From the NCBI GenBank assembly GCA_947062675.1, contig CAMSQM010000001.1, forward strand, positions 1 to 64,000: a stretch of DNA of 64,000 nucleotides. The letters are read 5' to 3'. Made by a program: the position numbers and the translations under genes. Shown here in pieces: positions 1-64,000 of the stretch (its first letter is position 1; the number at the start of each line of letters is the position of its first letter). This stretch comes from an uncultured Roseburia sp. GTDB lineage: Bacteria; Bacillota; Clostridia; Lachnospirales; Lachnospiraceae. Below the pieces are notes generated by a model. The model was not told the origin of the DNA and made no database searches. It was given only the letters and a program-made list of their open reading frames with translations.

Positions 1-1
1 T

Positions 2-70
2 GACCAGGAAAATGCATGGTCAGGGGTTTTCCGTATGGGAATCCTGTATGAGGTTTTGAAGGTACAGTAA
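2..70 (+). CDS. 3' end of an unidentified gene (partial)
   Basis: An open frame enters from the left edge and runs 22 codons to a TAA at 68-70. The peptide includes WSGVFRMGILYEV. A strong hairpin follows 12 bases after the stop, which fits the end of a real transcription unit. Too little is visible to name the protein. Confidence 0.4.
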   Translation, partial: DQENAWSGVFRMGILYEVLKVQ

Positions 71-81
71 AGAATCCTTGT

Positions 82-108
82 AAAATGACGTGTGTTACAC
101 GTCATTTT
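82..108 (+). terminator. Hairpin terminator, possibly bidirectional
   Basis: AAAATGACGTGT (82-93) pairs perfectly with ACACGTCATTTT (97-108) around a 3-base loop. The A and T flanks lie inside the stem, so it could act in either direction. It separates the partial gene from the tRNA. Confidence 0.65.
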
Positions 109-133
109 CATAAGGTAATAGTTTATAAAATAC

Positions 134-204
134 AGGGGATTGGTCAAATGGTATGATAGGGGTCTCCAAAACCTTTGGTGGGAGTTCGATTCTCTCATCC
201 CCTG
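134..204 (+). tRNA. tRNA-Trp (anticodon CCA)
   Basis: The 7-bp acceptor stem AGGGGAT (134-140) pairs with ATCCCCT (197-203), with discriminator G204. The anticodon loop reads CTCCAAA, giving anticodon CCA (Trp). The T arm is GGGAG-TTCGATT-CTCTC. No CCA is encoded. It is a single tRNA with its own terminator just downstream. Confidence 0.95.
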
Positions 205-216
205 TTAAATAATTTA

Positions 217-254
217 GCCGCTTAGATCTGATAAAATCAGGTTTAAGCGGTTTT
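217..254 (+). terminator. Terminator of the tRNA-Trp transcript
   Basis: GCCGCTTAGATCTGAT (217-232) pairs with ATCAGGTTTAAGCGGT across an AAA loop, with a few wobbles, and is followed by TTTTA. It lies 12 bases after the tRNA. Confidence 0.8.
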
Positions 255-373
255 ATTGTGTTTATCCGGCAAAAAATAATTCTGCCAGACGGTCATGGAC
301 TGTGTCTGTTTTTGTGAAAATGAAATTTAAAAATGAAATTTGCGGAATTTATTATACATCGTCAAAAAAATTC

Positions 374-382
374 TGCTATAAT
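374..382 (+). promoter_or_regulatory. Extended -10 promoter of rtcB
   Basis: TG-C-TATAAT is an extended -10 element with a consensus hexamer at 377-382. No good -35 lies at 17 bp, which is usual for extended -10 promoters. It is about 115 bases ahead of the rtcB start. Confidence 0.5.
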
Positions 383-498
383 GGATATATCAGAAAGCTG
401 GCAGCATAAGCCGGCGAAAGGGATAACACATAGCAGAAGGTTATAATTGAAGTATGGTAACTTTACAGTGCGTGAGCTGTATAGTATTGAGGAGTAAT

Positions 499-1704
499 AT
501 GATAGAACTGAAGGGGAGATATAACGAAGCCAGAATATATACGGACATAGTCGACGAGGCCGTGGTGTCGCAGGTGATGCTTTTGCTGAACCAGGAATTT
601 GCGGCCGGCAGTAAGATCAGATTTATGCCGGATGTACATGCAGGCGCCGGCTGTGCGGTCGGGACGACGATGACAGTCAGGGATAAAATTGTGCCGAATC
701 TGGTCGGTGCCGATATCGGATGCGGGATGGAAACCGTCCGGATTCGTGAGAAGCGCATGGAGCTCCAGAAACTGGATAAGCTGATTCATGAAAAAATTCC
801 GTCCGGATATCGTGTGAGAGAAAAGACGCACCGGTATTTTGAGAAGATCAGGCTGGAAGATTTGTACTGCTGTAAGCACATTTCGGCGGGAAAAGCAGAG
901 AAAAGCCTGGGAACTCTGGGCGGCGGGAATCATTTTATTGAGGTGGACCGGGATGAGGACGGAAATCTTTATCTTGTGATTCATTCCGGCAGCCGCCATC
1001 TGGGCCTTGAAGTTGCAAATTACTATCAGGAAGCCGGGTACCGGGTACTAAAAGAAGCTGCCACGCGGGACGCGGAAGACATGCGTGATTATGCGCAGGA
1101 GGTGTTTGCCGGTTGCCGGTCCGGCGGGGAGATGAATAATGCGGGTCGGATGCGGATCCCACGCCAGCTGGCGTATGTCTCTGGCAGTCTGTTGGAACAG
1201 TATCTCCACGATATGAAAATTGTGCAGTATTTTGCAGAACTGAACAGGCAGGCGATGGTGGACGAGATTGTGAAGGGGATGAAGCTTCATGTTGTGGATC
1301 AGTTTGCAACTGTGCACAATTACATAGACACTGATGCCATGATTCTGCGCAAGGGGGCTGTGTCTGCCGGAAAGGGTGAAAAACTGCTGATTCCCATGAA
1401 TATGCGGGATGGTTCCCTGATCTGTACCGGGAAAGGGAATGACGACTGGAATCAGTCGGCGCCGCACGGTGCGGGACGGCTTATGAGCCGGTCAGCGGCG
1501 AAGGAGTCTTTTACGGTATCGGAATATAAGAATCAGATGGCGGGCATTTATACCACTTCCGTAAACAGGGGCACACTGGATGAGTGTCCGATGGCTTATA
1601 AGGGAATGGAAGAAATCGTGAACCGGATCGGGGACACGGTGGAAATTGTACAGAGGATAAAGCCGGTGTATAATTTTAAGGCCGGCGGGGAGGAAAAACG
1701 GTAA
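499..1704 (+). CDS. rtcB: RNA-splicing ligase RtcB
   Basis: 401 residues, the length of the short bacterial RtcB form. RtcB joins 2',3'-cyclic phosphate or 3'-phosphate RNA ends to 5'-OH ends using GTP and Mn2+. Visible signatures in order are MPDVHAGAGCAVGTTM, NLVGADIGCGM (Cys/Asp metal ligands), LGGGNHFIE, HSGSRHLG, and near the end SAPHGAGR, whose His takes GMP. An in-frame ATG lies upstream at 454, but GAGGAG at 489-494 points to ATG 499, which begins MIELKG. No archease or RtcA is nearby, so the gene stands alone and probably serves RNA repair; that role is inferred. Confidence in the family is high. Confidence 0.95.
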   Translation: MIELKGRYNEARIYTDIVDEAVVSQVMLLLNQEFAAGSKIRFMPDVHAGAGCAVGTTMTVRDKIVPNLVGADIGCGMETVRIREKRMELQKLDKLIHEKIPSGYRVREKTHRYFEKIRLEDLYCCKHISAGKAEKSLGTLGGGNHFIEVDRDEDGNLYLVIHSGSRHLGLEVANYYQEAGYRVLKEAATRDAEDMRDYAQEVFAGCRSGGEMNNAGRMRIPRQLAYVSGSLLEQYLHDMKIVQYFAELNRQAMVDEIVKGMKLHVVDQFATVHNYIDTDAMILRKGAVSAGKGEKLLIPMNMRDGSLICTGKGNDDWNQSAPHGAGRLMSRSAAKESFTVSEYKNQMAGIYTTSVNRGTLDECPMAYKGMEEIVNRIGDTVEIVQRIKPVYNFKAGGEEKR

Positions 1705-1789
1705 TTTGCTGAGGGATTTTTTCGCGCTGCTGTTTTGAGGGCAGAATGAAGAAAACAGCACATCTGCGGGCTGGGGCGGGCATTTTGGG

Positions 1790-1824
1790 CAGCAGGTCTG
1801 TCCCAGGCGGGCCGCTGTTTTTTT
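1790..1824 (+). terminator. Possible terminator after rtcB
   Basis: CAGC-A-GG (1790-1796) can pair with CCGCTG (1812-1817) with one bulge, followed directly by a run of seven T. The loop is long and G/C-rich, so the call is tentative. Confidence 0.4.
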
Positions 1825-1902
1825 ATGGACAAAATCAGCAAAAATTGATACGATAGGATACGGGGTACAGCCCTGAAATTAGCAGAATGTGAAAGGAAAT
1901 AT

Positions 1903-2559
1903 ATGAAACAGGGAATCATTTTTGATATGGACGGGACGCTCTGGGATTCGTCAGAACAGGTGGCTGTCTCCTGGAATCTGGCCATACAGGAAGCCGGACT
2001 GGCGCGAAGAGAGCTGACCGGGGAGGATATCCGGAATGTCATGGGAAAGACGATGGATGTGATCGCAGGGATACTGTTTCCGGATCTTGCGCAGGATGTG
2101 AGAGGAAAACTGCTGGAGCGCTGCTGTGTGCGGGAGAATGATTATCTGCGCGCGAACGGAGGACGGCTCTATGAGGGCGTGCGGGATACTTTTTTAAAAC
2201 TGAGGGAGTCCGGGTACGAGGTCTGTATTGTCAGCAATTGCCAGAAAGGCTACGTGGAGGCGTTTCTGGATTATTATCAGCTGTGGGACTGTGTGGATGA
2301 TATTGAGTGTTATGGGAATAATCTGAAACAGAAGGGAGAGAATATCCGTCTGGTGGCGGATCGCAGGCATCTGGCTGAGGCTGTCTATGTGGGAGACATC
2401 CAGGGAGACTATGAGGCGAGCGTGAAAGCAGGTGTGGGATTTATCCACGCTGCGTATGGTTTCGGGACAGTGGATGCGAAGGTGGAACGGATCCGGACGC
2501 TGGGAGAACTGCCCGCGCTTGTACATTCGCTGCTGCGGGAGGGAAACGGAGGGGCGTGA
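1903..2559 (+). CDS. HAD-superfamily phosphatase
   Basis: 218 residues, the size of phosphoglycolate phosphatase-like HAD hydrolases. Motif I is FDMDGTLWDS at the N-terminus (nucleophile Asp and the second Asp). Motif II is IVSNC near residue 107, a Lys follows in the NLKQKGEN segment, and motif IV is VGDIQGDYEAS. A helical cap sits between motifs I and II. The substrate cannot be told from sequence; small sugar or nucleotide phosphates are typical. AAAGGAA precedes the ATG. The gene is followed after 2 bases by the DHH gene, so the two are co-transcribed. Confidence 0.85.
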   Translation: MKQGIIFDMDGTLWDSSEQVAVSWNLAIQEAGLARRELTGEDIRNVMGKTMDVIAGILFPDLAQDVRGKLLERCCVRENDYLRANGGRLYEGVRDTFLKLRESGYEVCIVSNCQKGYVEAFLDYYQLWDCVDDIECYGNNLKQKGENIRLVADRRHLAEAVYVGDIQGDYEASVKAGVGFIHAAYGFGTVDAKVERIRTLGELPALVHSLLREGNGGA

Positions 2560-2561
2560 TT

Positions 2562-3542
2562 ATGACAAAATTAGACGAATTACTGGGGAAGATCCGCAGG
2601 GATCATGTATATATCCAGACGCACAATTTTCCGGATCCGGACGCCATTGCAAGCGCATACGGAATGCAGAGGCTGCTGGAGCACAGGGGAATCCGCTCGA
2701 CAATCTGTTATAAAGGGAAAATTGACCGCTATAGTACGGAGAAAATGCGGGAGCTGATGGAGATTGAATGTCTGAATGTGGAAGATCTGGAAGCGCTGCT
2801 TACCGAAGAGGATGAGGTGATACTTGTGGATGCCCAGAAGGGCAATTCCAATATCATTAATATTAACGGGGATGAGATCATCTGTATTGACCATCATCCG
2901 CAAAATGACAGGTATGAGTATCGTTTTATGGATATCCGGCCGGATACCGGGGCCTGTTCGACGATTATTGCACAGTACTTTTATGAGAACGGGATTCCGA
3001 TGGATGAGCGGATTGCCACGGCGCTGACATACGGGATCCGGATTGACACAAATAATCTGTCGAGAGGGATTTCAAAAGCGGATCTGGAGATGATCTGCCG
3101 GATGTATGATGACTGCAATTATGAAATCATACACATGCTGGAAAACAGCAATCTGTGTTTTGAGGATCTTGTGGCTTATTCCAGGGCAATTTCCAGCATT
3201 GAGGTGTATGACAATATCAGTTTTGCCGACACGGGAGAGGACTGCCCCGTGATTTCGAGTATTTCGGATTTTATGCTGGCGCTCAAGGAAGTCGCGTTTT
3301 CGGTTGTGTATTCGGGACGGGACGGCGGGATCAGGCTGTCTGTGCGCAGTGAGAAAAGTTCGCTTGATGCGGGAAAGATTGTCAGCGCCGCGCTTGCCGG
3401 GATTGGTAACGGGGGCGGACATGCCTCGATGGCGGGCGGATTTGTGCCTTTTTCGGGAAATAAGAGAGAGGAAACGGTTCTGCTCGATGAGATCAAGGAG
3501 CGGTTTGTCAGTATTATAAGCGGCAGTTCTGACGACACCTGA
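2562..3542 (+). CDS. DHH/DHHA1 phosphoesterase, NrnA-like
   Basis: 326 residues. The DHH catalytic domain shows HNFPDPDAIASA, VDAQ, IDHHPQ (the DHH motif) and GIRIDTN. The DHHA1 domain ends with GGGHASMAGG, which binds the substrate phosphate. Relatives degrade short oligoribonucleotides and 3'-phosphoadenosine 5'-phosphate, or cyclic dinucleotide products such as pApA. A GTG at 2556 also opens this frame, but GGAGG about 9 bases ahead of ATG 2562 favours the ATG. It overlaps nothing and follows the HAD gene directly. Which small substrate is preferred is not decidable here. Confidence 0.85.
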   Translation: MTKLDELLGKIRRDHVYIQTHNFPDPDAIASAYGMQRLLEHRGIRSTICYKGKIDRYSTEKMRELMEIECLNVEDLEALLTEEDEVILVDAQKGNSNIININGDEIICIDHHPQNDRYEYRFMDIRPDTGACSTIIAQYFYENGIPMDERIATALTYGIRIDTNNLSRGISKADLEMICRMYDDCNYEIIHMLENSNLCFEDLVAYSRAISSIEVYDNISFADTGEDCPVISSISDFMLALKEVAFSVVYSGRDGGIRLSVRSEKSSLDAGKIVSAALAGIGNGGGHASMAGGFVPFSGNKREETVLLDEIKERFVSIISGSSDDT

Positions 3543-3572
3543 AGTTTTTCTGGGTGAAGAGCCGGCAGGGCA

Positions 3573-3616
3573 GATATTCCGGGAAGCGCCTGACGCCGGA
3601 TATCCACTGGTTTTTT
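3573..3616 (+). terminator. Probable terminator of the HAD-DHH operon
   Basis: GATATTCCGG (3573-3582) pairs with CCGGATATC (3596-3604) with a one-base bulge. A run of six T follows at 3611-3616, offset by six bases from the stem. Confidence 0.5.
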
Positions 3617-3636
3617 AAGAAAAATCAGCCAAAACC

Positions 3637-3665
3637 TTGACAATACCCGGATATATTTATATACT
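3637..3665 (+). promoter_or_regulatory. Sigma-A promoter of the ileS leader
   Basis: TTGACA at 3637-3642, a 17-bp spacer, and TATACT at 3660-3665. Transcription should start near 3672, giving a leader of about 380 bases that contains the T-box. Confidence 0.75.
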
Positions 3666-3734
3666 AGGTCATGTCTGTATCCGCAGCCGGATCTGACAGC
3701 TCCAGCAATCAGGATGGACAATGAAAAAGCGATG

Positions 3735-4020
3735 ACGAAGACAGTAGTTTACAGGAGAAAATTACAGAGAGCCGGGGCGGGTGGAAGCCGGTATGAGTAG
3801 TCTGTAAATGAATATCACTTCCATGCCGCAGTTTTGAAACGCCTGCCTGTAACTTTTTCGGGGATGCGGAGTAGGGACTGACGTTTTCCCCGCGTTACAG
3901 GGGACGGGTATCATTTTTCTGTGCGTCTGCGTGCAGCCGGGCAGAGGAATCGTACATTTGTATCTAGGTGGTGAAACGATGAAAGGCTCTCGTCCTATTT
4001 ACAGGATGAAGAGCCTTTTT
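3735..4020 (+). promoter_or_regulatory. T-box riboswitch, isoleucine specific
   Basis: This 5' leader reads the charging state of tRNA-Ile. Stem I is closed by TTTACAG (3748-3754) pairing with CTGTAAA (3802-3808). The internal AGAGAGCC / GGTGGAAGCC segments are typical of T-box stem I. The specifier region GAATATCAC holds the Ile codon ATC at 3814-3816. The T-box sequence AGGTGGTGAAACG lies at 3966-3978; its TGGT can pair with the ACCA end of uncharged tRNA-Ile. TAGG (3965-3968) can pair with CCTA (3994-3997) to form the antiterminator, which excludes the terminator that follows. Uncharged tRNA should therefore turn on ileS. Confidence 0.9.
3982..4020 (+). terminator. T-box terminator of ileS
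   Basis: AAAGGCTCT and CGTCCT (3982-3996) pair with AGGATG and AGAGCC (4003-4015), followed by TTTTT. Its 5' arm contains CCTA, which the antiterminator also uses, so the two folds are mutually exclusive. Confidence 0.85.
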
Positions 4021-4053
4021 CATATCATTTTATCATTCTTTTGGAGGTTGGAA

Positions 4054-7000
4054 ATGTATAAGAAAGTTGATACGAACCTGAATTTTGTCGAGAGGGAGAG
4101 GGCAGTCGAAAAATTCTGGAAAGACAACGATATTTTCAGAAAGAGCATGGACAAATGCAGGGAGGGAGAGACGTATACCTTCTACGACGGACCGCCGACT
4201 GCGAACGGCAAACCGCATATCGGTCATGTTGAGACGCGCACGTTTAAGGATATGATCCCGCGTTTCCAGACGATGAAGGGCAGGTTTGTTCCGCGAAAGG
4301 CGGGGTGGGACACACACGGGCTTCCGGTGGAGCTTGAGGTCGAGAAGCTTCTGGGCTTAAACGGGAAGGATCAGATCGAGGCCTACGGCATGGAGCCGTT
4401 TATCGACAAGTGCAGGGAATCTGTCTGGAAATACAAGGGCATGTGGGAAGATTTTTCCGGCACGGTTGGTTTCTGGGCCGATATGGATGACCCGTATGTG
4501 ACCTATGACGATAATTTTATTGAGTCTGAGTGGTGGGCGCTGCGTCAGATCTGGGATAAGAAGCTCCTCTACAAGGGATTTAAAATCGTTCCGTACTGTC
4601 CGCGCTGTGGCACGCCGCTCTCCAGCCAGGAAGTGGCGCAGGGGTACAGGACGGTGAAAGAGCGGTCCGCCGTCGTGCGGTTTCCGGTCGTGGGTGAGGA
4701 GGCGTATTTTCTCGCGTGGACGACGACGCCCTGGACGCTGCCGTCGAATGTGGCGCTCTGTGTGAATCCGGATGAGACGTACTGCAGAGTGAAGGCGGCA
4801 GACGGATACACATATTATATGGCGGAAGCGCTGCTCGATAAAGTGCTCGGAAAGCTGGCGGTGAAAGAGGCGGGCGGTCCGGGAGAAGACGGTGGCGGCG
4901 GCCGGGCGGCCTATGAGGTTCTGGAGACATGCAAAGGCACGGATCTGGAGAGGAAGGCTTACACTCCGCTCTTTGATTTTGCGGATCAGATCATTGCAAG
5001 GCAGCACAAAAAGGCGCATTATATTACCTGCGACGGCTATGTCACGATGACGGACGGAACAGGGATTGTACACATCGCTCCGGCGTTCGGCGAGGACGAT
5101 GCAAATGTCGGCAGAAAATATGATCTTCCGTTTGTCCAGCTTGTGGATGAAAAGGGCGCAATGACGGCTGAGACCGCCTATGCGGGTGTATTTGTGAAAA
5201 AGGCAGATCCCATGATTTTAAGGGATCTGGACGAAAAGGGACTTTTGTTTGACGCGCCGAAGTTTGAGCATGATTATCCGCACTGCTGGCGCTGCGACAC
5301 GCCGCTGATCTATTATGCGCGCGAGTCCTGGTTCATCAGAATGACGGCGGTGAAAGAGGAGCTGATCCGCAATAACAATACGGTAAACTGGCATCCGGAG
5401 TCGATCGGAAAAGGTCGTTTTGGCGACTGGCTGTCAAATATTCAGGACTGGGGCATTTCCCGCAACCGTTACTGGGGCACACCGTTAAATATCTGGGAGT
5501 GTGAGGGATGCGGCCGCCAGGAGTGCATAGGAAGCCGTGCGGAGCTGGCCGACAGAAGCGGCAGGCCGGAGGCGGCGGAGGTGGAGCTGCACCGCCCGTA
5601 TATCGACGATGTGACATTTGTCTGTCCGGACTGTGGTAAGACGATGCGGCGTGTGCCCGAGGTGATCGACTGCTGGTTTGATTCGGGGGCGATGCCGTTT
5701 GCACAGCATCATTATCCGTTTGAGAACCGTGAGGTATTTCAGAAGCAGTTCCCGGCACAGTTTATCTCGGAGGCAGTGGATCAGACCAGGGGATGGTTCT
5801 ATTCGCTGATGGCCATCAGCACGCTTCTGTTTGACCGGGCGCCGTTTGAAAATGTGATTGTGCTCGGCCATGTGCAGGACGAGCACGGGCAGAAGATGAG
5901 CAAGTCCAAAGGCAACGCCGTGGACCCGTTTGAGGCGCTGGCGACGTACGGTGCGGACGCGATCCGCTGGTATTTTTACACGTGCGCTGCGCCGTGGCTT
6001 CCAAAGCGCTTTCACGGCAGGCTTGTGCAGGAGGGGCAGCGGAAGTTTATGGGGACGCTGTGGAATACCTATGCGTTTTTTGTACTGTACGCAGACATCG
6101 ACGGGTTTAATCCGTCAGAATACACGCTGGAATATGAGAAACTGCCGGTGATGGACCGCTGGCTTTTGTCGAAGCTGAATTCGGTGAACAGGAAAGTGGA
6201 TGAGGATCTGTCTGCATACCGGATTCCGGAGGCGGCGCGGGCTCTGGAAGAGTTCGTGGACGATATGAGCAACTGGTACGTCCGCAGGAGCCGGGAGCGT
6301 TTCTGGGCAAAAGGGATGGAACAGGATAAGATCAATGCCTATATGACGCTTTATACGGCGCTTGTGACCGTCTGCAGCTGTGCCGCGCCGATGATTCCGT
6401 TTATGACGGAGGATATTTACCAGAATCTGGTCCGCTCTGTCGATAAAAATGCGCCCGAGAGTATTCATCTGTGTGATTTTCCGGTGCCGGAGCTGTCGTA
6501 TATTGACGCGGAGCTGGAGCGGAACATGGACGGGGTGTTAAAGATTGTCGTGATGGGACGTGCGTGCCGCAATACGGCGGGTGTGAAGAACCGCCAGCCG
6601 CTTGGAAGCATGTACGTGAAAGCGCCGCAGCAGCTGCCGGAATTTTTTGTGGAGATTATCCGGGATGAGCTGAATGTGAAAACGGTGTGTTTTACGGAAG
6701 ATGTGAGCGGTTACACGGATTATACGTTTAAGCCGCAGCTGCGCACAGTTGGTCCAAAATATGGAAAGTATTTAAATAAGATCAGGGAGGCGCTTGCAGC
6801 GCTTGACGGAAATGCGGCGATGGCTATGCTGAAAGCGGAGGGCGTGCTCACACTGCCCGAAGTCAGCGAAGAGATCCGCCTCACGGAGGAGGATCTTCTG
6901 ATCACGGTGGCGCAGACAAAAGGATATGTGACAGAGGCGGACAACACGGTGACGGTGGTTCTGGATACCAGTCTTACGCCGGAGCTGACCGAGGAGGGAT

Positions 7001-7260
7001 TTGTCCGGGAGCTGATCAGCAAGATTCAGACGATGCGCAAAGAAGCAGGTTTTGAAGTGACAGATACGATCACAGTCTTCTATCAGACAGGGGAGACGGT
7101 GTCAGGAATCTTTACAAAATACGGCGACGCCATCCTGGCGGATGTGCTGGGTACTGTGGCTGTCGCAGGCTCCGTCTGCGGGTATTCCAGGGAATGGGAT
7201 ATCAATGGCGAGAAGGTGATTTTAGGTGTGCGAAAGGAAATGAACGGAGGAGAGGAATGA
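4054..7260 (+). CDS. ileS: Isoleucyl-tRNA synthetase
   Basis: 1068 residues; charges tRNA-Ile with isoleucine in the cytosol. HIGH is at residues 55-58 in GKPHIGHV and KMSKS is at 614-618. WDTHGLPVE follows the first motif. The CP1 editing domain is roughly 190-400, and CRRCGTP/CWRCDTP-type Cys pairs are present. The anticodon-binding domain fills the C-terminal third. Sequence style (WDTHGLPVE, no obvious C-terminal zinc finger) matches the type 2, eukaryote-like class, which is often less sensitive to mupirocin; that is knowledge of the class, not something measured here. The open frame extends up to 3931, but that part is T-box RNA; GGAGG at 4043-4047 fixes ATG 4054. Its stop overlaps the glgP start (ATGA). 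Confidence 0.96.
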   Translation: MYKKVDTNLNFVERERAVEKFWKDNDIFRKSMDKCREGETYTFYDGPPTANGKPHIGHVETRTFKDMIPRFQTMKGRFVPRKAGWDTHGLPVELEVEKLLGLNGKDQIEAYGMEPFIDKCRESVWKYKGMWEDFSGTVGFWADMDDPYVTYDDNFIESEWWALRQIWDKKLLYKGFKIVPYCPRCGTPLSSQEVAQGYRTVKERSAVVRFPVVGEEAYFLAWTTTPWTLPSNVALCVNPDETYCRVKAADGYTYYMAEALLDKVLGKLAVKEAGGPGEDGGGGRAAYEVLETCKGTDLERKAYTPLFDFADQIIARQHKKAHYITCDGYVTMTDGTGIVHIAPAFGEDDANVGRKYDLPFVQLVDEKGAMTAETAYAGVFVKKADPMILRDLDEKGLLFDAPKFEHDYPHCWRCDTPLIYYARESWFIRMTAVKEELIRNNNTVNWHPESIGKGRFGDWLSNIQDWGISRNRYWGTPLNIWECEGCGRQECIGSRAELADRSGRPEAAEVELHRPYIDDVTFVCPDCGKTMRRVPEVIDCWFDSGAMPFAQHHYPFENREVFQKQFPAQFISEAVDQTRGWFYSLMAISTLLFDRAPFENVIVLGHVQDEHGQKMSKSKGNAVDPFEALATYGADAIRWYFYTCAAPWLPKRFHGRLVQEGQRKFMGTLWNTYAFFVLYADIDGFNPSEYTLEYEKLPVMDRWLLSKLNSVNRKVDEDLSAYRIPEAARALEEFVDDMSNWYVRRSRERFWAKGMEQDKINAYMTLYTALVTVCSCAAPMIPFMTEDIYQNLVRSVDKNAPESIHLCDFPVPELSYIDAELERNMDGVLKIVVMGRACRNTAGVKNRQPLGSMYVKAPQQLPEFFVEIIRDELNVKTVCFTEDVSGYTDYTFKPQLRTVGPKYGKYLNKIREALAALDGNAAMAMLKAEGVLTLPEVSEEIRLTEEDLLITVAQTKGYVTEADNTVTVVLDTSLTPELTEEGFVRELISKIQTMRKEAGFEVTDTITVFYQTGETVSGIFTKYGDAILADVLGTVAVAGSVCGYSREWDINGEKVILGVRKEMNGGEE

Positions 7261-9716
7261 GCAGAAACAGTTTCGCAAAAGATGCGTTTATCAGGGATGT
7301 GCAGGAGAATGTAAAGAATCTTTACCGGAAGACGCTCGAGGAGGCCGGCCAGCAGGAGATCTTCCAGGCGGTATGCTATACGGTCAAGGATACGATTATC
7401 GATGACTGGCTGGCGACCAGAAAGGCATTTGAGCGGGAAGATCCCAAAATACTGTATTATATGTCCATGGAATTTCTGATGGGCCGTGCGCTTGGAAATA
7501 ATCTGATCAATTTAAAGGAGTCGGATGAGGTCCGCGAGGCGCTCGCCGAAATCGGGCTGAATCTGGATGTGATTGAGGACCAGGAGCCGGATCCGGCGCT
7601 TGGAAACGGCGGTCTGGGGAGACTTGCAGCCTGCTTTATGGAGTCTCTCGCCACGCTCGGCTATGCGGCATACGGCTGCGGGATCCGTTACCGTTACGGA
7701 ATGTTTAAACAGAAAATCAAAGATGGTTTTCAGGAAGAGGTGCCGGATAACTGGCTTAAAAACGGGTATCCCTTTGAGCTTCGCAGGCCGGAATATACGT
7801 ATGAGGTAAAGTTTGGCGGCTATGTGCGGGCGGAGACCCAGCCGGACGGCAGGACGCGTTTTGTGCAGGAAGGCTATCAGTCTGTGATCGCGGTGCCGTA
7901 TGACCTGCCGGTGATCGGATATGGCAATCATGTGGTCAATACGCTGATGATCTGGGATGCGGAGCCCAAGGAGTGTTTTGAGCTGAGCCTGTTTGACAAG
8001 GGTGATTATAAAAAGGCGGTGGAGCAGGAGAACCTTGCGAGGAATCTTGTCGAGGTGCTTTACCCGAATGATAACCATGTGGCGGGCAAGGAACTGCGCT
8101 TAAAACAGCAGTATTTCTTTGTGTCTGCCAGCGTGCAGCGTGCGCTGGGGCGCTATAAGAGCATGCACGACGATATCCACGGCCTGCCGGAGAAAGTGGC
8201 GTTTCAGTTAAATGATACGCATCCGACAGTGGCGGTTGCGGAGCTGATGCGCATCCTGCTCGACGAGGAGGGATTAAGCTGGGAGGACGCATGGGATATC
8301 ACGTCAAAGACCTGCGCATACACAAATCATACTATTATGGCGGAGGCGCTGGAAAAATGGCCGATTGAGATTTTCTCGAGACTGCTTCCGCGTATTTACC
8401 AGATTATTGAGGAGATTAACCGCCGCTTTATCTTACAGATTCAGGCGAGCTTTCCGGGGGATAACGGAAAGATCTCCAGGATGGCAATTATTTATGACGG
8501 ACAGGTAAAAATGGCGCATCTGGCGATTGCAGCCGGACACTCGGTGAACGGTGTGGCAAAACTGCACACGGAGATCCTGAAAAATGAGCAGCTCCGCGAT
8601 TTTTACGATCTGTTCCCGAAGAAGTTCAATAATAAGACAAACGGTATCACACAGCGGAGGTTCCTGCTGCACGGGAATCCGCTGCTGGCCGACTGGGTGA
8701 CCCAGCACATCGGCGATGAGTGGATTACCAGTCTTCCGCATTTAAAGAAGCTTGCCATATACGCGGACGATGAGAAGGCGCAGCAGGAATTTATGAATAT
8801 CAAATACCGCAACAAGGTGCGTCTCGCAAAATATATCAAAGAACACAACGGAATTGAGGTGGATCCGCGCTCGATTTTTGACGTGCAGGTGAAGCGTCTT
8901 CACGAGTACAAGCGTCAGCTTCTCAATATTCTGCACATTATGTATCTGTATAATGAGCTGAAAGAACATCCGGAGATGGAGTTTTATCCGCGCACGTTTA
9001 TCTTTGGCGCGAAGGCGGCGGCAGGTTACAAAATTGCCAAGCTGACAATCAAGCTGATCAACAGTGTGGCGGAAGTGGTCAACAATGACCGCAGTATCGG
9101 CGGAAAGATTAAGGTGGTATTCATTGAGGACTACCGGGTATCCAATGCGGAATGGATTTTCGCGGCGGCGGATGTCAGCGAGCAGATTTCGACGGCCAGC
9201 AAGGAGGCTTCCGGGACAGGAAATATGAAGTTTATGCTGAACGGCGCGCTTACGCTCGGGACGATGGACGGCGCGAACGTGGAAATTGTCGAGGAAGTCG
9301 GTGAGGAGAATGCATTTATCTTTGGTATGAGTTCCGACGAGGTGATTGCCCATGAGCGCAACCGGGATTACGATCCGATGCAGATTTTTAACAGTGATCA
9401 GGATATCCGCAAGGTGCTGATGCAGCTGATCAACGGATTTTATTCGCCGAGTAATCCGGATCTGTTCCGGGAGCTCTACAATTCACTGCTGAATACGCGG
9501 AGCACACGATATGCAGACACTTATTTTAACCTGAAGGATTTCCGCGCGTATGTGGAAGCGCAGAAAAAGGTTATGGAATATTACAAGGATGAAAAAGCCT
9601 GGGCGAAGAGCGCGATTCTGAACGTGGCACACGCTGGAAAATTTTCCTCAGACCGCACGATTCAGGAATATGTGGACGATATCTGGCATCTGGACAAAGT
9701 GGTCGTCGAGGTGTGA
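7257..9716 (+). CDS. glgP: Glycogen/starch phosphorylase
   Basis: 819 residues, full family length. It releases glucose 1-phosphate from alpha-1,4-glucans using phosphate and pyridoxal phosphate. Visible blocks include ALGNGGLGRLAACF, GIRYRYGMF, FQLNDTHPTVAVAE and KEASGTGNMKFMLNG, where the PLP-binding Lys is about residue 658. The reading frame extends upstream into ileS, but GGAGGAG before 7257 and the ATGA overlap select MSRNSFAK. The gene is translationally coupled to ileS, which would place it under the isoleucine T-box; no other glycogen gene is nearby. Confidence 0.95.
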   Translation: MSRNSFAKDAFIRDVQENVKNLYRKTLEEAGQQEIFQAVCYTVKDTIIDDWLATRKAFEREDPKILYYMSMEFLMGRALGNNLINLKESDEVREALAEIGLNLDVIEDQEPDPALGNGGLGRLAACFMESLATLGYAAYGCGIRYRYGMFKQKIKDGFQEEVPDNWLKNGYPFELRRPEYTYEVKFGGYVRAETQPDGRTRFVQEGYQSVIAVPYDLPVIGYGNHVVNTLMIWDAEPKECFELSLFDKGDYKKAVEQENLARNLVEVLYPNDNHVAGKELRLKQQYFFVSASVQRALGRYKSMHDDIHGLPEKVAFQLNDTHPTVAVAELMRILLDEEGLSWEDAWDITSKTCAYTNHTIMAEALEKWPIEIFSRLLPRIYQIIEEINRRFILQIQASFPGDNGKISRMAIIYDGQVKMAHLAIAAGHSVNGVAKLHTEILKNEQLRDFYDLFPKKFNNKTNGITQRRFLLHGNPLLADWVTQHIGDEWITSLPHLKKLAIYADDEKAQQEFMNIKYRNKVRLAKYIKEHNGIEVDPRSIFDVQVKRLHEYKRQLLNILHIMYLYNELKEHPEMEFYPRTFIFGAKAAAGYKIAKLTIKLINSVAEVVNNDRSIGGKIKVVFIEDYRVSNAEWIFAAADVSEQISTASKEASGTGNMKFMLNGALTLGTMDGANVEIVEEVGEENAFIFGMSSDEVIAHERNRDYDPMQIFNSDQDIRKVLMQLINGFYSPSNPDLFRELYNSLLNTRSTRYADTYFNLKDFRAYVEAQKKVMEYYKDEKAWAKSAILNVAHAGKFSSDRTIQEYVDDIWHLDKVVVEV

Positions 9717-9777
9717 ATCAGGAAGTGACACAGAACGTATAAAGCTGGCTAACAGAATTTATTGGAGGGATTCGGTT

Positions 9778-10149
9778 ATGGATGCAGGGTTAAAAAAGCA
9801 GCTGGAGGATTGCGGCGCGGATGTCGATGCAACTGTAAAGCGTTTTATGGGAAATGAAGGGCTTTATATGAAATTTCTGGGAAGATTTCCCGATGATAAG
9901 AATTTCGGGGGACTTGTGGAGACGATCCCTGCGGGACAGTACGAGGATGCGTTCCGCTATGCGCATACGCTCAAAGGTGTCGCTGCGAATCTCGGAATCA
10001 ATACCGTCTATGATCTTGCGGATAAGATTGTGGAAGTCCTGCGGAATAAGGCGCCAGAGGATGTGGATGCCGCCAGGGCGCAGGAACTGCTGGCGCAGCT
10101 GAAGGAGGACTATGGGAAGATCTGTGCGGTGATCAGCGCAAATAAGTAA
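9778..10149 (+). CDS. Stand-alone HPt phosphotransfer protein
   Basis: 123 residues forming one four-helix HPt domain. The phospho-accepting His is H63 in HTLKGVAANLG, the typical HPt signature. There is no attached kinase or receiver, so it should relay phosphate between separate partners. GGAGG at 9764-9768 fixes the ATG. It sits 61 bases after glgP and directly before a receiver-HD-GYP gene and a histidine kinase lacking a receiver, so a kinase-receiver-HPt-receiver relay within this cluster is likely; partners are inferred. Confidence 0.88.
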   Translation: MDAGLKKQLEDCGADVDATVKRFMGNEGLYMKFLGRFPDDKNFGGLVETIPAGQYEDAFRYAHTLKGVAANLGINTVYDLADKIVEVLRNKAPEDVDAARAQELLAQLKEDYGKICAVISANK

Positions 10150-10168
10150 CACTGATCAGCATTATAAT

Positions 10169-10193
10169 AAGGGCTGCTCTCCGGCAGCCCTTT
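10169..10193 (+). terminator. Terminator after the HPt gene
   Basis: AAGGGCTGC (10169-10177) pairs with GCAGCCCTT (10184-10192) and a short T run follows. It closes the ileS-glgP-HPt unit ahead of the first HD-GYP regulator. Confidence 0.7.
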
Positions 10194-10278
10194 CCGAATT
10201 AGCTACTTGACGCACAGGGGGAAAAATGTTACTTTAATAAAGAGTACGCTAGGTGGATAGTACCAAGGAGAGTTAAGG

Positions 10279-11361
10279 ATGGAAAAACAGAAGCTTTTGA
10301 TTGTTGATGACGAAGAGATAAACAGGGCAATCCTCAGCGAAATTTTTAAGGATGACTATAAGATACTGGAGGCGGACAACGGGCAGGATGCGGCCAGACT
10401 GATCGACGCGAACAAGGATCTTGTTCTGGTTCTGCTGGATGTTGTGATGCCGAAGCTGGATGGTTTCGGCGTTCTGGATTATATGAGGGAGCAGGGGCTT
10501 CTGGAACATCTCCCAGTGATCCTGATTACGAGTCAGAAGGTGGATGAAAGCGACGACCGGGCTTATTCCTACGGCGTCGCGGACGTGATGCACAAGCCGT
10601 TTTATCCCGAAATTGTCAGGCGCAGAAGCCGCAATATCATCGAGCTTTATCAGAGCAAGCGCAATATGGAGATCAAGCTCGAGGAGCAGAAAGAGAAAAT
10701 TCATGCACAGGAGAAGGAGCTTCTCGAGAATAATGATTACATGATTGAAACGCTCAGTACGGTTGTGGAATTCCGGGATCTGGAGACGGGAGATCATGTC
10801 AGGCGGATCAAGTATTTTACAAGGATCATGCTCAAATATCTCGCAAAGTATTTTCCCAAATATGATATGGTGCCTGAGCGGATTGATTCGATCGCGCGGG
10901 CGAGCGCTCTGCACGATATCGGAAAGATCGGTATTCCGGATGCGATTCTCCTGAAACCGGGGCGGCTGACAAGTGAAGAATACGAGATTATGAAAACACA
11001 CACGACAATAGGATGCGAGATTCTGGAAAAGTTTCGCAGAAATGAGGTGGATGAGTTTTATCAGCACTGTTACGATATATGCCGGTATCATCACGAGCGC
11101 TGGGATGGAAGAGGATATCCGGATAATCTGGCCGGGGACGCGATTCCGATCAGCGCCCAGGTTGTGGCGGTTGCGGATGTCTATGATGCCCTCGTGAGCA
11201 AAAGGGTATATAAGGAGGCGTTCGCCACCACAAAAGCGCATGAGATGATTATGAAAGGGGAATGCGGACAGTTTTCGCCGGATGTGCTGGAGTGCTTTGA
11301 GCTTGCCAAAGAAGATTTCTTCAATATTATAGAAGTAATTAAAATGTTCGATTTTACATAA
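10279..11361 (+). CDS. Response regulator with HD-GYP phosphodiesterase output
   Basis: 360 residues. The N-terminal receiver (about 1-125) has the acidic pair in IVDDE and phosphoacceptor D54 in LLDVVMP. A coiled coil follows at about 130-160. The HD-GYP domain (about 160-345) has HDIGKIGIPD (H212, D213, K216), HHERWDGRGYP and VADVYDAL, so the metal and substrate residues of an active cyclic-di-GMP phosphodiesterase are present. Phosphorylation would be expected to switch its activity. It precedes a histidine kinase but is separated from it by a strong terminator. AAGGAG lies upstream of the ATG. Confidence 0.9.
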   Translation: MEKQKLLIVDDEEINRAILSEIFKDDYKILEADNGQDAARLIDANKDLVLVLLDVVMPKLDGFGVLDYMREQGLLEHLPVILITSQKVDESDDRAYSYGVADVMHKPFYPEIVRRRSRNIIELYQSKRNMEIKLEEQKEKIHAQEKELLENNDYMIETLSTVVEFRDLETGDHVRRIKYFTRIMLKYLAKYFPKYDMVPERIDSIARASALHDIGKIGIPDAILLKPGRLTSEEYEIMKTHTTIGCEILEKFRRNEVDEFYQHCYDICRYHHERWDGRGYPDNLAGDAIPISAQVVAVADVYDALVSKRVYKEAFATTKAHEMIMKGECGQFSPDVLECFELAKEDFFNIIEVIKMFDFT

Positions 11362-11388
11362 AAGATTGAGCGGGGCGTGCACAGAGAG

Positions 11389-11423
11389 GACAGCAGAACA
11401 GGAATATGTTTTGCTGTCTTTTT
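11389..11423 (+). terminator. Strong intrinsic terminator between regulator and kinase
   Basis: GACAGCAGAAC (11389-11399) pairs over 11 bp with GTTTTGCTGTC (11408-11418) around an 8-base loop, followed by TTTTT. It ends 19 bases before the kinase ATG, so the kinase needs read-through or a promoter inside this short space. Confidence 0.85.
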
Positions 11424-11442
11424 CGGCCCCTGGGTGGAGAGT

Positions 11443-12915
11443 ATGAGACGTGACAACGATTTTCGGTTTTCAAATGATGCGGCGATTGAACTGATGCTTG
11501 AGTTCGCGGAGGACGGGACAATCACTTATGCCAATGCGGCGGCGATGCAGAAGCTGGAATTCGGGGAGGAGCTGTGCGGTGCGAGGATTACCGATATTTT
11601 TCCGAATGATTTTAAACCGGCGCAGGGGGAGGATTCCATATCCGGTTCCGGGGAGAAGATGTGCGGGTTTGTGACGGAATTTACATTCGGGGTCAGACCG
11701 CAGAAGCTGATGGCCTACCGGAAGAATCTGACCTGCTTTGCGGTGGAGGCGCGGATACTGCGCACGCAGGAGGACGACGGCTATCTGTGTATGGCGGTCG
11801 ATATCTCGGAAAAAGAGTTTCTAAGCCGGGAGGTGGACCGGGTCAGCCTTGAGGCGCAGGAGGCGATGAAGGTCAAGTCCGAATTTGTGGCAAATGTGAC
11901 GCATGAGCTCCGCACCCCGGTCAACGGGATTCTCGGGAATACCAGGGAGCTCTTAAACAGCCCGCATGACGCGCAGACTGTGCAGGTACTGCAGCTGATT
12001 GAGCGCTGCTGCGGGGATATGAATAAAATTATCAACAACATCCTGGATTTTTCCAAGCTGGAAGCCGGGAAGTTTACGCTGGAAATCAGGGAGTTTGATT
12101 TCCGGAATATGCTCGATTATGTCAAAGCGTCCCATCTGACGAAGATTACGGAAAAGGGACTGGAATTCTTTATGACGGTATCCCCGGAGATTCCGGAATG
12201 TATCATCGGCGACGAACTCAGGATTGTCCAGATCCTGAATAATCTGCTGTCAAATGCGGCGAAGTTTACATCGATCGGTAAGATCAGCGTGGAAGTTGTA
12301 AAGACCGCGCAGGTGCGGGATAAAATCGAGCTGTTTTTCTTTGTGGTGGATACGGGGATCGGAATTGACGCGGCTGACCAGGATAAGCTTTTTCAGAGCT
12401 TTTCACAGGTGGATGCCTCTATCTCGCGCAGGTACGGCGGTACGGGGCTGGGGCTGAATATCTGCAAGCAGCTGGTGGAGCTGATGGACGGCAGCATTAA
12501 TGTCGAGAGCGTGAAGAACAGGGGAACGACCTTTTCTTTTTCGATCTGGGTGAAAGTGCCGGAGGCGTACATATCGGAGGAGGTGCCGGAGGAGCTGCCG
12601 GCGTTCACGGCTCTTCGCCCGTTTTCGCTGGATTCCGGCGACGGGCAGGAGGACGAGGAGGACGGCGGTGTCACCGTGTATGGTTCCCAGGAGAACATGG
12701 AGGCGATCAGACGGAATCTTTCCAAGCTGATTCTGTGTGTGGAGATGGAGAATCAGGAAAAGGCGGAGATGTTTGTCGAGACGTTAAGGCAGCTGACGGC
12801 GGAAGCGCCCAAAGATGTGAAAACAGCGTTTCTGCGGCTTAAGATGGCGATACAGAAGGGAAATTATGAGAAGACAGCGGAGGCGTATGAAAAAGTCAGG
12901 GGCCTTCTGGAGTAG
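11443..12915 (+). CDS. PAS sensor histidine kinase, soluble
   Basis: 490 residues with no membrane segment. A PAS-like region spans about 10-125, joined by a short coil to the HisKA helix with H154 in THELRTP. The HATPase domain has the N box NNLLSNAAKFT, the G1 box DTGIGI and the G2 box GGTGLGLNICKQL. About 110 residues follow the ATPase without a receiver; the last 90 look helical and resemble an HPt-sized bundle but lack a clear HxxKG. The frame opens at 11377, but that stretch is the terminator hairpin, so ATG 11443 (GGAGA just ahead) is chosen. It is a cytosolic sensor placed between two HD-GYP regulators, its probable targets. Confidence 0.88.
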   Translation: MRRDNDFRFSNDAAIELMLEFAEDGTITYANAAAMQKLEFGEELCGARITDIFPNDFKPAQGEDSISGSGEKMCGFVTEFTFGVRPQKLMAYRKNLTCFAVEARILRTQEDDGYLCMAVDISEKEFLSREVDRVSLEAQEAMKVKSEFVANVTHELRTPVNGILGNTRELLNSPHDAQTVQVLQLIERCCGDMNKIINNILDFSKLEAGKFTLEIREFDFRNMLDYVKASHLTKITEKGLEFFMTVSPEIPECIIGDELRIVQILNNLLSNAAKFTSIGKISVEVVKTAQVRDKIELFFFVVDTGIGIDAADQDKLFQSFSQVDASISRRYGGTGLGLNICKQLVELMDGSINVESVKNRGTTFSFSIWVKVPEAYISEEVPEELPAFTALRPFSLDSGDGQEDEEDGGVTVYGSQENMEAIRRNLSKLILCVEMENQEKAEMFVETLRQLTAEAPKDVKTAFLRLKMAIQKGNYEKTAEAYEKVRGLLE

Positions 12916-12952
12916 AAGTCTTCTGGACATACATTATTAAGGAAGGTTCTAT

Positions 12953-14026
12953 ATGGCAGTGGAAGAAAAAGATTCAAACAGGGCCCGGGTGCTGATTGTG
13001 GATGACGTGGAGACGAACCGGTGTATTCTGGAGATGATCATTGAGGATATGGGGCTGGCGGCGTTTCAGGCGGAGAACGGCGCGCAGGCAATCAAATGTC
13101 TGCCCGAGTGCCGCCCGCATCTGATTCTGTCTGATATTTCGATGCCGGAGCTGGACGGATATGAGCTTTGCCGGATTGTCAAGGCGGACGCCAGGACGCG
13201 GGATATTCCGATTATTTTTATCTCGGCATTTGACGGAATGGAGGATATTATTAAGGGGTTTGAGCTCGGCGGAGCGGATTATATCACAAAGCCCTTTATT
13301 CCCGAGGTCGTCAAGGCCCGTGTGGGCGCGCATCTGCATCTGTACGAGGTCAATCAGATGCTTGCGGAGACGAACCGGCGGCTGCAGGCATCCGTCAAGG
13401 AGCAGATCCGGCAGCTCGAGCAGGAGAAAAAAAATGTGCTTTATGCCATGGCCAGGGCAGCGGGTAAGAATTCCAGCTATGGCACAGAGCATATCGCGCG
13501 GCTGAGCAGCAACTGCAGACTTCTCTCGCAGAGTATGCAGCTTTCCCCGCTGTTTGAGCAGCAGATTTCCGATACTTATATTGATACGATCGAGCTGGCG
13601 GCTCCGCTGTGTGACGTGGGAAATATTGCCATTCCCTCGGGGATTTTCGGAAAGCGGGGTGTATTTACGCCGGAGGAGCGCAGGATTATGGAGACCCACG
13701 CGCTGACAGGGGCGGAGCTTCTCTCCGACATCGTTGCCGGAAACGATTATAACGATTTTATGCAGATGTCCGTTGACATCGCGCGCTCACACCATGAGAA
13801 CTGGGATGGGAGCGGCTATCCCCAGGGGCTGAAGGGGGCGGAAATTCCGCTTGCAGCCCAGATTGTGGCTGTGGTGTCGGTTTACAACGGACTGACGGAA
13901 AAGAGACCGCATCGCGATGCATACAGTGCCAGCGAAGCGTTCGCAATTATGCAGGAGGATGCCGGTGTCAAATTTAATCCCGATATTTTTCAAATCTACT
14001 GTAAAATTTCCAGGCAGTTGTGTTAA
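12953..14026 (+). CDS. Response regulator with degenerate HD-GYP domain
   Basis: 357 residues. The receiver (1-125) keeps LIVDDVE and a phosphoacceptor Asp in LILSDISMP. A coiled coil covers about 130-165. The output domain is HD-GYP-like and keeps SHHENWDGSGYP. However, the HD pair is C220-D221 (CDVGNIAIP instead of HDIGKIGIP), the Lys is Asn, and the later VADVYDAL is VVSVYNGL. Loss of the metal-binding His makes phosphodiesterase activity doubtful; it may bind cyclic-di-GMP or a partner instead. It is a divergent relative of the intact HD-GYP protein two genes upstream. Confidence 0.88.
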   Translation: MAVEEKDSNRARVLIVDDVETNRCILEMIIEDMGLAAFQAENGAQAIKCLPECRPHLILSDISMPELDGYELCRIVKADARTRDIPIIFISAFDGMEDIIKGFELGGADYITKPFIPEVVKARVGAHLHLYEVNQMLAETNRRLQASVKEQIRQLEQEKKNVLYAMARAAGKNSSYGTEHIARLSSNCRLLSQSMQLSPLFEQQISDTYIDTIELAAPLCDVGNIAIPSGIFGKRGVFTPEERRIMETHALTGAELLSDIVAGNDYNDFMQMSVDIARSHHENWDGSGYPQGLKGAEIPLAAQIVAVVSVYNGLTEKRPHRDAYSASEAFAIMQEDAGVKFNPDIFQIYCKISRQLC

Positions 14027-14051
14027 AATGGTTGTGGTGAGGTGAGAGGCT

Positions 14052-14858
14052 ATGATAACAGATCAGGAATTTTTGCGAATCTCTGCCTGGCTGAAGTCCC
14101 ATTACGGAATTGACATGGGAAAGAAAAAAGTCGTTATGAACGGGAGGCTGGAAAATTATATAAGAAAAAACGGATATAAGAGTTTCGGGGCTTTTATGGA
14201 TGCCCTGGAGGCAGATAAGAGCGGAAAGCTGGAGAGGATGCTTGTCAATCTCCTGACGACAAACCACACATTTTTTATGAGGGAATTTGAACATTTTGAG
14301 TATTTCAGGAGTGTGGTTCTTCCCTGGCTGAGTGAAAAAGAGAGCGTGAAAAAAGATCTGCGCATCTGGTGCGGGGCTTCCTCCACGGGGGAGGAACCAT
14401 ATATGATTGCGATGGTGCTTCTGGATTTTTTCGGGACGCAGCACCGTTTCTGGGACACAAAAGTGCTCGCTACCGATATTTCGACAAAGGTTCTGCGGCA
14501 GGCTCTGGAGGGTGTTTACACGGCGGAGCAGCTGTCAAATGTGCCGGAGAAGTGGAAGCGGCAGTATTTCCGGTATCTTTCCGGGGAAGAGAGGTATGCC
14601 GTGACGGAGGAGCTGAAGAGGGAGGTGCTGTTCCGCCAGTTTAATCTGATGAACGCGTTTCCGTTCCGCCGGAAGCTTCATGTGGTATTTCTGCGGAATG
14701 TAATGATTTATTTTGATGAGAAGACCAAGAGAGAACTGGTGGGGAAGATTTACAATGCACTGGAGCCGGGCGGGTACCTGTTTATCGGTACGACAGAGAC
14801 GCTTGACCGGAACAGCTCGCCGTTTCAGCTGATCAGGCCGTCCATCTTCAGAAAATAG
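14052..14858 (+). CDS. cheR: Chemotaxis receptor methyltransferase CheR
   Basis: 268 residues, typical for CheR. It methylates receptor glutamates with S-adenosylmethionine. The N-terminal helical domain contains TNHTFFMRE. The SAM-binding core has IWCGASSTGEEPY, a DIST acidic loop, FRRKLHVVFLRNVMIYF and GYLFIGTTETL. It is followed 15 bases later by cheB, its opposing esterase. ATG follows AGGTGAGAGG-like pairing. Confidence 0.95.
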   Translation: MITDQEFLRISAWLKSHYGIDMGKKKVVMNGRLENYIRKNGYKSFGAFMDALEADKSGKLERMLVNLLTTNHTFFMREFEHFEYFRSVVLPWLSEKESVKKDLRIWCGASSTGEEPYMIAMVLLDFFGTQHRFWDTKVLATDISTKVLRQALEGVYTAEQLSNVPEKWKRQYFRYLSGEERYAVTEELKREVLFRQFNLMNAFPFRRKLHVVFLRNVMIYFDEKTKRELVGKIYNALEPGGYLFIGTTETLDRNSSPFQLIRPSIFRK

Positions 14859-14873
14859 GAAGGATATGATGAT

Positions 14874-15899
14874 ATGCATCGAATCAGAGTTTTGGTAGTG
14901 GACGATTCCCTGGTTTTCAGGGAGCTGCTGGTTCAGAATCTGAATAAGGACCCTGCGATCGAGGTCGTGGCGACGGCGAAAGATCCGTTTGAGGCGAGGG
15001 ATGCGATAATTGCACATAATCCGGATGTGATGACGCTGGACGTGGAGCTTCCAAGGATGAGCGGTATCGAATTTCTGCGCAGGCTGATGCCGCAGTATCC
15101 GCTGCGGGTGGTTGTGATCAGTGCGCTGAGCGACAAAGTGTTTGACGCGCTGAACGCCGGTGCGGTGGAATTTGTGGCGAAGCCTGTGATTTCGGACAGA
15201 AAGCAGATGGCGGACTTTATCCGGAATGAGCTGCTTGCCAAGATTAAAATTGCATCGACGGCCAGAATCAGCAGTATCAAGCGGGGCGTTCCGGTGCGGG
15301 AACACCATCTGAAAGTTGAGAATAAAAACCTTGTGGTGGCGATCGGGGCATCCACTGGCGGGACGGAGGCAATCTTTTCTGTGGTAAAGGACTTCGGACC
15401 TGATATTCCCGGCGTGGTTATCGTACAGCATATGCCTCCGGGATTTACCGAAATGTATGCGACGCGGCTCGATAATCAGTGCCGTGTCCGGGTAAAGGAG
15501 GCCAGAACGGGGGACCGGGTCCTGCCGGGGCAGGTGCTGATCGCTCCGGGCGGGGACAGCCATATGAGGCTGGTCCGCGTGAGCGGCGGCTATCAGGTGG
15601 AGATTCGTCCGGGACCGAAAGTAAACGGTCACTGTCCTTCCGTGGATGTTCTGTTTGACTCGGTTGCGAAGATGGCCGGGAAAAAAGCCGTCGGGATTAT
15701 ACTGACGGGAATGGGCGGGGACGGCGCGAAGGGGCTGCTCGCCATGCGGCAGGCCGGTGCTGAGACAATCGGACAGGATGAATCTACCTGTGTTGTCTAT
15801 GGTATGCCCAAGGTGGCATATGACCTGGGGGCGGTTAAGTACCAGGAGAAACTTCAGGGAATTGCGGGACGGATGTATGCCGTGCTGAATAAAATGTAG
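14874..15899 (+). CDS. cheB: Chemotaxis methylesterase/deamidase CheB
   Basis: 341 residues: a receiver (about 1-125, phosphoacceptor D56 in MTLDVELP), a linker, and the esterase domain. The catalytic Ser lies in AIGASTGG, the His in QHMPPGF and the Asp in GMGGDGAKG. It removes methyl groups from receptors when phosphorylated by CheA, and often deamidates Gln. It is in one operon with cheR and the CheY-like gene (15 bases). Confidence 0.95.
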   Translation: MHRIRVLVVDDSLVFRELLVQNLNKDPAIEVVATAKDPFEARDAIIAHNPDVMTLDVELPRMSGIEFLRRLMPQYPLRVVVISALSDKVFDALNAGAVEFVAKPVISDRKQMADFIRNELLAKIKIASTARISSIKRGVPVREHHLKVENKNLVVAIGASTGGTEAIFSVVKDFGPDIPGVVIVQHMPPGFTEMYATRLDNQCRVRVKEARTGDRVLPGQVLIAPGGDSHMRLVRVSGGYQVEIRPGPKVNGHCPSVDVLFDSVAKMAGKKAVGIILTGMGGDGAKGLLAMRQAGAETIGQDESTCVVYGMPKVAYDLGAVKYQEKLQGIAGRMYAVLNKM

Positions 15900-15914
15900 A
15901 AAGAGGGATCAGGT

Positions 15915-16313
15915 ATGAAGATTTTACTGGCAGAAGACGATTTTGCAACAAGAAAATTTATGGCGAATTTCCTTTCGCGGTACGGCGAGTGTGATGTGAC
16001 CGTGGATGGGATGGAGGCGGTGGACGCATTTATGATGGCGCTCGAGGACGAGGAGCCGTATGATCTGGTCTGCCTTGATATTATGATGCCGGTCATGGAC
16101 GGTTATCAGGCGCTCATGGGAATCCGCAATCTGGAAAAAGAGCGCAATATCCCGGAAGAAAAAGCGGTAAAAGTGATTATGACGACCGCGCTCAATGAGG
16201 AGAGAAATGTAAAAATGGCGTTTGAACTGGGATGCACCATTTATTCCGGAAAGCCGATCGACCAGGAACGGTTTGAGCAGGCGCTGAAAAAACTGGGGCT
16301 GGTTCAGGAGTAG
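15915..16313 (+). CDS. Single-domain response regulator, CheY-like
   Basis: 132 residues, one receiver domain. AEDD supplies the acidic pair, D55 in CLDIMMP is the phosphoacceptor, T in MTTAL and K in GKPI complete the site. It could be the CheY of this cluster, but it has an insert-like ALEDEEPYDL segment and no flagellar motor gene is nearby, so a phosphate-sink or relay role with the HPt protein is equally possible. GAGG precedes the ATG. Confidence 0.85.
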   Translation: MKILLAEDDFATRKFMANFLSRYGECDVTVDGMEAVDAFMMALEDEEPYDLVCLDIMMPVMDGYQALMGIRNLEKERNIPEEKAVKVIMTTALNEERNVKMAFELGCTIYSGKPIDQERFEQALKKLGLVQE

Positions 16314-16374
16314 GGGGAGGCCCGCGGCGGGCTGGTTCCGGCGGCGGGTGAAATAAGCAGGAAAGGAGAAAGCT

Positions 16375-18519
16375 ATGGCTGAGGAGTTTAGTACAGAGGG
16401 AATGCTGGATATGTATCTCTTCGAGAACGAACAGCTCTTAGAGTCGCTCCAGGAGACCGTCCTTGAGCAGAAGGATGCAGAGTGCTTTGATGAGGACAGT
16501 ATCAATGAGATATTCAGGGCCATGCATACGATCAAGGGTTCCTCTGCAATCATGATGTTTGACAATATAACAGCTGTGGCGCATAAGCTGGAGGATATTT
16601 TTTATTACCTGAGGGAGTCGCATCCGGAGGAAGTTCCGCATCTGGAACTGGTGGATCACGTGCTGGAGGTCTCCGATTTTATCTCAAATGAAATGGATAA
16701 GATCAAGGGCGGGAGTCAGGCGGACGGCGATGCGACGAATCTGATTGCTGGAATGGATAAGTTTTTAAAAAGTATCCAGACAGGAGGGGCTTCCGGAAAA
16801 GCGGGAGTGCCGGAAACAAAGCACGAGGAGCCGAAGCATTTTTACATAGCGCCGGTGGCGACGAGTGCGAGTCATTTTTATAAAATTTTTATTACGTACC
16901 ATCCGGGAACGGAGCTTGTGAATATTCACGCCTATAAGGCGGTGTATGCGTTAAAAGAGCTTGCGGAGGATCTGCTTTATTCCCCGGAAGATATCGTCTC
17001 CAACGAGGAGAGCGCGGAGGTAATCTTAAATGACGGTTTCCGCGTGCTTCTTCAGGCACAGTGCAGCGAGGAGGATATTCGTAAGATTATCGGGGTCGGC
17101 TATGACGTCAAAAAGGTCGATATTTATGAGTGCAGCGGGGAGGAGTTTCTTCAGGGGTTTGACTTTGGGGAGAGCGGACCGCAGATTGATCTGGAATCAG
17201 GCGTGGAAGAAATTGAACAGAAAGCGGCAGCCAAAAGTGAGCAGCCCGCTCCTGCGGCGGCAAAGCCGGCGATGGCTCCGGGAGATTTTGTAATTAAGCC
17301 CAAGGAGTCCGGCAGACCGAAAAAGCTTGTGAAAGAAAAGCCAAAGCCCTCTGAGAAGGCGAGTTTTATCAGCGTGAGCGTGAATAAAATGGATATGCTC
17401 ATGGACTTAATCGGGGAGCTCGTCATTTCCGAGTCCGTTGTGCTGCAGAACCAGGATCTCAGGGTTCCGGGGCTGAATCTTACAAATTTCAATAAAGCGG
17501 CGGCACAGATGTCCAAGATCTCGACAGATCTGCAGAATGTGATTATGTCGATGCGAATGGTTCCGCTGACGAATACGTTCCAGAAGATGAACCGTATTGT
17601 ATTTGACGTCTCGAGGAAGCTTGGCAAGGATATCGAGTTTGAGATGATCGGGGAGACCACGGAGGTGGATAAGAATATTATTGAGCATATCTCGGATCCC
17701 CTGATGCATCTTGTCCGGAATGCGGTCGACCACGGTATAGAGACCGCGGAGGAGCGCGCTGCCAGCGGCAAGACCGAGAAGGCAAAAGTGACGCTCTCCG
17801 CTAAGACCGAGGCTGGAAAGGTCTGGATCAGCGTGGTAGATAACGGCAAGGGGCTTGACCGGGATAAGATCCTGAAAAAAGCCAGAAACCAGGGAATTCT
17901 CGATGAAACCAGGCCGGATTCCACATATTCGGACAAGGAAATCTATCAGTTTATCACCCTGCCGGGCTTTTCGACAAATGAACAGGTGACGGAGTATTCG
18001 GGGCGCGGGGTCGGTATGGATGTCGTGGTCTCCAATATTCAGGCGATCGGTGGCAATCTGGACATTGAGAGTATTCCGGGCGAAGGCAGCACGATGAACC
18101 TTAAGATACCGCTGACTCTGGCGATTATCGACGGAATCGTGATGGAGACCGGAAGATCCACCTTCGTGATTGAGATGAATGTTGTAAAAGAATTTGTCAG
18201 TGTGACCGAGGATATGATGATTCATGAGCCGAACGGGGATGAGTATGTGATGCTGCGGGGAGAATGTTTCCCGGTTCTGCGGCTCGGGGAGTGGTATCAT
18301 CTGACGGATTACAAGAAGAACGTCGAAGACGGCATGATGGTGATCCTTGAGCTGGAAGGCAGGGCGATCTGTGTTCTGGTTGACAGGCTGATCGGCAAGC
18401 AGGAGATCGTCGTAAAACCAATTCCGTCCTATGTCAAAAAGGTAAAGGGGCTGACCGGCTGTACACAGCTCGGCGACGGCAGTATCGCGCTGATACTTGA
18501 TCCCAGCGGTCTGGTGTGA
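16375..18519 (+). CDS. cheA: Chemotaxis histidine kinase CheA
   Basis: 714 residues with the full five-domain layout. P1 HPt has H51 in HTIKGSSAIM. A P2-like regulator-binding domain covers about 160-260. An Ala/Pro/Lys-rich linker follows, then the P3 dimer helices near 330-390. The P4 ATPase has HLVRNAVDHGIE, DNGKGL and GRGVGMDVV. The P5 CheW-like domain fills the last 140 residues. It phosphorylates CheB and the receivers in response to the receptor. AAAGGAG precedes the ATG. The 61 bases before it hold a short inverted G/C-rich stretch but no gene. Confidence 0.96.
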   Translation: MAEEFSTEGMLDMYLFENEQLLESLQETVLEQKDAECFDEDSINEIFRAMHTIKGSSAIMMFDNITAVAHKLEDIFYYLRESHPEEVPHLELVDHVLEVSDFISNEMDKIKGGSQADGDATNLIAGMDKFLKSIQTGGASGKAGVPETKHEEPKHFYIAPVATSASHFYKIFITYHPGTELVNIHAYKAVYALKELAEDLLYSPEDIVSNEESAEVILNDGFRVLLQAQCSEEDIRKIIGVGYDVKKVDIYECSGEEFLQGFDFGESGPQIDLESGVEEIEQKAAAKSEQPAPAAAKPAMAPGDFVIKPKESGRPKKLVKEKPKPSEKASFISVSVNKMDMLMDLIGELVISESVVLQNQDLRVPGLNLTNFNKAAAQMSKISTDLQNVIMSMRMVPLTNTFQKMNRIVFDVSRKLGKDIEFEMIGETTEVDKNIIEHISDPLMHLVRNAVDHGIETAEERAASGKTEKAKVTLSAKTEAGKVWISVVDNGKGLDRDKILKKARNQGILDETRPDSTYSDKEIYQFITLPGFSTNEQVTEYSGRGVGMDVVVSNIQAIGGNLDIESIPGEGSTMNLKIPLTLAIIDGIVMETGRSTFVIEMNVVKEFVSVTEDMMIHEPNGDEYVMLRGECFPVLRLGEWYHLTDYKKNVEDGMMVILELEGRAICVLVDRLIGKQEIVVKPIPSYVKKVKGLTGCTQLGDGSIALILDPSGLV

Positions 18520-18554
18520 CGTGCTGGCGGAATGTAGAAAGGAGCGGTATCGAT

Positions 18555-19097
18555 ATGGATGAATTACAGGAATTTACGGATCCGTACAGCGCGGATACGG
18601 GGCAGGAGGAAGAGCAGGAGAAATATGTGACCTTTAAATCCGGAAATGAATATTTTGCGATACGGATCGAGTATGTGAGCGAAATCATTCAGATTCAGCC
18701 GATTACCATGATTCCGGAGAGCGAGGATTATGTAAAGGGGCTTATCAATCTGCGCGGAAAGATTATTCCGGTTATAGATGTGAGACTGCGCTTCTGCCAG
18801 GAGCCGTTTGAATACAACGACAGGACCTGCATTATCGTGATCAATGTCAATTCGACGATTGTTGGTCTGGTGGTGGAAAAGATTGCAGAGGTAGTTGAGA
18901 TCAGGGAGAAAAAGACGCTGCCACAGTCTTCTGTCGGGCGCTCGGATAAGGCGCAGAATAAGTATGTATTTGCCATTGGAAAAGTGGGCGATTATGTGAA
19001 ACTGCTGCTGGATCCGGAGAGACTGCTGAATGATGTGGAAGGACCGTCAGCAGAACAGGCCGGCGGAGAACCTGCTTTGAAGGAAGAGGAGAAATAG
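18555..19097 (+). CDS. cheW: Chemotaxis coupling protein CheW
   Basis: 180 residues; links the receptor to CheA. The CheW beta-barrel covers about 20-155, with [29 protein letters not shown] and the later VFAIGKV strands. A 25-residue acidic tail follows (EEK end). AAAGGAG at 18538-18544 selects ATG 18555 over an in-frame ATG at 18516 that lies just inside the end of cheA. Confidence 0.93.
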
Positions 19098-19101
19098 TGC
19101 T

Positions 19102-20457
19102 ATGAATAACATGAAAATGACAACAAAACTGATTATCGGATTTTCAATTCCGGTTGTTTTAAGTCTGGTGCTTGTCTATATCGGGGCAGGCTCTCTCAGG
19201 GGGATCCTGCAGGCGCCGGATAAGGAACGCTATTATGAATATGCGATTGCAATCTATGCGACTGTGACGGTTGTCGCCGTCATTATCTCAGTGGCGATTG
19301 CGACTTCTCTGGTGAAAGTGATCAGCAAATCGGTGGAGCAGCTTTCCGGTGCGGCAAAGCAGATAGCGATGGGAAATACGAACATCACCATGCACAAGAT
19401 ACATAATGATGAGTTCGGCGAGCTTGTGGATGAATATTCAAAGGTAATCGACAATATCAAGTATCAGGCAGGCATCGCGGAGGAGGTATCCAGAGGAAAT
19501 CTTACCGTTCAGGTAAGTCCGAAATCCTCGGACGATATCCTGGGCAATTCTCTCAAAAAACTGGTGGAGGATAATCATAACGCGATCAGCAATATCAGCG
19601 ATGCGTCCCGCCAGGTGACGACGAGTTCCTCACAGGTGGCGAGTGCGAGCGAGTCCCTGGCACAGGGATCCACGCAGCAGGCGAGCGCGATCCAGCAGAT
19701 CACGGCGTCGATCAATGAGATCGCGGAGAAGACAAAACAGAACGCAGAGGAGGCAAATTCCGCGGCGAAGCTGGTCAATGAGGCAATTGATGATGTAAAA
19801 CAGGGAAATGTTCAGATGCAGGACATGATGTCTGCGATGGAGGATATCAACCGTTCTTCCGAGAGCATTGCAAAGATTATCAAAGTGATCGACGATATCG
19901 CGTTCCAGACCAATATTCTGGCTCTGAATGCGGCGGTGGAGGCTGCGCGCGCCGGGGAGGCGGGCAAAGGCTTTGCGGTCGTGGCGGAGGAAGTGAGGAG
20001 TCTTGCGGCAAAGAGCGCCGCGGCGGCGTCCGAGACGGCGGAACTGATCGAGGATTCCATCCAGAAGGTGGAAGCCGGTTCCAGAATTGCAGATGAGACG
20101 GCGCGGGCACTGGAGACGATCACCAGGATTGTGCAGAAGAGTGAGGTGATTATCCACGGAATCGCGGAGTCCTCGAATTATCAGGCGACGGCAGTGGCAC
20201 AGATTGATCAGGCGGTGGCGCAGGTATCCCAGGTAGTACAGACCAATTCCGCGACGAGCCAGGAGTGTGCGGCAGCCAGCATGGAGCTGTCGGGCCAGGC
20301 GACAAGGATGCGCGAACTTCTTTCTATTTATAATGTGGGAAGCGACGGCGGGCCGGTTTTATCCGGGCGGGACAATGATTATCAGGTGTCTCCCGTCACA
20401 GACACCAGTGTAAACGAACAGATTATCTCGCTGGGAGATGAGTATGGCAAATACTGA
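19102..20457 (+). CDS. Methyl-accepting chemotaxis protein with minimal ectodomain
   Basis: 451 residues. Membrane spans lie at about 9-30 and 48-70, so only about 17 residues are outside. A HAMP domain follows (about 70-122), then a long coiled coil with the conserved tip [19 protein letters not shown] at about 270-290. With no outside sensor domain, it probably senses through the membrane, through HAMP, or from the cytosolic kinase partners. It is the last gene of the chemosensory cluster, 4 bases after cheW. Confidence 0.93.
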
Positions 20458-20488
20458 TACAGGGAATTTGTAATATAAATGAAAAGAG

Positions 20489-20532
20489 AGCCGTGTGCGG
20501 CCAGGTAAAGCCTGTCTGCACACGGCTTTTTT
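20489..20532 (+). terminator. Terminator of the chemosensory operon
   Basis: AGCCGTGTGC (20489-20498) pairs with GCACACGGCT (20519-20528), followed by a run of T. It ends the cheA-cheW-receptor transcript. Confidence 0.85.
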
Positions 20533-20637
20533 GTGAGAAAGGTTCCCGATGCGTCTGCCGGAAGAAGGTACGGATACGTGGTTCCCATGCACGACGCGGA
20601 TACGTACGATGCCCGGGGCATAAAGAAACCTGCACCG

Positions 20638-21363
20638 TCAGACGCGGTGCAGGTTTTCCTGCCGGTATTTCTGTTGTCTGAGGGGAATGCGTGCCAGAAC
20701 ATTTCCATAGACAATTGTGTAGAGAAAAACGGCCATCACGATTCCGGTGACAACGTCGAACACGGAATGCTGTTTTAAGAACATTGTGGCGAGAACAATT
20801 GAAAACGCCAGCGCCGCGGAACCATAGCGGACCGCCCTCTTTTTCAGTTCCCCGCCGCGGAAGCTGTCGCAATGCCAGACCGCGATGTTGACGGCGAGCG
20901 AATTGTACACATGAATCGAGGGGAACAGATTCGTGGAGGTATCCGTCTCATAAAGCCACTGCACAAGCTGTACAAACAGATTGCTGCGCTCGAATGTGGC
21001 AGGCCTTAAATAGTGTCCGTTCGGATAGAACGTGGATATCAGGAGGAACACGGTCATCCCGGTGAAAAGCATCGCACAGAGCCTGAAATACTCACCCCGC
21101 TCCTTCCGGTAGAAGTATGCGATGCCCCATGCGACATAGCCGAACCACAGAAGGTAGGGCACGATAAAATATTCACAGAACGGGATCAGGTCGTCCAGCG
21201 CGACGTGGATGACGTGAAAATGGGTTGTCACTGTTTTTTCAAGCCAGGAAAACCAGGGGAGATAAATGAGAAAATACAGCAGCAGAAGCGCATGCCTGTT
21301 TTTCTCGAGAAAAGAGCTGATTCCCATTCTGAGTGTTCCGGCTGTACGGGTTTTCGTGTTCAT
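20638..21363 (-). CDS. PAP2-family membrane phosphatase
   Basis: 241 residues with about six membrane spans. The PAP2 active-site blocks are partly visible: GHYLRPATF, then NLFPSIHVYNSL (first His) and FLKQHSVFDVVTG (second His and Asp). The canonical KxxxxxxRP block appears as YPNGHYLRP. Family members hydrolyse lipid phosphates such as phosphatidate or undecaprenyl pyrophosphate, or act as lipid phosphotransferases. GAGGTG six bases before the ATG at 21361-21363 selects this start. It is divergent from the L,D-transpeptidase gene, and a cell-envelope role is likely but unproven. Confidence 0.82.
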   Translation of the reverse strand: MNTKTRTAGTLRMGISSFLEKNRHALLLLYFLIYLPWFSWLEKTVTTHFHVIHVALDDLIPFCEYFIVPYLLWFGYVAWGIAYFYRKERGEYFRLCAMLFTGMTVFLLISTFYPNGHYLRPATFERSNLFVQLVQWLYETDTSTNLFPSIHVYNSLAVNIAVWHCDSFRGGELKKRAVRYGSAALAFSIVLATMFLKQHSVFDVVTGIVMAVFLYTIVYGNVLARIPLRQQKYRQENLHRV

Positions 21364-21416
21364 AATCATCACCTCATGGAAACTGATACTGGTACTTTTT
21401 GTATATTTCGTCTGCG

Positions 21417-21445
21417 ATTATATCACAGAGGTTTTGCGGAAACAA
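21417..21445 (-). promoter_or_regulatory. Promoter of the PAP2 gene
   Basis: Read on the minus strand: TTGTTT (21445-21440), a 17-bp spacer and TATAAT (21422-21417). It lies about 55 bases before the start codon. Confidence 0.65.
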
Positions 21446-21536
21446 TGATCTTCCGTTTTTTTTAAGAAACATTATCTATATTTTAAGATTTTCCAATGCC
21501 TTAATTTTACAGAAATATTACGATTCTGGCAAATTG

Positions 21537-21564
21537 TTGACAAGACCGCCTGCTTATCTATAAT
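21537..21564 (+). promoter_or_regulatory. Promoter of the L,D-transpeptidase gene
   Basis: TTGACA (21537-21542), 16-bp spacer, TATAAT (21559-21564): both hexamers match consensus. The leader to ATG 21663 is about 90 bases. It diverges from the PAP2 promoter about 95 bases away. Confidence 0.8.
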
Positions 21565-21662
21565 AGTATGTAAGTTCTAAAAGAAAATTAGTATTTTTTT
21601 AGTCTGGATTAATATGTGACAGGTTCTGGAATATGTTTACATATGAGGAAAGGAAGAAGGGA

Positions 21663-23369
21663 ATGAAGAAAAAGAAAAAAATCGTTTGTGCGGCCGGGCT
21701 GATTGTGCTGCTGATGGCAGCGGTTTATCTGGGAGGAGTCCTGTATTTCGGGAGCCATTTCTGCCCGGGGACCAGCATTGACGGTATTCCTGCCGGAGGG
21801 CGCAGTGCGGAGGAAGTGGAGGTCCTGATCCGGAAGGAGATTGATCAATACAGCATAAAACTTGCCGGGAGAGAAGGTGCGGAGGAGACAATTGAGGGAA
21901 GCAGCATCGGGCTGGCTCCGGTTTTTGCCGGAGAAGTGGAGGCGCTGCTGCAGGAGCAGAATGGCTTTGCGTGGCCCGCAGCGCTTTTTACAGAAACACA
22001 GCTGCAGCTCGACCGGGTCGTCTCCTATGATGAAAAAGCGCTGGAAAGCGCGCTGGATGCGCTTTCCATGACAAAGAGTGCAAATCAGCGCAGGCCGGTG
22101 GATGCGTCCTGCAGCCCTTACCGGGAGGGAGAGGGATATTCCCTGATTTCCGCCGATTACGGAACAACACTGAACCGCGGGGTGCTCGCGGAGAAAGTCG
22201 GGGAGGCTGTTCTGGTACTTTCAGACCGGATTGACCTTGATGAGAGCGGCTGCTATGTGGATCCTGAAGTGCCGGACGACGATGAACGGCTGCTCGCGCT
22301 GCTTGAGGAGCTCAATCTTTATGCCGGTACCGTTATTACATATGATTTCGGGGAAAACAGAGAGATTCTCGACGGTGAGACGATCAGCACCTGGCTGTCC
22401 GGCGACAACTGGGAAGTGACAGTAGACGAGGAAAAAGTGCTGGATTTTGTGAAAACACTGGCAAAAAAATATAACACTGCCTACCAGAAAAAAACGCTGA
22501 AAACCTCTTACGGTCAGGAGATTACTATTTCAGGCGGCCATTACGGCTGGAGGATTGATAACGCGGGCGAGACGGAGCAGATTCTGGCGGATTTAAAAGA
22601 GGGTAAGGAAACGGAGCGGGAGCCGGTATATCTGCAGACGGCAAACAGCCACGGGGAGAACGACTATGGGGACTCCTATGTCGAGATCAATCTGACAGCG
22701 CAGCATCTGTTTCTTTACAAAAACGGAAAGCTGGTAATTGAGAGCGATTTTGTCTCCGGCAATGTCTCAAAAGGAAATGCCTCCCCGACGGGAGCGTTTT
22801 CGCTGACCTATAAAACGACTGACGCGGTGCTGCGCGGCGAGGATTACGCGACGCCTGTAAAATACTGGATGCCGTTTGCCGGGGATGTGGGGATGCATGA
22901 TGCCAGCTGGCGGAGCAGCTTTGGGGGTAGTATCTATAAGACCGGAGGTTCTCACGGATGTATTAATATGCCGCCTTCCGCGGCGAAGACGGTATACGAG
23001 AACATTGACAAGGGCTATGCCGTTCTGGTATACACGCTGCCGGGGACAGAGAGTAAGGCGGCGCTGCAGCAGGACGCAGCCGCTGTGGTGAATGCGATCA
23101 ACGCCATCGGAACCGTGACACCCGAGAGTGAGCCTGCGATCGCAAATGCCAGAAATCTTTACAATGCGCTGTCTGCGGAAGCGAAGCCGTATGTCTCCAA
23201 CTATGATGTGCTGACGGCTGCGGAGGCAGCGCTGGCGCAGCTGAAGGCGGGCATGCAGCCTCCACAGGAGCAGGCACCGCAGGATATACCGCCGCAGGAG
23301 CAGCCGCCGCAGGATATACCGCCGCAGGAACCGGTTCCGGAGATGCAGGAAGTGCAGCCGGAGGGATGA
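21663..23369 (+). CDS. L,D-transpeptidase (YkuD domain) with peptidoglycan-binding region
   Basis: 568 residues, membrane-anchored. KKKKK then a hydrophobic span (about 6-28) is a signal anchor. Two PG-binding-4-like repeats cover about 40-330. The YkuD domain (about 340-465) has the SHGCINMP motif, with catalytic Cys about residue 433 and a preceding HDA. It makes 3-3 cross-links in peptidoglycan or attaches proteins. A helical segment follows, then a Pro/Gln/Glu-rich tail repeating PPQ-E/D units. AAGGAAGAAGGG supports ATG 21663 over the in-frame ATG 21633. Confidence 0.9.
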   Translation: MKKKKKIVCAAGLIVLLMAAVYLGGVLYFGSHFCPGTSIDGIPAGGRSAEEVEVLIRKEIDQYSIKLAGREGAEETIEGSSIGLAPVFAGEVEALLQEQNGFAWPAALFTETQLQLDRVVSYDEKALESALDALSMTKSANQRRPVDASCSPYREGEGYSLISADYGTTLNRGVLAEKVGEAVLVLSDRIDLDESGCYVDPEVPDDDERLLALLEELNLYAGTVITYDFGENREILDGETISTWLSGDNWEVTVDEEKVLDFVKTLAKKYNTAYQKKTLKTSYGQEITISGGHYGWRIDNAGETEQILADLKEGKETEREPVYLQTANSHGENDYGDSYVEINLTAQHLFLYKNGKLVIESDFVSGNVSKGNASPTGAFSLTYKTTDAVLRGEDYATPVKYWMPFAGDVGMHDASWRSSFGGSIYKTGGSHGCINMPPSAAKTVYENIDKGYAVLVYTLPGTESKAALQQDAAAVVNAINAIGTVTPESEPAIANARNLYNALSAEAKPYVSNYDVLTAAEAALAQLKAGMQPPQEQAPQDIPPQEQPPQDIPPQEPVPEMQEVQPEG

Positions 23370-23424
23370 GACCGGGAGGAACAGACACAGGTATGACGCC
23401 GTTGCTGACTGCACAGGGGGAATA

Positions 23425-26400
23425 ATGAGAGAATTTGATGTGAGTAAACTGACAGATCCGGAATTTTTCGGTGAAAACTGTATACCGGCACATTCGGATC
23501 ATGTCTGCTACAGGGACTGGGAAGAGGCGGAGGAGGTCCCTGTGGCAGGACTGGGGCAGGGGAGCAGCCTGCGTCTTTTTCTGGACGGCAGCTTTAAATT
23601 CCATTATGCGGAGAATGAGGCGCAGACGATACCGGATTTTGAAAAGGACTCCTGCGACTGCCATGGCTGGAGAGATATCCGGGTACCCGCACATATTCAG
23701 ATGGAAGGTTACGGGACGCCGCAGTATGTCAACACCCAGTATCCCTGGGACGGACGCCAGGAAGTCTGGACGGACGGGATCCCGCAGGAGTATAATCCGG
23801 TGGCTTGCTATGTTAAATACTTTACGCTGCCGGACGCGTGGAGGGGAAACAGGGTCTTTATTTCTTTTCAGGGAGTTGAGAGTGGGTTTGCATGCTGGCT
23901 GAACGGAATATACGTGGGGTATGGCGAGGATAGTTTTACGCCGTCGGAATTTGAACTGACGCCGTTCCTGCGGGAGGGGGAAAACAAGCTGGCGGTGAAG
24001 GTGTACCAGTGGACGATCGGGAGCTGGTGTGAGGATCAGGATTTTTACCGCTTTTCAGGGATTTTCCGGAGTGTATATCTGTATATGACGCCAGGAGTAC
24101 ATGTGCAGGATATCAGAATCCGTCCGATTGTGGATGAAACGCTCACCTGCGCGGAGCTGCGGGTGGAGCTTAAAGCATTTGTGGAGGAAGGACCGGGACG
24201 CGTCCGTGTGAGTCTGCGGGATATGGGACGTCTGGATACGGCGGAGAGTCTTTCGGGTGGATATAAAGGAACCGTGATATCTGAAACGGAGGAGGTTCTC
24301 GCGGAGGAGTGCCGTTTTTCCCGGACCGTGAGGGATCCGAAGCTATGGAGTGCGGAACAGCCGTATCTGTATGAACTCCGACTGGAGGTGTATGACGCGG
24401 AAGGGAATCGCACGGAGGTGATATCCCAGAAAACCGGCTTTCGCCGTTTTGAGATAAAAGACGGACTGATGTGTCTGAACGGGAAGAGGATTGTCTTTCA
24501 GGGAGTGAACCGCCACGAGTTCAGCTGCCTGACAGGGCGTGTGGTAAGCCTGGAGGAGACGGTTCAGGATCTTGTGACGATGAAACAGAACAATATCAAT
24601 GCCATCAGGACGAGTCATTACCCGAATGGCACGGGGCTTTACGAGCTCTGCGACCGGTATGGAATCTATCTGCTGGCGGAAAATAACCTCGAATCCCATG
24701 GGACCTGGGAGGCGGCGATGCGCGGCGCGGCACCGGTGGAAGGGATTGTGCCGGGGGATAATAAAAAGTGGGAGGCCAGGATGCTCTCACGTGTCAATTC
24801 CGGCTATCAGAGAGACAAAAATCATCCTTCGGTACTGATCTGGTCCTGCGGAAATGAGTCTTACGGCGGAAAAGTCATTTATGCGATGGCGCAGGAATTC
24901 CGCCGGCTTGACCCGGACCGGCCTGTGCATTACGAGGGGATCAACAATGACCGCCGTTACAGCGACAGCAGCGATATAGAGAGTCAGATGTATTTCAGCG
25001 TGGAGGGGATTCTGAAAAATCTTGCATGGCAGAAAGAAAAACCGTTTATTCTCTGCGAATACGCACATGCCATGGGAAATTCCTGTGGTGCGATGCACAA
25101 ATACACCGAACTGGCGGAGAGAGAACTGCGCTATCAGGGCGGGTTTATCTGGGATTATATCGATCAGTCCATTCTGAAGCGGAACCGCTATGGAAAGGAA
25201 TTCCAGGCATATGGCGGGGATTTTCTGGAGCGTCCCACAGATTACAATTTTAGTGGAAACGGGATCTGCTATGCCGGAGGGCGCAGGCCTTCCCCGAAAA
25301 TGCAGGAGGTAAAATATAACTACCAGAATATTCGCATCACTTTTGAAGAAAATGCGTTTACCGTGGTCAACAAAAGTCTTTTCTGCAATACCGCGGAATA
25401 CGACTGCTTCCTTCTGCTGCAGCGGGATGGAATCACGGTTGACAAAAGAAAAATGGCGGCAGAAGTAGAGCCGCTCTCCACGGGGACATATGCATTGCCG
25501 GAGGCATTTGCAGAGCAGATCGCATCAGGACAGAAGAGGTCGGAATACGCCGTAACGGTATCATTTTGTTTAAAAAAAGATATGCTCTGGGCCAGGGCGG
25601 GACATGAGACTGCGTTCGGGCAGAAGATATACCCGGTTATGGCCGGCGGCGGGGCTGCGGCGCTCCCCACGGCAGAGCCGGTAATCCTTACAATGCCGGA
25701 TATTCCGGAAACTGCCGCGCTGATGGGCAGATGTGCGCGGCCTGCGGTAGTGCAGCCGGCAAAACGCATCCGTGTGATTCACGGGACGAATAATACAGGC
25801 GTAAAGGGAGAGCATTTTGACGTGCTGTTTTCCGGCTTAAACGGCGGGCTGGTGTCATACCGTTATCTTGGGTGTGAAATGCTGGAAAAAATTCCGATGC
25901 CGCAGTTCTGGCGTGCGCCGGTGGATAATGACTGCGGAAACCGGATGACGGCCCATATGGCACAGTGGAAGATCGCAGGTCTCTATGCTGCGGCGGACAG
26001 GACGGCCGGTCTGCTTCCGGCCGTTGAGGAAAACGGGGACAGCGTATCAGTAACTTATGTTTACAACATGCCGACGACGCCTGAGAGCCGTTGTCAGGTG
26101 ACATACACGGTATTTGCGGACGGTACCGTGGAGACCAGGCTCTCTTATGAGCCGGTTTCAGGACTGCCGGATATGCCGGAATTCGGAATGCTTTTTCAGC
26201 TGGGCGCGGAATATGACAGACTCACCTGGTACGGCTGCGGACCACAGGAGACGTATGCGGACCGCAGAACAGGCGCCAGGCTTGGAATCTTTAAAAACCG
26301 TGTGTATGATAATCTGGCTGAATATCTGGTGCCGCAGGAATGTGGAAATAAGGTCGGTGTGCGCTGGGCAAAAGTGACGGATGAGAGGGGCCGGGGCATG

Positions 26401-26631
26401 CTGTTTGCGGGGGAAGAACTATCTTTCTCGGCGTTGCCGTATACGCCGCATGAGCTGGAGAATGCGATGCATGCGTATGAGCTCCCGCCGGTACATCACA
26501 CGGTGGTGCGTGTGGCGAAAGCCCAGATGGGCGTTGGCGGGGATGACAGCTGGGGCGCGCCGGTGCATCCGGAGTATCATCTCGATGTGACAGGGCCGGT
26601 GACGTTTGCGTTCCGGTTTTGTGGAATATGA
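23425..26631 (+). CDS. lacZ: Beta-galactosidase, glycoside hydrolase family 2
   Basis: 1068 residues, the length of LacZ-type enzymes. Order: sugar-binding jelly roll, Ig-like domain, TIM barrel, Ig-like domain, and the large Bgal small-chain domain. The acid/base Glu is about E478 in WSCGNESYGG and the nucleophile about E545 in ILCEYAHAMGN. NRHEFSCLTG and RTSHYPN are other active-site blocks. No signal peptide is present, so it acts in the cytosol on lactose or related galactosides after uptake. No sugar transporter or regulator adjoins it. A spacer of 55 bases after the transpeptidase gene may allow read-through. Confidence 0.93.
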   Translation: MREFDVSKLTDPEFFGENCIPAHSDHVCYRDWEEAEEVPVAGLGQGSSLRLFLDGSFKFHYAENEAQTIPDFEKDSCDCHGWRDIRVPAHIQMEGYGTPQYVNTQYPWDGRQEVWTDGIPQEYNPVACYVKYFTLPDAWRGNRVFISFQGVESGFACWLNGIYVGYGEDSFTPSEFELTPFLREGENKLAVKVYQWTIGSWCEDQDFYRFSGIFRSVYLYMTPGVHVQDIRIRPIVDETLTCAELRVELKAFVEEGPGRVRVSLRDMGRLDTAESLSGGYKGTVISETEEVLAEECRFSRTVRDPKLWSAEQPYLYELRLEVYDAEGNRTEVISQKTGFRRFEIKDGLMCLNGKRIVFQGVNRHEFSCLTGRVVSLEETVQDLVTMKQNNINAIRTSHYPNGTGLYELCDRYGIYLLAENNLESHGTWEAAMRGAAPVEGIVPGDNKKWEARMLSRVNSGYQRDKNHPSVLIWSCGNESYGGKVIYAMAQEFRRLDPDRPVHYEGINNDRRYSDSSDIESQMYFSVEGILKNLAWQKEKPFILCEYAHAMGNSCGAMHKYTELAERELRYQGGFIWDYIDQSILKRNRYGKEFQAYGGDFLERPTDYNFSGNGICYAGGRRPSPKMQEVKYNYQNIRITFEENAFTVVNKSLFCNTAEYDCFLLLQRDGITVDKRKMAAEVEPLSTGTYALPEAFAEQIASGQKRSEYAVTVSFCLKKDMLWARAGHETAFGQKIYPVMAGGGAAALPTAEPVILTMPDIPETAALMGRCARPAVVQPAKRIRVIHGTNNTGVKGEHFDVLFSGLNGGLVSYRYLGCEMLEKIPMPQFWRAPVDNDCGNRMTAHMAQWKIAGLYAAADRTAGLLPAVEENGDSVSVTYVYNMPTTPESRCQVTYTVFADGTVETRLSYEPVSGLPDMPEFGMLFQLGAEYDRLTWYGCGPQETYADRRTGARLGIFKNRVYDNLAEYLVPQECGNKVGVRWAKVTDERGRGMLFAGEELSFSALPYTPHELENAMHAYELPPVHHTVVRVAKAQMGVGGDDSWGAPVHPEYHLDVTGPVTFAFRFCGI

Positions 26632-26639
26632 CAGAACAA

Positions 26640-26679
26640 AGAGAGCCGGATTTTCCTTTTGCGGAAGGTCCGGCTCTCT
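26640..26679 (+). terminator. Strong hairpin after lacZ
   Basis: AGAGAGCCGGA (26640-26650) pairs perfectly with TCCGGCTCTCT (26669-26679), with further TTCC/GGAA pairing inside. No T run follows, so it may protect the 3' end rather than stop transcription by itself. Confidence 0.55.
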
Positions 26680-26836
26680 GGCTGTGCTGTGCAGAAAAAA
26701 TGCGCTCCGTGGAGGAGCCGCAGTGCGAATCGCGGAATCTGATACAGAAAGCGGGGAAAATGCGGCCCGCGTACAGGGATGCTTCCTGAAAAATTCAGTG
26801 TGTGGACAGGATGGCGGAGACATTGTTCAACGGGTG

Positions 26837-26865
26837 TTGCTTTTTTTATTCAATTATAGTACAAT
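26837..26865 (+). promoter_or_regulatory. Promoter of the small ABC operon
   Basis: TTGCTT (26837-26842), 17-bp spacer, TACAAT (26860-26865). The start codon at 26910 follows 44 bases later. Confidence 0.6.
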
Positions 26866-26909
26866 AAACAGGAGACTCTGACTTTTGTCTGCAGACTGGG
26901 GGATGGTAA

Positions 26910-27755
26910 ATGCGTACTTCGCGTGTGGGATGGGGAAAGCGTTATCTGGGCGGACTCAGTTTTAAGTCCGGTAAAAACGGGCTGGACAGGTTCGTACTAT
27001 TGTATCTGATGTCGTTTCTGCTGATTTATATCAGGGCAGTCAGGGCTGGTATTGCGGATCCATATTCGTTTTACGAGATTTTTCTGTGGACCGCGGGAAA
27101 GCCGGAGAATCTTGTGTTTTTACAGCTGCTTTTGGGACTGGTTCTGGTGCCCAGGGTGCTTGTGGCGGGTCCCGGGGATATGGTATTTCTGGTTCGCCGG
27201 AAGTCCAGAAAGGATGTCTGGGCCAACAATATGGTTTCAGTGCTTTTCGTCACGGCTGTGGCCGTTGCGGGACTGCTGGGCATGAGTTTTTTTGTGACGC
27301 TGTTCGAGAGCGAGACGCGGATGAATACGAATGTCACGGAATTTCTGACAGTCAGTTTTGCAGGGGTGTTTACGGCGCCGGGGCAGACTGTGGACGGCGT
27401 CAGCCTGGCGCTGCTGGGCAATGTTACCGCCTTTTTTCTCTGTACTGCTCTCTGCTTTTATCAGTTTTTGCTTTCCGCAGGGACAAGGCAGCGCGCTTTC
27501 GTGATGCTGGCTCTTCTGATCGGGCTTGACTGTGCGGTTTGTTATGCAGGAGGAGGAGCTCCCGTGGGCGTTACGTTTCTGGGAAATGTCCTGCCCGTCT
27601 GCAGGGAGGGCGTCTGCCGGACTGGTTTTCATGGTGTATACTGGGTGTGTGTGTGCCTGTTCCTGTGTGTTTCCTGCTATCTGACGGCGAATAACACTGA
27701 TATGATCAGAACGGTGAAGACGACGATGCCGGCGGAAGAGAGGGTGCAGGAATAG
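26910..27755 (+). CDS. Multi-span membrane protein, probable ABC permease partner
   Basis: 281 residues with about six hydrophobic spans (near 28-46, 70-90, 108-130, 165-190, 197-215 and 240-262). There is no family motif I can name. It lies 4 bases before an ABC ATPase gene, which is the best clue to its role. The C-terminal half is rich in Cys (VCREGVCRTG, CVCLFLCVSC), which is unusual. GGGGGAT precedes the ATG. A transport or signal role is inferred only from context. Confidence 0.65.
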   Translation: MRTSRVGWGKRYLGGLSFKSGKNGLDRFVLLYLMSFLLIYIRAVRAGIADPYSFYEIFLWTAGKPENLVFLQLLLGLVLVPRVLVAGPGDMVFLVRRKSRKDVWANNMVSVLFVTAVAVAGLLGMSFFVTLFESETRMNTNVTEFLTVSFAGVFTAPGQTVDGVSLALLGNVTAFFLCTALCFYQFLLSAGTRQRAFVMLALLIGLDCAVCYAGGGAPVGVTFLGNVLPVCREGVCRTGFHGVYWVCVCLFLCVSCYLTANNTDMIRTVKTTMPAEERVQE

Positions 27756-27759
27756 GAGT

Positions 27760-28410
27760 ATGGAGATGGAGACGGTAATCGGGTTAAAGGAAGTTACAAA
27801 ACATTTTGGCGACAGTGTGCTGTTTGACGGGATATCACTGGAAGTAAAGCGGGGAGAGTCTGTCGGAATCGTGGGGGAGAGCGGCAGTGGAAAAACCATG
27901 CTTGTAAAAATGCTCTGCGGTCTGGTATCTCCTGATGGCGGGAGTATACAGGTGGAGGGCCGGCAGATCAAAGACGGGCGATTTGCAGAGACAGCCGGCG
28001 TGATGCTGGATGATATGGAGTTTCCGGCCCCGTACGGGACCGGTTATGAGAATCTCAGACAGGTTGCGGAGATCGGAGGCCGTGTTAACAGCAGAGATAT
28101 CAGCAGAATTATGCATCTTGTCAGAATCGAGCCTGCGAGCAGAACGATTCTGGAGCGCTATACTCCTGCGATGAAGCAGCGTCTTAAAGTCGCGATGGTA
28201 CTGATGGAAGATCCGCAGACTGTCCTGCTTGACGGACCTGTCTGCGGGATGGCGGAGGACCGGGCTTCAGAAATACGCCGGCTGCTGTCGTCCCGGATTA
28301 AAGAAGCGGGCATTACAATGCTACTGACTGACAGAGAGCAGGAGAGCATCGAAGGAATATGTACGCGTCTCTACCGGATATCAGACCGGAAGCTCCTGAA
28401 GATATTTTAG
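27760..28410 (+). CDS. ABC transporter ATP-binding protein with degenerate catalytic site
   Basis: 216 residues. Walker A is intact (GESGSGKTM). The rest is eroded: the LSGGQ signature reads TPAMKQRL, Walker B reads LLDGP, so the catalytic Glu is Gly159, and the switch His position in LLTDRE is an Asp (about D191). It probably binds ATP but hydrolyses it poorly, or works beside another ATPase. The M-E-M start has two in-frame ATG codons; the first is taken because of GGAG spacing. It is paired with the upstream membrane protein. Confidence 0.8.
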   Translation: MEMETVIGLKEVTKHFGDSVLFDGISLEVKRGESVGIVGESGSGKTMLVKMLCGLVSPDGGSIQVEGRQIKDGRFAETAGVMLDDMEFPAPYGTGYENLRQVAEIGGRVNSRDISRIMHLVRIEPASRTILERYTPAMKQRLKVAMVLMEDPQTVLLDGPVCGMAEDRASEIRRLLSSRIKEAGITMLLTDREQESIEGICTRLYRISDRKLLKIF

Positions 28411-28420
28411 AAATTTTTTA

Positions 28421-28450
28421 CATGACATATTTCTTCAGGGATATGTCATG
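28421..28450 (+). terminator. Hairpin after the small ABC operon
   Basis: CATGACATAT (28421-28430) pairs with ATATGTCATG (28441-28450) across a 10-base loop. No T run follows. It lies 11 bases after the stop codon. Confidence 0.45.
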
Positions 28451-28680
28451 ATCAGGTTGTATTTATCTATAATTGCAATTCTGGCATCTGTCCCTGATAT
28501 CATGGGAGATTTCCTGTGAAATTCTGTATCGGGGCAGGTGTGTCTGCAAATAGCATTTCATCTGTTTTTTCAGATATTTCCCTGACAGTACGGCAGTTCT
28601 GCCCGAAAATATTTAAAAATCACCTTTCGGAGTCCGTTTTATGGGACACATGCTGTGTATAATAATTTTTAAAGTTAGTG

Positions 28681-28709
28681 TTGACATTTGCACTGTGATG
28701 TATTACGAT
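28681..28709 (+). promoter_or_regulatory. recA promoter
   Basis: TTGACA (28681-28686), 17-bp spacer, TACGAT (28704-28709). The region 28451-28680 before it is A/T-rich and I see no gene or clear structure in it. Confidence 0.75.
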
Positions 28710-28721
28710 AAGAGCACGAAA

Positions 28722-28735
28722 CGAACATAAGTTCG
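28722..28735 (+). promoter_or_regulatory. SOS box (LexA/DinR operator) of recA
   Basis: CGAACATAAGTTCG is a perfect match to the Gram-positive SOS operator CGAACNNNNGTTCG. It sits 13 bases downstream of the -10, so bound LexA would block the start of transcription. It predicts induction of recA, and probably recX, by DNA damage. Confidence 0.9.
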
Positions 28736-28896
28736 CAACAAAGTGCAAAGTAGTCCGGGTTGTAAGTCCGGTGTCTGGATAACAATGTGAATGAAGGTAA
28801 GATTGAATAGAGAGAATCTTTCAGTCTGCGGGTTTGTGTCTGCGCGGCGTCCACGAACCTGGCAGATGTATCAGCCGCGCAGAAATGAGGAGAAAT

Positions 28897-30123
28897 ATGG
28901 CAAGAGAAGAAAAGCAGGAAAAGTTTGATAAGCAGGATCGCCTGAAGGCGCTGGACGCTGCGATCTCACAGATTGAAAAACAGTATGGCAAAGGTTCCAT
29001 TATGAAGCTTGGCGACAGCTCCTCCCGCATGAATGTGGAGGCAGTTCCGACGGGATCTCTGAGCCTGGATATCGCGCTTGGACTTGGAGGACTGCCGAAG
29101 GGGAGAATTATAGAGATATACGGGCCGGAGTCCAGCGGTAAGACGACGGTCGCGCTGCATGCGGTTGCGGAGGTGCAGAAAACGGGAGGGATCGCAGGAT
29201 TTATCGATGCGGAGCACGCGCTCGACCCTGTTTATGCAAAAAATATCGGGGTGGATATTGACAATCTTTACATATCACAGCCGGACTGCGGTGAACAGGC
29301 GCTTGAGATCGCGGAGATGATGGTGCGTTCCAACGCGGTGGATATCGTGATTGTGGATTCCGTTGCGGCTCTGGTTCCAAAGGCAGAAATCGACGGCGAG
29401 ATGGGGGATTCCCATGTCGGACTACAGGCGCGGCTGATGAGTCAGGCGCTCCGGAAGCTGACCGGAATTGTCAGCAAGTCCAATTGCGTCGTTATCTTTA
29501 TCAATCAGCTTCGCGAGAAAATCGGTGTTATGTTTGGCAATCCGGAGACGACGACAGGCGGACGTGCGCTCAAATTCTATGCATCTGTGCGTCTGGATGT
29601 CCGCAGGGTTGAGTCGTTAAAACAGGGCGGGGAGATCGTGGGGAACCACACCCGTGTCAAGATTGTTAAAAACAAGGTGGCGCCCCCGTTTAAGGAGGCG
29701 GAGTTTGATATCATGTTCGGAAAGGGAATCTCAAAAGAGGGAGACATTCTGGATCTTGCCGCGAACCTTGGAATTATCAACAAATCAGGGGCCTGGTATG
29801 CGTATAATGGAGAGAAGATCGGGCAGGGCCGTGAGAATGCCAAGAATTATCTCAGGGAGAATCCGCAGGTCTGCGATGAAGTGGAAGCGAAGGTACGCGA
29901 ACATTATGCTTCGGATGATGCAGAGGAAGAGGAAACAGAGGAAAAGCTGGCAAAAAGCAGGGGAAAGAAAGCTGCCGGCAGGACTTCGACGGTCGCTGCA
30001 AAGACATCTGAAGCTTCTGAGAAGGTATCCGCGGGTTCTGGGAAGGCATCCGAAGTTTCGCAAAAGGCTTCAGCAGCAGACTTTGTCGCCGCAGACACCG
30101 CAGATGCACTGTCCGGCGAATAA
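28897..30123 (+). CDS. recA: Recombinase RecA
   Basis: 408 residues, about 55 longer than usual. It forms filaments on single-stranded DNA, drives strand exchange and triggers LexA self-cleavage. Walker A is GPESSGKTT, Walker B is [10 protein letters not shown], and the L1/L2 loops ([21 protein letters not shown] region and [21 protein letters not shown] region) are intact. After the normal C-terminal domain comes a Lys/Ala/Ser/Glu-rich tail of about 55 residues with repeats such as [17 protein letters not shown] at 28887-28892 selects ATG 28897 over in-frame starts at 28834 and 28885. recX follows. Confidence 0.97.
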
Positions 30124-30197
30124 CGCTGCTATGGGGATGATTCTGTCCGGTCTGTGGGCGAATGCAGGTGAGACGGAATGCCGGGAGGTGGGAGTGC

Positions 30198-30827
30198 ATG
30201 GAAAAGCAGCAGATAAAGAAAATAATTTACGGGGATAAGGGGCGCGTGGTGATTCAGCTGGAGAGTGGAGCAGAGCTGGCACTCTACCGGAAGGAAATCC
30301 GCAGTCTCCCGCTGGAGGAGGGGGAACTCCTTCTGCGGGAGGGGGAATGGATTCCGGAGGAGCTTTACCGGAAGATTCTCACCTCCGTGATCGGTATCCG
30401 GGCAAAGAAGAGGGCATTGTTTCTGCTGGAGCAGATGGACCGGACCAGGCAGCAGCTGCGCGAAAAGCTTGAGAGGAGCGGATATCCCGCAGAGTGTGTG
30501 GAGGAGGCTGTCGCCTATGCGGAGAGGTATCACTATATTGACGACTTCCGGTATGCAAGGCATTATATCTGTTATCATCAGCAGAAGAAGAGCCGGCAGA
30601 AGTTAAAGTATGATCTTATGCAGAAAGGTGTCTCAAAGGACCTGGCGGAACAGGCGCTTCTGGAGGTGTTTGATTCCGACGAAAGGCAGAAAATACGCCA
30701 GCTGCTGGAAAAGCGTCATTATAATGCGGACCGTGCAGATGAGCGTGAGCAGCGGCGGATGTATCAGTTCTTACAGCGCCGTGGATTCCGGCACGAGGAT
30801 ATTTTAAATGTGATGCAGAAATGCTGA
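30198..30827 (+). CDS. recX: RecA regulator RecX
   Basis: 209 residues made of three-helix RecX repeats. RKKLERSGYPAE-type, YIDDFRYARHYI and LMQKGVSKDLAEQAL segments are visible. It modulates RecA filament growth. GGGAGG just ahead of ATG 30198 marks the start; the frame opens earlier at 30162 without a site. It lies 74 bases after recA with no terminator, so both genes should share the SOS-controlled promoter. Confidence 0.9.
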   Translation: MEKQQIKKIIYGDKGRVVIQLESGAELALYRKEIRSLPLEEGELLLREGEWIPEELYRKILTSVIGIRAKKRALFLLEQMDRTRQQLREKLERSGYPAECVEEAVAYAERYHYIDDFRYARHYICYHQQKKSRQKLKYDLMQKGVSKDLAEQALLEVFDSDERQKIRQLLEKRHYNADRADEREQRRMYQFLQRRGFRHEDILNVMQKC

Positions 30828-30853
30828 GCCCCGGGGCCGGTTTCCGGAAGCAA

Positions 30854-30903
30854 AAAAGAGGATGCACGGTACCCTTTCAGGGCATCCATTACATCCTCTT
30901 TTT
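30854..30903. terminator. Bidirectional terminator between recX and rplS
   Basis: AAAAGAGGATG (30854-30864) pairs with CATCCTCTTTT (30892-30902). A-rich and T-rich flanks on both sides suit the convergent genes recX and rplS. Confidence 0.85.
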
Positions 30904-30925
30904 GCTTTATTTCAGTGATATCCGC

Positions 30926-31279
30926 TTACTTTACACGCTCTTTGACTTTTGCCCGCTTGCCGACGCGGCCTCTTAAATAGAACAGTTTTGCTCTTCTGAC
31001 TTTACCTCGGCGAACGACTTCCACTTTTTCCACATTCGGGGAGTGGAGGGGCCATGTTTTTTCCACACCGACACCGTTTGAGAGTTTCCGGACTGTAAAG
31101 GTTATACGGTTGCCGCCGCCCTGTTTTTTGAGGACGATACCTTCGAATATCTGGATACGCTCGCGGTTTCCCTCTTTGATTTTGCCGTACACTTTTACTG
31201 TGTCGCCGACGCGGAACTCGGGCACTTCCGCTTTTAACTGTTCTTTTTCAATGTTTCTGATGATTTCCTGTGCATTCAT
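30926..31279 (-). CDS. rplS: Ribosomal protein L19 (bL19)
   Basis: 117 residues, full length. [28 protein letters not shown] and the basic [23 protein letters not shown] ending are typical. It sits at the 30S/50S interface. AGGAGG eight bases before the ATG at 31277-31279 discards the longer frame. Here it is alone on the minus strand with its own promoter, whereas in many Firmicutes it follows trmD and precedes rbgA on the same strand. Confidence 0.97.
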
Positions 31280-31300
31280 ATCTGTGACCTCCTGTTTTCT

Positions 31301-31340
31301 GGATGTTCTTAACCGGCCTGTCCGTATCAGAGGACCATCC
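31301..31340 (-). promoter_or_regulatory. Candidate ribosomal-protein leader of rplS
   Basis: The roughly 77-base leader can fold with GGATG pairing to CATCC and an inner GTCC pairing to GGAC, just before the ribosome binding site. L19 leaders are known in Firmicutes, but I cannot check this against their consensus. Autoregulation by L19 is therefore a suggestion. Confidence 0.35.
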
Positions 31341-31362
31341 TTCTTCTCTACACAACTGTTAA

Positions 31363-31391
31363 ATTCTATCATATAGTCTGTGAAATGTAAA
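31363..31391 (-). promoter_or_regulatory. Promoter of rplS
   Basis: Read on the minus strand: TTTACA (31391-31386), 17-bp spacer, TAGAAT (31368-31363). It gives a leader of about 77 bases. Confidence 0.75.
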
Positions 31392-31533
31392 GATTTTTTT
31401 ACAGGAAAGACCAATTGCACACAGCAGAGGTTTATGATAAAGTAGAACGGGACAAAAACATGCGAAAAAAGCAGCAGGAAACAGAGAACAGAACGCCAAA
31501 GCCGGGAAACGGAGAGGAAAGGGAAACAGAAAA

Positions 31534-32118
31534 GTGGTCAGACGAAGACGGAGTGGTCTGAATTTTGGCAGACGGAAGAGAAAAGTAAATGTGTCGGCGG
31601 TCAGAGAGGTGCTGACATGGACTGCAGAGATCCTGATTACGCTGATGATTGCATTTACACTGGTCTATTTTGTCGGTCTCCGCACGGGTGTGGTGGGGCA
31701 GTCCATGGCGGGTACACTGGAGGGGGGTACTGAGATTCTGGTGAACCGCTTTATTTATAAGGTGACGAACCCGCAGCCGAATGACATTATTGTCTTTCTC
31801 CCGAATGGAAATGAAAAGTCGCATTATTATGTAAAACGTGTGATCGCAGTGCCGGGCGATACGGTGCAGATCAGGGACGGAGCGGTATTTGTGAATGGAA
31901 AGCCGTTTCCGGAAGAGATTCAGACAGCGGACATAGAAGATCCGGGGCTGGCGGAGGAGGAGCTGGTGCTCGGGGATGACGAATTTTTTGTGCTGGGAGA
32001 TAACCGGAATAACAGCGAGGACAGCCGGTATGCGAATATAGGGAATATAAAAAAAGAATATATTGTAGGAAAGGCATGGTTTATTGTGTCTCCGTGGGGA
32101 GATATGGGCTTTTTGTGA
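31534..32118 (+). CDS. lepB: Signal peptidase I
   Basis: 194 residues with one N-terminal span (about 28-48) after a basic tail. It cleaves signal peptides on the outer face of the membrane. The catalytic Ser lies in GQSMAGTL, where the common Pro of SMxPTL is Gly. The catalytic Lys lies in [12 protein letters not shown], and [11 protein letters not shown] is the conserved box E. It uses a GTG start at 31534. A 33-codon ORF in another frame overlaps the start. The gene begins the rbgA-rnhB operon region. Confidence 0.9.
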
Positions 32119-32189
32119 GCGTGGGTGCAGGTCTGTGAGATAGAAAAACAGATCGTGGATGCAGAAACATATGCGAATGGAGGAAAAAG

Positions 32190-33044
32190 ATGCAGTTACA
32201 GTGGTATCCCGGACATATGACGAAAGCGAAACGTCAGATGCAGGAAGATATAAAACTGATTGATGTGGTGATAGAGCTTCTGGATGCAAGAATTCCAATG
32301 TCAAGCCGTAATCCGGATATTGACGAACTGGGCAGGAACAAATCCAGACTGATTCTGATGAACAAATCAGATCTGTCAGATGAGAGAAAAAACAGGGAAT
32401 GGGCGGAGTATTTCAGGGAAAAGGGATACTTTACGGTGGCCCTTGATGCCAGAAAAAAGACGGGTATGAAAGGTGTGACGGAAGTTGTCATGGAGGCCTG
32501 CCGGGAGAAAATTGAGCGTGACAGGAAACGCGGGATAAAGAACCGCCCGGTGCGGGCCATGGTTGTGGGAATACCTAATGTCGGGAAATCCACTTTCATC
32601 AATTCCTATGCGGGAAAAGCGTGTACAAAAACGGGAAACAGGCCGGGCGTCACCAAAGGGAAGCAGTGGATTCGACTGAACAGGAATATTGAGCTTCTGG
32701 ATACCCCGGGAATTCTCTGGCCCAGATTTGAGGATCAGAAGGTGGCGCAGAATCTGGCCCTGACGGGGGCTGTCAGAGATGAGATTCTCCAGGTAAATGA
32801 GCTGGCTCTGCTGCTGATACAGTTCCTCCTGGAAGAATATCCGGGTGTTCTGGCACAGAGGTATGAGACTGAGGAAGAAGCGGTTTCTGCGGCGGAGCTG
32901 CTGGGACGGATTGCAGAAAAGCGCGGCTGTATTTCAAAAGGGAACGAGCTGGATTATGACAGGGCAGCGGCACTTCTGCTGGATGATTTCCGCGGCGGCA
33001 GGCTGGGGAGGATTTCGCTGGAGAGACCGGAGGAGAAGGACTGA
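32190..33044 (+). CDS. rbgA: Ribosome assembly GTPase RbgA (YlqF)
   Basis: 284 residues, a circularly permuted GTPase. The G4 motif NKSDL comes first (about residue 67), then G1 GIPNVGKST (about 129) and G3 DTPG. YPGHMTKA at the N-terminus is a signature of YlqF. It helps in a late step of 50S assembly. GGAGG lies just before the ATG, and rnhB follows 31 bases later. Confidence 0.95.
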   Translation: MQLQWYPGHMTKAKRQMQEDIKLIDVVIELLDARIPMSSRNPDIDELGRNKSRLILMNKSDLSDERKNREWAEYFREKGYFTVALDARKKTGMKGVTEVVMEACREKIERDRKRGIKNRPVRAMVVGIPNVGKSTFINSYAGKACTKTGNRPGVTKGKQWIRLNRNIELLDTPGILWPRFEDQKVAQNLALTGAVRDEILQVNELALLLIQFLLEEYPGVLAQRYETEEEAVSAAELLGRIAEKRGCISKGNELDYDRAAALLLDDFRGGRLGRISLERPEEKD

Positions 33045-33075
33045 TGCGGCGGGACGGGAGGAGCTGGATTCGGAA

Positions 33076-33903
33076 ATGGAGCGAAAGAAAATTGCTGAGA
33101 TAAAATCACAGCTGCAGAAGACGGGAGAAGACGAGCTTGATTCTTTTATACATACCTACGAAAAGGATGAGCGCGCAGGGGTGCTGCAGCTGGTCGGACA
33201 GGCGAAGCAGCGGATAAAGCGGCTTGCAGCGGAACGGGAGAGAACGAAGCGGCTGATGAAATATGAGGAGGAGTATGCCGCATACGGGCTGATCTGCGGC
33301 ATCGATGAGGCGGGCCGCGGGCCGCTGGCAGGGCCGGTGGTGGCCGGGGCTGTAATTTTGCCTCAGGATTGTGAGATTCTTCATATTAATGATTCCAAGA
33401 AGCTGTCGGCTGCCAGGCGTGAAGAGCTTTATGAGGTGATTCTTGAAAAGGCTGTTGCAGTCGGGGTTGGAATGGTGGGACCGCAGCGGATTGACGAGAT
33501 TAATATCCTTCAGGCAACCTATGAAGCCATGCGGGAGGCTATAAGCAAATTAAACGAAAAGCCCGATATACTATTAAATGATGCGGTCACGATCCCCGGA
33601 ATCGGAATCAGACAGGTACCCATCATCAAAGGGGATGAAAAGAGCATTTCCATCGGGGCGGCGAGTATCGTGGCTAAAGTGACAAGGGACAGACTTATGG
33701 CAGAATATGACAGACTCATGCCGGAGTATGGCTTTGCGTCGTGTAAGGGCTACGGGACGAAGGAGCACATTGCGGCCCTGAATCAATACGGGCCTTCCCC
33801 GATTCACCGCATCAGTTTTATCAGAAAATTCATACAGTGCGGAAAATGCAGAAATGGGGAAGATTATGCAGATAACAGAGAAGCTGGGGCAGTACAGCCG
33901 TAA
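33076..33903 (+). CDS. rnhB: Ribonuclease HII
   Basis: 275 residues. It nicks RNA in RNA-DNA hybrids at single ribonucleotides. The core has GIDEAGRGPLAGPVV (Asp and Glu), NDSKKLS, and ASIVAKVTRDRLM. An 80-residue N-terminal basic, coiled region precedes the catalytic domain, as in other Firmicutes. The frame is open far upstream within rbgA, so ATG 33076 with GGGAGGAG about 12 bases ahead is the likely start. The last 38 bases overlap the next gene. Confidence 0.93.
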   Translation: MERKKIAEIKSQLQKTGEDELDSFIHTYEKDERAGVLQLVGQAKQRIKRLAAERERTKRLMKYEEEYAAYGLICGIDEAGRGPLAGPVVAGAVILPQDCEILHINDSKKLSAARREELYEVILEKAVAVGVGMVGPQRIDEINILQATYEAMREAISKLNEKPDILLNDAVTIPGIGIRQVPIIKGDEKSISIGAASIVAKVTRDRLMAEYDRLMPEYGFASCKGYGTKEHIAALNQYGPSPIHRISFIRKFIQCGKCRNGEDYADNREAGAVQP

Positions 33904-35890
33904 TGTGACCAATGGCACGGAGGAGCTCCGGAGTGCGCAGGGTGCGCAGAAAATGGTGTCCACCGCGGGGGAACTCTCTGCAGGCAGTATCTTTGAGGGA
34001 ACGGTAAATCATGTCAGGAATGGAAAAGTGACGCTGGCGCTCGGCAACGGACAGCAGATTACCGCCCGCATGAGTGGCAAAGTAGATATTCAGCCGGGAT
34101 CATCCATGTTTTTTCAGGTAAAATCCAACGACGGGGCGACTGTTGAGATCAGGCCGTATACCGGGACGGCCAATGCCGCAAACCCGATCCTTTTAAATGC
34201 GCTGACGGCGGCAAAGGTTCCGGTGACGGAGCGGAATCTTGCCATGGTGGATGCCATGATGCGGGAGCAGCTTCCGATCGGAAAGCAGGGGATCCTCAAT
34301 ATGCTCAAAGTAATCAGCGGCAATCCGGGAATTGATGTATCCACGGCAGTCACGATGACAAAGCTTGGTCTGCCGGTGACAGAACAGATGGCTGCACAGT
34401 TTGAGAACTACCTGGCAGGTCGTCAGGCCGTTCTGGGCGAAATGGAGCTGGTGTTAAATCAGCTGACGGCAGCGCTCGGGGATGAGAGTCTTTCACCGGA
34501 GACGGCATTTGCCCTGTACAGCCGTATTCTCGACAGCCTTTCAGGCGGCGACGGGCAGCCGCCGGCTGGAGGTATGCCGTCCACAGAAGCTGCAGGCGCC
34601 GGGACAGAGGGAGTTTTTGTCCTGCCCGGTGAGACTGCGGGTGACGGGCAGGCCGGTCCGGGAGCGGGTATGGTTTCGGGAGCGGGTGAAACGTCCGGAG
34701 GCGGGGCTGCTGTGCAGGCGCCGACACAGGGGCAGACAGGGACGGCGTTTATTCCGGGGCTGGCAGGGGTAGAAGATCAGACAGGAGCCGCGGCTGCGCC
34801 CGGGACGGAATCTGAGTCAGCGTCAGGTATACCATCGGACGGGAGAAATCTGACAGAAGTGTCAGGAGAAAAGATTTTCGCGGATATGCAGCTCTCCCGG
34901 GAGACAGCGACTGCAGGAAAAGAAGTGGGGTTGAATATTCCGCAGCTTTTACCGGAGGGAAGTACTCTGGGGGAGATTTTTGACACAGAGCAGCTGGGAC
35001 GGCTGACAAAGCTTCTGCAGAGCATGCCGGAACTGGCAGGAAGTTCCGGGCTGTTTTACGATGGCGGAGAAGAAGAGATTTTTGTGGATACGATGCAGGG
35101 GGAGAATGGCGGCCGTATGATTACCGGAGAGGAATATGGCGCAAGGGCAGCAGCGCGGACAGCGCTGAATCCGGATATGACAGCCGGGGAGTTTCTCAAT
35201 GCCGTACGCAAAGCGCTGGAGGAGAACCGGCAGAATGGATTTCCGGAGCTTTCGAGGCTGTTTTCCGGGAAGGAATTTCAGGCTTTGTTCCGGAATGTGA
35301 TAAAGGAACAGTGGCTGATGAAGCCGGGAGAGCTGACGAAAGAAGATATGCCGTCCGGTCTTTTTGAGAAAATTGAGCGGCAGCTCGGGCAGATGGAGGC
35401 GGCGGTAAGGGCATCCGGCAGCGGGCAGAATGCGTTTGCACAGGCGGCGGCGGATGTGCGTGGCAATATCGAGTTTATGAATCAGATGAATCAGATTTAT
35501 ACATATATTCAGATGCCGCTGAAAATGTCGGGACAGAGCGCGAACGGGGAGCTCTATGTCTATACGAATAAAAAGCAGCTTCGCGACCCGGAAGCGGAAC
35601 TGACGGCATTCCTGCACCTGGACCTGGATCACCTGGGTTCCACGGATGTCTCGGTACGGATGCAGAAAAAGCAGGTGACGACTAATTTTTATTTTTCTGA
35701 TCTGTCTTCCTTTGGTCTGGTCGAAAAACATCTTCCAATTCTGGAAAAGCACCTGAAAAACAAGGGATACAATTGTAAGATTACAATATCGAAGGAGAAG
35801 AAAGAAGCTGATCCGATGGAGAGCTTTCTGAAAGGCGGACGGACGCAGAACGGAAGTCTGCACCGGTATTCGTTTGATGTGCGGGCATAG
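33866..35890 (+). CDS. FliK-like protein, YlqG type
   Basis: 674 residues. The N-terminal third (about 1-190) is folded. A Gly/Ala/Pro-rich low-complexity stretch fills about 225-330. The last 120 residues look like the C-terminal domain of the flagellar hook-length protein FliK (ELYVYTNKKQ, LDHLGSTDVSVRM, LPILEKHLKNKGY). Such orphans lie between rnhB and ylqH in Firmicutes; their role is unknown. ATG 33866 follows GGGGA; another ATG at 33854 is in frame. It overlaps rnhB by 38 bases and is followed after 14 bases by the FlhB-like gene. Confidence 0.75.
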   Translation: MQITEKLGQYSRNVTNGTEELRSAQGAQKMVSTAGELSAGSIFEGTVNHVRNGKVTLALGNGQQITARMSGKVDIQPGSSMFFQVKSNDGATVEIRPYTGTANAANPILLNALTAAKVPVTERNLAMVDAMMREQLPIGKQGILNMLKVISGNPGIDVSTAVTMTKLGLPVTEQMAAQFENYLAGRQAVLGEMELVLNQLTAALGDESLSPETAFALYSRILDSLSGGDGQPPAGGMPSTEAAGAGTEGVFVLPGETAGDGQAGPGAGMVSGAGETSGGGAAVQAPTQGQTGTAFIPGLAGVEDQTGAAAAPGTESESASGIPSDGRNLTEVSGEKIFADMQLSRETATAGKEVGLNIPQLLPEGSTLGEIFDTEQLGRLTKLLQSMPELAGSSGLFYDGGEEEIFVDTMQGENGGRMITGEEYGARAAARTALNPDMTAGEFLNAVRKALEENRQNGFPELSRLFSGKEFQALFRNVIKEQWLMKPGELTKEDMPSGLFEKIERQLGQMEAAVRASGSGQNAFAQAAADVRGNIEFMNQMNQIYTYIQMPLKMSGQSANGELYVYTNKKQLRDPEAELTAFLHLDLDHLGSTDVSVRMQKKQVTTNFYFSDLSSFGLVEKHLPILEKHLKNKGYNCKITISKEKKEADPMESFLKGGRTQNGSLHRYSFDVRA

Positions 35891-35904
35891 GGCGGAGGAT
35901 TGGA

Positions 35905-36204
35905 ATGACTGGGAAAGAGGAAGAAAAGAAAAAAACGGCGGTGGCGCTCGCCTACCAGCCGGGAGATGTGGCGCCAAAGATTCTTGCTGCCGGAAAGGGC
36001 GCCGTGGCGGAGAAGATTATCGAGACGGCGAAAGAAAATGATGTCCCGTTTTATCAGGATAACAGGCTGGCGGAGACACTCTCAAAGCTGGAAATCGGCG
36101 ATACGATTCCTCCGGAGCTCTATGAGGTTGTGGCGGAAATTCTCGTTTTTGTGGATGATATGGACCGGATGAAAGGGAAATTAAAGGATTCCGGTCTGCT
36201 TTAA
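35905..36204 (+). CDS. FlhB C-terminal-domain-like protein, YlqH type
   Basis: 99 residues with no membrane span. It resembles the cytosolic C-terminal domain of FlhB/YscU, the substrate switch of type III export: AVALAYQPGD, APKILAAGKG, VPFYQDNRLAETLS and GDTIPPELYEVVAEIL. The NPTH self-cleavage motif of FlhB is absent. Its pairing with a FliK-like gene mirrors the FliK-FlhB interaction in flagella, but no flagellar gene is nearby. Confidence 0.85.
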   Translation: MTGKEEEKKKTAVALAYQPGDVAPKILAAGKGAVAEKIIETAKENDVPFYQDNRLAETLSKLEIGDTIPPELYEVVAEILVFVDDMDRMKGKLKDSGLL

Positions 36205-36287
36205 GGACTATATTTTATTCCGGGTGAGCAGCTTAGGGAAAGCGACAGAAAAAATACGGGAAAATCAGCTTCCGGAAAGGGGAGAGC

Positions 36288-36647
36288 GTGAACAGACGAA
36301 GGGTCGGAACTTTATACGAAAGGGCTGCCGGGGTATACCTCTTAAAACAGGGATATGAAATTCTGGAATTCAATTATCGCTGCAGGGCGGGTGAGATTGA
36401 CATTATCGCGAAGGAGAACGGATATCTGGTTTTTGTGGAGGTTAAATTCAGGAGAGGAACCGGCTGCGGGGATCCGCTTGAGGCTGTGGACAAATACAAG
36501 CAGCGCACAATCAGCAGGGTTGCAATGCATTATTGTCAGACACATGCGCTGACCGGACACACATCGTGCCGTTTTGATGTTGTGGCAGTCTGGGGGGAGG
36601 AAATGCAGGTGGTTAAAAATGCATTTGAGTACTGTGGATACCGGTGA
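36288..36647 (+). CDS. yraN: YraN/UPF0102 nuclease-fold protein
   Basis: 119 residues. The GEIDIIA and FVEVKFR segments carry the Asp, Glu-x-Lys pattern of the restriction-endonuclease-like fold. The function is not established. It uses a GTG start with GGGGAGAG ahead. It is commonly found next to rnhB, as here. The 83 bases before it hold no other gene. Confidence 0.87.
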   Translation: MNRRRVGTLYERAAGVYLLKQGYEILEFNYRCRAGEIDIIAKENGYLVFVEVKFRRGTGCGDPLEAVDKYKQRTISRVAMHYCQTHALTGHTSCRFDVVAVWGEEMQVVKNAFEYCGYR

Positions 36648-36682
36648 AAGATATGGATTATGGTAAAAGGAGCGTGATAATA

Positions 36683-37588
36683 ATGCAGGAACATTTTTCA
36701 GTGATCCGTCGGAAGAAGCGTGCGCAGGAAGTGTGTACTGCAGGGAGTCTGCGGGAGGAATGGCATGATACAGAAAACGGAGACAGGATGCTTCTGCTGA
36801 AGTTTCCGCTGCTGGAATCTGCCGGTATGGTGCAGCATTGCTTTACTACCAGAAAAGGCGGTGTGAGCAGAGGGATTTATTCCACCATGAATCTGAGTTT
36901 TTCGCGCGGGGATGACCGGTCTGCGGTGGAGGAAAATTTCAGGCGTCTGGCCGCGGTACTAGGGGCTGATTATGACAGGTTTGTTTTTACCGATCAGACA
37001 CATACGACAAATATAAGGAAAGTGACATCGGAGGACGCCGGAGCAGGTCTGATGCGGAAGCGGGACTATACAGAGGTGGATGGCCTGATCACAGATGAGC
37101 CGGGTCTGATGCTGTCTGCTTTTTTTGCGGACTGTGTTCCGCTTTATTTTCTGGATCCGGTTCGCCGCGCGATCGGGCTGAGCCATTCAGGATGGCGTGG
37201 AACAGTAAAGCGTATGGGTGCAGTCACGGTTGACGCGATGAAGCGTGAGTATGGTTCGCGGCCGGAGGAACTGCTCTGTGCCATCGGACCGTCGATCTGC
37301 CGGGACTGCTATGAGGTCAGCGGGGATGTGGCGGAGGTTTTTGCGGAAGCGTTTCCGGAAAATGTCACAGAGATTCTGAACAGGAAAACACACAGGCCGG
37401 GCGGAGAGGAAAAATATCAGCTTGATCTCTGGAGGGCAAATGAGATCGTGCTGCTGGAAGCCGGGGTGAGAAGAGAAAATATCGCAGTGACGGATATCTG
37501 TACCTGCTGTAATCCGCAGATTCTTTTTTCACACCGCGCAAGCAATGGCAGGCGTGGGAACCTTGGCGGGTTTCTTTGTCTGATCTGA
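36683..37588 (+). CDS. pgeF: YfiH-family (LACC1-like) purine nucleoside phosphorylase / PgeF
   Basis: 301 residues. QTHTTNI, DCVPLYF, GLSHSGWRGTVKR and DICTCCNP carry the His and Cys that bind zinc in this family. Relatives act on purine nucleosides and have also been linked to peptidoglycan precursor quality control; older notes call them polyphenol oxidases. The frame opens at 36644, but AGGAG ten bases ahead selects ATG 36683. After the stop the sequence runs to the GntR promoter with no clear terminator. Confidence 0.85.
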   Translation: MQEHFSVIRRKKRAQEVCTAGSLREEWHDTENGDRMLLLKFPLLESAGMVQHCFTTRKGGVSRGIYSTMNLSFSRGDDRSAVEENFRRLAAVLGADYDRFVFTDQTHTTNIRKVTSEDAGAGLMRKRDYTEVDGLITDEPGLMLSAFFADCVPLYFLDPVRRAIGLSHSGWRGTVKRMGAVTVDAMKREYGSRPEELLCAIGPSICRDCYEVSGDVAEVFAEAFPENVTEILNRKTHRPGGEEKYQLDLWRANEIVLLEAGVRRENIAVTDICTCCNPQILFSHRASNGRRGNLGGFLCLI

Positions 37589-37626
37589 GTTAAGAAAATC
37601 TTCAGAATTTCCCAGGGTTCTTTTTC

Positions 37627-37655
37627 TTGCCTCCTGTGTCTTCCGATGGTATAGT
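37627..37655 (+). promoter_or_regulatory. Promoter of the GntR/ABC operon
   Basis: TTGCCT (37627-37632), 17-bp spacer, TATAGT (37650-37655). Confidence 0.6.
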
Positions 37656-37658
37656 GGC

Positions 37659-37670
37659 TGTATTAATACA
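37659..37670 (+). promoter_or_regulatory. Palindromic operator, probably for the GntR regulator
   Basis: TGTATTAATACA is a perfect 12-bp palindrome at the expected transcription start, 3 bases after the -10. GntR proteins of the YtrA class bind such A/T-rich inverted repeats before their own operons, so autorepression is likely. Confidence 0.55.
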
Positions 37671-37705
37671 AATAGAACGGTTGATACAGTTGGGAGGTTG
37701 GGGAG

Positions 37706-38182
37706 TTGATTCAGTTAAATTACCGGGATTCAAAGCCTATTTATGAGCAGATCAAGGAAGGGTTTCGAAAACTGATTATATCAAATTCCATATTTGCAGA
37801 TGAAAAGCTGCCATCTGTCCGTGAGCTTGCGTCCAGTCTGGCGATCAATCCGAATACGATTCAGCGTGCCTACCGGGATCTGGAGAATGAGGGTTATATA
37901 TATACGGTGGCCGGTAAGGGGTCGTTTGTGGCAGGAGAGCGGGAACACAGCGATGTCCGGCAGCATGAGCTGTTGGAAGAGTTTGATGAAATTGTGGAGG
38001 AATTGTATTTTCTTTCTGTCAGGAAAAAGGATCTGCTGGAACGGATTGACAGTTTGGGAGAGAGGAGAAAGAATTCCGGGAGCGGGGAGGATGATGACGG
38101 AAGGCAGGCGGTGCCGGCCGGCTGCACAGAAAGAGGAACCGGCAGATCTGACATGGCGGAAGAAGGAGGCTGGGAGATATGA
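37706..38182 (+). CDS. GntR-family regulator, YtrA type
   Basis: 158 residues. The N-terminal winged helix (about 1-75) has PIYEQIKEGFRKLI, LPSVRELASSLAINPNTIQRAYRDLE and GKGSFV. The short C-terminal helical part lacks the large ligand domain, which marks the YtrA subfamily. It uses a TTG start at 37706 after GGGAGG. The ABC ATPase start overlaps its stop (ATGA), so it likely controls this transporter operon in response to a drug or envelope signal. Confidence 0.9.
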   Translation: MIQLNYRDSKPIYEQIKEGFRKLIISNSIFADEKLPSVRELASSLAINPNTIQRAYRDLENEGYIYTVAGKGSFVAGEREHSDVRQHELLEEFDEIVEELYFLSVRKKDLLERIDSLGERRKNSGSGEDDDGRQAVPAGCTERGTGRSDMAEEGGWEI

Positions 38183-39078
38183 TAGAGGTAAGGAAGCTGA
38201 GAAAAGCATTTGATGACTTCCAGGCGCTCGACGGAGTGGATATGCATGTCGGAAAGGGAAATATATACGGACTGGTCGGTCCGAACGGGGCGGGAAAGTC
38301 CACACTGATCCGGCATATCACCGGAGTATACCGGCCGGATGAGGGAGATGTACTGATTTCCGGTCAGAATGTTTATGAGAATAAGGCCGTGAAGGAGAAG
38401 ATTTCCTACATTCCGGACGAATTGTTCTACTTTATGCAGGCAGATACGATGGAGATGATGCGGTTTTATGAGGGCATTTATTCCCGGTTTGATAAAAAGC
38501 TTTTTTATCGTCTGCAGGAATTTTTTCCGGATATTGATATAAAAAGAAATATCAGGCGTCTGTCAAAGGGAATGCAGAAACAGGTTGCGTTCTGGCTTGC
38601 CATCTGCTGCAGACCGGAGCTGATGCTGCTGGACGAGCCGGTGGACGGGCTGGATCCTGTGATGCGGCGTCAGATCTGGGGGATCATTCTCTCAGAGGTG
38701 GCAGAAATGGAGATGACGGTACTGATTTCCTCCCACAATCTGCGTGAACTGGAGGATGTCTGTGATCATGTGGGAATAATGCATCACGGGAAGCTTGTGA
38801 TTGAGAGGTCCCTGAGTGATCTTCAGGGCACTGTGTCTAAAATACAGATTGCCTGTCAGAGCGGCATGCCCAAGCTGCCGGAGCATTTTGATCTTCTGCA
38901 TATGTCCAATACGGGACGCGTCTATACGCTTATTGTGAAGGGAGACCCGAAGGCGGCAGTGGAGGCTCTTGCGGCGGACAATCCCGCTATCGTGGACGTT
39001 CTTCCGCTGACGCTGGAGGAGATATTTATCTATGAAATGGGGGGTGCTGATTATGAAGTCAAAGACATCCTGTTTTAA
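38179..39078 (+). CDS. ABC transporter ATP-binding protein
   Basis: 299 residues. Walker A is GPNGAGKST, signature RLSKGMQKQ, Walker B LMLLDEP, and the switch His is in SSHNL. All catalytic residues are intact. The C-terminal 80 residues form an accessory domain as in YtrB and NatA. It should power the permease encoded next, with which it overlaps by 26 bases. Confidence 0.92.
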   Translation: MIEVRKLRKAFDDFQALDGVDMHVGKGNIYGLVGPNGAGKSTLIRHITGVYRPDEGDVLISGQNVYENKAVKEKISYIPDELFYFMQADTMEMMRFYEGIYSRFDKKLFYRLQEFFPDIDIKRNIRRLSKGMQKQVAFWLAICCRPELMLLDEPVDGLDPVMRRQIWGIILSEVAEMEMTVLISSHNLRELEDVCDHVGIMHHGKLVIERSLSDLQGTVSKIQIACQSGMPKLPEHFDLLHMSNTGRVYTLIVKGDPKAAVEALAADNPAIVDVLPLTLEEIFIYEMGGADYEVKDILF

Positions 39079-40951
39079 CCTCACGATATTCAGGAAAAAT
39101 TTTACGCACTACTGGCCGCTGTGGGCGCTGTATCTGAGTTATCTTGTAGTTGTTATACCGCTGAATCTGTATCTGAATATTACAAATGAATATTATGGGA
39201 CTTATCAGGCATCCAGACAGTATATGGCAATGGAAAACACTCTTAAAACCGGGTTTCTGCCATTTCCGGTATTTTTGTTTGCGGTGGTGATGTCAGCGGC
39301 GGTTTTTTCTTATCTGTATTCGGCGCGGAATGCAAATATGATTCATGCGCTTCCGGTGAACCGTGTGGAGCTTTTTGTGACAAATTATCTGTCCGGTATT
39401 TCCTTTATGCTGATTCCGCAGCTGCTGATTTTTGTTGTGTCCGTGCTGGTGTGCGTGGCAACCGGAATTACCTGTATGCAGTATCTGCTTCTGTGGCTTG
39501 TTTATACGGCAGGTATGACGTTTTTTGCCTACTCACTGGCGGTATTTATGGCAATGATGACAGGGCAGATTTTTGCCATGCCGGTGTACTTCCTGATTGC
39601 AAATTACCTGTATGTGGGGAGTATGTATCTGATATGCAGTCTGATTCAGCTTGTCAGTTATGGGGTTTCGGATTACTGGAATCCGGGAGCTTCCTGTATT
39701 CTTTCCCCGATTTATTATCTCGGAAATAATCTCCGCGTAAAACGGGTGACGGAGACAGGATCGGAACTGATCACCGGACTTACGGTAAATGGAGGGTATC
39801 TGATCGGGATCTATTCCGCCGCCGCGGTGGTACTTCTGGCTGCAGCCTGCTGGATTTACGGGAGACGTCAGCTTGAGACGGCGGGCGATATGTTAAGTTT
39901 TGGCGTGATGAAGCCTGTATTCCGCTGGGGTGCGGCGCTCTGTGGCGGTTTTATGCTTTCTATCTGGGTGGCGGAGCTGTTTAAAGAATACCAGCGGTCT
40001 GATATGTATCTGTGGATTATTGTCTGCATTGTAATTTTTGGCTTTCTCTGCTTTTTTATCGCGGAAATGCTGCTTGAGAAGAGCTTTAAAGTGTTCAGGA
40101 AGAAAAGAGTGGCGGAGTGGGCGGCTTTTAGCGTGGTGGCCGTTGTTTTTCTGAGTCTTTTCAAACTGGATGCTTTTGGCATTGAGCGGTATGTGCCTGA
40201 GGAGAGCGATATTGAGGCGGCTTTTATCAATATGGATTATCCGGTTGAGGTGTCCGCGGAAGAGTTTTCGAAAATGACTGCGGTGCACCGCGCGGTGATA
40301 GAGAATAAAAAGGTTTACGGGAAAATGGCCAGTGAAGAGAGCGGATATTATTACACAACATTTCGCTATTATCTGAAAGACGGTTCAATGACAGAGCGAA
40401 GATATCCGCTTCCGGTTACGGAGGAATACCGGAACGATGCTTCTTCCCCGACTGCCGTGATTCTTGCGTGGGAGAGCAGAAAAGAGCTGCTAAAAGAGCT
40501 GATTCTGGGGAAAGATTATGAGGAGAATCAGTATTATTTCGGAAGTGTGGAGCTATACGCAGAAGATGGCAGGAGTAATGCCCGTGTTCTGGCCAGTGAG
40601 GAGCTGGAAATGGTGATTGCCGCAGTGGAGCGTGACATTGAGGAAGGTAATTTTAATGATTATTATCTTTCCAGCATTGCCCCGAAAGAAGAAAAAAGAT
40701 ACATGAATGGCCTTTCCCTGAATTATTTTAACGGAGGAAAATTGCATGATATCTGGGATTACTTTCACAATTACAGGCGGTATCACGGGCAAAGCAGCAA
40801 TGAGGAGACGATAATGTCTGATGGCGGCAGCTATATTGTGCTGGGACCGGACTGTACGAATGTGATTCGTGTGCTGGAGGAACTGGGAATTACCGATGAT
40901 ATCTGGAAACTGATTACTTATGAAGAGTATCAGGAATATACAAAGACGTAA
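39053..40951 (+). CDS. ABC-2 type permease with extracytoplasmic domain
   Basis: 632 residues. About six to seven membrane spans fill roughly 20-340, followed by one more span (about 355-375). The last 250 residues are soluble and probably outside (YKDGSMTERRYPLP-like, acidic, Tyr-rich). GGGGGGTG before 39053 selects the second of two in-frame starts. Together with GntR and the ATPase it resembles Ytr-type operons; substrate unknown. Confidence 0.82.
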   Translation: MKSKTSCFNLTIFRKNFTHYWPLWALYLSYLVVVIPLNLYLNITNEYYGTYQASRQYMAMENTLKTGFLPFPVFLFAVVMSAAVFSYLYSARNANMIHALPVNRVELFVTNYLSGISFMLIPQLLIFVVSVLVCVATGITCMQYLLLWLVYTAGMTFFAYSLAVFMAMMTGQIFAMPVYFLIANYLYVGSMYLICSLIQLVSYGVSDYWNPGASCILSPIYYLGNNLRVKRVTETGSELITGLTVNGGYLIGIYSAAAVVLLAAACWIYGRRQLETAGDMLSFGVMKPVFRWGAALCGGFMLSIWVAELFKEYQRSDMYLWIIVCIVIFGFLCFFIAEMLLEKSFKVFRKKRVAEWAAFSVVAVVFLSLFKLDAFGIERYVPEESDIEAAFINMDYPVEVSAEEFSKMTAVHRAVIENKKVYGKMASEESGYYYTTFRYYLKDGSMTERRYPLPVTEEYRNDASSPTAVILAWESRKELLKELILGKDYEENQYYFGSVELYAEDGRSNARVLASEELEMVIAAVERDIEEGNFNDYYLSSIAPKEEKRYMNGLSLNYFNGGKLHDIWDYFHNYRRYHGQSSNEETIMSDGGSYIVLGPDCTNVIRVLEELGITDDIWKLITYEEYQEYTKT

Positions 40952-40989
40952 CGGATCAGGGGCCGGCAGAAAATAATGGGAGAAATCGC

Positions 40990-42318
40990 ATGGGAAATAA
41001 GCAGCATGTAATTGATAAAATAGAGCCGGGCAGCATTGCGGAGGAGCTGGAACTTGCGCCGGGAGATATTCTCCTGTCGATCAATGGAATGGAAATCAGG
41101 GATGTGTTTGATTATCATTACCTGATCCATGATGAATGTCTCACCATGCTGGTGCAAAAGTCCGACGGCGAGGAGTGGGAACTGGAGATTGAAAAGGAGT
41201 ATGATGATGACCTGGGGATTGTTTTCGCAAACGGGCTGATGGATGACTACCGGTCCTGTCATAACCGGTGTATTTTCTGTTTTATTGATCAGATGCCGGA
41301 GGGAATGCGGGAATCCCTCTATTTTAAAGATGATGATGCGAGGCTTTCCTTTCTGCAGGGGAATTATGTGACGCTGACGAATATGCAGGAAGCGGATCTG
41401 GACCGCATAATCCGGTATAAAATGGCCCCCGTCAATATTTCCGTGCAGACGACAAATCCAGCGCTCCGGTGCCGGATGCTGAATAATCGTTTTGCGGGGG
41501 AGGCTCTGAAAAAAATAGATCGTCTGTACCGGGCCGGCATTGAGATGAACGGTCAGATTGTGCTCTGTAAGGGGGTCAACGACGGTGAGGAGCTGGAACG
41601 CTCCATCAGGGAACTGACAGGTTATCTTCCTTTTATGAAAAGTGTGTCGGTGGTGCCGGTCGGACTCTCAAAATACCGGGAGGGTCTTTATCCGCTTGAG
41701 CCTTTTACAAAAGAGGAAGCACAGGGGGTGCTCGCCACGGTGCGCGGCTGGCAGAGACGCTGTATGGAGAGCTACGGGACACATTTTATCCATGCGAGCG
41801 ATGAGTGGTATCTGCTTGCGGGAGAGGAGCTGCCTCCGGAAGAGAGCTATGACGGATATCTTCAGCTTGAAAACGGGGTCGGGATGATGCGGCTTCTGCT
41901 GGATGAGTTCCGCGAAGCGCTTGCAGTGCGTGTGCGGGAGTGGAAGGACAAAAAAGAAGGGAAACAGCATGTAGTTTCCCTGGCGACCGGTTATCTGGCA
42001 GCACCGTTTCTCGTGCAGCTGGCGGAAGAATGTATGAAGGCTTTTCCATCGCGCAGGATTTTAGTTTATCCCATCCGCAACGATTTTTTTGGTGAGCTGA
42101 TCACAGTGGCCGGTCTTCTGACAGGACAGGATCTTGCAGCACAGCTCACGGGAAAGGAGCTGGGGGAGCGGCTGCTCCTCTCCTGCAATCTGCTTCGGAG
42201 CGGGGAAGAGGTTTTTCTGGATGATATGACGCTTTCAGAGCTGAAAACAGCTTTACAAGTGGATATAGATATTGTAAAATCAAGCGGTCAGGATCTGCTG
42301 GATGCCATGCTGGGATGA
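40990..42318 (+). CDS. PDZ-radical SAM-DUF512 protein
   Basis: 442 residues. A PDZ-like domain (about 5-70) has [25 protein letters not shown] radical SAM-type Cys cluster follows in [14 protein letters not shown], with spacing Cx3Cx2C. The C-terminal half is DUF512. The function is unknown; this protein is widely conserved and sits just ahead of der in many Clostridia, as here. The short gap to der (34 bases) implies co-transcription. GGGAG lies before the ATG. Confidence 0.88.
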
Positions 42319-42352
42319 AAAGGATATATATACAGAAAAGGAGCAGGATAAA

Positions 42353-43681
42353 ATGAGTAAACCCGTAGTGGCAGTGGTGGGCCGCCCGAATGTTGGCAAG
42401 TCCACGCTGTTCAATGTGCTTGCAGGAGAGCGCATATCAATCGTTCAGGATACGCCGGGAGTGACAAGGGACCGCATTTATGCGGAGATCAGCTGGCTGG
42501 ATTATAATTTTACACTGATAGACACCGGGGGAATTGAACCGGACAGCCGGGACATTATTCTTTCACAGATGCGGGAGCAGGCAGAGATTGCAATCGCGAC
42601 TGCAGATGTGATTATATTTCTGACGGATGTAAGACAGGGGCTGCAGGATGCTGATTCCAAGGTTGCTGACATGCTTCGTCGTTCCGGGAAACCAGTTACG
42701 CTTGTGGTTAATAAAGTTGACAGTTTTGAAAAATACATGCCCGATGTCTATGAGTTTTACAATCTTGGAATCGGGGATCCGGTTCCGGTTTCGGCGGCTT
42801 CGCGGCTCGGAATCGGGGAGATGCTTGATGAGGTTGTCAGCCATTTTCCGGAAAATGGCAGTCAGGAAGAAGAGGACGGGCGCCCGAAGGTGGCCGTTAT
42901 AGGGAAGCCGAATGTGGGGAAATCTTCTCTGGTCAACAGGCTTGCAAATGAGGAGCGCGTGATTGTCTCGGATATTGCAGGAACCACACGCGATGCCATA
43001 GATACCGATATCCGCTATCAGGACAGGGAGTATGTGTTTATTGATACTGCCGGATTGCGCCGCAAGAATAAGATTAAAGGAGAGATTGAGCGATACAGTA
43101 TCATCCGCGCCGTGACGGCGGTGGAGCGGGCAGATGTGTGCGTGATTGTGATCGATGCGACCGAAGGTGTCACAGAGCAGGATGCCAAGATCGCCGGTAT
43201 TGCACATGAGCGGGGCAAAGGTATTATCATAGCGGTCAATAAGTGGGATGCAGTTGAAAAAGATGACCATACTATTTACAAACATACGGAAAAAATCCGT
43301 CAGGTACTCAGTTTTATGCCCTATGCAGAGCTCTTGTTTATTTCCGCAAAATCCGGCCAGAGGCTGCATAAACTTTTTGAACTGATTGATTTTGTCATTG
43401 AGAACAACAGTCTGCGCGTTGCGACAGGGGTACTCAATGAGATTGTCTCGGAAGCAGTCGCAATGCAGCAGCCGCCATCTGATAAAGGCCGTCGGTTGAA
43501 GATATATTATGTGACGCAGGTTGCGGTAAAGCCGCCAACCTTTGTAATTTTTGTCAATGACAGGAAACTGATGCATTTTTCCTATACACGTTATCTTGAA
43601 AACCAGATACGTGAGACGTTCGGCTTCAGGGGAACGGCCCTGAAGTTTATTATCCGGGAGAGGAAGGATAAACAGGTATGA
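42353..43681 (+). CDS. der: Ribosome assembly GTPase Der (EngA)
   Basis: 442 residues with two GTPase domains in tandem. Domain 1: [17 protein letters not shown]. Domain 2: [21 protein letters not shown]. The KH-like domain fills the C-terminus. It acts in 50S maturation. The frame extends upstream to 42302 into the DUF512 gene; AAAAGGAG selects ATG 42353. Its stop overlaps plsY (ATGATG). Confidence 0.96.
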
Positions 43682-44325
43682 TGGTTGCGAGAATTCTGGC
43701 GCTGGCAGCCGGATATTTTCCGGGAATGTTCCAGACCGGCTATATATACGGGAAACTGCATGGAATAGATATCCGCACGCAGGGGAGCGGCAATGCGGGC
43801 ACGACAAATACACTGCGCGTTCTCGGATGGAAAGCGGGGGCAGTGACATTTATCGGAGATCTGTGCAAGGCGATTCTGGCGGTGGTGATAATCCATCTGC
43901 TGTACCGGGAGCGTTATCCGGATGCTGTCGGGGTACTGGAACTATATGCGGGCTTCGGGGCAGTTCTGGGCCATAATTTTCCATTCTATCTGAAATTCCA
44001 GGGGGGAAAAGGGATTGCCTGTACCTCGGGGATGATTCTGGCTGTCTGTCCGATGGCGGCGCCTTTTTGTCTGCTGCTGTTTATCGGAGCGGTTGTAATC
44101 ACACGCTATGTGTCTCTCGGATCCATTCTGGTGGTGATCGCGTTTCTCGTTCAGGTGATTGTCTTCGGGCAACTGGGATATCTGTCCGTGGCGGAGGGGT
44201 ACCGGCTGGAATTTTATGTTGTCAGCGCATGCTTTACAGCGATGGGGCTCTGGAGGCACAGGGCTAATATCGGGCGTCTTTTGCGCGGCACGGAGAATAA
44301 GTTTGGAATGAAAAAGAAATCATAA
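43678..44325 (+). CDS. plsY: Acyl-phosphate:glycerol-3-phosphate acyltransferase PlsY
   Basis: 215 residues, integral membrane with about five to six spans. It makes lysophosphatidate from acyl phosphate and glycerol 3-phosphate. Motif 1 is [12 protein letters not shown], motif 2 is [15 protein letters not shown]. It overlaps der by 4 bases and precedes gpsA, which supplies its glycerol-3-phosphate substrate. Confidence 0.94.
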
Positions 44326-44406
44326 AAATATGAACCGGAAAACGGGGATTCCTGGGACGGATTTATATGGATTGTCTGAACCGGAAACTGTACATGGAGG
44401 GGACAT

Positions 44407-45420
44407 ATGGCAAAAACGGCAGTGCTTGGTGCGGGCAGCTGGGGGACAGCGCTCTCGCTTGTATTACACAGCAATGGAAATGAAGTGACCATCTGGTCGG
44501 CGATGGAACCGGAAATCCGGATGCTGCGGGAACAGCATGAGCATGTGGAGAAGCTTCCGGGCGTGAAGCTTCCCGGAGATATGATTTTTACAACAGATCT
44601 GGCTGAGGCAGCGGATGGGAAAGACTATCTGATTCTCGCAGTTCCGTCCGTCTTCACGCGCAGTGTTGCAGGACAACTGGCGTCTTTTGTGAAGCCTGGT
44701 CAGGTGATTGTCTGCGTCGCAAAAGGAATTGAGGAAGATACACTGCTCACAATTTCAGAGATTGTACAGGAGGAAATTCCGGTGGCGGAAGTGGCAGTGA
44801 TGTGCGGGCCAAGTCATGCAGAAGAAGTGGGAGCAGGGCTTCCCACAACGGTGGTTGCAGGGGCTGACAGAAAAAGTGTGGCTGAGGGTGTGCAGGATAT
44901 TTTTATGAATCAGGTTTTCCGCGTATACACCAGTCCGGATGTGCGGGGGATGGAGCTGGGCGGTTCTCTGAAAAATGTGATTGCGCTGGCGGCCGGCATG
45001 GCGGACGGTCTCGGTTACGGAGATAATACCAGGGCGGCGCTGATTACCCGCGGTATGTCGGAGATTGGCCGTCTCGCTCTTAAGATGGGAGCAAAATATG
45101 AGACGCTGAGTGGTCTTACCGGGATAGGAGATCTGATTGTGACCTGTGAGAGCAGACACAGCAGAAACCGCAGGGCGGGAATCCTGATCGGACAGGGATA
45201 CACGATGCAGCAGGCTATGGATGAAGTAAAAATGGTTGTTGAGGGTGTGTATTCCGCGAAAGCGGCGATGGCTCTCGCAAAAAAATATGAAGTGGATATG
45301 CCGATTATCAGAGAAGTGAACCGGGTGCTGTTTGAGGGCAGACCGGCGAAAGAGGCAGTTCTTGAGCTGATGCTCCGCGATAAAAGAGCCGAGCACAGTG
45401 ATCTTAAGTGGGAGCGGTAG
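44407..45420 (+). CDS. gpsA: Glycerol-3-phosphate dehydrogenase [NAD(P)+]
   Basis: 337 residues. It reduces dihydroxyacetone phosphate to glycerol 3-phosphate. The Rossmann motif is GAGSWGTALS; GPSHAEEV, GGSLKNVIALAAG and GDNTRAALITRG form the substrate site with its Lys. GGAGG lies before the ATG. In the preceding 81 bases the ten-base word GAACCGGAAA occurs twice, 46 bases apart, with no obvious role. Confidence 0.96.
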   Translation: MAKTAVLGAGSWGTALSLVLHSNGNEVTIWSAMEPEIRMLREQHEHVEKLPGVKLPGDMIFTTDLAEAADGKDYLILAVPSVFTRSVAGQLASFVKPGQVIVCVAKGIEEDTLLTISEIVQEEIPVAEVAVMCGPSHAEEVGAGLPTTVVAGADRKSVAEGVQDIFMNQVFRVYTSPDVRGMELGGSLKNVIALAAGMADGLGYGDNTRAALITRGMSEIGRLALKMGAKYETLSGLTGIGDLIVTCESRHSRNRRAGILIGQGYTMQQAMDEVKMVVEGVYSAKAAMALAKKYEVDMPIIREVNRVLFEGRPAKEAVLELMLRDKRAEHSDLKWER

Positions 45421-45515
45421 AAAGTCCCGCAGGGCCGCGTCGTGATACACCGGCATGGAGCGGGGAAGAGAGAAGCATGGAAACAGTTGCGGAAGAGAAA
45501 CGGAGGAATATCCAG

Positions 45516-45953
45516 ATGAAAGTCAGAATTCAGAAACTGAGCCCATCCGCGATTCTGCCAGTGCGCGGCAGCGGGCAGGCGGCGGGATATGATCTTTGCG
45601 CGGACCTCAGCGAGTCACTTCTGATCGCTCCGGGAGAGACGGTAAAGGTTGGTACAGGCCTTGCCGCCGCGATTCCGGAAGGGTATTTCGGAGGTATTTT
45701 TGCGCGCAGTGGTCTTTCCGTGAAAAGCGGTCTTCGTCCTGCAAATTGCACGGGTGTAGTTGATTCCGATTACCGCGGAGAACTGATTGTCGCATTGCAT
45801 AATGACTCGAACGAGATGCGGACGATTACGCCGGGAGAGCGGATTGCGCAGCTGATTCTGCTGCCATACCTGGCTGCGGAGTTTGTCATGGTGGAGGAGC
45901 TGGATAAGACGGCCCGCGGAACAGGGGGCTTCGGGTCGACCGGAACAGGCTGA
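45516..45953 (+). CDS. dut: dUTP diphosphatase
   Basis: 145 residues, the usual trimeric dUTPase length. It hydrolyses dUTP to dUMP. The five motifs are visible: AAGYDLCAD, FARSGLSVK, GVVDSDYRGEL, GERIAQLI and RGTGGFGSTG. The frame is open up to 45408 and an ATG at 45477 is possible. GGAGG nine bases before 45516 and the family length favour the shorter form. Confidence 0.92.
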   Translation: MKVRIQKLSPSAILPVRGSGQAAGYDLCADLSESLLIAPGETVKVGTGLAAAIPEGYFGGIFARSGLSVKSGLRPANCTGVVDSDYRGELIVALHNDSNEMRTITPGERIAQLILLPYLAAEFVMVEELDKTARGTGGFGSTGTG

Positions 45954-45987
45954 CCGGATATAAAATCAGAAAAAAATGAAAAAAAGC

Positions 45988-46016
45988 TTTACATTTTATG
46001 CGAAGTGTAGTATGAT
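45988..46016 (+). promoter_or_regulatory. Promoter of the Tad-like operon
   Basis: TTTACA (45988-45993), 17-bp spacer, TATGAT (46011-46016). The start should be near 46022, giving a leader of about 200 bases before the first gene. Confidence 0.75.
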
Positions 46017-46021
46017 CAACT

Positions 46022-46225
46022 CATCTTTTATCAGATGCATGCGATAACTGGCAGTTCTATAGGTTTCATGCGAAAGAAGCGTGAGCAGATTGAAGAGCAT
46101 TTCAGATTATCAGCGTTTGATCCAGACCGCGAATGGATACCTGGCGGTGGGATTCTTTTAGACACGGTGAGGCGTGTCTGATTCTAACACAATTCGTTAT
46201 TTTCACACAGAAACCGGAGAAATAT
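46022..46225 (+). promoter_or_regulatory. Long leader of the Tad-like operon with hairpin and short ORF
   Basis: AGACACG (46160-46166) pairs with CGTGTCT (46173-46179). No T run follows. A 37-codon ORF (46068-46181, beginning MRKKREQ) has no clear ribosome binding site. I see no known riboswitch pattern, including cyclic-di-GMP class I. The length suggests post-initiation control, which is not shown. Confidence 0.35.
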
Positions 46226-46876
46226 ATGACAATTGCATTCTGGGGTGCAGGCGTGCAGAGTGGCACAAATGCAAACATGCGCGCAGTGGCGGCCGTGTTT
46301 TCCGACCTGTGTCCGGATATTCGTATCGGACTGTATACAGCGGGCGGAAAAGCAGGCGGTATCTGCCGAAATAAAAACTATAAAGGTAGTAACAAAGCCG
46401 CAGGACGGAAAGATTCGTCCGCGCTGGCAGATATCCGCTTTGTGGATTGTGGAAGTGGAATGAGCGGGGAGAAGCGTCGTATATTGCGGAAGGCAGAGAT
46501 TGTTGTCGTCAATATAAGGCAGGAGGAAGAAGAGATCCGGCGTTTTTTCCTTGAAGAATCACATCTTTTACCCGGAAGTCCGATTCTGATCGGTAATTAT
46601 TGCGGACAGTCAAAATTCAGCAGACGGTATCTGGAATGTGTATATCGTGCAGAGCCAGAGAAAGTATCGGTTCTTTCGAGAAATGTTGAATTTGAACAGG
46701 CGGCAGCCTGCGGCAGAGTATACCGTTTTGTGAAGAAGGAGAGCTGCGCCCCAAAAAATCTGCGAAATCAGCAGTTGCTTGAAGAGCTGAAAGGAATTTC
46801 GGGGCTGCTTTTGCGGAATGCAGAGACACTGTATGGCAGAGATGTGCCATGGAATAAAAATATAGAAAAACAATGA
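46226..46876 (+). CDS. TadZ/CpaE-like degenerate ParA protein
   Basis: 216 residues. The N-terminus IAFWGAGVQSGTNANM has the place and shape of a deviant Walker A of the MinD/ParA fold but lacks the Lys residues, as in many TadZ proteins. Later FVDCGSGM and VVNIRQEEEEI match the strand order of that fold. TadZ places Tad machinery at the cell pole and need not hydrolyse ATP. GGAGA before 46226 selects this start over upstream in-frame ATG 46133. It opens the Tad-like operon; the assignment rests on fold pattern and context. Confidence 0.6.
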   Translation: MTIAFWGAGVQSGTNANMRAVAAVFSDLCPDIRIGLYTAGGKAGGICRNKNYKGSNKAAGRKDSSALADIRFVDCGSGMSGEKRRILRKAEIVVVNIRQEEEEIRRFFLEESHLLPGSPILIGNYCGQSKFSRRYLECVYRAEPEKVSVLSRNVEFEQAAACGRVYRFVKKESCAPKNLRNQQLLEELKGISGLLLRNAETLYGRDVPWNKNIEKQ

Positions 46877-46897
46877 GAAGATAAAGGAGGACTTTGT

Positions 46898-47065
46898 ATG
46901 GAACAGGTAATGAAACATTATGGAAATGCAATTCTTGCGGTAATTGTGCTTATGGCACTCGGAGCAATTCTTGTCGCGGCGCTTTCTTCGGACGGATATG
47001 TCGCAACCGAGTTCAAAGGGGCACTGATGGACTTTTTCGATAATATGAATAAGCTGAAAAGTTAA
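46898..47065 (+). CDS. Small single-span protein, possible pilin-like subunit (55 aa)
   Basis: MEQVMKHYGNAILAV starts a 55-residue protein with one span (about 10-30) and a short polar tail ending NKLKS. AAAGGAGG at 46884-46891 is an excellent ribosome binding site. It has no G-xxxx-EY cleavage site of Flp pilins. Its first nine residues resemble those of two later genes of the operon (50272 and 50428). Confidence 0.75.
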   Translation: MEQVMKHYGNAILAVIVLMALGAILVAALSSDGYVATEFKGALMDFFDNMNKLKS

Positions 47066-47087
47066 GGCTGGGGATGAAGGAGAAAAT

Positions 47088-48152
47088 ATGCGGGAAGTAA
47101 TTACATTTGAACCGACAGCAGAGCAGTTCGGAATCTTCTGGAAATATCTTTCCTTAAAAGATGTAACCGATGTGGATTATAATGGCTCTGCGCTCTGGAT
47201 AACTGATTTAAAGAAAGGCAGATATCCCGCAAGGGAAGAGGTGACGGAACAGTTTCTCGATACGTTTACACACAATATTTCCAACTGTGTCAACCGGCAG
47301 TTTAATAATGCCAATAAAGTGCTGGAAGCCGATACGAAGGAGCTGCGCGTCAGTATTATCCACAATTCCGCGGCGGCATCCGGGACCAGTATCTGTATCC
47401 GCCGGTCTCCCTGTATTGTGCGCAGCAGTATTCAGAAAATGCTGGGAGAAGGGTATTGTCCGGAGGATATTTTAAAGCTTCTCATCAACTGTGTCGCTGC
47501 AGGAATGAATTTTGTGTTCGGCGGGGAGCCGGGAGCAGGAAAAACGGAGTGTGCAAAGTTTTTTATGCAGTTTATTCCGAAAGAGGAGAGAGTGATCACA
47601 ATTGAAGATTCACTGGAAATTCATTACAGTGATATTCATCCGGGAGCTGATGCGGTGGAACTTAGGATTGGTCCGGGATTCAGTTACACAGATGCCATCA
47701 AGGCGAGTCTCCGGCAGAATCCAAAATGGCTGATGCTTTCCGAGGCGCGGTCGGTGGAGGTGACATCCCTGCTGGAGCAGTGGAGCACAGGGGTAAACGG
47801 ATTTACCACGATCCATCTGGATGATGTGAGGAAGCTGCCGGACCGCATTCAGAATATGATGAATAATGTCAACGATGCAGACCGGATGGAGAACAGGATT
47901 TACCGGTATGTGGATGTGGGGATTTTAATCCGTTGTATTCATGAGCCGGGGGGAGGTACCAGAAGGTATATGGATCAGGTCTGTTTTTTCAGCAGGGAAG
48001 GAACGGAAAACCGGATTTATATGCTTGTAAAAGACGGGGAAATGATTTCCCGGGAACTTCCTCCGGAAATCCGGAAGCGCTTTGCTTTTGCGGGCATTAC
48101 AGAACCATTTTGCTGTGAGCACTGGCAGAGATATCTGAAAGAGGGGAAATAA
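47088..48152 (+). CDS. CpaF/TadA-type secretion ATPase
   Basis: 354 residues. Walker A GGEPGAGKTE is at about 144-153, an ITIEDSLEIHY Asp box follows, Walker B is WLMLSEARSVE, and the His box is FTTIHLDD. The N-terminal domain is shorter than in standard TadA. It should power assembly of pilins or secretion by the membrane protein next to it. The stop TAA overlaps an ATG at 48152 (see the slippery site). Confidence 0.88.
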   Translation: MREVITFEPTAEQFGIFWKYLSLKDVTDVDYNGSALWITDLKKGRYPAREEVTEQFLDTFTHNISNCVNRQFNNANKVLEADTKELRVSIIHNSAAASGTSICIRRSPCIVRSSIQKMLGEGYCPEDILKLLINCVAAGMNFVFGGEPGAGKTECAKFFMQFIPKEERVITIEDSLEIHYSDIHPGADAVELRIGPGFSYTDAIKASLRQNPKWLMLSEARSVEVTSLLEQWSTGVNGFTTIHLDDVRKLPDRIQNMMNNVNDADRMENRIYRYVDVGILIRCIHEPGGGTRRYMDQVCFFSREGTENRIYMLVKDGEMISRELPPEIRKRFAFAGITEPFCCEHWQRYLKEGK

Positions 48153-48231
48153 TGAGGACAAAAAAGCCGGAAAAAAGCGGATATGGGAGAATCTCAGACT
48201 CCTGAATCCTAAGAACCTGGAAAAGGAGGTG
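48152..48231 (+). other. Frameshift site ahead of the TadB/C-like gene
   Basis: ATG 48152 overlaps the ATPase stop and reads M-R-T-K-K, then closes at a TGA at 48203-48205. At 48160-48166 the sequence is A-AAA-AAG in that frame, the slippery heptamer used by dnaX. GAGGGG lies about 13 bases upstream. A -1 slip would continue as AGKKRIWENLRLLNPKNL and join the next frame with no stop. A real indel in the A6 run (7 A would restore frame) or a sequence error are alternatives. Confidence 0.6.
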
Positions 48232-49701
48232 TATGTTTACGGATATCATTTTTCCTGGAAATCACATGCGCTGCTGATGACCGGGACACTGGCCGGAATC
48301 AGTGCGGTGGGGATACTGTTTCAGCTTAAGGCGGTATATTTTACGGTGATAGTGGCAGCGGTGGCCTGCGTGCTTCCAGTCCTTGTGCTGGATATGTACC
48401 GGAAAATGTATGAACAGAAGCGATTTGGGGATGCGGCAGCTTATATGGAGCAGATGCTGTATTCTTTTCAGAAGACGGGAAAAGTGATCAGCGCGCTGAA
48501 GGAAACGAGGGAGATTTTCGACGACGGACAGATGCGGAAAACGCTGGATGAAGCGGTTTTTCATCTGGAGGCGGGAAAAACGGGACATCGTGAGGGGATC
48601 CTGAAGGAAAGTCTGCAAATTATAGAGCAGTCTTATGGGTGTACGAAAATACACATGGTACATGATCTGCTTGAGAATGCGGAGGAATACGGAGGAAATG
48701 TCGAGGATTCTATTCTGCTTGTCCTGGAGGATATAGAGCGCTGGAAACAGAGAGGATACCATCTTCATGCGGAAAAAAAGCGAAGCCATACGGACAATGT
48801 GATTTCGATTGTTGTCGCGACAATTTTGTGCGCAGTTTCTCTGTATGTGCTGGATGCGATGAAACAGATGTTTTCGGTGAAAGATTCATCTGACATATTC
48901 CAGATTCGTCTGATACAGGCATCATCTGTTCTTTTCATTTTGTTTTTATTGCATGTGTTTGTAAAAAGCGCGAGAAATCTGACGGACGACTGGCTCTGGG
49001 ATACAGCATTTCATGAGACGGATTATATTCTCAGGAGTTATGAGCGGGTTACGGGATATAATGCAAAAATGGAGCGGAAGAAAAGCAGTCTGATTGCGAT
49101 ACCGTTTTTTCTGATGATGGGAATTGCTTTTTTTGCAGGTAAACATACAGCCTGTCTGCTTCTGCTGTTGCTGGCAGTATTTCTTCAGTCTCAGCACAGG
49201 ACAGGATATCATCTTGCGAGAAGGGATGTGACAGAGGCGCTGTATCTGGCTCTGCCGCAGTGGCTTATGGGAATGGCTCTGCTGCTCCAGAATAATAATG
49301 TACAGGTATCTGTCACAAAATCTATTGCGGATGCGCCTCCGGTACTCCACAGAGAGCTGCAGCAACTGCTGGAGAGGCTTCGGCAGACACCGGGAAAGCT
49401 GCAGGCCTACACAGGCTTCTGCGGAAGCTTCGACCTCCCAGAGGTTTCGAGCTGCATGAAAATGCTCCATGCAGTTTCGGAAAATGGTACAGGTAATGTG
49501 CGTTCCCAGATGGGGCATCTGCTTGAGCGCGTTGCCAGGATACAGGGAATGGCAGATGACATCACAAATGAAAAAATTGCATTCCGGATGAAAATGCTCT
49601 TTTCCTATCCGGTAGTTGCCGCCACGGTAAAACTGTTGCTGGATCTGACTGTGGGAATGGTGCTTATGCTTCAGTTGCTGGGAAGTGCGGGAGGAGTATA
49701 A
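48229..49701 (+). CDS. TadB/TadC-like inner-membrane platform protein
   Basis: 490 residues from the first in-frame start-type codon. Hydrophobic spans lie near 13-50, 200-222, 237-258 and 295-320, with two at the end. The two helical cytosolic regions (about 60-190 and 340-460) resemble the two T2SSF domains of TadB and TadC, here perhaps fused. GTG 48229 sits inside its own AAAAGGAGGTG ribosome site, so it cannot be a normal start. The frame is open and looks coding upstream (RLLNPKNLEKEV), which points to an N-terminus supplied by ATG 48152 through a -1 shift. Confidence 0.75.
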   Translation: MYVYGYHFSWKSHALLMTGTLAGISAVGILFQLKAVYFTVIVAAVACVLPVLVLDMYRKMYEQKRFGDAAAYMEQMLYSFQKTGKVISALKETREIFDDGQMRKTLDEAVFHLEAGKTGHREGILKESLQIIEQSYGCTKIHMVHDLLENAEEYGGNVEDSILLVLEDIERWKQRGYHLHAEKKRSHTDNVISIVVATILCAVSLYVLDAMKQMFSVKDSSDIFQIRLIQASSVLFILFLLHVFVKSARNLTDDWLWDTAFHETDYILRSYERVTGYNAKMERKKSSLIAIPFFLMMGIAFFAGKHTACLLLLLLAVFLQSQHRTGYHLARRDVTEALYLALPQWLMGMALLLQNNNVQVSVTKSIADAPPVLHRELQQLLERLRQTPGKLQAYTGFCGSFDLPEVSSCMKMLHAVSENGTGNVRSQMGHLLERVARIQGMADDITNEKIAFRMKMLFSYPVVAATVKLLLDLTVGMVLMLQLLGSAGGV

Positions 49702-50037
49702 ATGAAACATGTGATCGGGGCGTATTGTACGCTGACTATATTGATGCTCAATCTTTTTTTGTGTATTGCGGTACTCACAGTAAGCGGAGATGTGGCTGTG
49801 GCGCGGGAGTACAAGGCGGCTGTCGTTGCCGAACTGGAAAACAGCAATTTTAATCCAATGGTTGTAGAAAGCTGCAGACAGGAAGCACAAATGCGCGGAT
49901 ATACTCTTACGGTAGAGAATTGTATTTATGATGAATATGATGATATCTGTACGGCGGAGGTGATACTGGAATATAAATATCAGATTCCACTGCTGGGTAT
50001 TTCGCGCACGAAGGTGACGAAGGGAATAGCGAGATAA
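49702..50037 (+). CDS. Small membrane-anchored pseudopilin-like protein (111 aa)
   Basis: 111 residues with an N-terminal span (about 5-28) and a soluble part of about 80. One span plus a small outside domain fits a minor pilin of the TadE type, but no sequence motif confirms it. C56-C74 or nearby Cys could form a disulfide. GGGAGGAG lies just before the ATG, which touches the stop of the previous gene. Confidence 0.65.
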   Translation: MKHVIGAYCTLTILMLNLFLCIAVLTVSGDVAVAREYKAAVVAELENSNFNPMVVESCRQEAQMRGYTLTVENCIYDEYDDICTAEVILEYKYQIPLLGISRTKVTKGIAR

Positions 50038-50142
50038 GGAATACGGATCTGTGTGCGCACAAAAAGAAATGAGGATCGGAAGCTGCTGGAATCTGTGTAT
50101 TATGACCTAGCACAAAAAGAAGTGCAGAAATGGAGGTGGTAA

Positions 50143-50256
50143 ATGAGCTTTGAAATAATCACAGGAGAATTTGGGGAGGCGTTTCTGGGACTTCTGGCAG
50201 GCGGTGCAGCAGCTGGTATGCTGGTATATCTGCTGGATTATGTGTCCCGCATCTGA
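50143..50256 (+). CDS. Tiny membrane protein (37 aa)
   Basis: 37 residues starting MSFEIITGEFGEAFLG with one Gly/Ala-rich span (LLAGGAAAGMLVYLL). GGAGG seven bases before the ATG supports translation. Its place between Tad-like genes suggests a subunit or chaperone; no homology is recognised. Confidence 0.6.
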   Translation: MSFEIITGEFGEAFLGLLAGGAAAGMLVYLLDYVSRI

Positions 50257-50271
50257 AAAAGGGGGTCAGGA

Positions 50272-50418
50272 ATGGAACATATTGTGGAGCATTATGGGAC
50301 TGGATTTCTGCAGCTGATATCCGGAGTGCTGCTGATTGCATTGTATTTTTCTTTTCTGAATCCGGGCGGGGTTTTGAGTGATATAGTCGGATGCTATATA
50401 AATGGAATTTGCGGATAG
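50272..50418 (+). CDS. Tiny single-span protein (48 aa), paralogue of the 55-aa protein
   Basis: 48 residues starting MEHIVEHYGTGFLQL with one span (about 12-32) and a short tail ending NGICG. The N-terminus matches the pattern ME-xx-xx-HYG of the 55-residue protein at 46898. GGGGGT lies before the ATG. Probable small subunit of the same structure. Confidence 0.65.
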   Translation: MEHIVEHYGTGFLQLISGVLLIALYFSFLNPGGVLSDIVGCYINGICG

Positions 50419-50427
50419 GAGAGGATT

Positions 50428-50913
50428 TTGAAACAGATAGCTGAGATATACGGAAAATTTCTGCTGGATGCAGTTCTGGCAGTGAGTCTGCTACTGTTTG
50501 TATTCTGTGGCATGACGGATACAGAGGGGAACAAAGGTATTTTTGCCATAATCGGGGCACATCTGGATGTGACAGGTACAGAAGATACGGTCAGCAATGA
50601 ATTTGCAGTATTTCAGGAGGAGGCTAAGAGGAAGCCGCCGGTGATATTGTATGTGGATTCAGGGATGATCTATACCGGGAGACACATTTTTTCGGATTTT
50701 ATCAGGGCAGAAGACAACGAGGGAAGGGAATTGTCTGTACGGCTGCTCGGGGTCTGGAAACCACAGGAGGAATTTGAGGCGGTTTTGCCGGCTGTCGGGG
50801 AAGTGGAATTTTCCAGCCCTGGAATTTACCGTCTAAAGGTCACTGCGAAGGATGACAGAAACAGAAGAACAATAAGTGTGATTCAGATACCAGTCAATCA
50901 GAGGAGGGAATAA
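50428..50913 (+). CDS. Membrane-anchored protein with Ig-like (DUF5011-type) domain
   Basis: 161 residues. It starts with TTG (MKQIAEIYGKFLLDAV), and its first residues share the x-YG pattern of the small proteins. One span covers about 11-29. The outside part (about 70-158) has PPVILYV, IRAEDNEGRELSVR and SPGIYRLKVTAKDDRN, the strand pattern of DUF5011-like Ig folds. GGAGAGG sits four bases before the TTG. Possibly a minor pilin carrying an adhesive domain; inferred. Confidence 0.65.
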   Translation: MKQIAEIYGKFLLDAVLAVSLLLFVFCGMTDTEGNKGIFAIIGAHLDVTGTEDTVSNEFAVFQEEAKRKPPVILYVDSGMIYTGRHIFSDFIRAEDNEGRELSVRLLGVWKPQEEFEAVLPAVGEVEFSSPGIYRLKVTAKDDRNRRTISVIQIPVNQRRE

Positions 50914-50914
50914 A

Positions 50915-51523
50915 TTGAAAAATGCAGTTATGATTTTCGTCAGTGTGATAGTAGGAATATTTACTCTGGCAGTGATTATGACGATTCTGGGACGAATGAA
51001 CCGGAGCACAGAGCTTAAAAGCAGCCTTTCGACAGTTATGGAGAAAACCGTCACGCATATGATGACTGAGAATCGTCAGCAGACGGACACCAGCGGCGAA
51101 GTTGTGGCTGAGAGTATGGAAATGCTCTCTGTTGCAACGGACGCGGATTCCGGTATAACACTTCAGGTGATGAAGGCAGATCTGAAAAAGGGGATTCTGG
51201 CAGTTCGTGTACAGGAGGAATTCCGGCAGCTGAACGGGAGTACAGGTGTGGAAGAATGGGACAGGACGATTCTCTGGGACAGATGTGAGATACAGGAGCC
51301 AGAGTATTTCAGTGTACGGTTTTACCGGACAAAGGAGGAAATGAACCGCGGAGGGGACTGCTATAAAAAATTTCTGATCCGTGGGGGAGACAGGATCCGG
51401 ATGCCGGAAGAGCCCGGTTCTGCAGCAGAAGGGTTTCTGGGCTGGAAAGATGTTAACGATTATATTGCAGATTTCTCTCTGCCAGTAGAGCAGGAGAGGG
51501 TATATTATGCGCAGTGGGGATAA
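50915..51523 (+). CDS. Membrane-anchored protein ending in an InlB-repeat-like motif
   Basis: 202 residues with a TTG start after GAGGAGGG. A span covers about 4-26; the rest should be outside. The end reads GFLGWKDVNDYI ... YYAQWG, the GW and YAQW hallmarks of InlB B-repeat/Flg_new domains that build the next protein. It overlaps that gene by 17 bases, so the two are translated together. Confidence 0.65.
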   Translation: MKNAVMIFVSVIVGIFTLAVIMTILGRMNRSTELKSSLSTVMEKTVTHMMTENRQQTDTSGEVVAESMEMLSVATDADSGITLQVMKADLKKGILAVRVQEEFRQLNGSTGVEEWDRTILWDRCEIQEPEYFSVRFYRTKEEMNRGGDCYKKFLIRGGDRIRMPEEPGSAAEGFLGWKDVNDYIADFSLPVEQERVYYAQWG

Positions 51524-54500
51524 ATGGAAAGGAATGAGAGAAAACAGACGGCGGGGAAAAATGATACGGACAGTTGCTCTGCTTCTGTTTTTAGGTGTGC
51601 TCCTGTCAGGGGGAAAGGAGCTTAGAGCGTCCCAGGATGCGGTGATGGCTGGCAGGGTGGGGTATTTTACGGTAAAGATTGACGGGGACCGGCAGACCAG
51701 GATGAAAATAAAGGTGGATTATGCTTCGACCGATGAGAGCAGACCGCAAAAGGTGAAATTATCTGTTGTTGCCGGAGAGACTGTGAATAATCATAAACTG
51801 ACAATCCGGAAAGTATCGGAAACCAGACAGGGATCAACTCAGGATGTGAGCAAAGCATACAGGGATGAAAACGGCAGGTATGTTACAGGAACGAACAGTA
51901 GTGGCGGGCTTATTTACAAAACAGCTAATTATGTGGTATTTACGGTACAATTTTCTTATGAAAGAGAAGCGTATACGTATGCGTCCGGACGCAGGGAGGT
52001 CTGCAATGTGGATAACCGGTTTAACAGTACTGTATATGATGAAAAAGACGGATGGATGAATAAGGGAAGCGAGACGCTCAGCAGAAAGGTTTATCACGCA
52101 CCCAGGTCAGAAACATTTTCCATGCAGGTCAATTTATCCCAGACAGGAATTTACAGTACAAACGCCCCGCATTTCGATAATACGGTGGAAGGGGTTTATG
52201 TTGTTGATCTTGATCACCCGGGACTGATGGTCAGTTATGATGCCAACGGAGCGACCGGAGGGGCGGTCACGGGGAGTAAAAAAATTGTGTACAACAATAG
52301 CGCTGACCTTCACAATTTTTCCACATTCGGACTGGTGAAAACCGGATTCCGGAGAAAGGATGGTGCGGAATGGAATACAAAGGAAGACGGGACAGGGAAG
52401 GCTTTTGATCAGGATAAAGGGTATGAGGCGACTGCTTACAGAGACTTTGCTGATGGGACAGAATTTACATCAAAATCTGTGACAATGTATGCACAATGGA
52501 TTACAGGAACTCCTGTTCCTGAGTATGGTACGATTACGTACCATGGAAACGGTGGCGTGTGCACAGTGGATCAGCAGACAGAGGAGATCAGATCTCCGTC
52601 TGATTATGTGCAGCTGAAAAATATCAATGGAGGGGAAGTGTTTCACACAGATTCCGGACTGATGTGGGATGGTTTCTGGTATCCTTCACCTGTGAGATCT
52701 GCGGATGACAGATACCGGTTCGGAGAATATTATCATCTGACAGAGAGCGTGACGCTGTATGCTGGGTGGATCCCGAAAGAATATGATGTAATCTACGAGC
52801 CGAACGGGGGAGAGGGAAGACGCGCGGTTCAGCGCTGTGACCGGGGTGGAAATTACCGGTTTTATGATCCGTATGAGGATTGTGGATTTACCGCACCTGC
52901 GGGGAAGCGTTTTATCGGCTGGGGAATCAGTCGTGCTAAACCGTATTATAGTGCAGGGGGGATGTTTTCTGATAATCTTGTGGGTACAGACAGAACATCC
53001 ATGATACTGTATGCGATCTGGGGAAATGATTATCAGGTTGTTTATCTGCAGGATACGGGGGAACTCTGGGATCCCGGAAATCCGACAGGAAGCCTGGATA
53101 CAGGAACAGACGGGATAACATTTCCGGACGGCTTTATCAGCAGGATTAATCAGACAAAAGTTTATGTGGCAGGAAAAGAGAGAACGCTGAAGTTTCTCGG
53201 TGCGTCACAGCATGAATATGGAAATATTTATACGATATTTTCCGGAAACGGGCTGAGCAGGAAAGGTTATTTTTTTGCAGGCTGGGCAGGAACACCGAGA
53301 GAGCTGGAGAGTAAACTGCAGCAGCAGGGCATACTGAATTATGACGGAAACTATGTGAAAGTGCCGTCAATGAAGGAACTGAAGCGGGTCCTCAGCAGTT
53401 GTGTGTATCTGGAAGGAGGAAAGCAGTTTCAGGATCTGCCGATGATATATGGACATTCCGTATATTCATATGAAGATGGGCAGAAAATGCATCAGGTAGT
53501 GCCGCTTTTTGCACAGTGGATACCGGTTCCGGGGGAATATACCGTCACATTTCGTCCTAATGGTGCATATGGTACGGATTATGTTATGAAATGTAGTTAC
53601 TGGCAGGCGTATGGATTTCCGGGAATACCGCAGGAATGGCGTACGCAGGGAATATTTTCAGGCTGGAAGAGAAGTGGAGAGGGGAATGGACGTATCTTTG
53701 AGCCGGGAGAAGTGTTCCAGGATATGGGAACAGCGGTTTTTGATGCACAATGGACAGATCAGTATACAATCCGGTTTGATGCAAACGGAGGGAACGGGAA
53801 TATGGAGGATATGCAGCTTTCGATAAACGGAAGGGGTGAGCTTGCAGAAAATCGTTTCCTGCTCCGCGGATGTGAATTTGAGGGCTGGAATACAAGGGCG
53901 GACGGAAGTGGAAAAAGTTTCCGGAATAAGCAGCTGGTGCGATACAGCGATTTTGAAACGGAGGGGGATACGGTCGTACTGTATGCGCAGTGGAAAGGCC
54001 CCTATACTGTGACTTATTGTCTTAACAATGGAAGCAAAATTGAGCGGGAGTTTCAGTATGAATACGGAATGTCGTGCAGCATCAGAGAGCCGGAGGAGGT
54101 ATTTCCCGGGTGTACAATGGGGAGGCAGCGGTTTCTGGAATGGAATACGACGGCAGATGGAACGGGAAAAGCATGGAAACCTGCAGATGTTTACGGGAAA
54201 ATGCAGCCTCTCACTCTGTATGCGGTCTGGATACAAACCCACACGATTACCCTGCATGCCGGTAAAGGAATTGAATCTGTAACCGGAACAGGAGAATATG
54301 AGACGGGAACCACAGTGACGGTTTCGGCAAATGTAAAACCGGGATATCACTGGAACCACTGGACAGGCACTTATTCGTCCGGGATGATGGTATTTCAGTT
54401 CAGAATGCCGTCGCAGGATGTGGATATGACGGCAGAGGGGGAGGCAAATCAATACACGATCCGGTTTGACCCGGACGGGGGCATGGAATTATCACATATT

Positions 54501-55526
54501 GAAGATATTGTGACACAATACGATGTGGATGTGACATTGCCGGATGGGGCAGAAACATATCGCAAATATACGAGAAATGGTGAGAATGTGACGGATGAGG
54601 TGCAGGCGGGAGTTTTGCCGCAGGCAGGTGAAGCTGGGATAAGCGGGAATGCGGCACCGCAGGAACAGAAGGAAATCCGGGATATGGCTGGTACAGTTAC
54701 GCCGGGAGAGAAGGACGAAGAGCGAAACATTTCAGCAGAAGAAAAGAGAGAGCCGGAAAAGCCCGGAGAAGACCTGCCTGAAAAGGCGCATAGGGAGGAG
54801 AGGGCATATCCGTCCGTGTTTCTGGGATGGGCGCTTTCGGATGGAAGAGGAGCGCTCACACCGCAGTGGACAGCGGGAGAAACAGTGAAAAATCTGACGG
54901 AGGAGGAGAATGGGATTGTGACGCTGTATGCAGTCTGGGATGACTGCCCGTGGATTGTGGCGGAAGATCTCTATTATACATTGGAGCAGGCAAAAAGCGG
55001 ATATATAACGGAGGCGGAGCTGCTGAGACATGCCACCGCATCAGATCGTGAAGACGGAAGTCCGATTCTTCCGGGAATTCACGGAAATGGAACGTCGTTT
55101 TCCATTCCTGATTATCAGGAGAGTGATTTCACACAGTTTGAACACGACGGGAGCTGTACAGAAAATCTGACAGTTGTGGACAGTGCAGGGAGTACTTATA
55201 AAAAGCAGATCACTGTTTATGTTGTGGATACGACAGCGGCAGCGGTAAAGCAGGAAGGAACCACGCGGTTTATCAGTGAAAAATACCTGAATGCTGCATA
55301 TGAGAGAGGAGGTCTGAGGGAAGAATCTGTCTGGAAAAGGAGACCGGAATACGCGGCGGTACTGAAAAGTGCATTTGAGAACTTTAAAAATGGCACTCCG
55401 GAACAAAGTTATCGTATCACTCATGAAACAGTGCTGGAAATGAAGGAATTTATCAGAAACTATGGAGCTGGAAAAACAAAAGATAGTTACGGGCTTCTGA
55501 GGTTTTATCAGAAATTTTTGCAGTGA
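51507..55526 (+). CDS. Large secreted protein with InlB/Flg_new-type repeats
   Basis: 1339 residues. A basic start, then a hydrophobic signal segment (about 19-40). Repeats with YDANGG-like starts and LYAQW/YAVW ends lie near 242-329, 343-418, 427-501, 509-668, 678-745, 753-825, 833-904 and 983-1140. A Gly/Glu/Pro-rich insert sits near 1020-1105. After the last repeat comes an Ig-like segment (HATASDREDGS ... VVDSAGSTY) and a helical end. No LPxTG or other sorting signal is present. Such repeats are typical of surface adhesins; attachment to the Tad-like structure is inferred. GGAGAGG seven bases before ATG 51507 supports this start. Confidence 0.82.
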   Translation: MRSGDKWKGMRENRRRGKMIRTVALLLFLGVLLSGGKELRASQDAVMAGRVGYFTVKIDGDRQTRMKIKVDYASTDESRPQKVKLSVVAGETVNNHKLTIRKVSETRQGSTQDVSKAYRDENGRYVTGTNSSGGLIYKTANYVVFTVQFSYEREAYTYASGRREVCNVDNRFNSTVYDEKDGWMNKGSETLSRKVYHAPRSETFSMQVNLSQTGIYSTNAPHFDNTVEGVYVVDLDHPGLMVSYDANGATGGAVTGSKKIVYNNSADLHNFSTFGLVKTGFRRKDGAEWNTKEDGTGKAFDQDKGYEATAYRDFADGTEFTSKSVTMYAQWITGTPVPEYGTITYHGNGGVCTVDQQTEEIRSPSDYVQLKNINGGEVFHTDSGLMWDGFWYPSPVRSADDRYRFGEYYHLTESVTLYAGWIPKEYDVIYEPNGGEGRRAVQRCDRGGNYRFYDPYEDCGFTAPAGKRFIGWGISRAKPYYSAGGMFSDNLVGTDRTSMILYAIWGNDYQVVYLQDTGELWDPGNPTGSLDTGTDGITFPDGFISRINQTKVYVAGKERTLKFLGASQHEYGNIYTIFSGNGLSRKGYFFAGWAGTPRELESKLQQQGILNYDGNYVKVPSMKELKRVLSSCVYLEGGKQFQDLPMIYGHSVYSYEDGQKMHQVVPLFAQWIPVPGEYTVTFRPNGAYGTDYVMKCSYWQAYGFPGIPQEWRTQGIFSGWKRSGEGNGRIFEPGEVFQDMGTAVFDAQWTDQYTIRFDANGGNGNMEDMQLSINGRGELAENRFLLRGCEFEGWNTRADGSGKSFRNKQLVRYSDFETEGDTVVLYAQWKGPYTVTYCLNNGSKIEREFQYEYGMSCSIREPEEVFPGCTMGRQRFLEWNTTADGTGKAWKPADVYGKMQPLTLYAVWIQTHTITLHAGKGIESVTGTGEYETGTTVTVSANVKPGYHWNHWTGTYSSGMMVFQFRMPSQDVDMTAEGEANQYTIRFDPDGGMELSHIEDIVTQYDVDVTLPDGAETYRKYTRNGENVTDEVQAGVLPQAGEAGISGNAAPQEQKEIRDMAGTVTPGEKDEERNISAEEKREPEKPGEDLPEKAHREERAYPSVFLGWALSDGRGALTPQWTAGETVKNLTEEENGIVTLYAVWDDCPWIVAEDLYYTLEQAKSGYITEAELLRHATASDREDGSPILPGIHGNGTSFSIPDYQESDFTQFEHDGSCTENLTVVDSAGSTYKKQITVYVVDTTAAAVKQEGTTRFISEKYLNAAYERGGLREESVWKRRPEYAAVLKSAFENFKNGTPEQSYRITHETVLEMKEFIRNYGAGKTKDSYGLLRFYQKFLQ

Positions 55527-55555
55527 ATTTTATCATATCTGCCCCGCGCAGAGGT

Positions 55556-55591
55556 GAAAAAACAAAACCGGGCAGCGTCATGCTGTCCGGT
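55556..55591 (-). terminator. Terminator of the minus-strand CNNM/CorC gene
   Basis: ACCGGACAGC (55591-55582, minus strand) pairs over 10 bp with GCTGCCCGGT, followed by TTTGTTTTTT. The same hairpin on the plus strand is followed by A, so it serves the minus strand. Confidence 0.8.
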
Positions 55592-55620
55592 TACAAAAAA
55601 ACAGATTCAGATTTTTATAT

Positions 55621-56901
55621 TTAAGTGGGATTATCGTCCGTAAATCTGGATTCCGGCTTTTTGATATAGATTTTTTCTATACGGTTTTTGTCCATTTGTT
55701 CGACCCGGAGAAGAATATCGTCGTCTGTAATTATAATCTCATTCTTTTCCGGAAGGTGATCCAGCAGACCGATGAGATATCCGCCAATGGTGTCATAATC
55801 CTCGGAGGTAAAGTTTAAGTCCAGAGCGTCACTGAGATTTTCGAGATTCGTGGAACCAAGGACGATATATTCCCTTTCATTGAGCTGGACAACCGGATCT
55901 TCTTCATCTGAATCATACTCGTCACGGATTTCACCGACGATTTCTTCAAGGAGGTCTTCGAGTGTGATCAGACCCGCAGTTGCGCCATATTCGTCGAGAA
56001 CGATGGCAAGCGAGATGGAAGATTTACGCATCTCAATGAAAAGCTCCGCCGTGTTTTTGTGTTCATAAGTAAAGTAAGGTTCACGCATAATATCACGGAC
56101 AGAAAACTGCTCTCTGTTCTCGTAAAGCAGAAGATCTTTCATATTCAGAATGCCGACAACATTATCGGTAGTATCCTCAAAAACCGGGAGTCTGGTAAAT
56201 TTATCCTGATGAAAAATAGCGATCAGCTCGTCATAAGAACTATTGATATCTGCGAAAGTCATATCAATCCGCGGCACCATGACTTCTTTTGCCTGTGCGT
56301 CGCCAAAATCAAAGAGATTATTGATCATGGTGTGCTCTTCTGATTCGATGACACCTGATTCTTTACTGACATCCACGATTGTCCGGAGTTCTTCCTCTGT
56401 CATCAACTGCTCTGCAGCGTTTGGATCGACACGGAGCAGAAACAGAAATCCCATGGAGAGCTTGTTGATAATATAAATAAACGGAGTCAGTATTTTAATC
56501 AGAAATTCTATGCTCCCGGAATAAAGCAGCGAGATTTTCTCGGCATGGATTGTCGCAAGTGTTTTTGGAGATATTTCACCGAAAATCAGGATTAAAATTG
56601 TCAGAATTCCGGTTGCAATGCCGGCACCCACACTTCCAAGAAGCCGGAGAGCCAGGGAAGTGGCGATGGAGGATGCAGAGAGATTGACAATATTGTTGCC
56701 GATCAGAATGGCGGAAAGCATTCTTCCGGAATCATCGGTAATGCGGAGCACCCGCTGGGCGCGCCTGTCGCCTTCTTCTGCTAATGCCCGCATGCGGATA
56801 CGGTTTACAGTTGTAAGGGCCGTTTCCGCAGACGAAAAAAATGCAGAAAGAAGCAAAAGAATGATCAAAAAAATAATCTGGTATATGGCGTCTGAGTCCA
56901 A
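55621..56901 (-). CDS. CNNM/CorC-type membrane protein with CBS domains
   Basis: 426 residues. The DUF21/CNNM membrane domain (1-185) has FSSAETALTTVNRIR and ILIGNNIVNL. Two CBS domains follow (about 200-320) and a CorC_HlyC domain ends it (about 340-415). Relatives export or regulate Mg2+; 'hemolysin' is an old label. TTG start at 56899-56901 with GAGGTG eight bases ahead. Its promoter overlaps the 3' end of guaB. Confidence 0.9.
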   Translation of the reverse strand: MDSDAIYQIIFLIILLLLSAFFSSAETALTTVNRIRMRALAEEGDRRAQRVLRITDDSGRMLSAILIGNNIVNLSASSIATSLALRLLGSVGAGIATGILTILILIFGEISPKTLATIHAEKISLLYSGSIEFLIKILTPFIYIINKLSMGFLFLLRVDPNAAEQLMTEEELRTIVDVSKESGVIESEEHTMINNLFDFGDAQAKEVMVPRIDMTFADINSSYDELIAIFHQDKFTRLPVFEDTTDNVVGILNMKDLLLYENREQFSVRDIMREPYFTYEHKNTAELFIEMRKSSISLAIVLDEYGATAGLITLEDLLEEIVGEIRDEYDSDEEDPVVQLNEREYIVLGSTNLENLSDALDLNFTSEDYDTIGGYLIGLLDHLPEKNEIIITDDDILLRVEQMDKNRIEKIYIKKPESRFTDDNPT

Positions 56902-57026
56902 AAAAATTCACCTCAACTATATTGTCACAACAGAAATCCGGTAGAACCGGTCTGCTGTGCGGGACTTAGAGTCTGACTGATTTCCGGCACTGTAAAGTGC
57001 CGGAGGGTTGTCTTTGTATCTGTTAT

Positions 57027-58600
<1,574 letters not shown>

Positions 58601-58652
58601 TCTTAAAAAATAGATATTCACAAATGTTTTCCCGTGTGTTATGATGGTACAA

Positions 58653-58691
58653 GGCGACGGGGCTTTGGGCAAGAAGTTTCGTCGTCTTTTT
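58653..58691 (+). terminator. Terminator upstream of the hisA-like gene
   Basis: GGCGACG (58653-58659) pairs with CGTCGTC (58680-58686), followed by TTTTT. No plus-strand gene precedes it, so it either insulates the gene or attenuates transcripts started at 58571. Confidence 0.55.
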
Positions 58692-58699
58692 GGTATAAT
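58691..58699 (+). promoter_or_regulatory. Extended -10 promoter of the hisA-like gene
   Basis: TG-G-TATAAT, with TATAAT at 58694-58699, directly after the terminator. It would give a leader of about 22 bases. A second candidate (TTGTGA 58547, 18 bp, TATAAT 58571-58576) overlaps the guaB promoter. Confidence 0.5.
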
Positions 58700-58727
58700 G
58701 ACAGGCCTTTATATTAAGGAGGTATTT

Positions 58728-59549
58728 ATGGAGTTCCGGCCATGTATTGATATTCATAATGGAAGGGTGAAACAGATTGTGGGAGCGAGTCTTTCCGATG
58801 AGGGAGACCGGGCCGTGGAAAATTATGTGTGTGTTCAGGACGCAGCCTTTTTTGCAGAAATATACCGGAGAGACCGGCTCCGTGGCGGGCATGTAATTCT
58901 TCTGAATGCGAAAGACAGTGAATTTTATGAGACGACAAGGCGGCAGGCATTTGCGGCACTTGGCGCATATCCGGGCGGGCTTCAGGCCGGAGGTGGTATT
59001 ACAGCAGAGAATGCGGAGGAATTCCTGGAAGCCGGAGCGAGTCATGTGATTGTGACGTCTTATGTGTTCCGCAATGGGGAAATTGATTTCCGGAATCTTG
59101 AAAGGATCAGGCAGACGGTGGGGAAAGAGCATCTTGTACTGGATTTAAGCTGCAGAAAGAGAGACGGTAAGTACTATATCGTGACGGACCGCTGGCAGAA
59201 GTTTACAGAAGTGGTGGCGGACGCCGCACTGCTGGAAGAGCTGGCGGGGCAGTGTGATGAATTTCTGATACATGCGGTTGATGTGGAGGGAAAAGCAGAC
59301 GGTATTGAGGAGGAGCTGGCTGCGCAGCTCGGTGAATGGGGGAAAACTCCGGTCACGTATGCCGGGGGAGTGGGGAGTTTTGCCGATCTGGAAAAACTGC
59401 GCTGTCTGGGGAAAAACAGGCTGAACGTGACAATCGGGAGTGCTCTTGATCTGTTTGGCGGTCCTTTGGCTTACCGGAAGGTTCTGGAGTATCTGGGATA
59501 TCCGGGATATCCGGGGGATCCCGGAGAGCCTGGGGATTTTTATTCGTGA
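58728..59549 (+). CDS. hisA: HisA isomerase of the eukaryotic type
   Basis: 273 residues. The TIM barrel begins FRPCIDIHNGRVKQIVGASL, which matches the eukaryotic HIS6-like class of ProFAR isomerases, not the usual bacterial HisA. LQAGGGIT, VLDLSCRKRDG and VTYAGGVGS are visible phosphate and catalytic loops. It converts ProFAR to PRFAR in histidine synthesis. The last 18 residues are Gly-x-Pro-rich (GYPGYPGDPGEPGD), an odd collagen-like tail. AAGGAGG at 58716-58722 fixes ATG 58728. No other his gene is nearby. Confidence 0.87.
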   Translation: MEFRPCIDIHNGRVKQIVGASLSDEGDRAVENYVCVQDAAFFAEIYRRDRLRGGHVILLNAKDSEFYETTRRQAFAALGAYPGGLQAGGGITAENAEEFLEAGASHVIVTSYVFRNGEIDFRNLERIRQTVGKEHLVLDLSCRKRDGKYYIVTDRWQKFTEVVADAALLEELAGQCDEFLIHAVDVEGKADGIEEELAAQLGEWGKTPVTYAGGVGSFADLEKLRCLGKNRLNVTIGSALDLFGGPLAYRKVLEYLGYPGYPGDPGEPGDFYS

Positions 59550-59571
59550 AGCTTTTGTCAGAATATATCTG

Positions 59572-59589
59572 CCGGAATTTTGATTCCGG
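59572..59589 (+). terminator. Hairpin after the hisA-like gene
   Basis: CCGGAAT pairs with ATTCCGG across a 4-base loop. No T run follows, so termination is uncertain. Confidence 0.4.
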
Positions 59590-59604
59590 GTAAACAAAAA
59601 GTAC

Positions 59605-59633
59605 TTGCGGCGGGGCAGACGGAGTGGTAATAT
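59605..59633 (+). promoter_or_regulatory. Promoter of dapL
   Basis: TTGCGG (59605-59610), 17-bp spacer, TAATAT (59628-59633). Confidence 0.55.
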
Positions 59634-59679
59634 AAACGATATTATTGTCTGGTCTTATGACAGGAAGCGAGGATATTAT

Positions 59680-60900
59680 ATGTTTGGAGTAAACGAAAAT
59701 TACCAGAAACTGCCGGGCAGCTATCTGTTCAGCAGGATTGCCGGAAAAGTGAATGCGTTTCTGCAGGCGAATCCGGATCAGAAAGTGATACGCCTCGGGA
59801 TCGGAGACGTCACACAGCCGCTGGCACCGGCGATTATTGACGCGCTGCACAGGGCGGTCGATGAGATGGCCCGTGCTGAGACATTCCGCGGGTATGCGCC
59901 GGATCTGGGGTACGAGTTTCTCCGCAGTGCGATTGTGGAAAACGATTACCGTGCCAGAGGGTGTGATATTTCGGTAGATGAAATCTTTATATCGGATGGG
60001 GCAAAGAGCGATTCCGCGAATATTCAGGAGCTTTTTGCGGATTGCAGCCGGATAGCTGTCTGCGATCCGGTATATCCGGTGTATGTGGATTCAAATGTGA
60101 TGGCCGGCAGAACCGGAACGTATGATGCGGCATCGGAGGTCTGGAGTGATGTGATTTACATGCCGTGTACAATGGAAAATGGCTTTGTGCCGGAATTTCC
60201 CAGGGAGACACCGGACATTATCTACCTGTGCCTTCCGAATAATCCGACAGGAACCACGATCACAAAAGAACAGCTTCAGGGATGGGTGGATTATGCCATA
60301 AAGTCAGGGGCAGTGATTATTTATGATGCGGCTTATGAAGCATACATCTCAGAGGAAAACGTGGCACACTCCATATACGAGTGTGAGGGTGCGAAAACCT
60401 GTGCGATTGAGCTCAGGAGTTTTTCTAAAAATGCAGGATTCACCGGAGTCCGCCTGGGCTGCACCGTTGTTCCAAAAGAGCTCAGATGCGGCGATGTCTC
60501 CCTGAATGCGATGTGGGCGAGGCGCCATGGTACAAAATTTAACGGAGCTCCGTATATTGTGCAGCGTGCGGGGGAGGCTGTATACTCTGAGGAAGGAAAA
60601 GCACAGTTAAAAGAACAGGTAGCTTATTATATGAGAAATGCGGCTGTGATCAGGGATGGTCTGAAGGAAGCGGGTTATACGGTTTTCGGCGGCGTAAATG
60701 CACCGTATATCTGGATGAAAACACCGGAAAAAATGTCTTCCTGGGATTTTTTTGATTATCTGCTGGAGAAAGCAAATGTTGTAGGCACACCCGGTTCCGG
60801 GTTTGGCCCGTGCGGTGAGGGATATTTCCGGCTGACAGCTTTCGGGAGCTATGAAAATACGCAGGAGGCGCTGGAGCGGATCCGGAAATCGGGCTGTTAA
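59680..60900 (+). CDS. dapL: LL-diaminopimelate aminotransferase
   Basis: 406 residues. It makes LL-diaminopimelate directly from tetrahydrodipicolinate, for lysine and peptidoglycan. The start [13 protein letters not shown] is typical of Dap[25 protein letters not shown] and LPNNPTGTT are conserved, and the PLP Lys is in [14 protein letters not shown]. The frame opens earlier at 59605; GAGGAT before 59680 and family length select this ATG. Confidence 0.94.
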
Positions 60901-60935
60901 TATAAGGTTGAATGAATTCTCTGATGAGTAATTTA

Positions 60936-61031
60936 GTTCAGCAAACTGAACAGGTTCAGATGGGATCGCAGGGCAGAATCTGAAATTCTGCCCGCGTCCT
61001 CAGCGCAAAGCGCTTCGGCATGGAGGTAAAA
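60936..61031 (+). promoter_or_regulatory. Structured leader before the metal-permease gene
   Basis: Two hairpins: GTTCAG-caaa-CTGAAC (60936-60951) and GGGCAGAAT-ctgaa-ATTCTGCCC (60971-60993). GCGC-aaa-GCGC follows near 61002. I do not recognise a riboswitch. The first hairpins may also end dapL. Confidence 0.35.
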
Positions 61032-61076
61032 ATGGAACGCAGGATGCAGATGGACAGGACGGATATTGAGCGATGA
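61032..61076 (+). CDS. 14-codon leader ORF coupled to the permease gene
   Basis: ATG 61032 follows GGAGGTAAAA, the best ribosome site in this region, and reads MERRMQMDRTDIER. Its TGA overlaps the permease ATG at 61073. The permease has no good site of its own, so translation is probably coupled. It may be only a coupling device. Confidence 0.5.
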   Translation: MERRMQMDRTDIER

Positions 61077-61930
61077 TAATGGATATTTTATCGGATACAG
61101 CCGCGGATAGTTTCCGGCTGCTGCCTTTTTTGTTTTTTACTTACCTTCTGATGGAACTGCTGGAACACAGGACAGGGGAGAAAGTGTTAAGCCGTATCCG
61201 CGCTTCCGGAAAGTTCGGACCGGTTCTGGGAGGGATGCTGGGGATTGTGCCGCAGTGCGGTTTTTCTGCCGCCGCTTCAAGTCTGTATGCGGGAAGAGTC
61301 ATAACGGTGGGAACGCTTCTTGCCGTATATCTTTCCACATCGGATGAGATGCTGCCGGTTCTGATCTCCAGGGCAGTTCCGCTCCGGAGCATCGTGTATA
61401 TACTTGTGATAAAAGCATTGATTGCGGTGATATCGGGTCTGCTTGCCGGAGCGGTATATACCGGTGTGCTGAAACGAAAAGAAAAGGAGATAAACATTCA
61501 TGTGGTCTGTGAGGAAGAGCAGTGCCACTGTGAGGATGGGATCCTGGTTTCGGCAATAAAGCATACACTGAGGATTTTTGCGTATATTTTTCTGCTGTCG
61601 CTGGCAATGAATGTGGCGGTGGAGGTTTTTGGCATGGAAACGATTGCGGGTCTGTTTTCCGGTGTTCCGGTGCCCGGTGAAATGATTGCGGCGCTGATCG
61701 GGCTGATTCCAAACTGTGCATCGTCAGTGATCATCACAGAGCTGTATCTGGGCGGGGCGATCAGTGCGGGAGCCATGATATCCGGCCTTCTGGTTAATGC
61801 CGGGGTTGGTATTCCCGTACTGTTCCGGCTTAACAGGGATCTGAAGCAGAATATGGGAATTGTGGCAGCGCTGTATGGCATTGGCGTATTCTGGGGCGTG
61901 ATACTGGAACTGTCCGGCATAACTTTCTGA
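61073..61930 (+). CDS. Putative manganese/metal efflux-type permease
   Basis: 285 residues with about eight spans in two related halves. Half one carries GIVPQCGFSAA and half two GLIPNCASSVI, the P-x-C motifs of this permease family, placed like an inverted duplication. The loop between holds HVVCEEEQCHCEDG, a likely metal ligand cluster. Annotated relatives are called putative manganese transporters or arsenic-efflux-like; the true ion is unknown. An ATG at 61079 is also possible. Confidence 0.72.
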   Translation: MIMDILSDTAADSFRLLPFLFFTYLLMELLEHRTGEKVLSRIRASGKFGPVLGGMLGIVPQCGFSAAASSLYAGRVITVGTLLAVYLSTSDEMLPVLISRAVPLRSIVYILVIKALIAVISGLLAGAVYTGVLKRKEKEINIHVVCEEEQCHCEDGILVSAIKHTLRIFAYIFLLSLAMNVAVEVFGMETIAGLFSGVPVPGEMIAALIGLIPNCASSVIITELYLGGAISAGAMISGLLVNAGVGIPVLFRLNRDLKQNMGIVAALYGIGVFWGVILELSGITF

Positions 61931-61969
61931 CGACAGAACTGCAGAGAGTCGGATTGTTGCAAAAAAGGC

Positions 61970-61998
61970 TTGCCGAAATGATACATTTTGTGTACAAT
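61970..61998 (+). promoter_or_regulatory. Promoter of yajC
   Basis: TTGCCG (61970-61975), 17-bp spacer, TACAAT (61993-61998). About 36 bases of leader precede the start codon. Confidence 0.6.
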
Positions 61999-62040
61999 AA
62001 GTTCTAAATGCTATTAAGAAATTATACAGGAGGATTTGGG

Positions 62041-62358
62041 ATGGTATCAATTTTGGCGACAGACCCTGCCGCAGCTGCGAGCTGGGGCGGAATGCTTCTC
62101 TGGCTGGTAGTGATGTTCGGGTTTCTCTATTTTTTCATGATTCGTCCGCAGAAGAAGGAGGCACAGAAAAAGAGTGCGATGCTTGCGGAGCTTGTGGTCG
62201 GAGATACAGTGCTGACAACGAGCGGCTTTTACGGGACAATTATTGATATTTCGGAGGACGATGTCATTGTGGAGTTCGGGAGCAATAAAAACTGCCGTAT
62301 CCCGATGCAGAAAGCGGCGATCTCCGCGGTGGAGAAGCCGGATCAAGCGGCAGAATAA
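62041..62358 (+). CDS. yajC: Preprotein translocase accessory subunit YajC
   Basis: 105 residues. One span (about 17-34) ends in FFMIRPQKKEAQKK, the YajC signature, followed by LVVGDTVLTTSGFYGTI. It joins SecDF at the SecYEG channel. GGAGG lies ahead of ATG 62041; the frame opens at 62008. No tgt or secDF adjoins, unlike the common gene order. Confidence 0.93.
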   Translation: MVSILATDPAAAASWGGMLLWLVVMFGFLYFFMIRPQKKEAQKKSAMLAELVVGDTVLTTSGFYGTIIDISEDDVIVEFGSNKNCRIPMQKAAISAVEKPDQAAE

Positions 62359-62378
62359 CCAGAGTTATGCGAAAAGGA

Positions 62379-62413
62379 GCCTGTTATGTGATGGAATACA
62401 TGACAGGCTTTTT
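62379..62413 (+). terminator. Terminator of yajC
   Basis: GCCTGTTATGT (62379-62389) pairs over 11 bp with ACATGACAGGC (62398-62408), one wobble, followed by TTTTT. Confidence 0.85.
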
Positions 62414-62512
62414 GACGGCTGTGTGGCAGGAAATGCGCGTCGGCAGGGGTGTTAAGGACACGGGAAAAGAGTATGTTTTGAAAAAAAGAAAGAAAAGAGC
62501 AGGGCGGAGGAT

Positions 62513-63868
62513 ATGGAACATAACAGAGAAACAAAATTACTATCAGGTTCCATCGCGAAGGGGATTGTGTCGTTTGCAATTCCTCTTTTTCTCGGGAATC
62601 TGTTTCAGCAGATGTATAATACGGTCGATTCACTGATTGTTGGGAATTTTCTGGGCAGCGATGCGCTGGCGGCTGTGAGTTCCTCGGGCAGTCTGATTTT
62701 CCTGCTGGTGGGTTTTTTCAACGGGATTGCGATGGGAGCCGGGGTTCTGATCTCAAAGCATTTCGGGGCGGAGGATGATGAGGGACTGAAAAAAGCGGTA
62801 CATACGGATGTGGCATTTGGACTGGCGGCGGGAGCCGCGCTTACGGTCGTGGGAATGTTTCTGGCACCTCAGATTCTGGTGCTTATGGGAACGCCGGAAA
62901 CAGTTCTGCCCAATTCGATTGTCTATTTCCGGACTTATTTTGCAGGTTCTCTGGCGTTTGTTATGTACAATATCGTGATGGGAATTCTGCAGGCGGTGGG
63001 GGACAGCAGACACCCGCTTTATTACCTGATCTTTTCTTCCCTTGTAAATGTGGTTCTGGACCTGCTGTTTGTCGGGGTGTTTCACTGGGGAGTCGGTGCA
63101 GCGGCGCTTGCGACCGTTATTTCCCAGGCGTCGAGTGCTCTGCTCTGTTTTATCCGCCTGGTACATTCACAGGATGTCTACCGCGTCACAATCCGGGAGA
63201 TTCGTTTTTATCCGTCATTTCTCAGACAGATTATCAGTATCGGACTGCCGTCGGGACTGCAGAACTCTATTATTTCCATCGCCAATATCGTAGTGCAGGC
63301 CAATATCAATGCGTTTGGTGTGATGGCGGTAGCAGGCTGTGGCGTATATTCCAAGATTGAGGGCTTTGCATTTCTGCCTATTACCTGCTTCGCAATGTCG
63401 CTGACGACATTTATTGGTCAGAATCTCGGCGCAAGGCAGTATGAGCGGGCGAAAAAGGGGGCTCAATTCGGCATTCTCTGTTCCGTGCTTCTGGCAGAAA
63501 TGGTGGGTGTCGTCGTATATTTTCTGATTCCGTATTTTGCGTCGGCATTTGATTCCGGCGCCGATGTGGTGGCAATTGCAACGCGGCAGGCACACACGGA
63601 GGCATTGTTTTACTGTTTTCTGGCATTTTCCCACTGCATTGCGGGGATTATGCGCGGGGCCGGAAAATCTTCCGTTCCGATGTTTGTTATGCTGCTTTCA
63701 TGGTGCATTATCCGCATCAGTTATATCACTGTCACAGTGCATTTTATACCGAAAATCCAGGTTATATTCTGGGCCTATCCGCTGACATGGTCCATCAGTT
63801 CGGTTATTTTCCTGATCTATTTTGTGAAAGCAGACTGGCTGCACAGTTTTGAGAAGAAGCAGCGTTAG
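62513..63868 (+). CDS. MATE-family efflux transporter
   Basis: 451 residues, 12 spans expected. IPLFLGNLFQQMYNTVDSLIVGNFLG is the typical MATE N-terminus (written here only in part: NTVDSLIVG, GAGVLISKHFG, GLPSGLQN). It exports drugs or metabolites by Na+ or H+ antiport; substrate unknown. GGCGGAGG is only two bases before the ATG, a tight spacing. The last 28 bases belong to the first copy of a tandem repeat. Confidence 0.9.
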   Translation: MEHNRETKLLSGSIAKGIVSFAIPLFLGNLFQQMYNTVDSLIVGNFLGSDALAAVSSSGSLIFLLVGFFNGIAMGAGVLISKHFGAEDDEGLKKAVHTDVAFGLAAGAALTVVGMFLAPQILVLMGTPETVLPNSIVYFRTYFAGSLAFVMYNIVMGILQAVGDSRHPLYYLIFSSLVNVVLDLLFVGVFHWGVGAAALATVISQASSALLCFIRLVHSQDVYRVTIREIRFYPSFLRQIISIGLPSGLQNSIISIANIVVQANINAFGVMAVAGCGVYSKIEGFAFLPITCFAMSLTTFIGQNLGARQYERAKKGAQFGILCSVLLAEMVGVVVYFLIPYFASAFDSGADVVAIATRQAHTEALFYCFLAFSHCIAGIMRGAGKSSVPMFVMLLSWCIIRISYITVTVHFIPKIQVIFWAYPLTWSISSVIFLIYFVKADWLHSFEKKQR

Positions 63869-64000
63869 AAAGCCGGACTGCTCAGTGACCGGCTGGCACG
63901 GTTTTGAGAAGAAGCGGCGTTAGAAAGCCGGACTGCCTGGTGATGAGTCTGCACAGCCTGGAGAGGGAAACAGCAATAAAAGCCGGACTGCGCGGCTCCG
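63841..64000 (+). repeat. 55-bp tandem repeat, three copies, open at the window edge
   Basis: Copy 1 is 63841-63895, copy 2 is 63896-63950, copy 3 starts at 63951 and is cut by the window end. Each begins GCACAG or GCACGG and contains AAAGCCGGACTGC about 30 bases later. Copies 1 and 2 differ little in the first 40 bases; copy 3 is more diverged. Copy 1 includes the MATE stop codon. Confidence 0.85.

What the first reader, a model, noticed from the sequence alone, without database searches (positions are those of the whole stretch)
46226..55526. Compact Tad-like locus with tiny membrane proteins and a giant repeat protein
The operon has a TadZ-like protein, one CpaF/TadA ATPase, one TadB/C-like platform, six small single-span proteins and a 1339-residue InlB-repeat protein, all on one strand with overlapping or close starts. 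It lacks a secretin, a prepilin peptidase and a classical Flp pilin. Two of the small proteins carry Ig-like or YAQW-ending modules that also occur in the giant protein. This suggests a surface fibre or secretion device whose subunits display adhesive domains. Module recognition is by eye; the joint function is inference.
Basis: partly seen in the sequence, partly recalled or inferred. Interest (0 to 1): 0.78.

Follow-up and report, generated by a model that had tools for sequence, protein, structure and literature searches.

The report
Tad-like pilus operon with leaderless pilins
A gut bacterium related to Roseburia carries a compact pilus-type machine whose small subunits look like pilins made directly in finished form, without the leader peptide that known pilins must first lose, next to a giant adhesin-like repeat protein.

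Summary
The operon at 46226-55526 is real and its core is conserved: an ATPase homologue is in 31 of 250 genomes sampled from the family, own included, and in 4 of 391 of the class, two outside the family. It is a type IV filament machine: a CpaF/VirB11-type ATPase in its own clade and one PilC/GspF-like platform.

ORF2 resembles the mature part of an Flp pilin but begins at its own methionine: 0 of 72 unique ORF2 N-termini hold a prepilin site, and 58 of 101 copies have no alternative in-frame start upstream. Across relatives, three further small proteins of the operon (ORF6, 7, 8) share ORF2's start motif, M-[KE]-x-[IV]-x-E-E-[YF]-G, which is almost absent elsewhere in these loci; in the window itself these three are degenerate. 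The subunits thus look like leaderless pilins, which would explain the missing prepilin peptidase. The genome has a separate canonical Tad locus with peptidases. ORF9 carries an InlB-type module and is fused to the repeat protein in two relatives, so the giant protein is probably an adhesin served by the machine. TadZ identity of ORF1 is not supported. Filament formation is inferred.

The parts
46226..46876 (+). ORF1, 216 aa, small P-loop-like start without a canonical Walker A; accessory, near relatives only
   Evidence: 13 of 80 full loci; alignment of 15; no Pfam, PDB or TadZ match
46898..47065 (+). ORF2, 55 aa, leaderless Flp-like pilin, candidate major subunit
   Evidence: Strong ribosome-binding site directly before ATG
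47088..48152 (+). ORF3, assembly ATPase of the CpaF/TadA-VirB11 group
   Evidence: PF00437 5.2e-18; VirB11 1.1e-25, TadA 7.8e-20; PDB profile matches; own clade
48229..49701 (+). ORF4, two-lobed platform protein (PilC/GspF-like)
   Evidence: T2SSF in 3 of 23 relatives, best 3.3e-4; model matches PilC, OutF, EpsF. Coding similarity continues upstream of the GTG
49702..50037 (+). ORF5, 111 aa, candidate minor pilin: long N-terminal helix and three-stranded sheet
   Evidence: AlphaFold2 model, mean pLDDT 93.5; 78 of 80 full loci; fold search inconclusive
50143..50256 (+). ORF6, 37 aa, single-span; motif present in relatives, degenerate and longer by two residues here
   Evidence: window copy E 25
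50272..50418 (+). ORF7, 48 aa, single-span; motif MEHIVEHYG, degenerate
   Evidence: window copy E 5.3
50428..50913 (+). ORF8, 161 aa, motif MKQIAEIYG plus a possible Ig-like exposed domain; candidate minor pilin
   Evidence: window copy E 30 for the motif
50915..51523 (+). ORF9, 202 aa, membrane helix, small domain, half an InlB-type module
   Evidence: 76 of 80 full loci; PF09479 in 14 of 20 relatives; fused to the repeat region in L194 and L197
51507..55526 (+). ORF10, 1339 aa secreted InlB-repeat protein, candidate adhesin
   Evidence: PF09479, PF18998; homologue in 53 of 80 full loci; hydrophobic signal-like N-terminus by eye

Best explanation
A compact type IV filament machine, related to Tad/Flp pili, that builds its filament from leaderless pilins. 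ORF3 is the motor and ORF4 the membrane platform. ORF2 is the major subunit: an Flp-like pilin translated directly in mature form, its start methionine standing about two residues before where the prepilin peptidase would have cut. ORF8, and probably ORF6 and ORF7, are minor subunits that in relatives carry the same N-terminus and so enter the same machine; ORF5 and ORF9 are further pilin-like subunits. The giant InlB-repeat protein ORF10 is secreted by its own signal peptide and held or displayed by the ORF9-type subunit, as adhesin. Shown by computation: motor and platform families, conserved operon, absent prepilin sites, shared start motif across relatives, likeness to mature Flp. Inferred: insertion with the N-terminus inside, filament assembly, independence of prepilin peptidase, and adhesion.
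For: Motor; monophyletic and apart from canonical CpaF (100/97 and 100/99). Platform. Operon conserved in 80 full loci. ORF2 found in 96 of 106 loci, 101 copies (94 ATG); 58 copies have no alternative in-frame start before a stop; 0 of 72 unique N-termini have G-x4-[ED] in the first 14 residues. Canonical Flp leaders vary from 10 to 23 residues, whereas the distance from start to the aromatic residue is fixed: Y/F/W at position 8 in 69 of 73 ORF2, 48 of 57 ORF6, 70 of 75 ORF7, 37 of 43 ORF8 unique sequences. ORF2 start profile against 3729 ribosome-site-preceded starts: 187 non-training hits in the downstream operon, 2 elsewhere, one of them another ORF2 copy. ORF2 family against 29 canonical Flp pilins: hhalign probability 90, EEYG aligned on mature VEYG, score 32.6 against mean 17.3, sd 3.9, maximum 31.4 in 100 block-shuffled decoys. 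Mature-Flp profile over the same 3729 starts: best hit an ORF2, E 5.6e-5; top ten are 8 ORF2 and 2 other motif proteins; AUC 0.82 against 172 membrane-helix starts. Two relatives fuse an ORF9-type start to the repeat region. A genome matching Clostridium tyrobutyricum has this system with no CpaF-size ATPase besides it.
Against: No experiment. Single ORF2 sequences score far below Pfam's cut-off (Flp_Fap best 16 bits against 32.2, 3 of 26 at E<=0.1); NCBIfam gives no Flp family. One of 100 decoys reached probability 90 though not the score. In the window itself ORF6, ORF7 and ORF8 do not reach significance for the motif (E 25, 5.3, 30), so their place rests on gene order and relatives. 43 of 101 ORF2 copies do have an in-frame start further up. 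A24 peptidases occur elsewhere in 31 of 31 genomes with the system and in both genomes from outside the family, so independence is not shown. ORF5's fold search is inconclusive: pantothenate synthetases outrank the one pilin. The E5-like glutamate is K or H in the window's own ORF2. The giant is not found by homology in 27 of 80 full loci.
Confidence: 0.6

Rival explanations
1. A secretion device like a type II pseudopilus: the short subunits form a piston that never leaves the cell wall and helps export or position the giant repeat protein and others.
For: The giant is encoded last in the operon and has its own signal-like N-terminus; subunits are very short (37, 48, 55 aa); the giant is a homologue in 53 of 80 full loci.
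Against: The giant is missing by homology in 27 of 80 full loci while motor and platform stay; ORF2 is closest to Flp, a true pilin; fusion of ORF9-type start and repeats speaks for display on the device.
Confidence: 0.2
2. Ordinary pilins after all: the true starts lie upstream, or another site is cut by the A24 peptidases of the canonical Tad or type IV pilus loci in the same genome.
For: 31 of 31 genomes have A24 peptidases elsewhere; 43 of 101 ORF2 copies have some in-frame start upstream; mannose-sensitive haemagglutinin loci are known to lack a peptidase and may borrow one (PMC6668835, passages).
Against: 0 of 72 unique N-termini have G-x4-[ED]; 58 of 101 copies cannot be extended to another start; ribosome-binding sites sit directly before the fixed start in ORF2 and in the shorter proteins alike; the register to the aromatic residue is fixed.
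Confidence: 0.06
3. Part of a conjugation or DNA-uptake system.
For: The ATPase scores better with VirB11 (1.1e-25) than TadA (7.8e-20); one ORF2 relative of 26 hits a pilin-like conjugal transfer family at 0.0023.
Against: A PilC/GspF-type platform is present, which VirB systems lack (recalled); none of the ten proteins matches another transfer protein; a convergent DUF21/CBS gene is kept downstream in 27 of 106 loci, as in a fixed chromosomal site.
Confidence: 0.06
4. The motif proteins are fixed membrane parts of the machine (a ring or anchor around the platform), not polymerising subunits.
For: Some are only 33-37 aa, hardly more than one membrane helix; no filament has been seen.
Against: ORF2's likeness to mature Flp, its position before the ATPase as in many flp-tad loci (recalled), and tandem identical ORF2 copies in some relatives.
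Confidence: 0.08

Closest known systems
Tad/Flp pilus (type IVc pilus)
   Same: CpaF/TadA-type ATPase, small Flp-like subunit with the EYG element before the membrane helix, compact operon, adhesion as likely role
   Different: No leader and no prepilin site, no TadV, RcpC or secretin in the operon, platform in one two-lobed protein instead of TadB plus TadC, ATPase in a separate clade, extra motif proteins and InlB-type modules
Canonical Tad locus of the same genome (L057, G000:C30)
   Same: Same machine class in the same cell
   Different: Has a leadered Flp1-like pilin (PF16982 5.1e-23), A24 peptidases, separate platform genes and a CpaF of 410 aa found in 242 of 250 family genomes at E<=1e-80
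Gram-positive tad-like loci without a prepilin signal (Imam et al. 2011, PMC3244431, passages and section 12 seen)
   Same: Tad-like loci in Clostridia with no protein carrying a prepilin signal motif
   Different: Those loci contain tadV and rcpC homologues; the text seen does not propose leaderless pilins
Com pilus (type IVd), the minimal type IV filament (PMC10790768, passages)
   Same: Few parts: pilins, one ATPase, one platform
   Different: Com needs a prepilin peptidase and leadered pilins
VirB11-type ATPases
   Same: Similar ATPase core
   Different: No other VirB-type protein matched in the operon; a PilC/GspF-type platform is present

Membership tests
Type IV filament superfamily | Assembly ATPase of the PilB/TadA/GspE family | tested here: met
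   PF00437 5.2e-18; PDB matches GspE-like 7.5e-33, VirB11 2.3e-31, CpaF 2.2e-28
Type IV filament superfamily | PilC/GspF platform protein | tested here: met
Type IV filament superfamily | Pilins with class III leader cut before the membrane helix | tested here: not met
   0 of 72 unique ORF2 N-termini with G-x4-[ED]; other subunits also start at the helix
Type IV filament superfamily | Prepilin peptidase in the locus | tested here: not met
   None among the ten proteins and none on contig C1; three elsewhere in the genome
Tad/Flp pilus | TadA/CpaF orthologue | tested here: inconclusive
   TIGR03819 7.8e-20 but 71 bits against a cut-off of 373; separate clade from 13 canonical CpaF (with long-branch warnings)
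Tad/Flp pilus | Flp pilin | tested here: inconclusive
   Profile likeness to mature Flp; single sequences below Pfam cut-off
Tad/Flp pilus | Two one-domain platform proteins TadB and TadC | tested here: not met
   One 490-aa protein with two helical lobes
Tad/Flp pilus | TadZ | tested here: inconclusive
   ORF1: no Pfam or PDB match, hhalign probability 2.0 with the genome's own TadZ candidate as single sequence; present in 13 of 80 loci
Tad/Flp pilus | TadE/TadF minor pilins | tested here: inconclusive
   ORF5 has a pilin-like layout but no family match and no clear fold match
Tad/Flp pilus | Secretin and RcpC | tested here: not met
   No match among the ten proteins; a secretin is not expected in a one-membrane cell
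Conjugative type IV secretion | Relaxase, coupling protein, VirB4 and other VirB proteins with the ATPase | tested here: not met
   None among the ten proteins; the rest of the genome was not searched for them

The most novel reading that the evidence does not exclude
A whole branch of type IV filament machines has dispensed with prepilin peptidase: its pilins, major and minor, are translated directly in mature form with the start methionine as N-terminus, inserted without a leader, and polymerised by a normal motor and platform. This would break the rule that pilins are always made as precursors and that a prepilin peptidase is one of the four universal core parts.
Probability: 0.55. Interest if true: 0.87.

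Novelty: new variant of a known kind. Interest (0 to 1): 0.74.

Why it matters
Reviews and experimental papers treat leader cleavage by a prepilin peptidase as universal for type IV filaments ('always synthesized as precursors', PMC5389465, passages; one of four core components, PMC10790768, passages). A natural system without leader or dedicated peptidase would show which part of the pilin N-terminus the motor and platform really need, and would give a simple operon for rebuilding a filament. It also explains why such loci escape pilin finders, which look for the leader, and adds a likely adhesion device to common gut Lachnospiraceae.

Tried and rejected
Co-occurrence test: a genome with this system and no A24 peptidase would have been decisive. 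None was found: 31 of 31 in the family and 2 of 2 outside have one. Canonical CpaF is in 242 of 250 family genomes, so its co-occurrence with this system says nothing.

ORF1 as TadZ: rejected for lack of support, though the comparison with the own TadZ candidate used a single sequence.

Literature: searches gave no description of leaderless pilins in the listings and passages seen; one search returned none, one search listed 20 of 59, one search listed 10 of 105, 10 of 20. Subscription papers and preprints are not held.

Choices and drops: of the 32 non-own places, 25 were fetched with flanks; 7 were left out. One search kept the best 80 of 529 relatives. The 106 loci (window included) hold 4 duplicate pairs. 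Ten of 106 loci gave no ORF2 under the criteria, some of them on cut contigs. The gene calls in relatives come from my own script, not from a published gene finder.

Full report
What is there. Ten genes on the + strand, 46226-55526, close or overlapping. Pfam finds T2SSE in ORF3 and InlB-type repeats in ORF10, and nothing above a cut-off in the other eight. NCBIfam places ORF3 between VirB11 (1.1e-25) and TadA (7.8e-20), below both cut-offs. The genome has four T2SSE proteins over the cut-off: this one, a PilB-like, a CpaF-like on contig C30 and one on C2. The C30 locus is a canonical Tad locus: CpaF, two platform-size genes, a leadered Flp1-like pilin (PF16982 5.1e-23) and A24 peptidase matches on the same contig. 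So the window's operon is a second, different machine in the same cell.

Conservation. An ATPase homologue at E<=1e-30 is in 31 of 250 genomes of the family, own included. A scan of named genomes kept 80 loci from Roseburia, Agathobacter, Lachnobacterium, Acetitomaculum, Lachnoclostridium, Petralouisia and others. With 25 of the 32 other places and the window this gives 106 loci, 102 distinct. In 391 genomes of the class, 4 match at E<=1e-60; two lie outside the family. One of these agrees in contig length and position with a Clostridium tyrobutyricum record. Of 80 loci with enough flank, the platform is in 80, ORF5 in 78, ORF9 in 76, the giant in 53, ORF8 in 47, ORF1 in 13. A convergent DUF21/CBS gene follows the operon in 27 of 106 loci, so this is a chromosomal locus rather than a mobile element.

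Leaderless pilins. Upstream of the ATPase, 96 of 106 loci carry a protein of 50-79 residues with a membrane helix starting at about residue 9; there are 101 copies, 94 with ATG. Its N-terminus is fixed: M, then K or E, I/V at 4, E or K at 6, E/Q/H at 7, Y at 8, G or S at 9. Mature Flp pilins read Q-G-M-V-E-Y-G-L-I-I after the cut glycine. The two families align with EEYG on VEYG (hhalign probability 90). The score, 32.6, exceeds all of 100 block-shuffled decoys (mean 17.3, sd 3.9, maximum 31.4; one decoy reached probability 90), and reversed controls score 17.4 or less. A profile of mature Flp run over 3729 ribosome-site-preceded starts from all loci gives an ORF2 first (E 5.6e-5); the top ten are 8 ORF2 and 2 other motif proteins; against 172 starts with a membrane helix the AUC is 0.82 for ORF2 and 0.68 for the other motif proteins, 0.37 for the remaining operon starts. 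Single sequences stay below Pfam's cut-off (3 of 26 hit Flp_Fap, best 16 bits against 32.2).

None of 72 unique N-termini has G-x4-[ED]. For 58 of 101 copies no other in-frame start exists before a stop, and for 51 the stop lies within 12 codons. In canonical Flp proteins, chosen by the site itself, the leader is 10-23 residues long. The absence of any leader is therefore not an error in choosing the start.

Shared start in one operon. A profile of ORF2's first 30 residues finds 291 of 3729 starts at E<=1: 102 ORF2 (training set, circular), 187 in the downstream operon region and 2 elsewhere, one of these a further ORF2 copy. The downstream hits fall into three sizes that match ORF6, ORF7 and ORF8. 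Of 89 loci with the full stretch, 83 hold two or more motif proteins. An aromatic residue stands exactly at position 8 in 69 of 73, 48 of 57, 70 of 75 and 37 of 43 unique ORF2, 6, 7, 8 sequences. In classical systems, major and minor pilins share the N-terminus because it is what the machine handles; the same logic here says that these proteins enter the same machine. Against this, in the window itself ORF6, 7 and 8 score only E 25, 5.3 and 30; their assignment rests on gene order and on close relatives such as L137 and L150 that do score.

ORF5, ORF9 and the giant. ORF5 is modelled with high confidence (pLDDT 93.5) as a 46-residue helix, a short helix and a three-stranded sheet. That is the layout of a pilin (a head on a helix of about 50 residues, PMC10790768, passages), but fold searches do not decide. 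ORF9 has a membrane helix, a small domain and, in 14 of 20 relatives, a PF09479 module. In L194 and L197 one protein matches both ORF9 and the giant; L052 has an ORF9-like start on a 921-residue protein with one repeat-like pattern but no giant hit. These proteins and the giant also share a C-terminal stretch, by eye. Hence the giant most likely works with the ORF9-type subunit, as a displayed adhesin.

Mechanism proposed. ORF2 is inserted as a single-span protein, N-terminus inside, without leader; the motor turns the platform, which scoops up subunits by the short E-E-Y-G terminus; ORF5, 8 and 9 cap the fibre; ORF10 sits at or near the tip. All steps after the sequence facts are inference. 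A24 peptidases are elsewhere in every genome tested (31 of 31 and 2 of 2), so independence from them is predicted by the missing site, not shown. In the C. tyrobutyricum-like genome the only other T2SSE proteins are of PilB and PilT size, so there the system stands without a canonical Tad motor, judged by size and score.

Novelty. Imam et al. 2011 noted tad-like loci in Clostridia without any prepilin signal, but with tadV and rcpC (section 12 seen). Two statements in print say that pilins are always precursors (PMC5389465) and that the peptidase is a core part (PMC10790768). Searches listed under Tried and rejected found no account of leaderless pilins. I rate it a new variant of a known kind: the machine is a type IV filament, the subunit biogenesis is not as known.

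Noticed in passing
window 48150-48240: The ATG overlapping the ATPase stop (48153) is in another frame than the platform gene, while similarity to relatives continues in frame upstream of the GTG at 48229; in L137, L138 and L139 the ATG is in frame. Assembly error in an A run, or a real difference; not resolved.
   Followed up: partly
L040, L204, L207, L209: Two copies of the ORF2 pilin gene with identical protein sequence in tandem before the ATPase.
   Followed up: no
G103, G224; L140+L156, L154+L155, L139+L148, L200+L203: Several genomes or record sets carry two copies of the whole system.
   Followed up: no
L226-L231 (G103, G050, G038, G110): A third kind of CpaF-like ATPase, neither canonical Tad nor this system, not one clade in the tree.
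   Followed up: no
L242 (G489): A relative outside the family with an ORF2-like pilin placed after the small genes instead of before the ATPase, and a 745-residue protein following.
   Followed up: partly
window 9670-20457: Cluster that looks like chemotaxis genes and response regulators with HD-GYP-like domains, read by eye.
   Followed up: no
window 55621-56901: DUF21/CBS-type membrane protein, convergent with the operon and kept downstream of it in 27 of 106 loci.
   Followed up: yes
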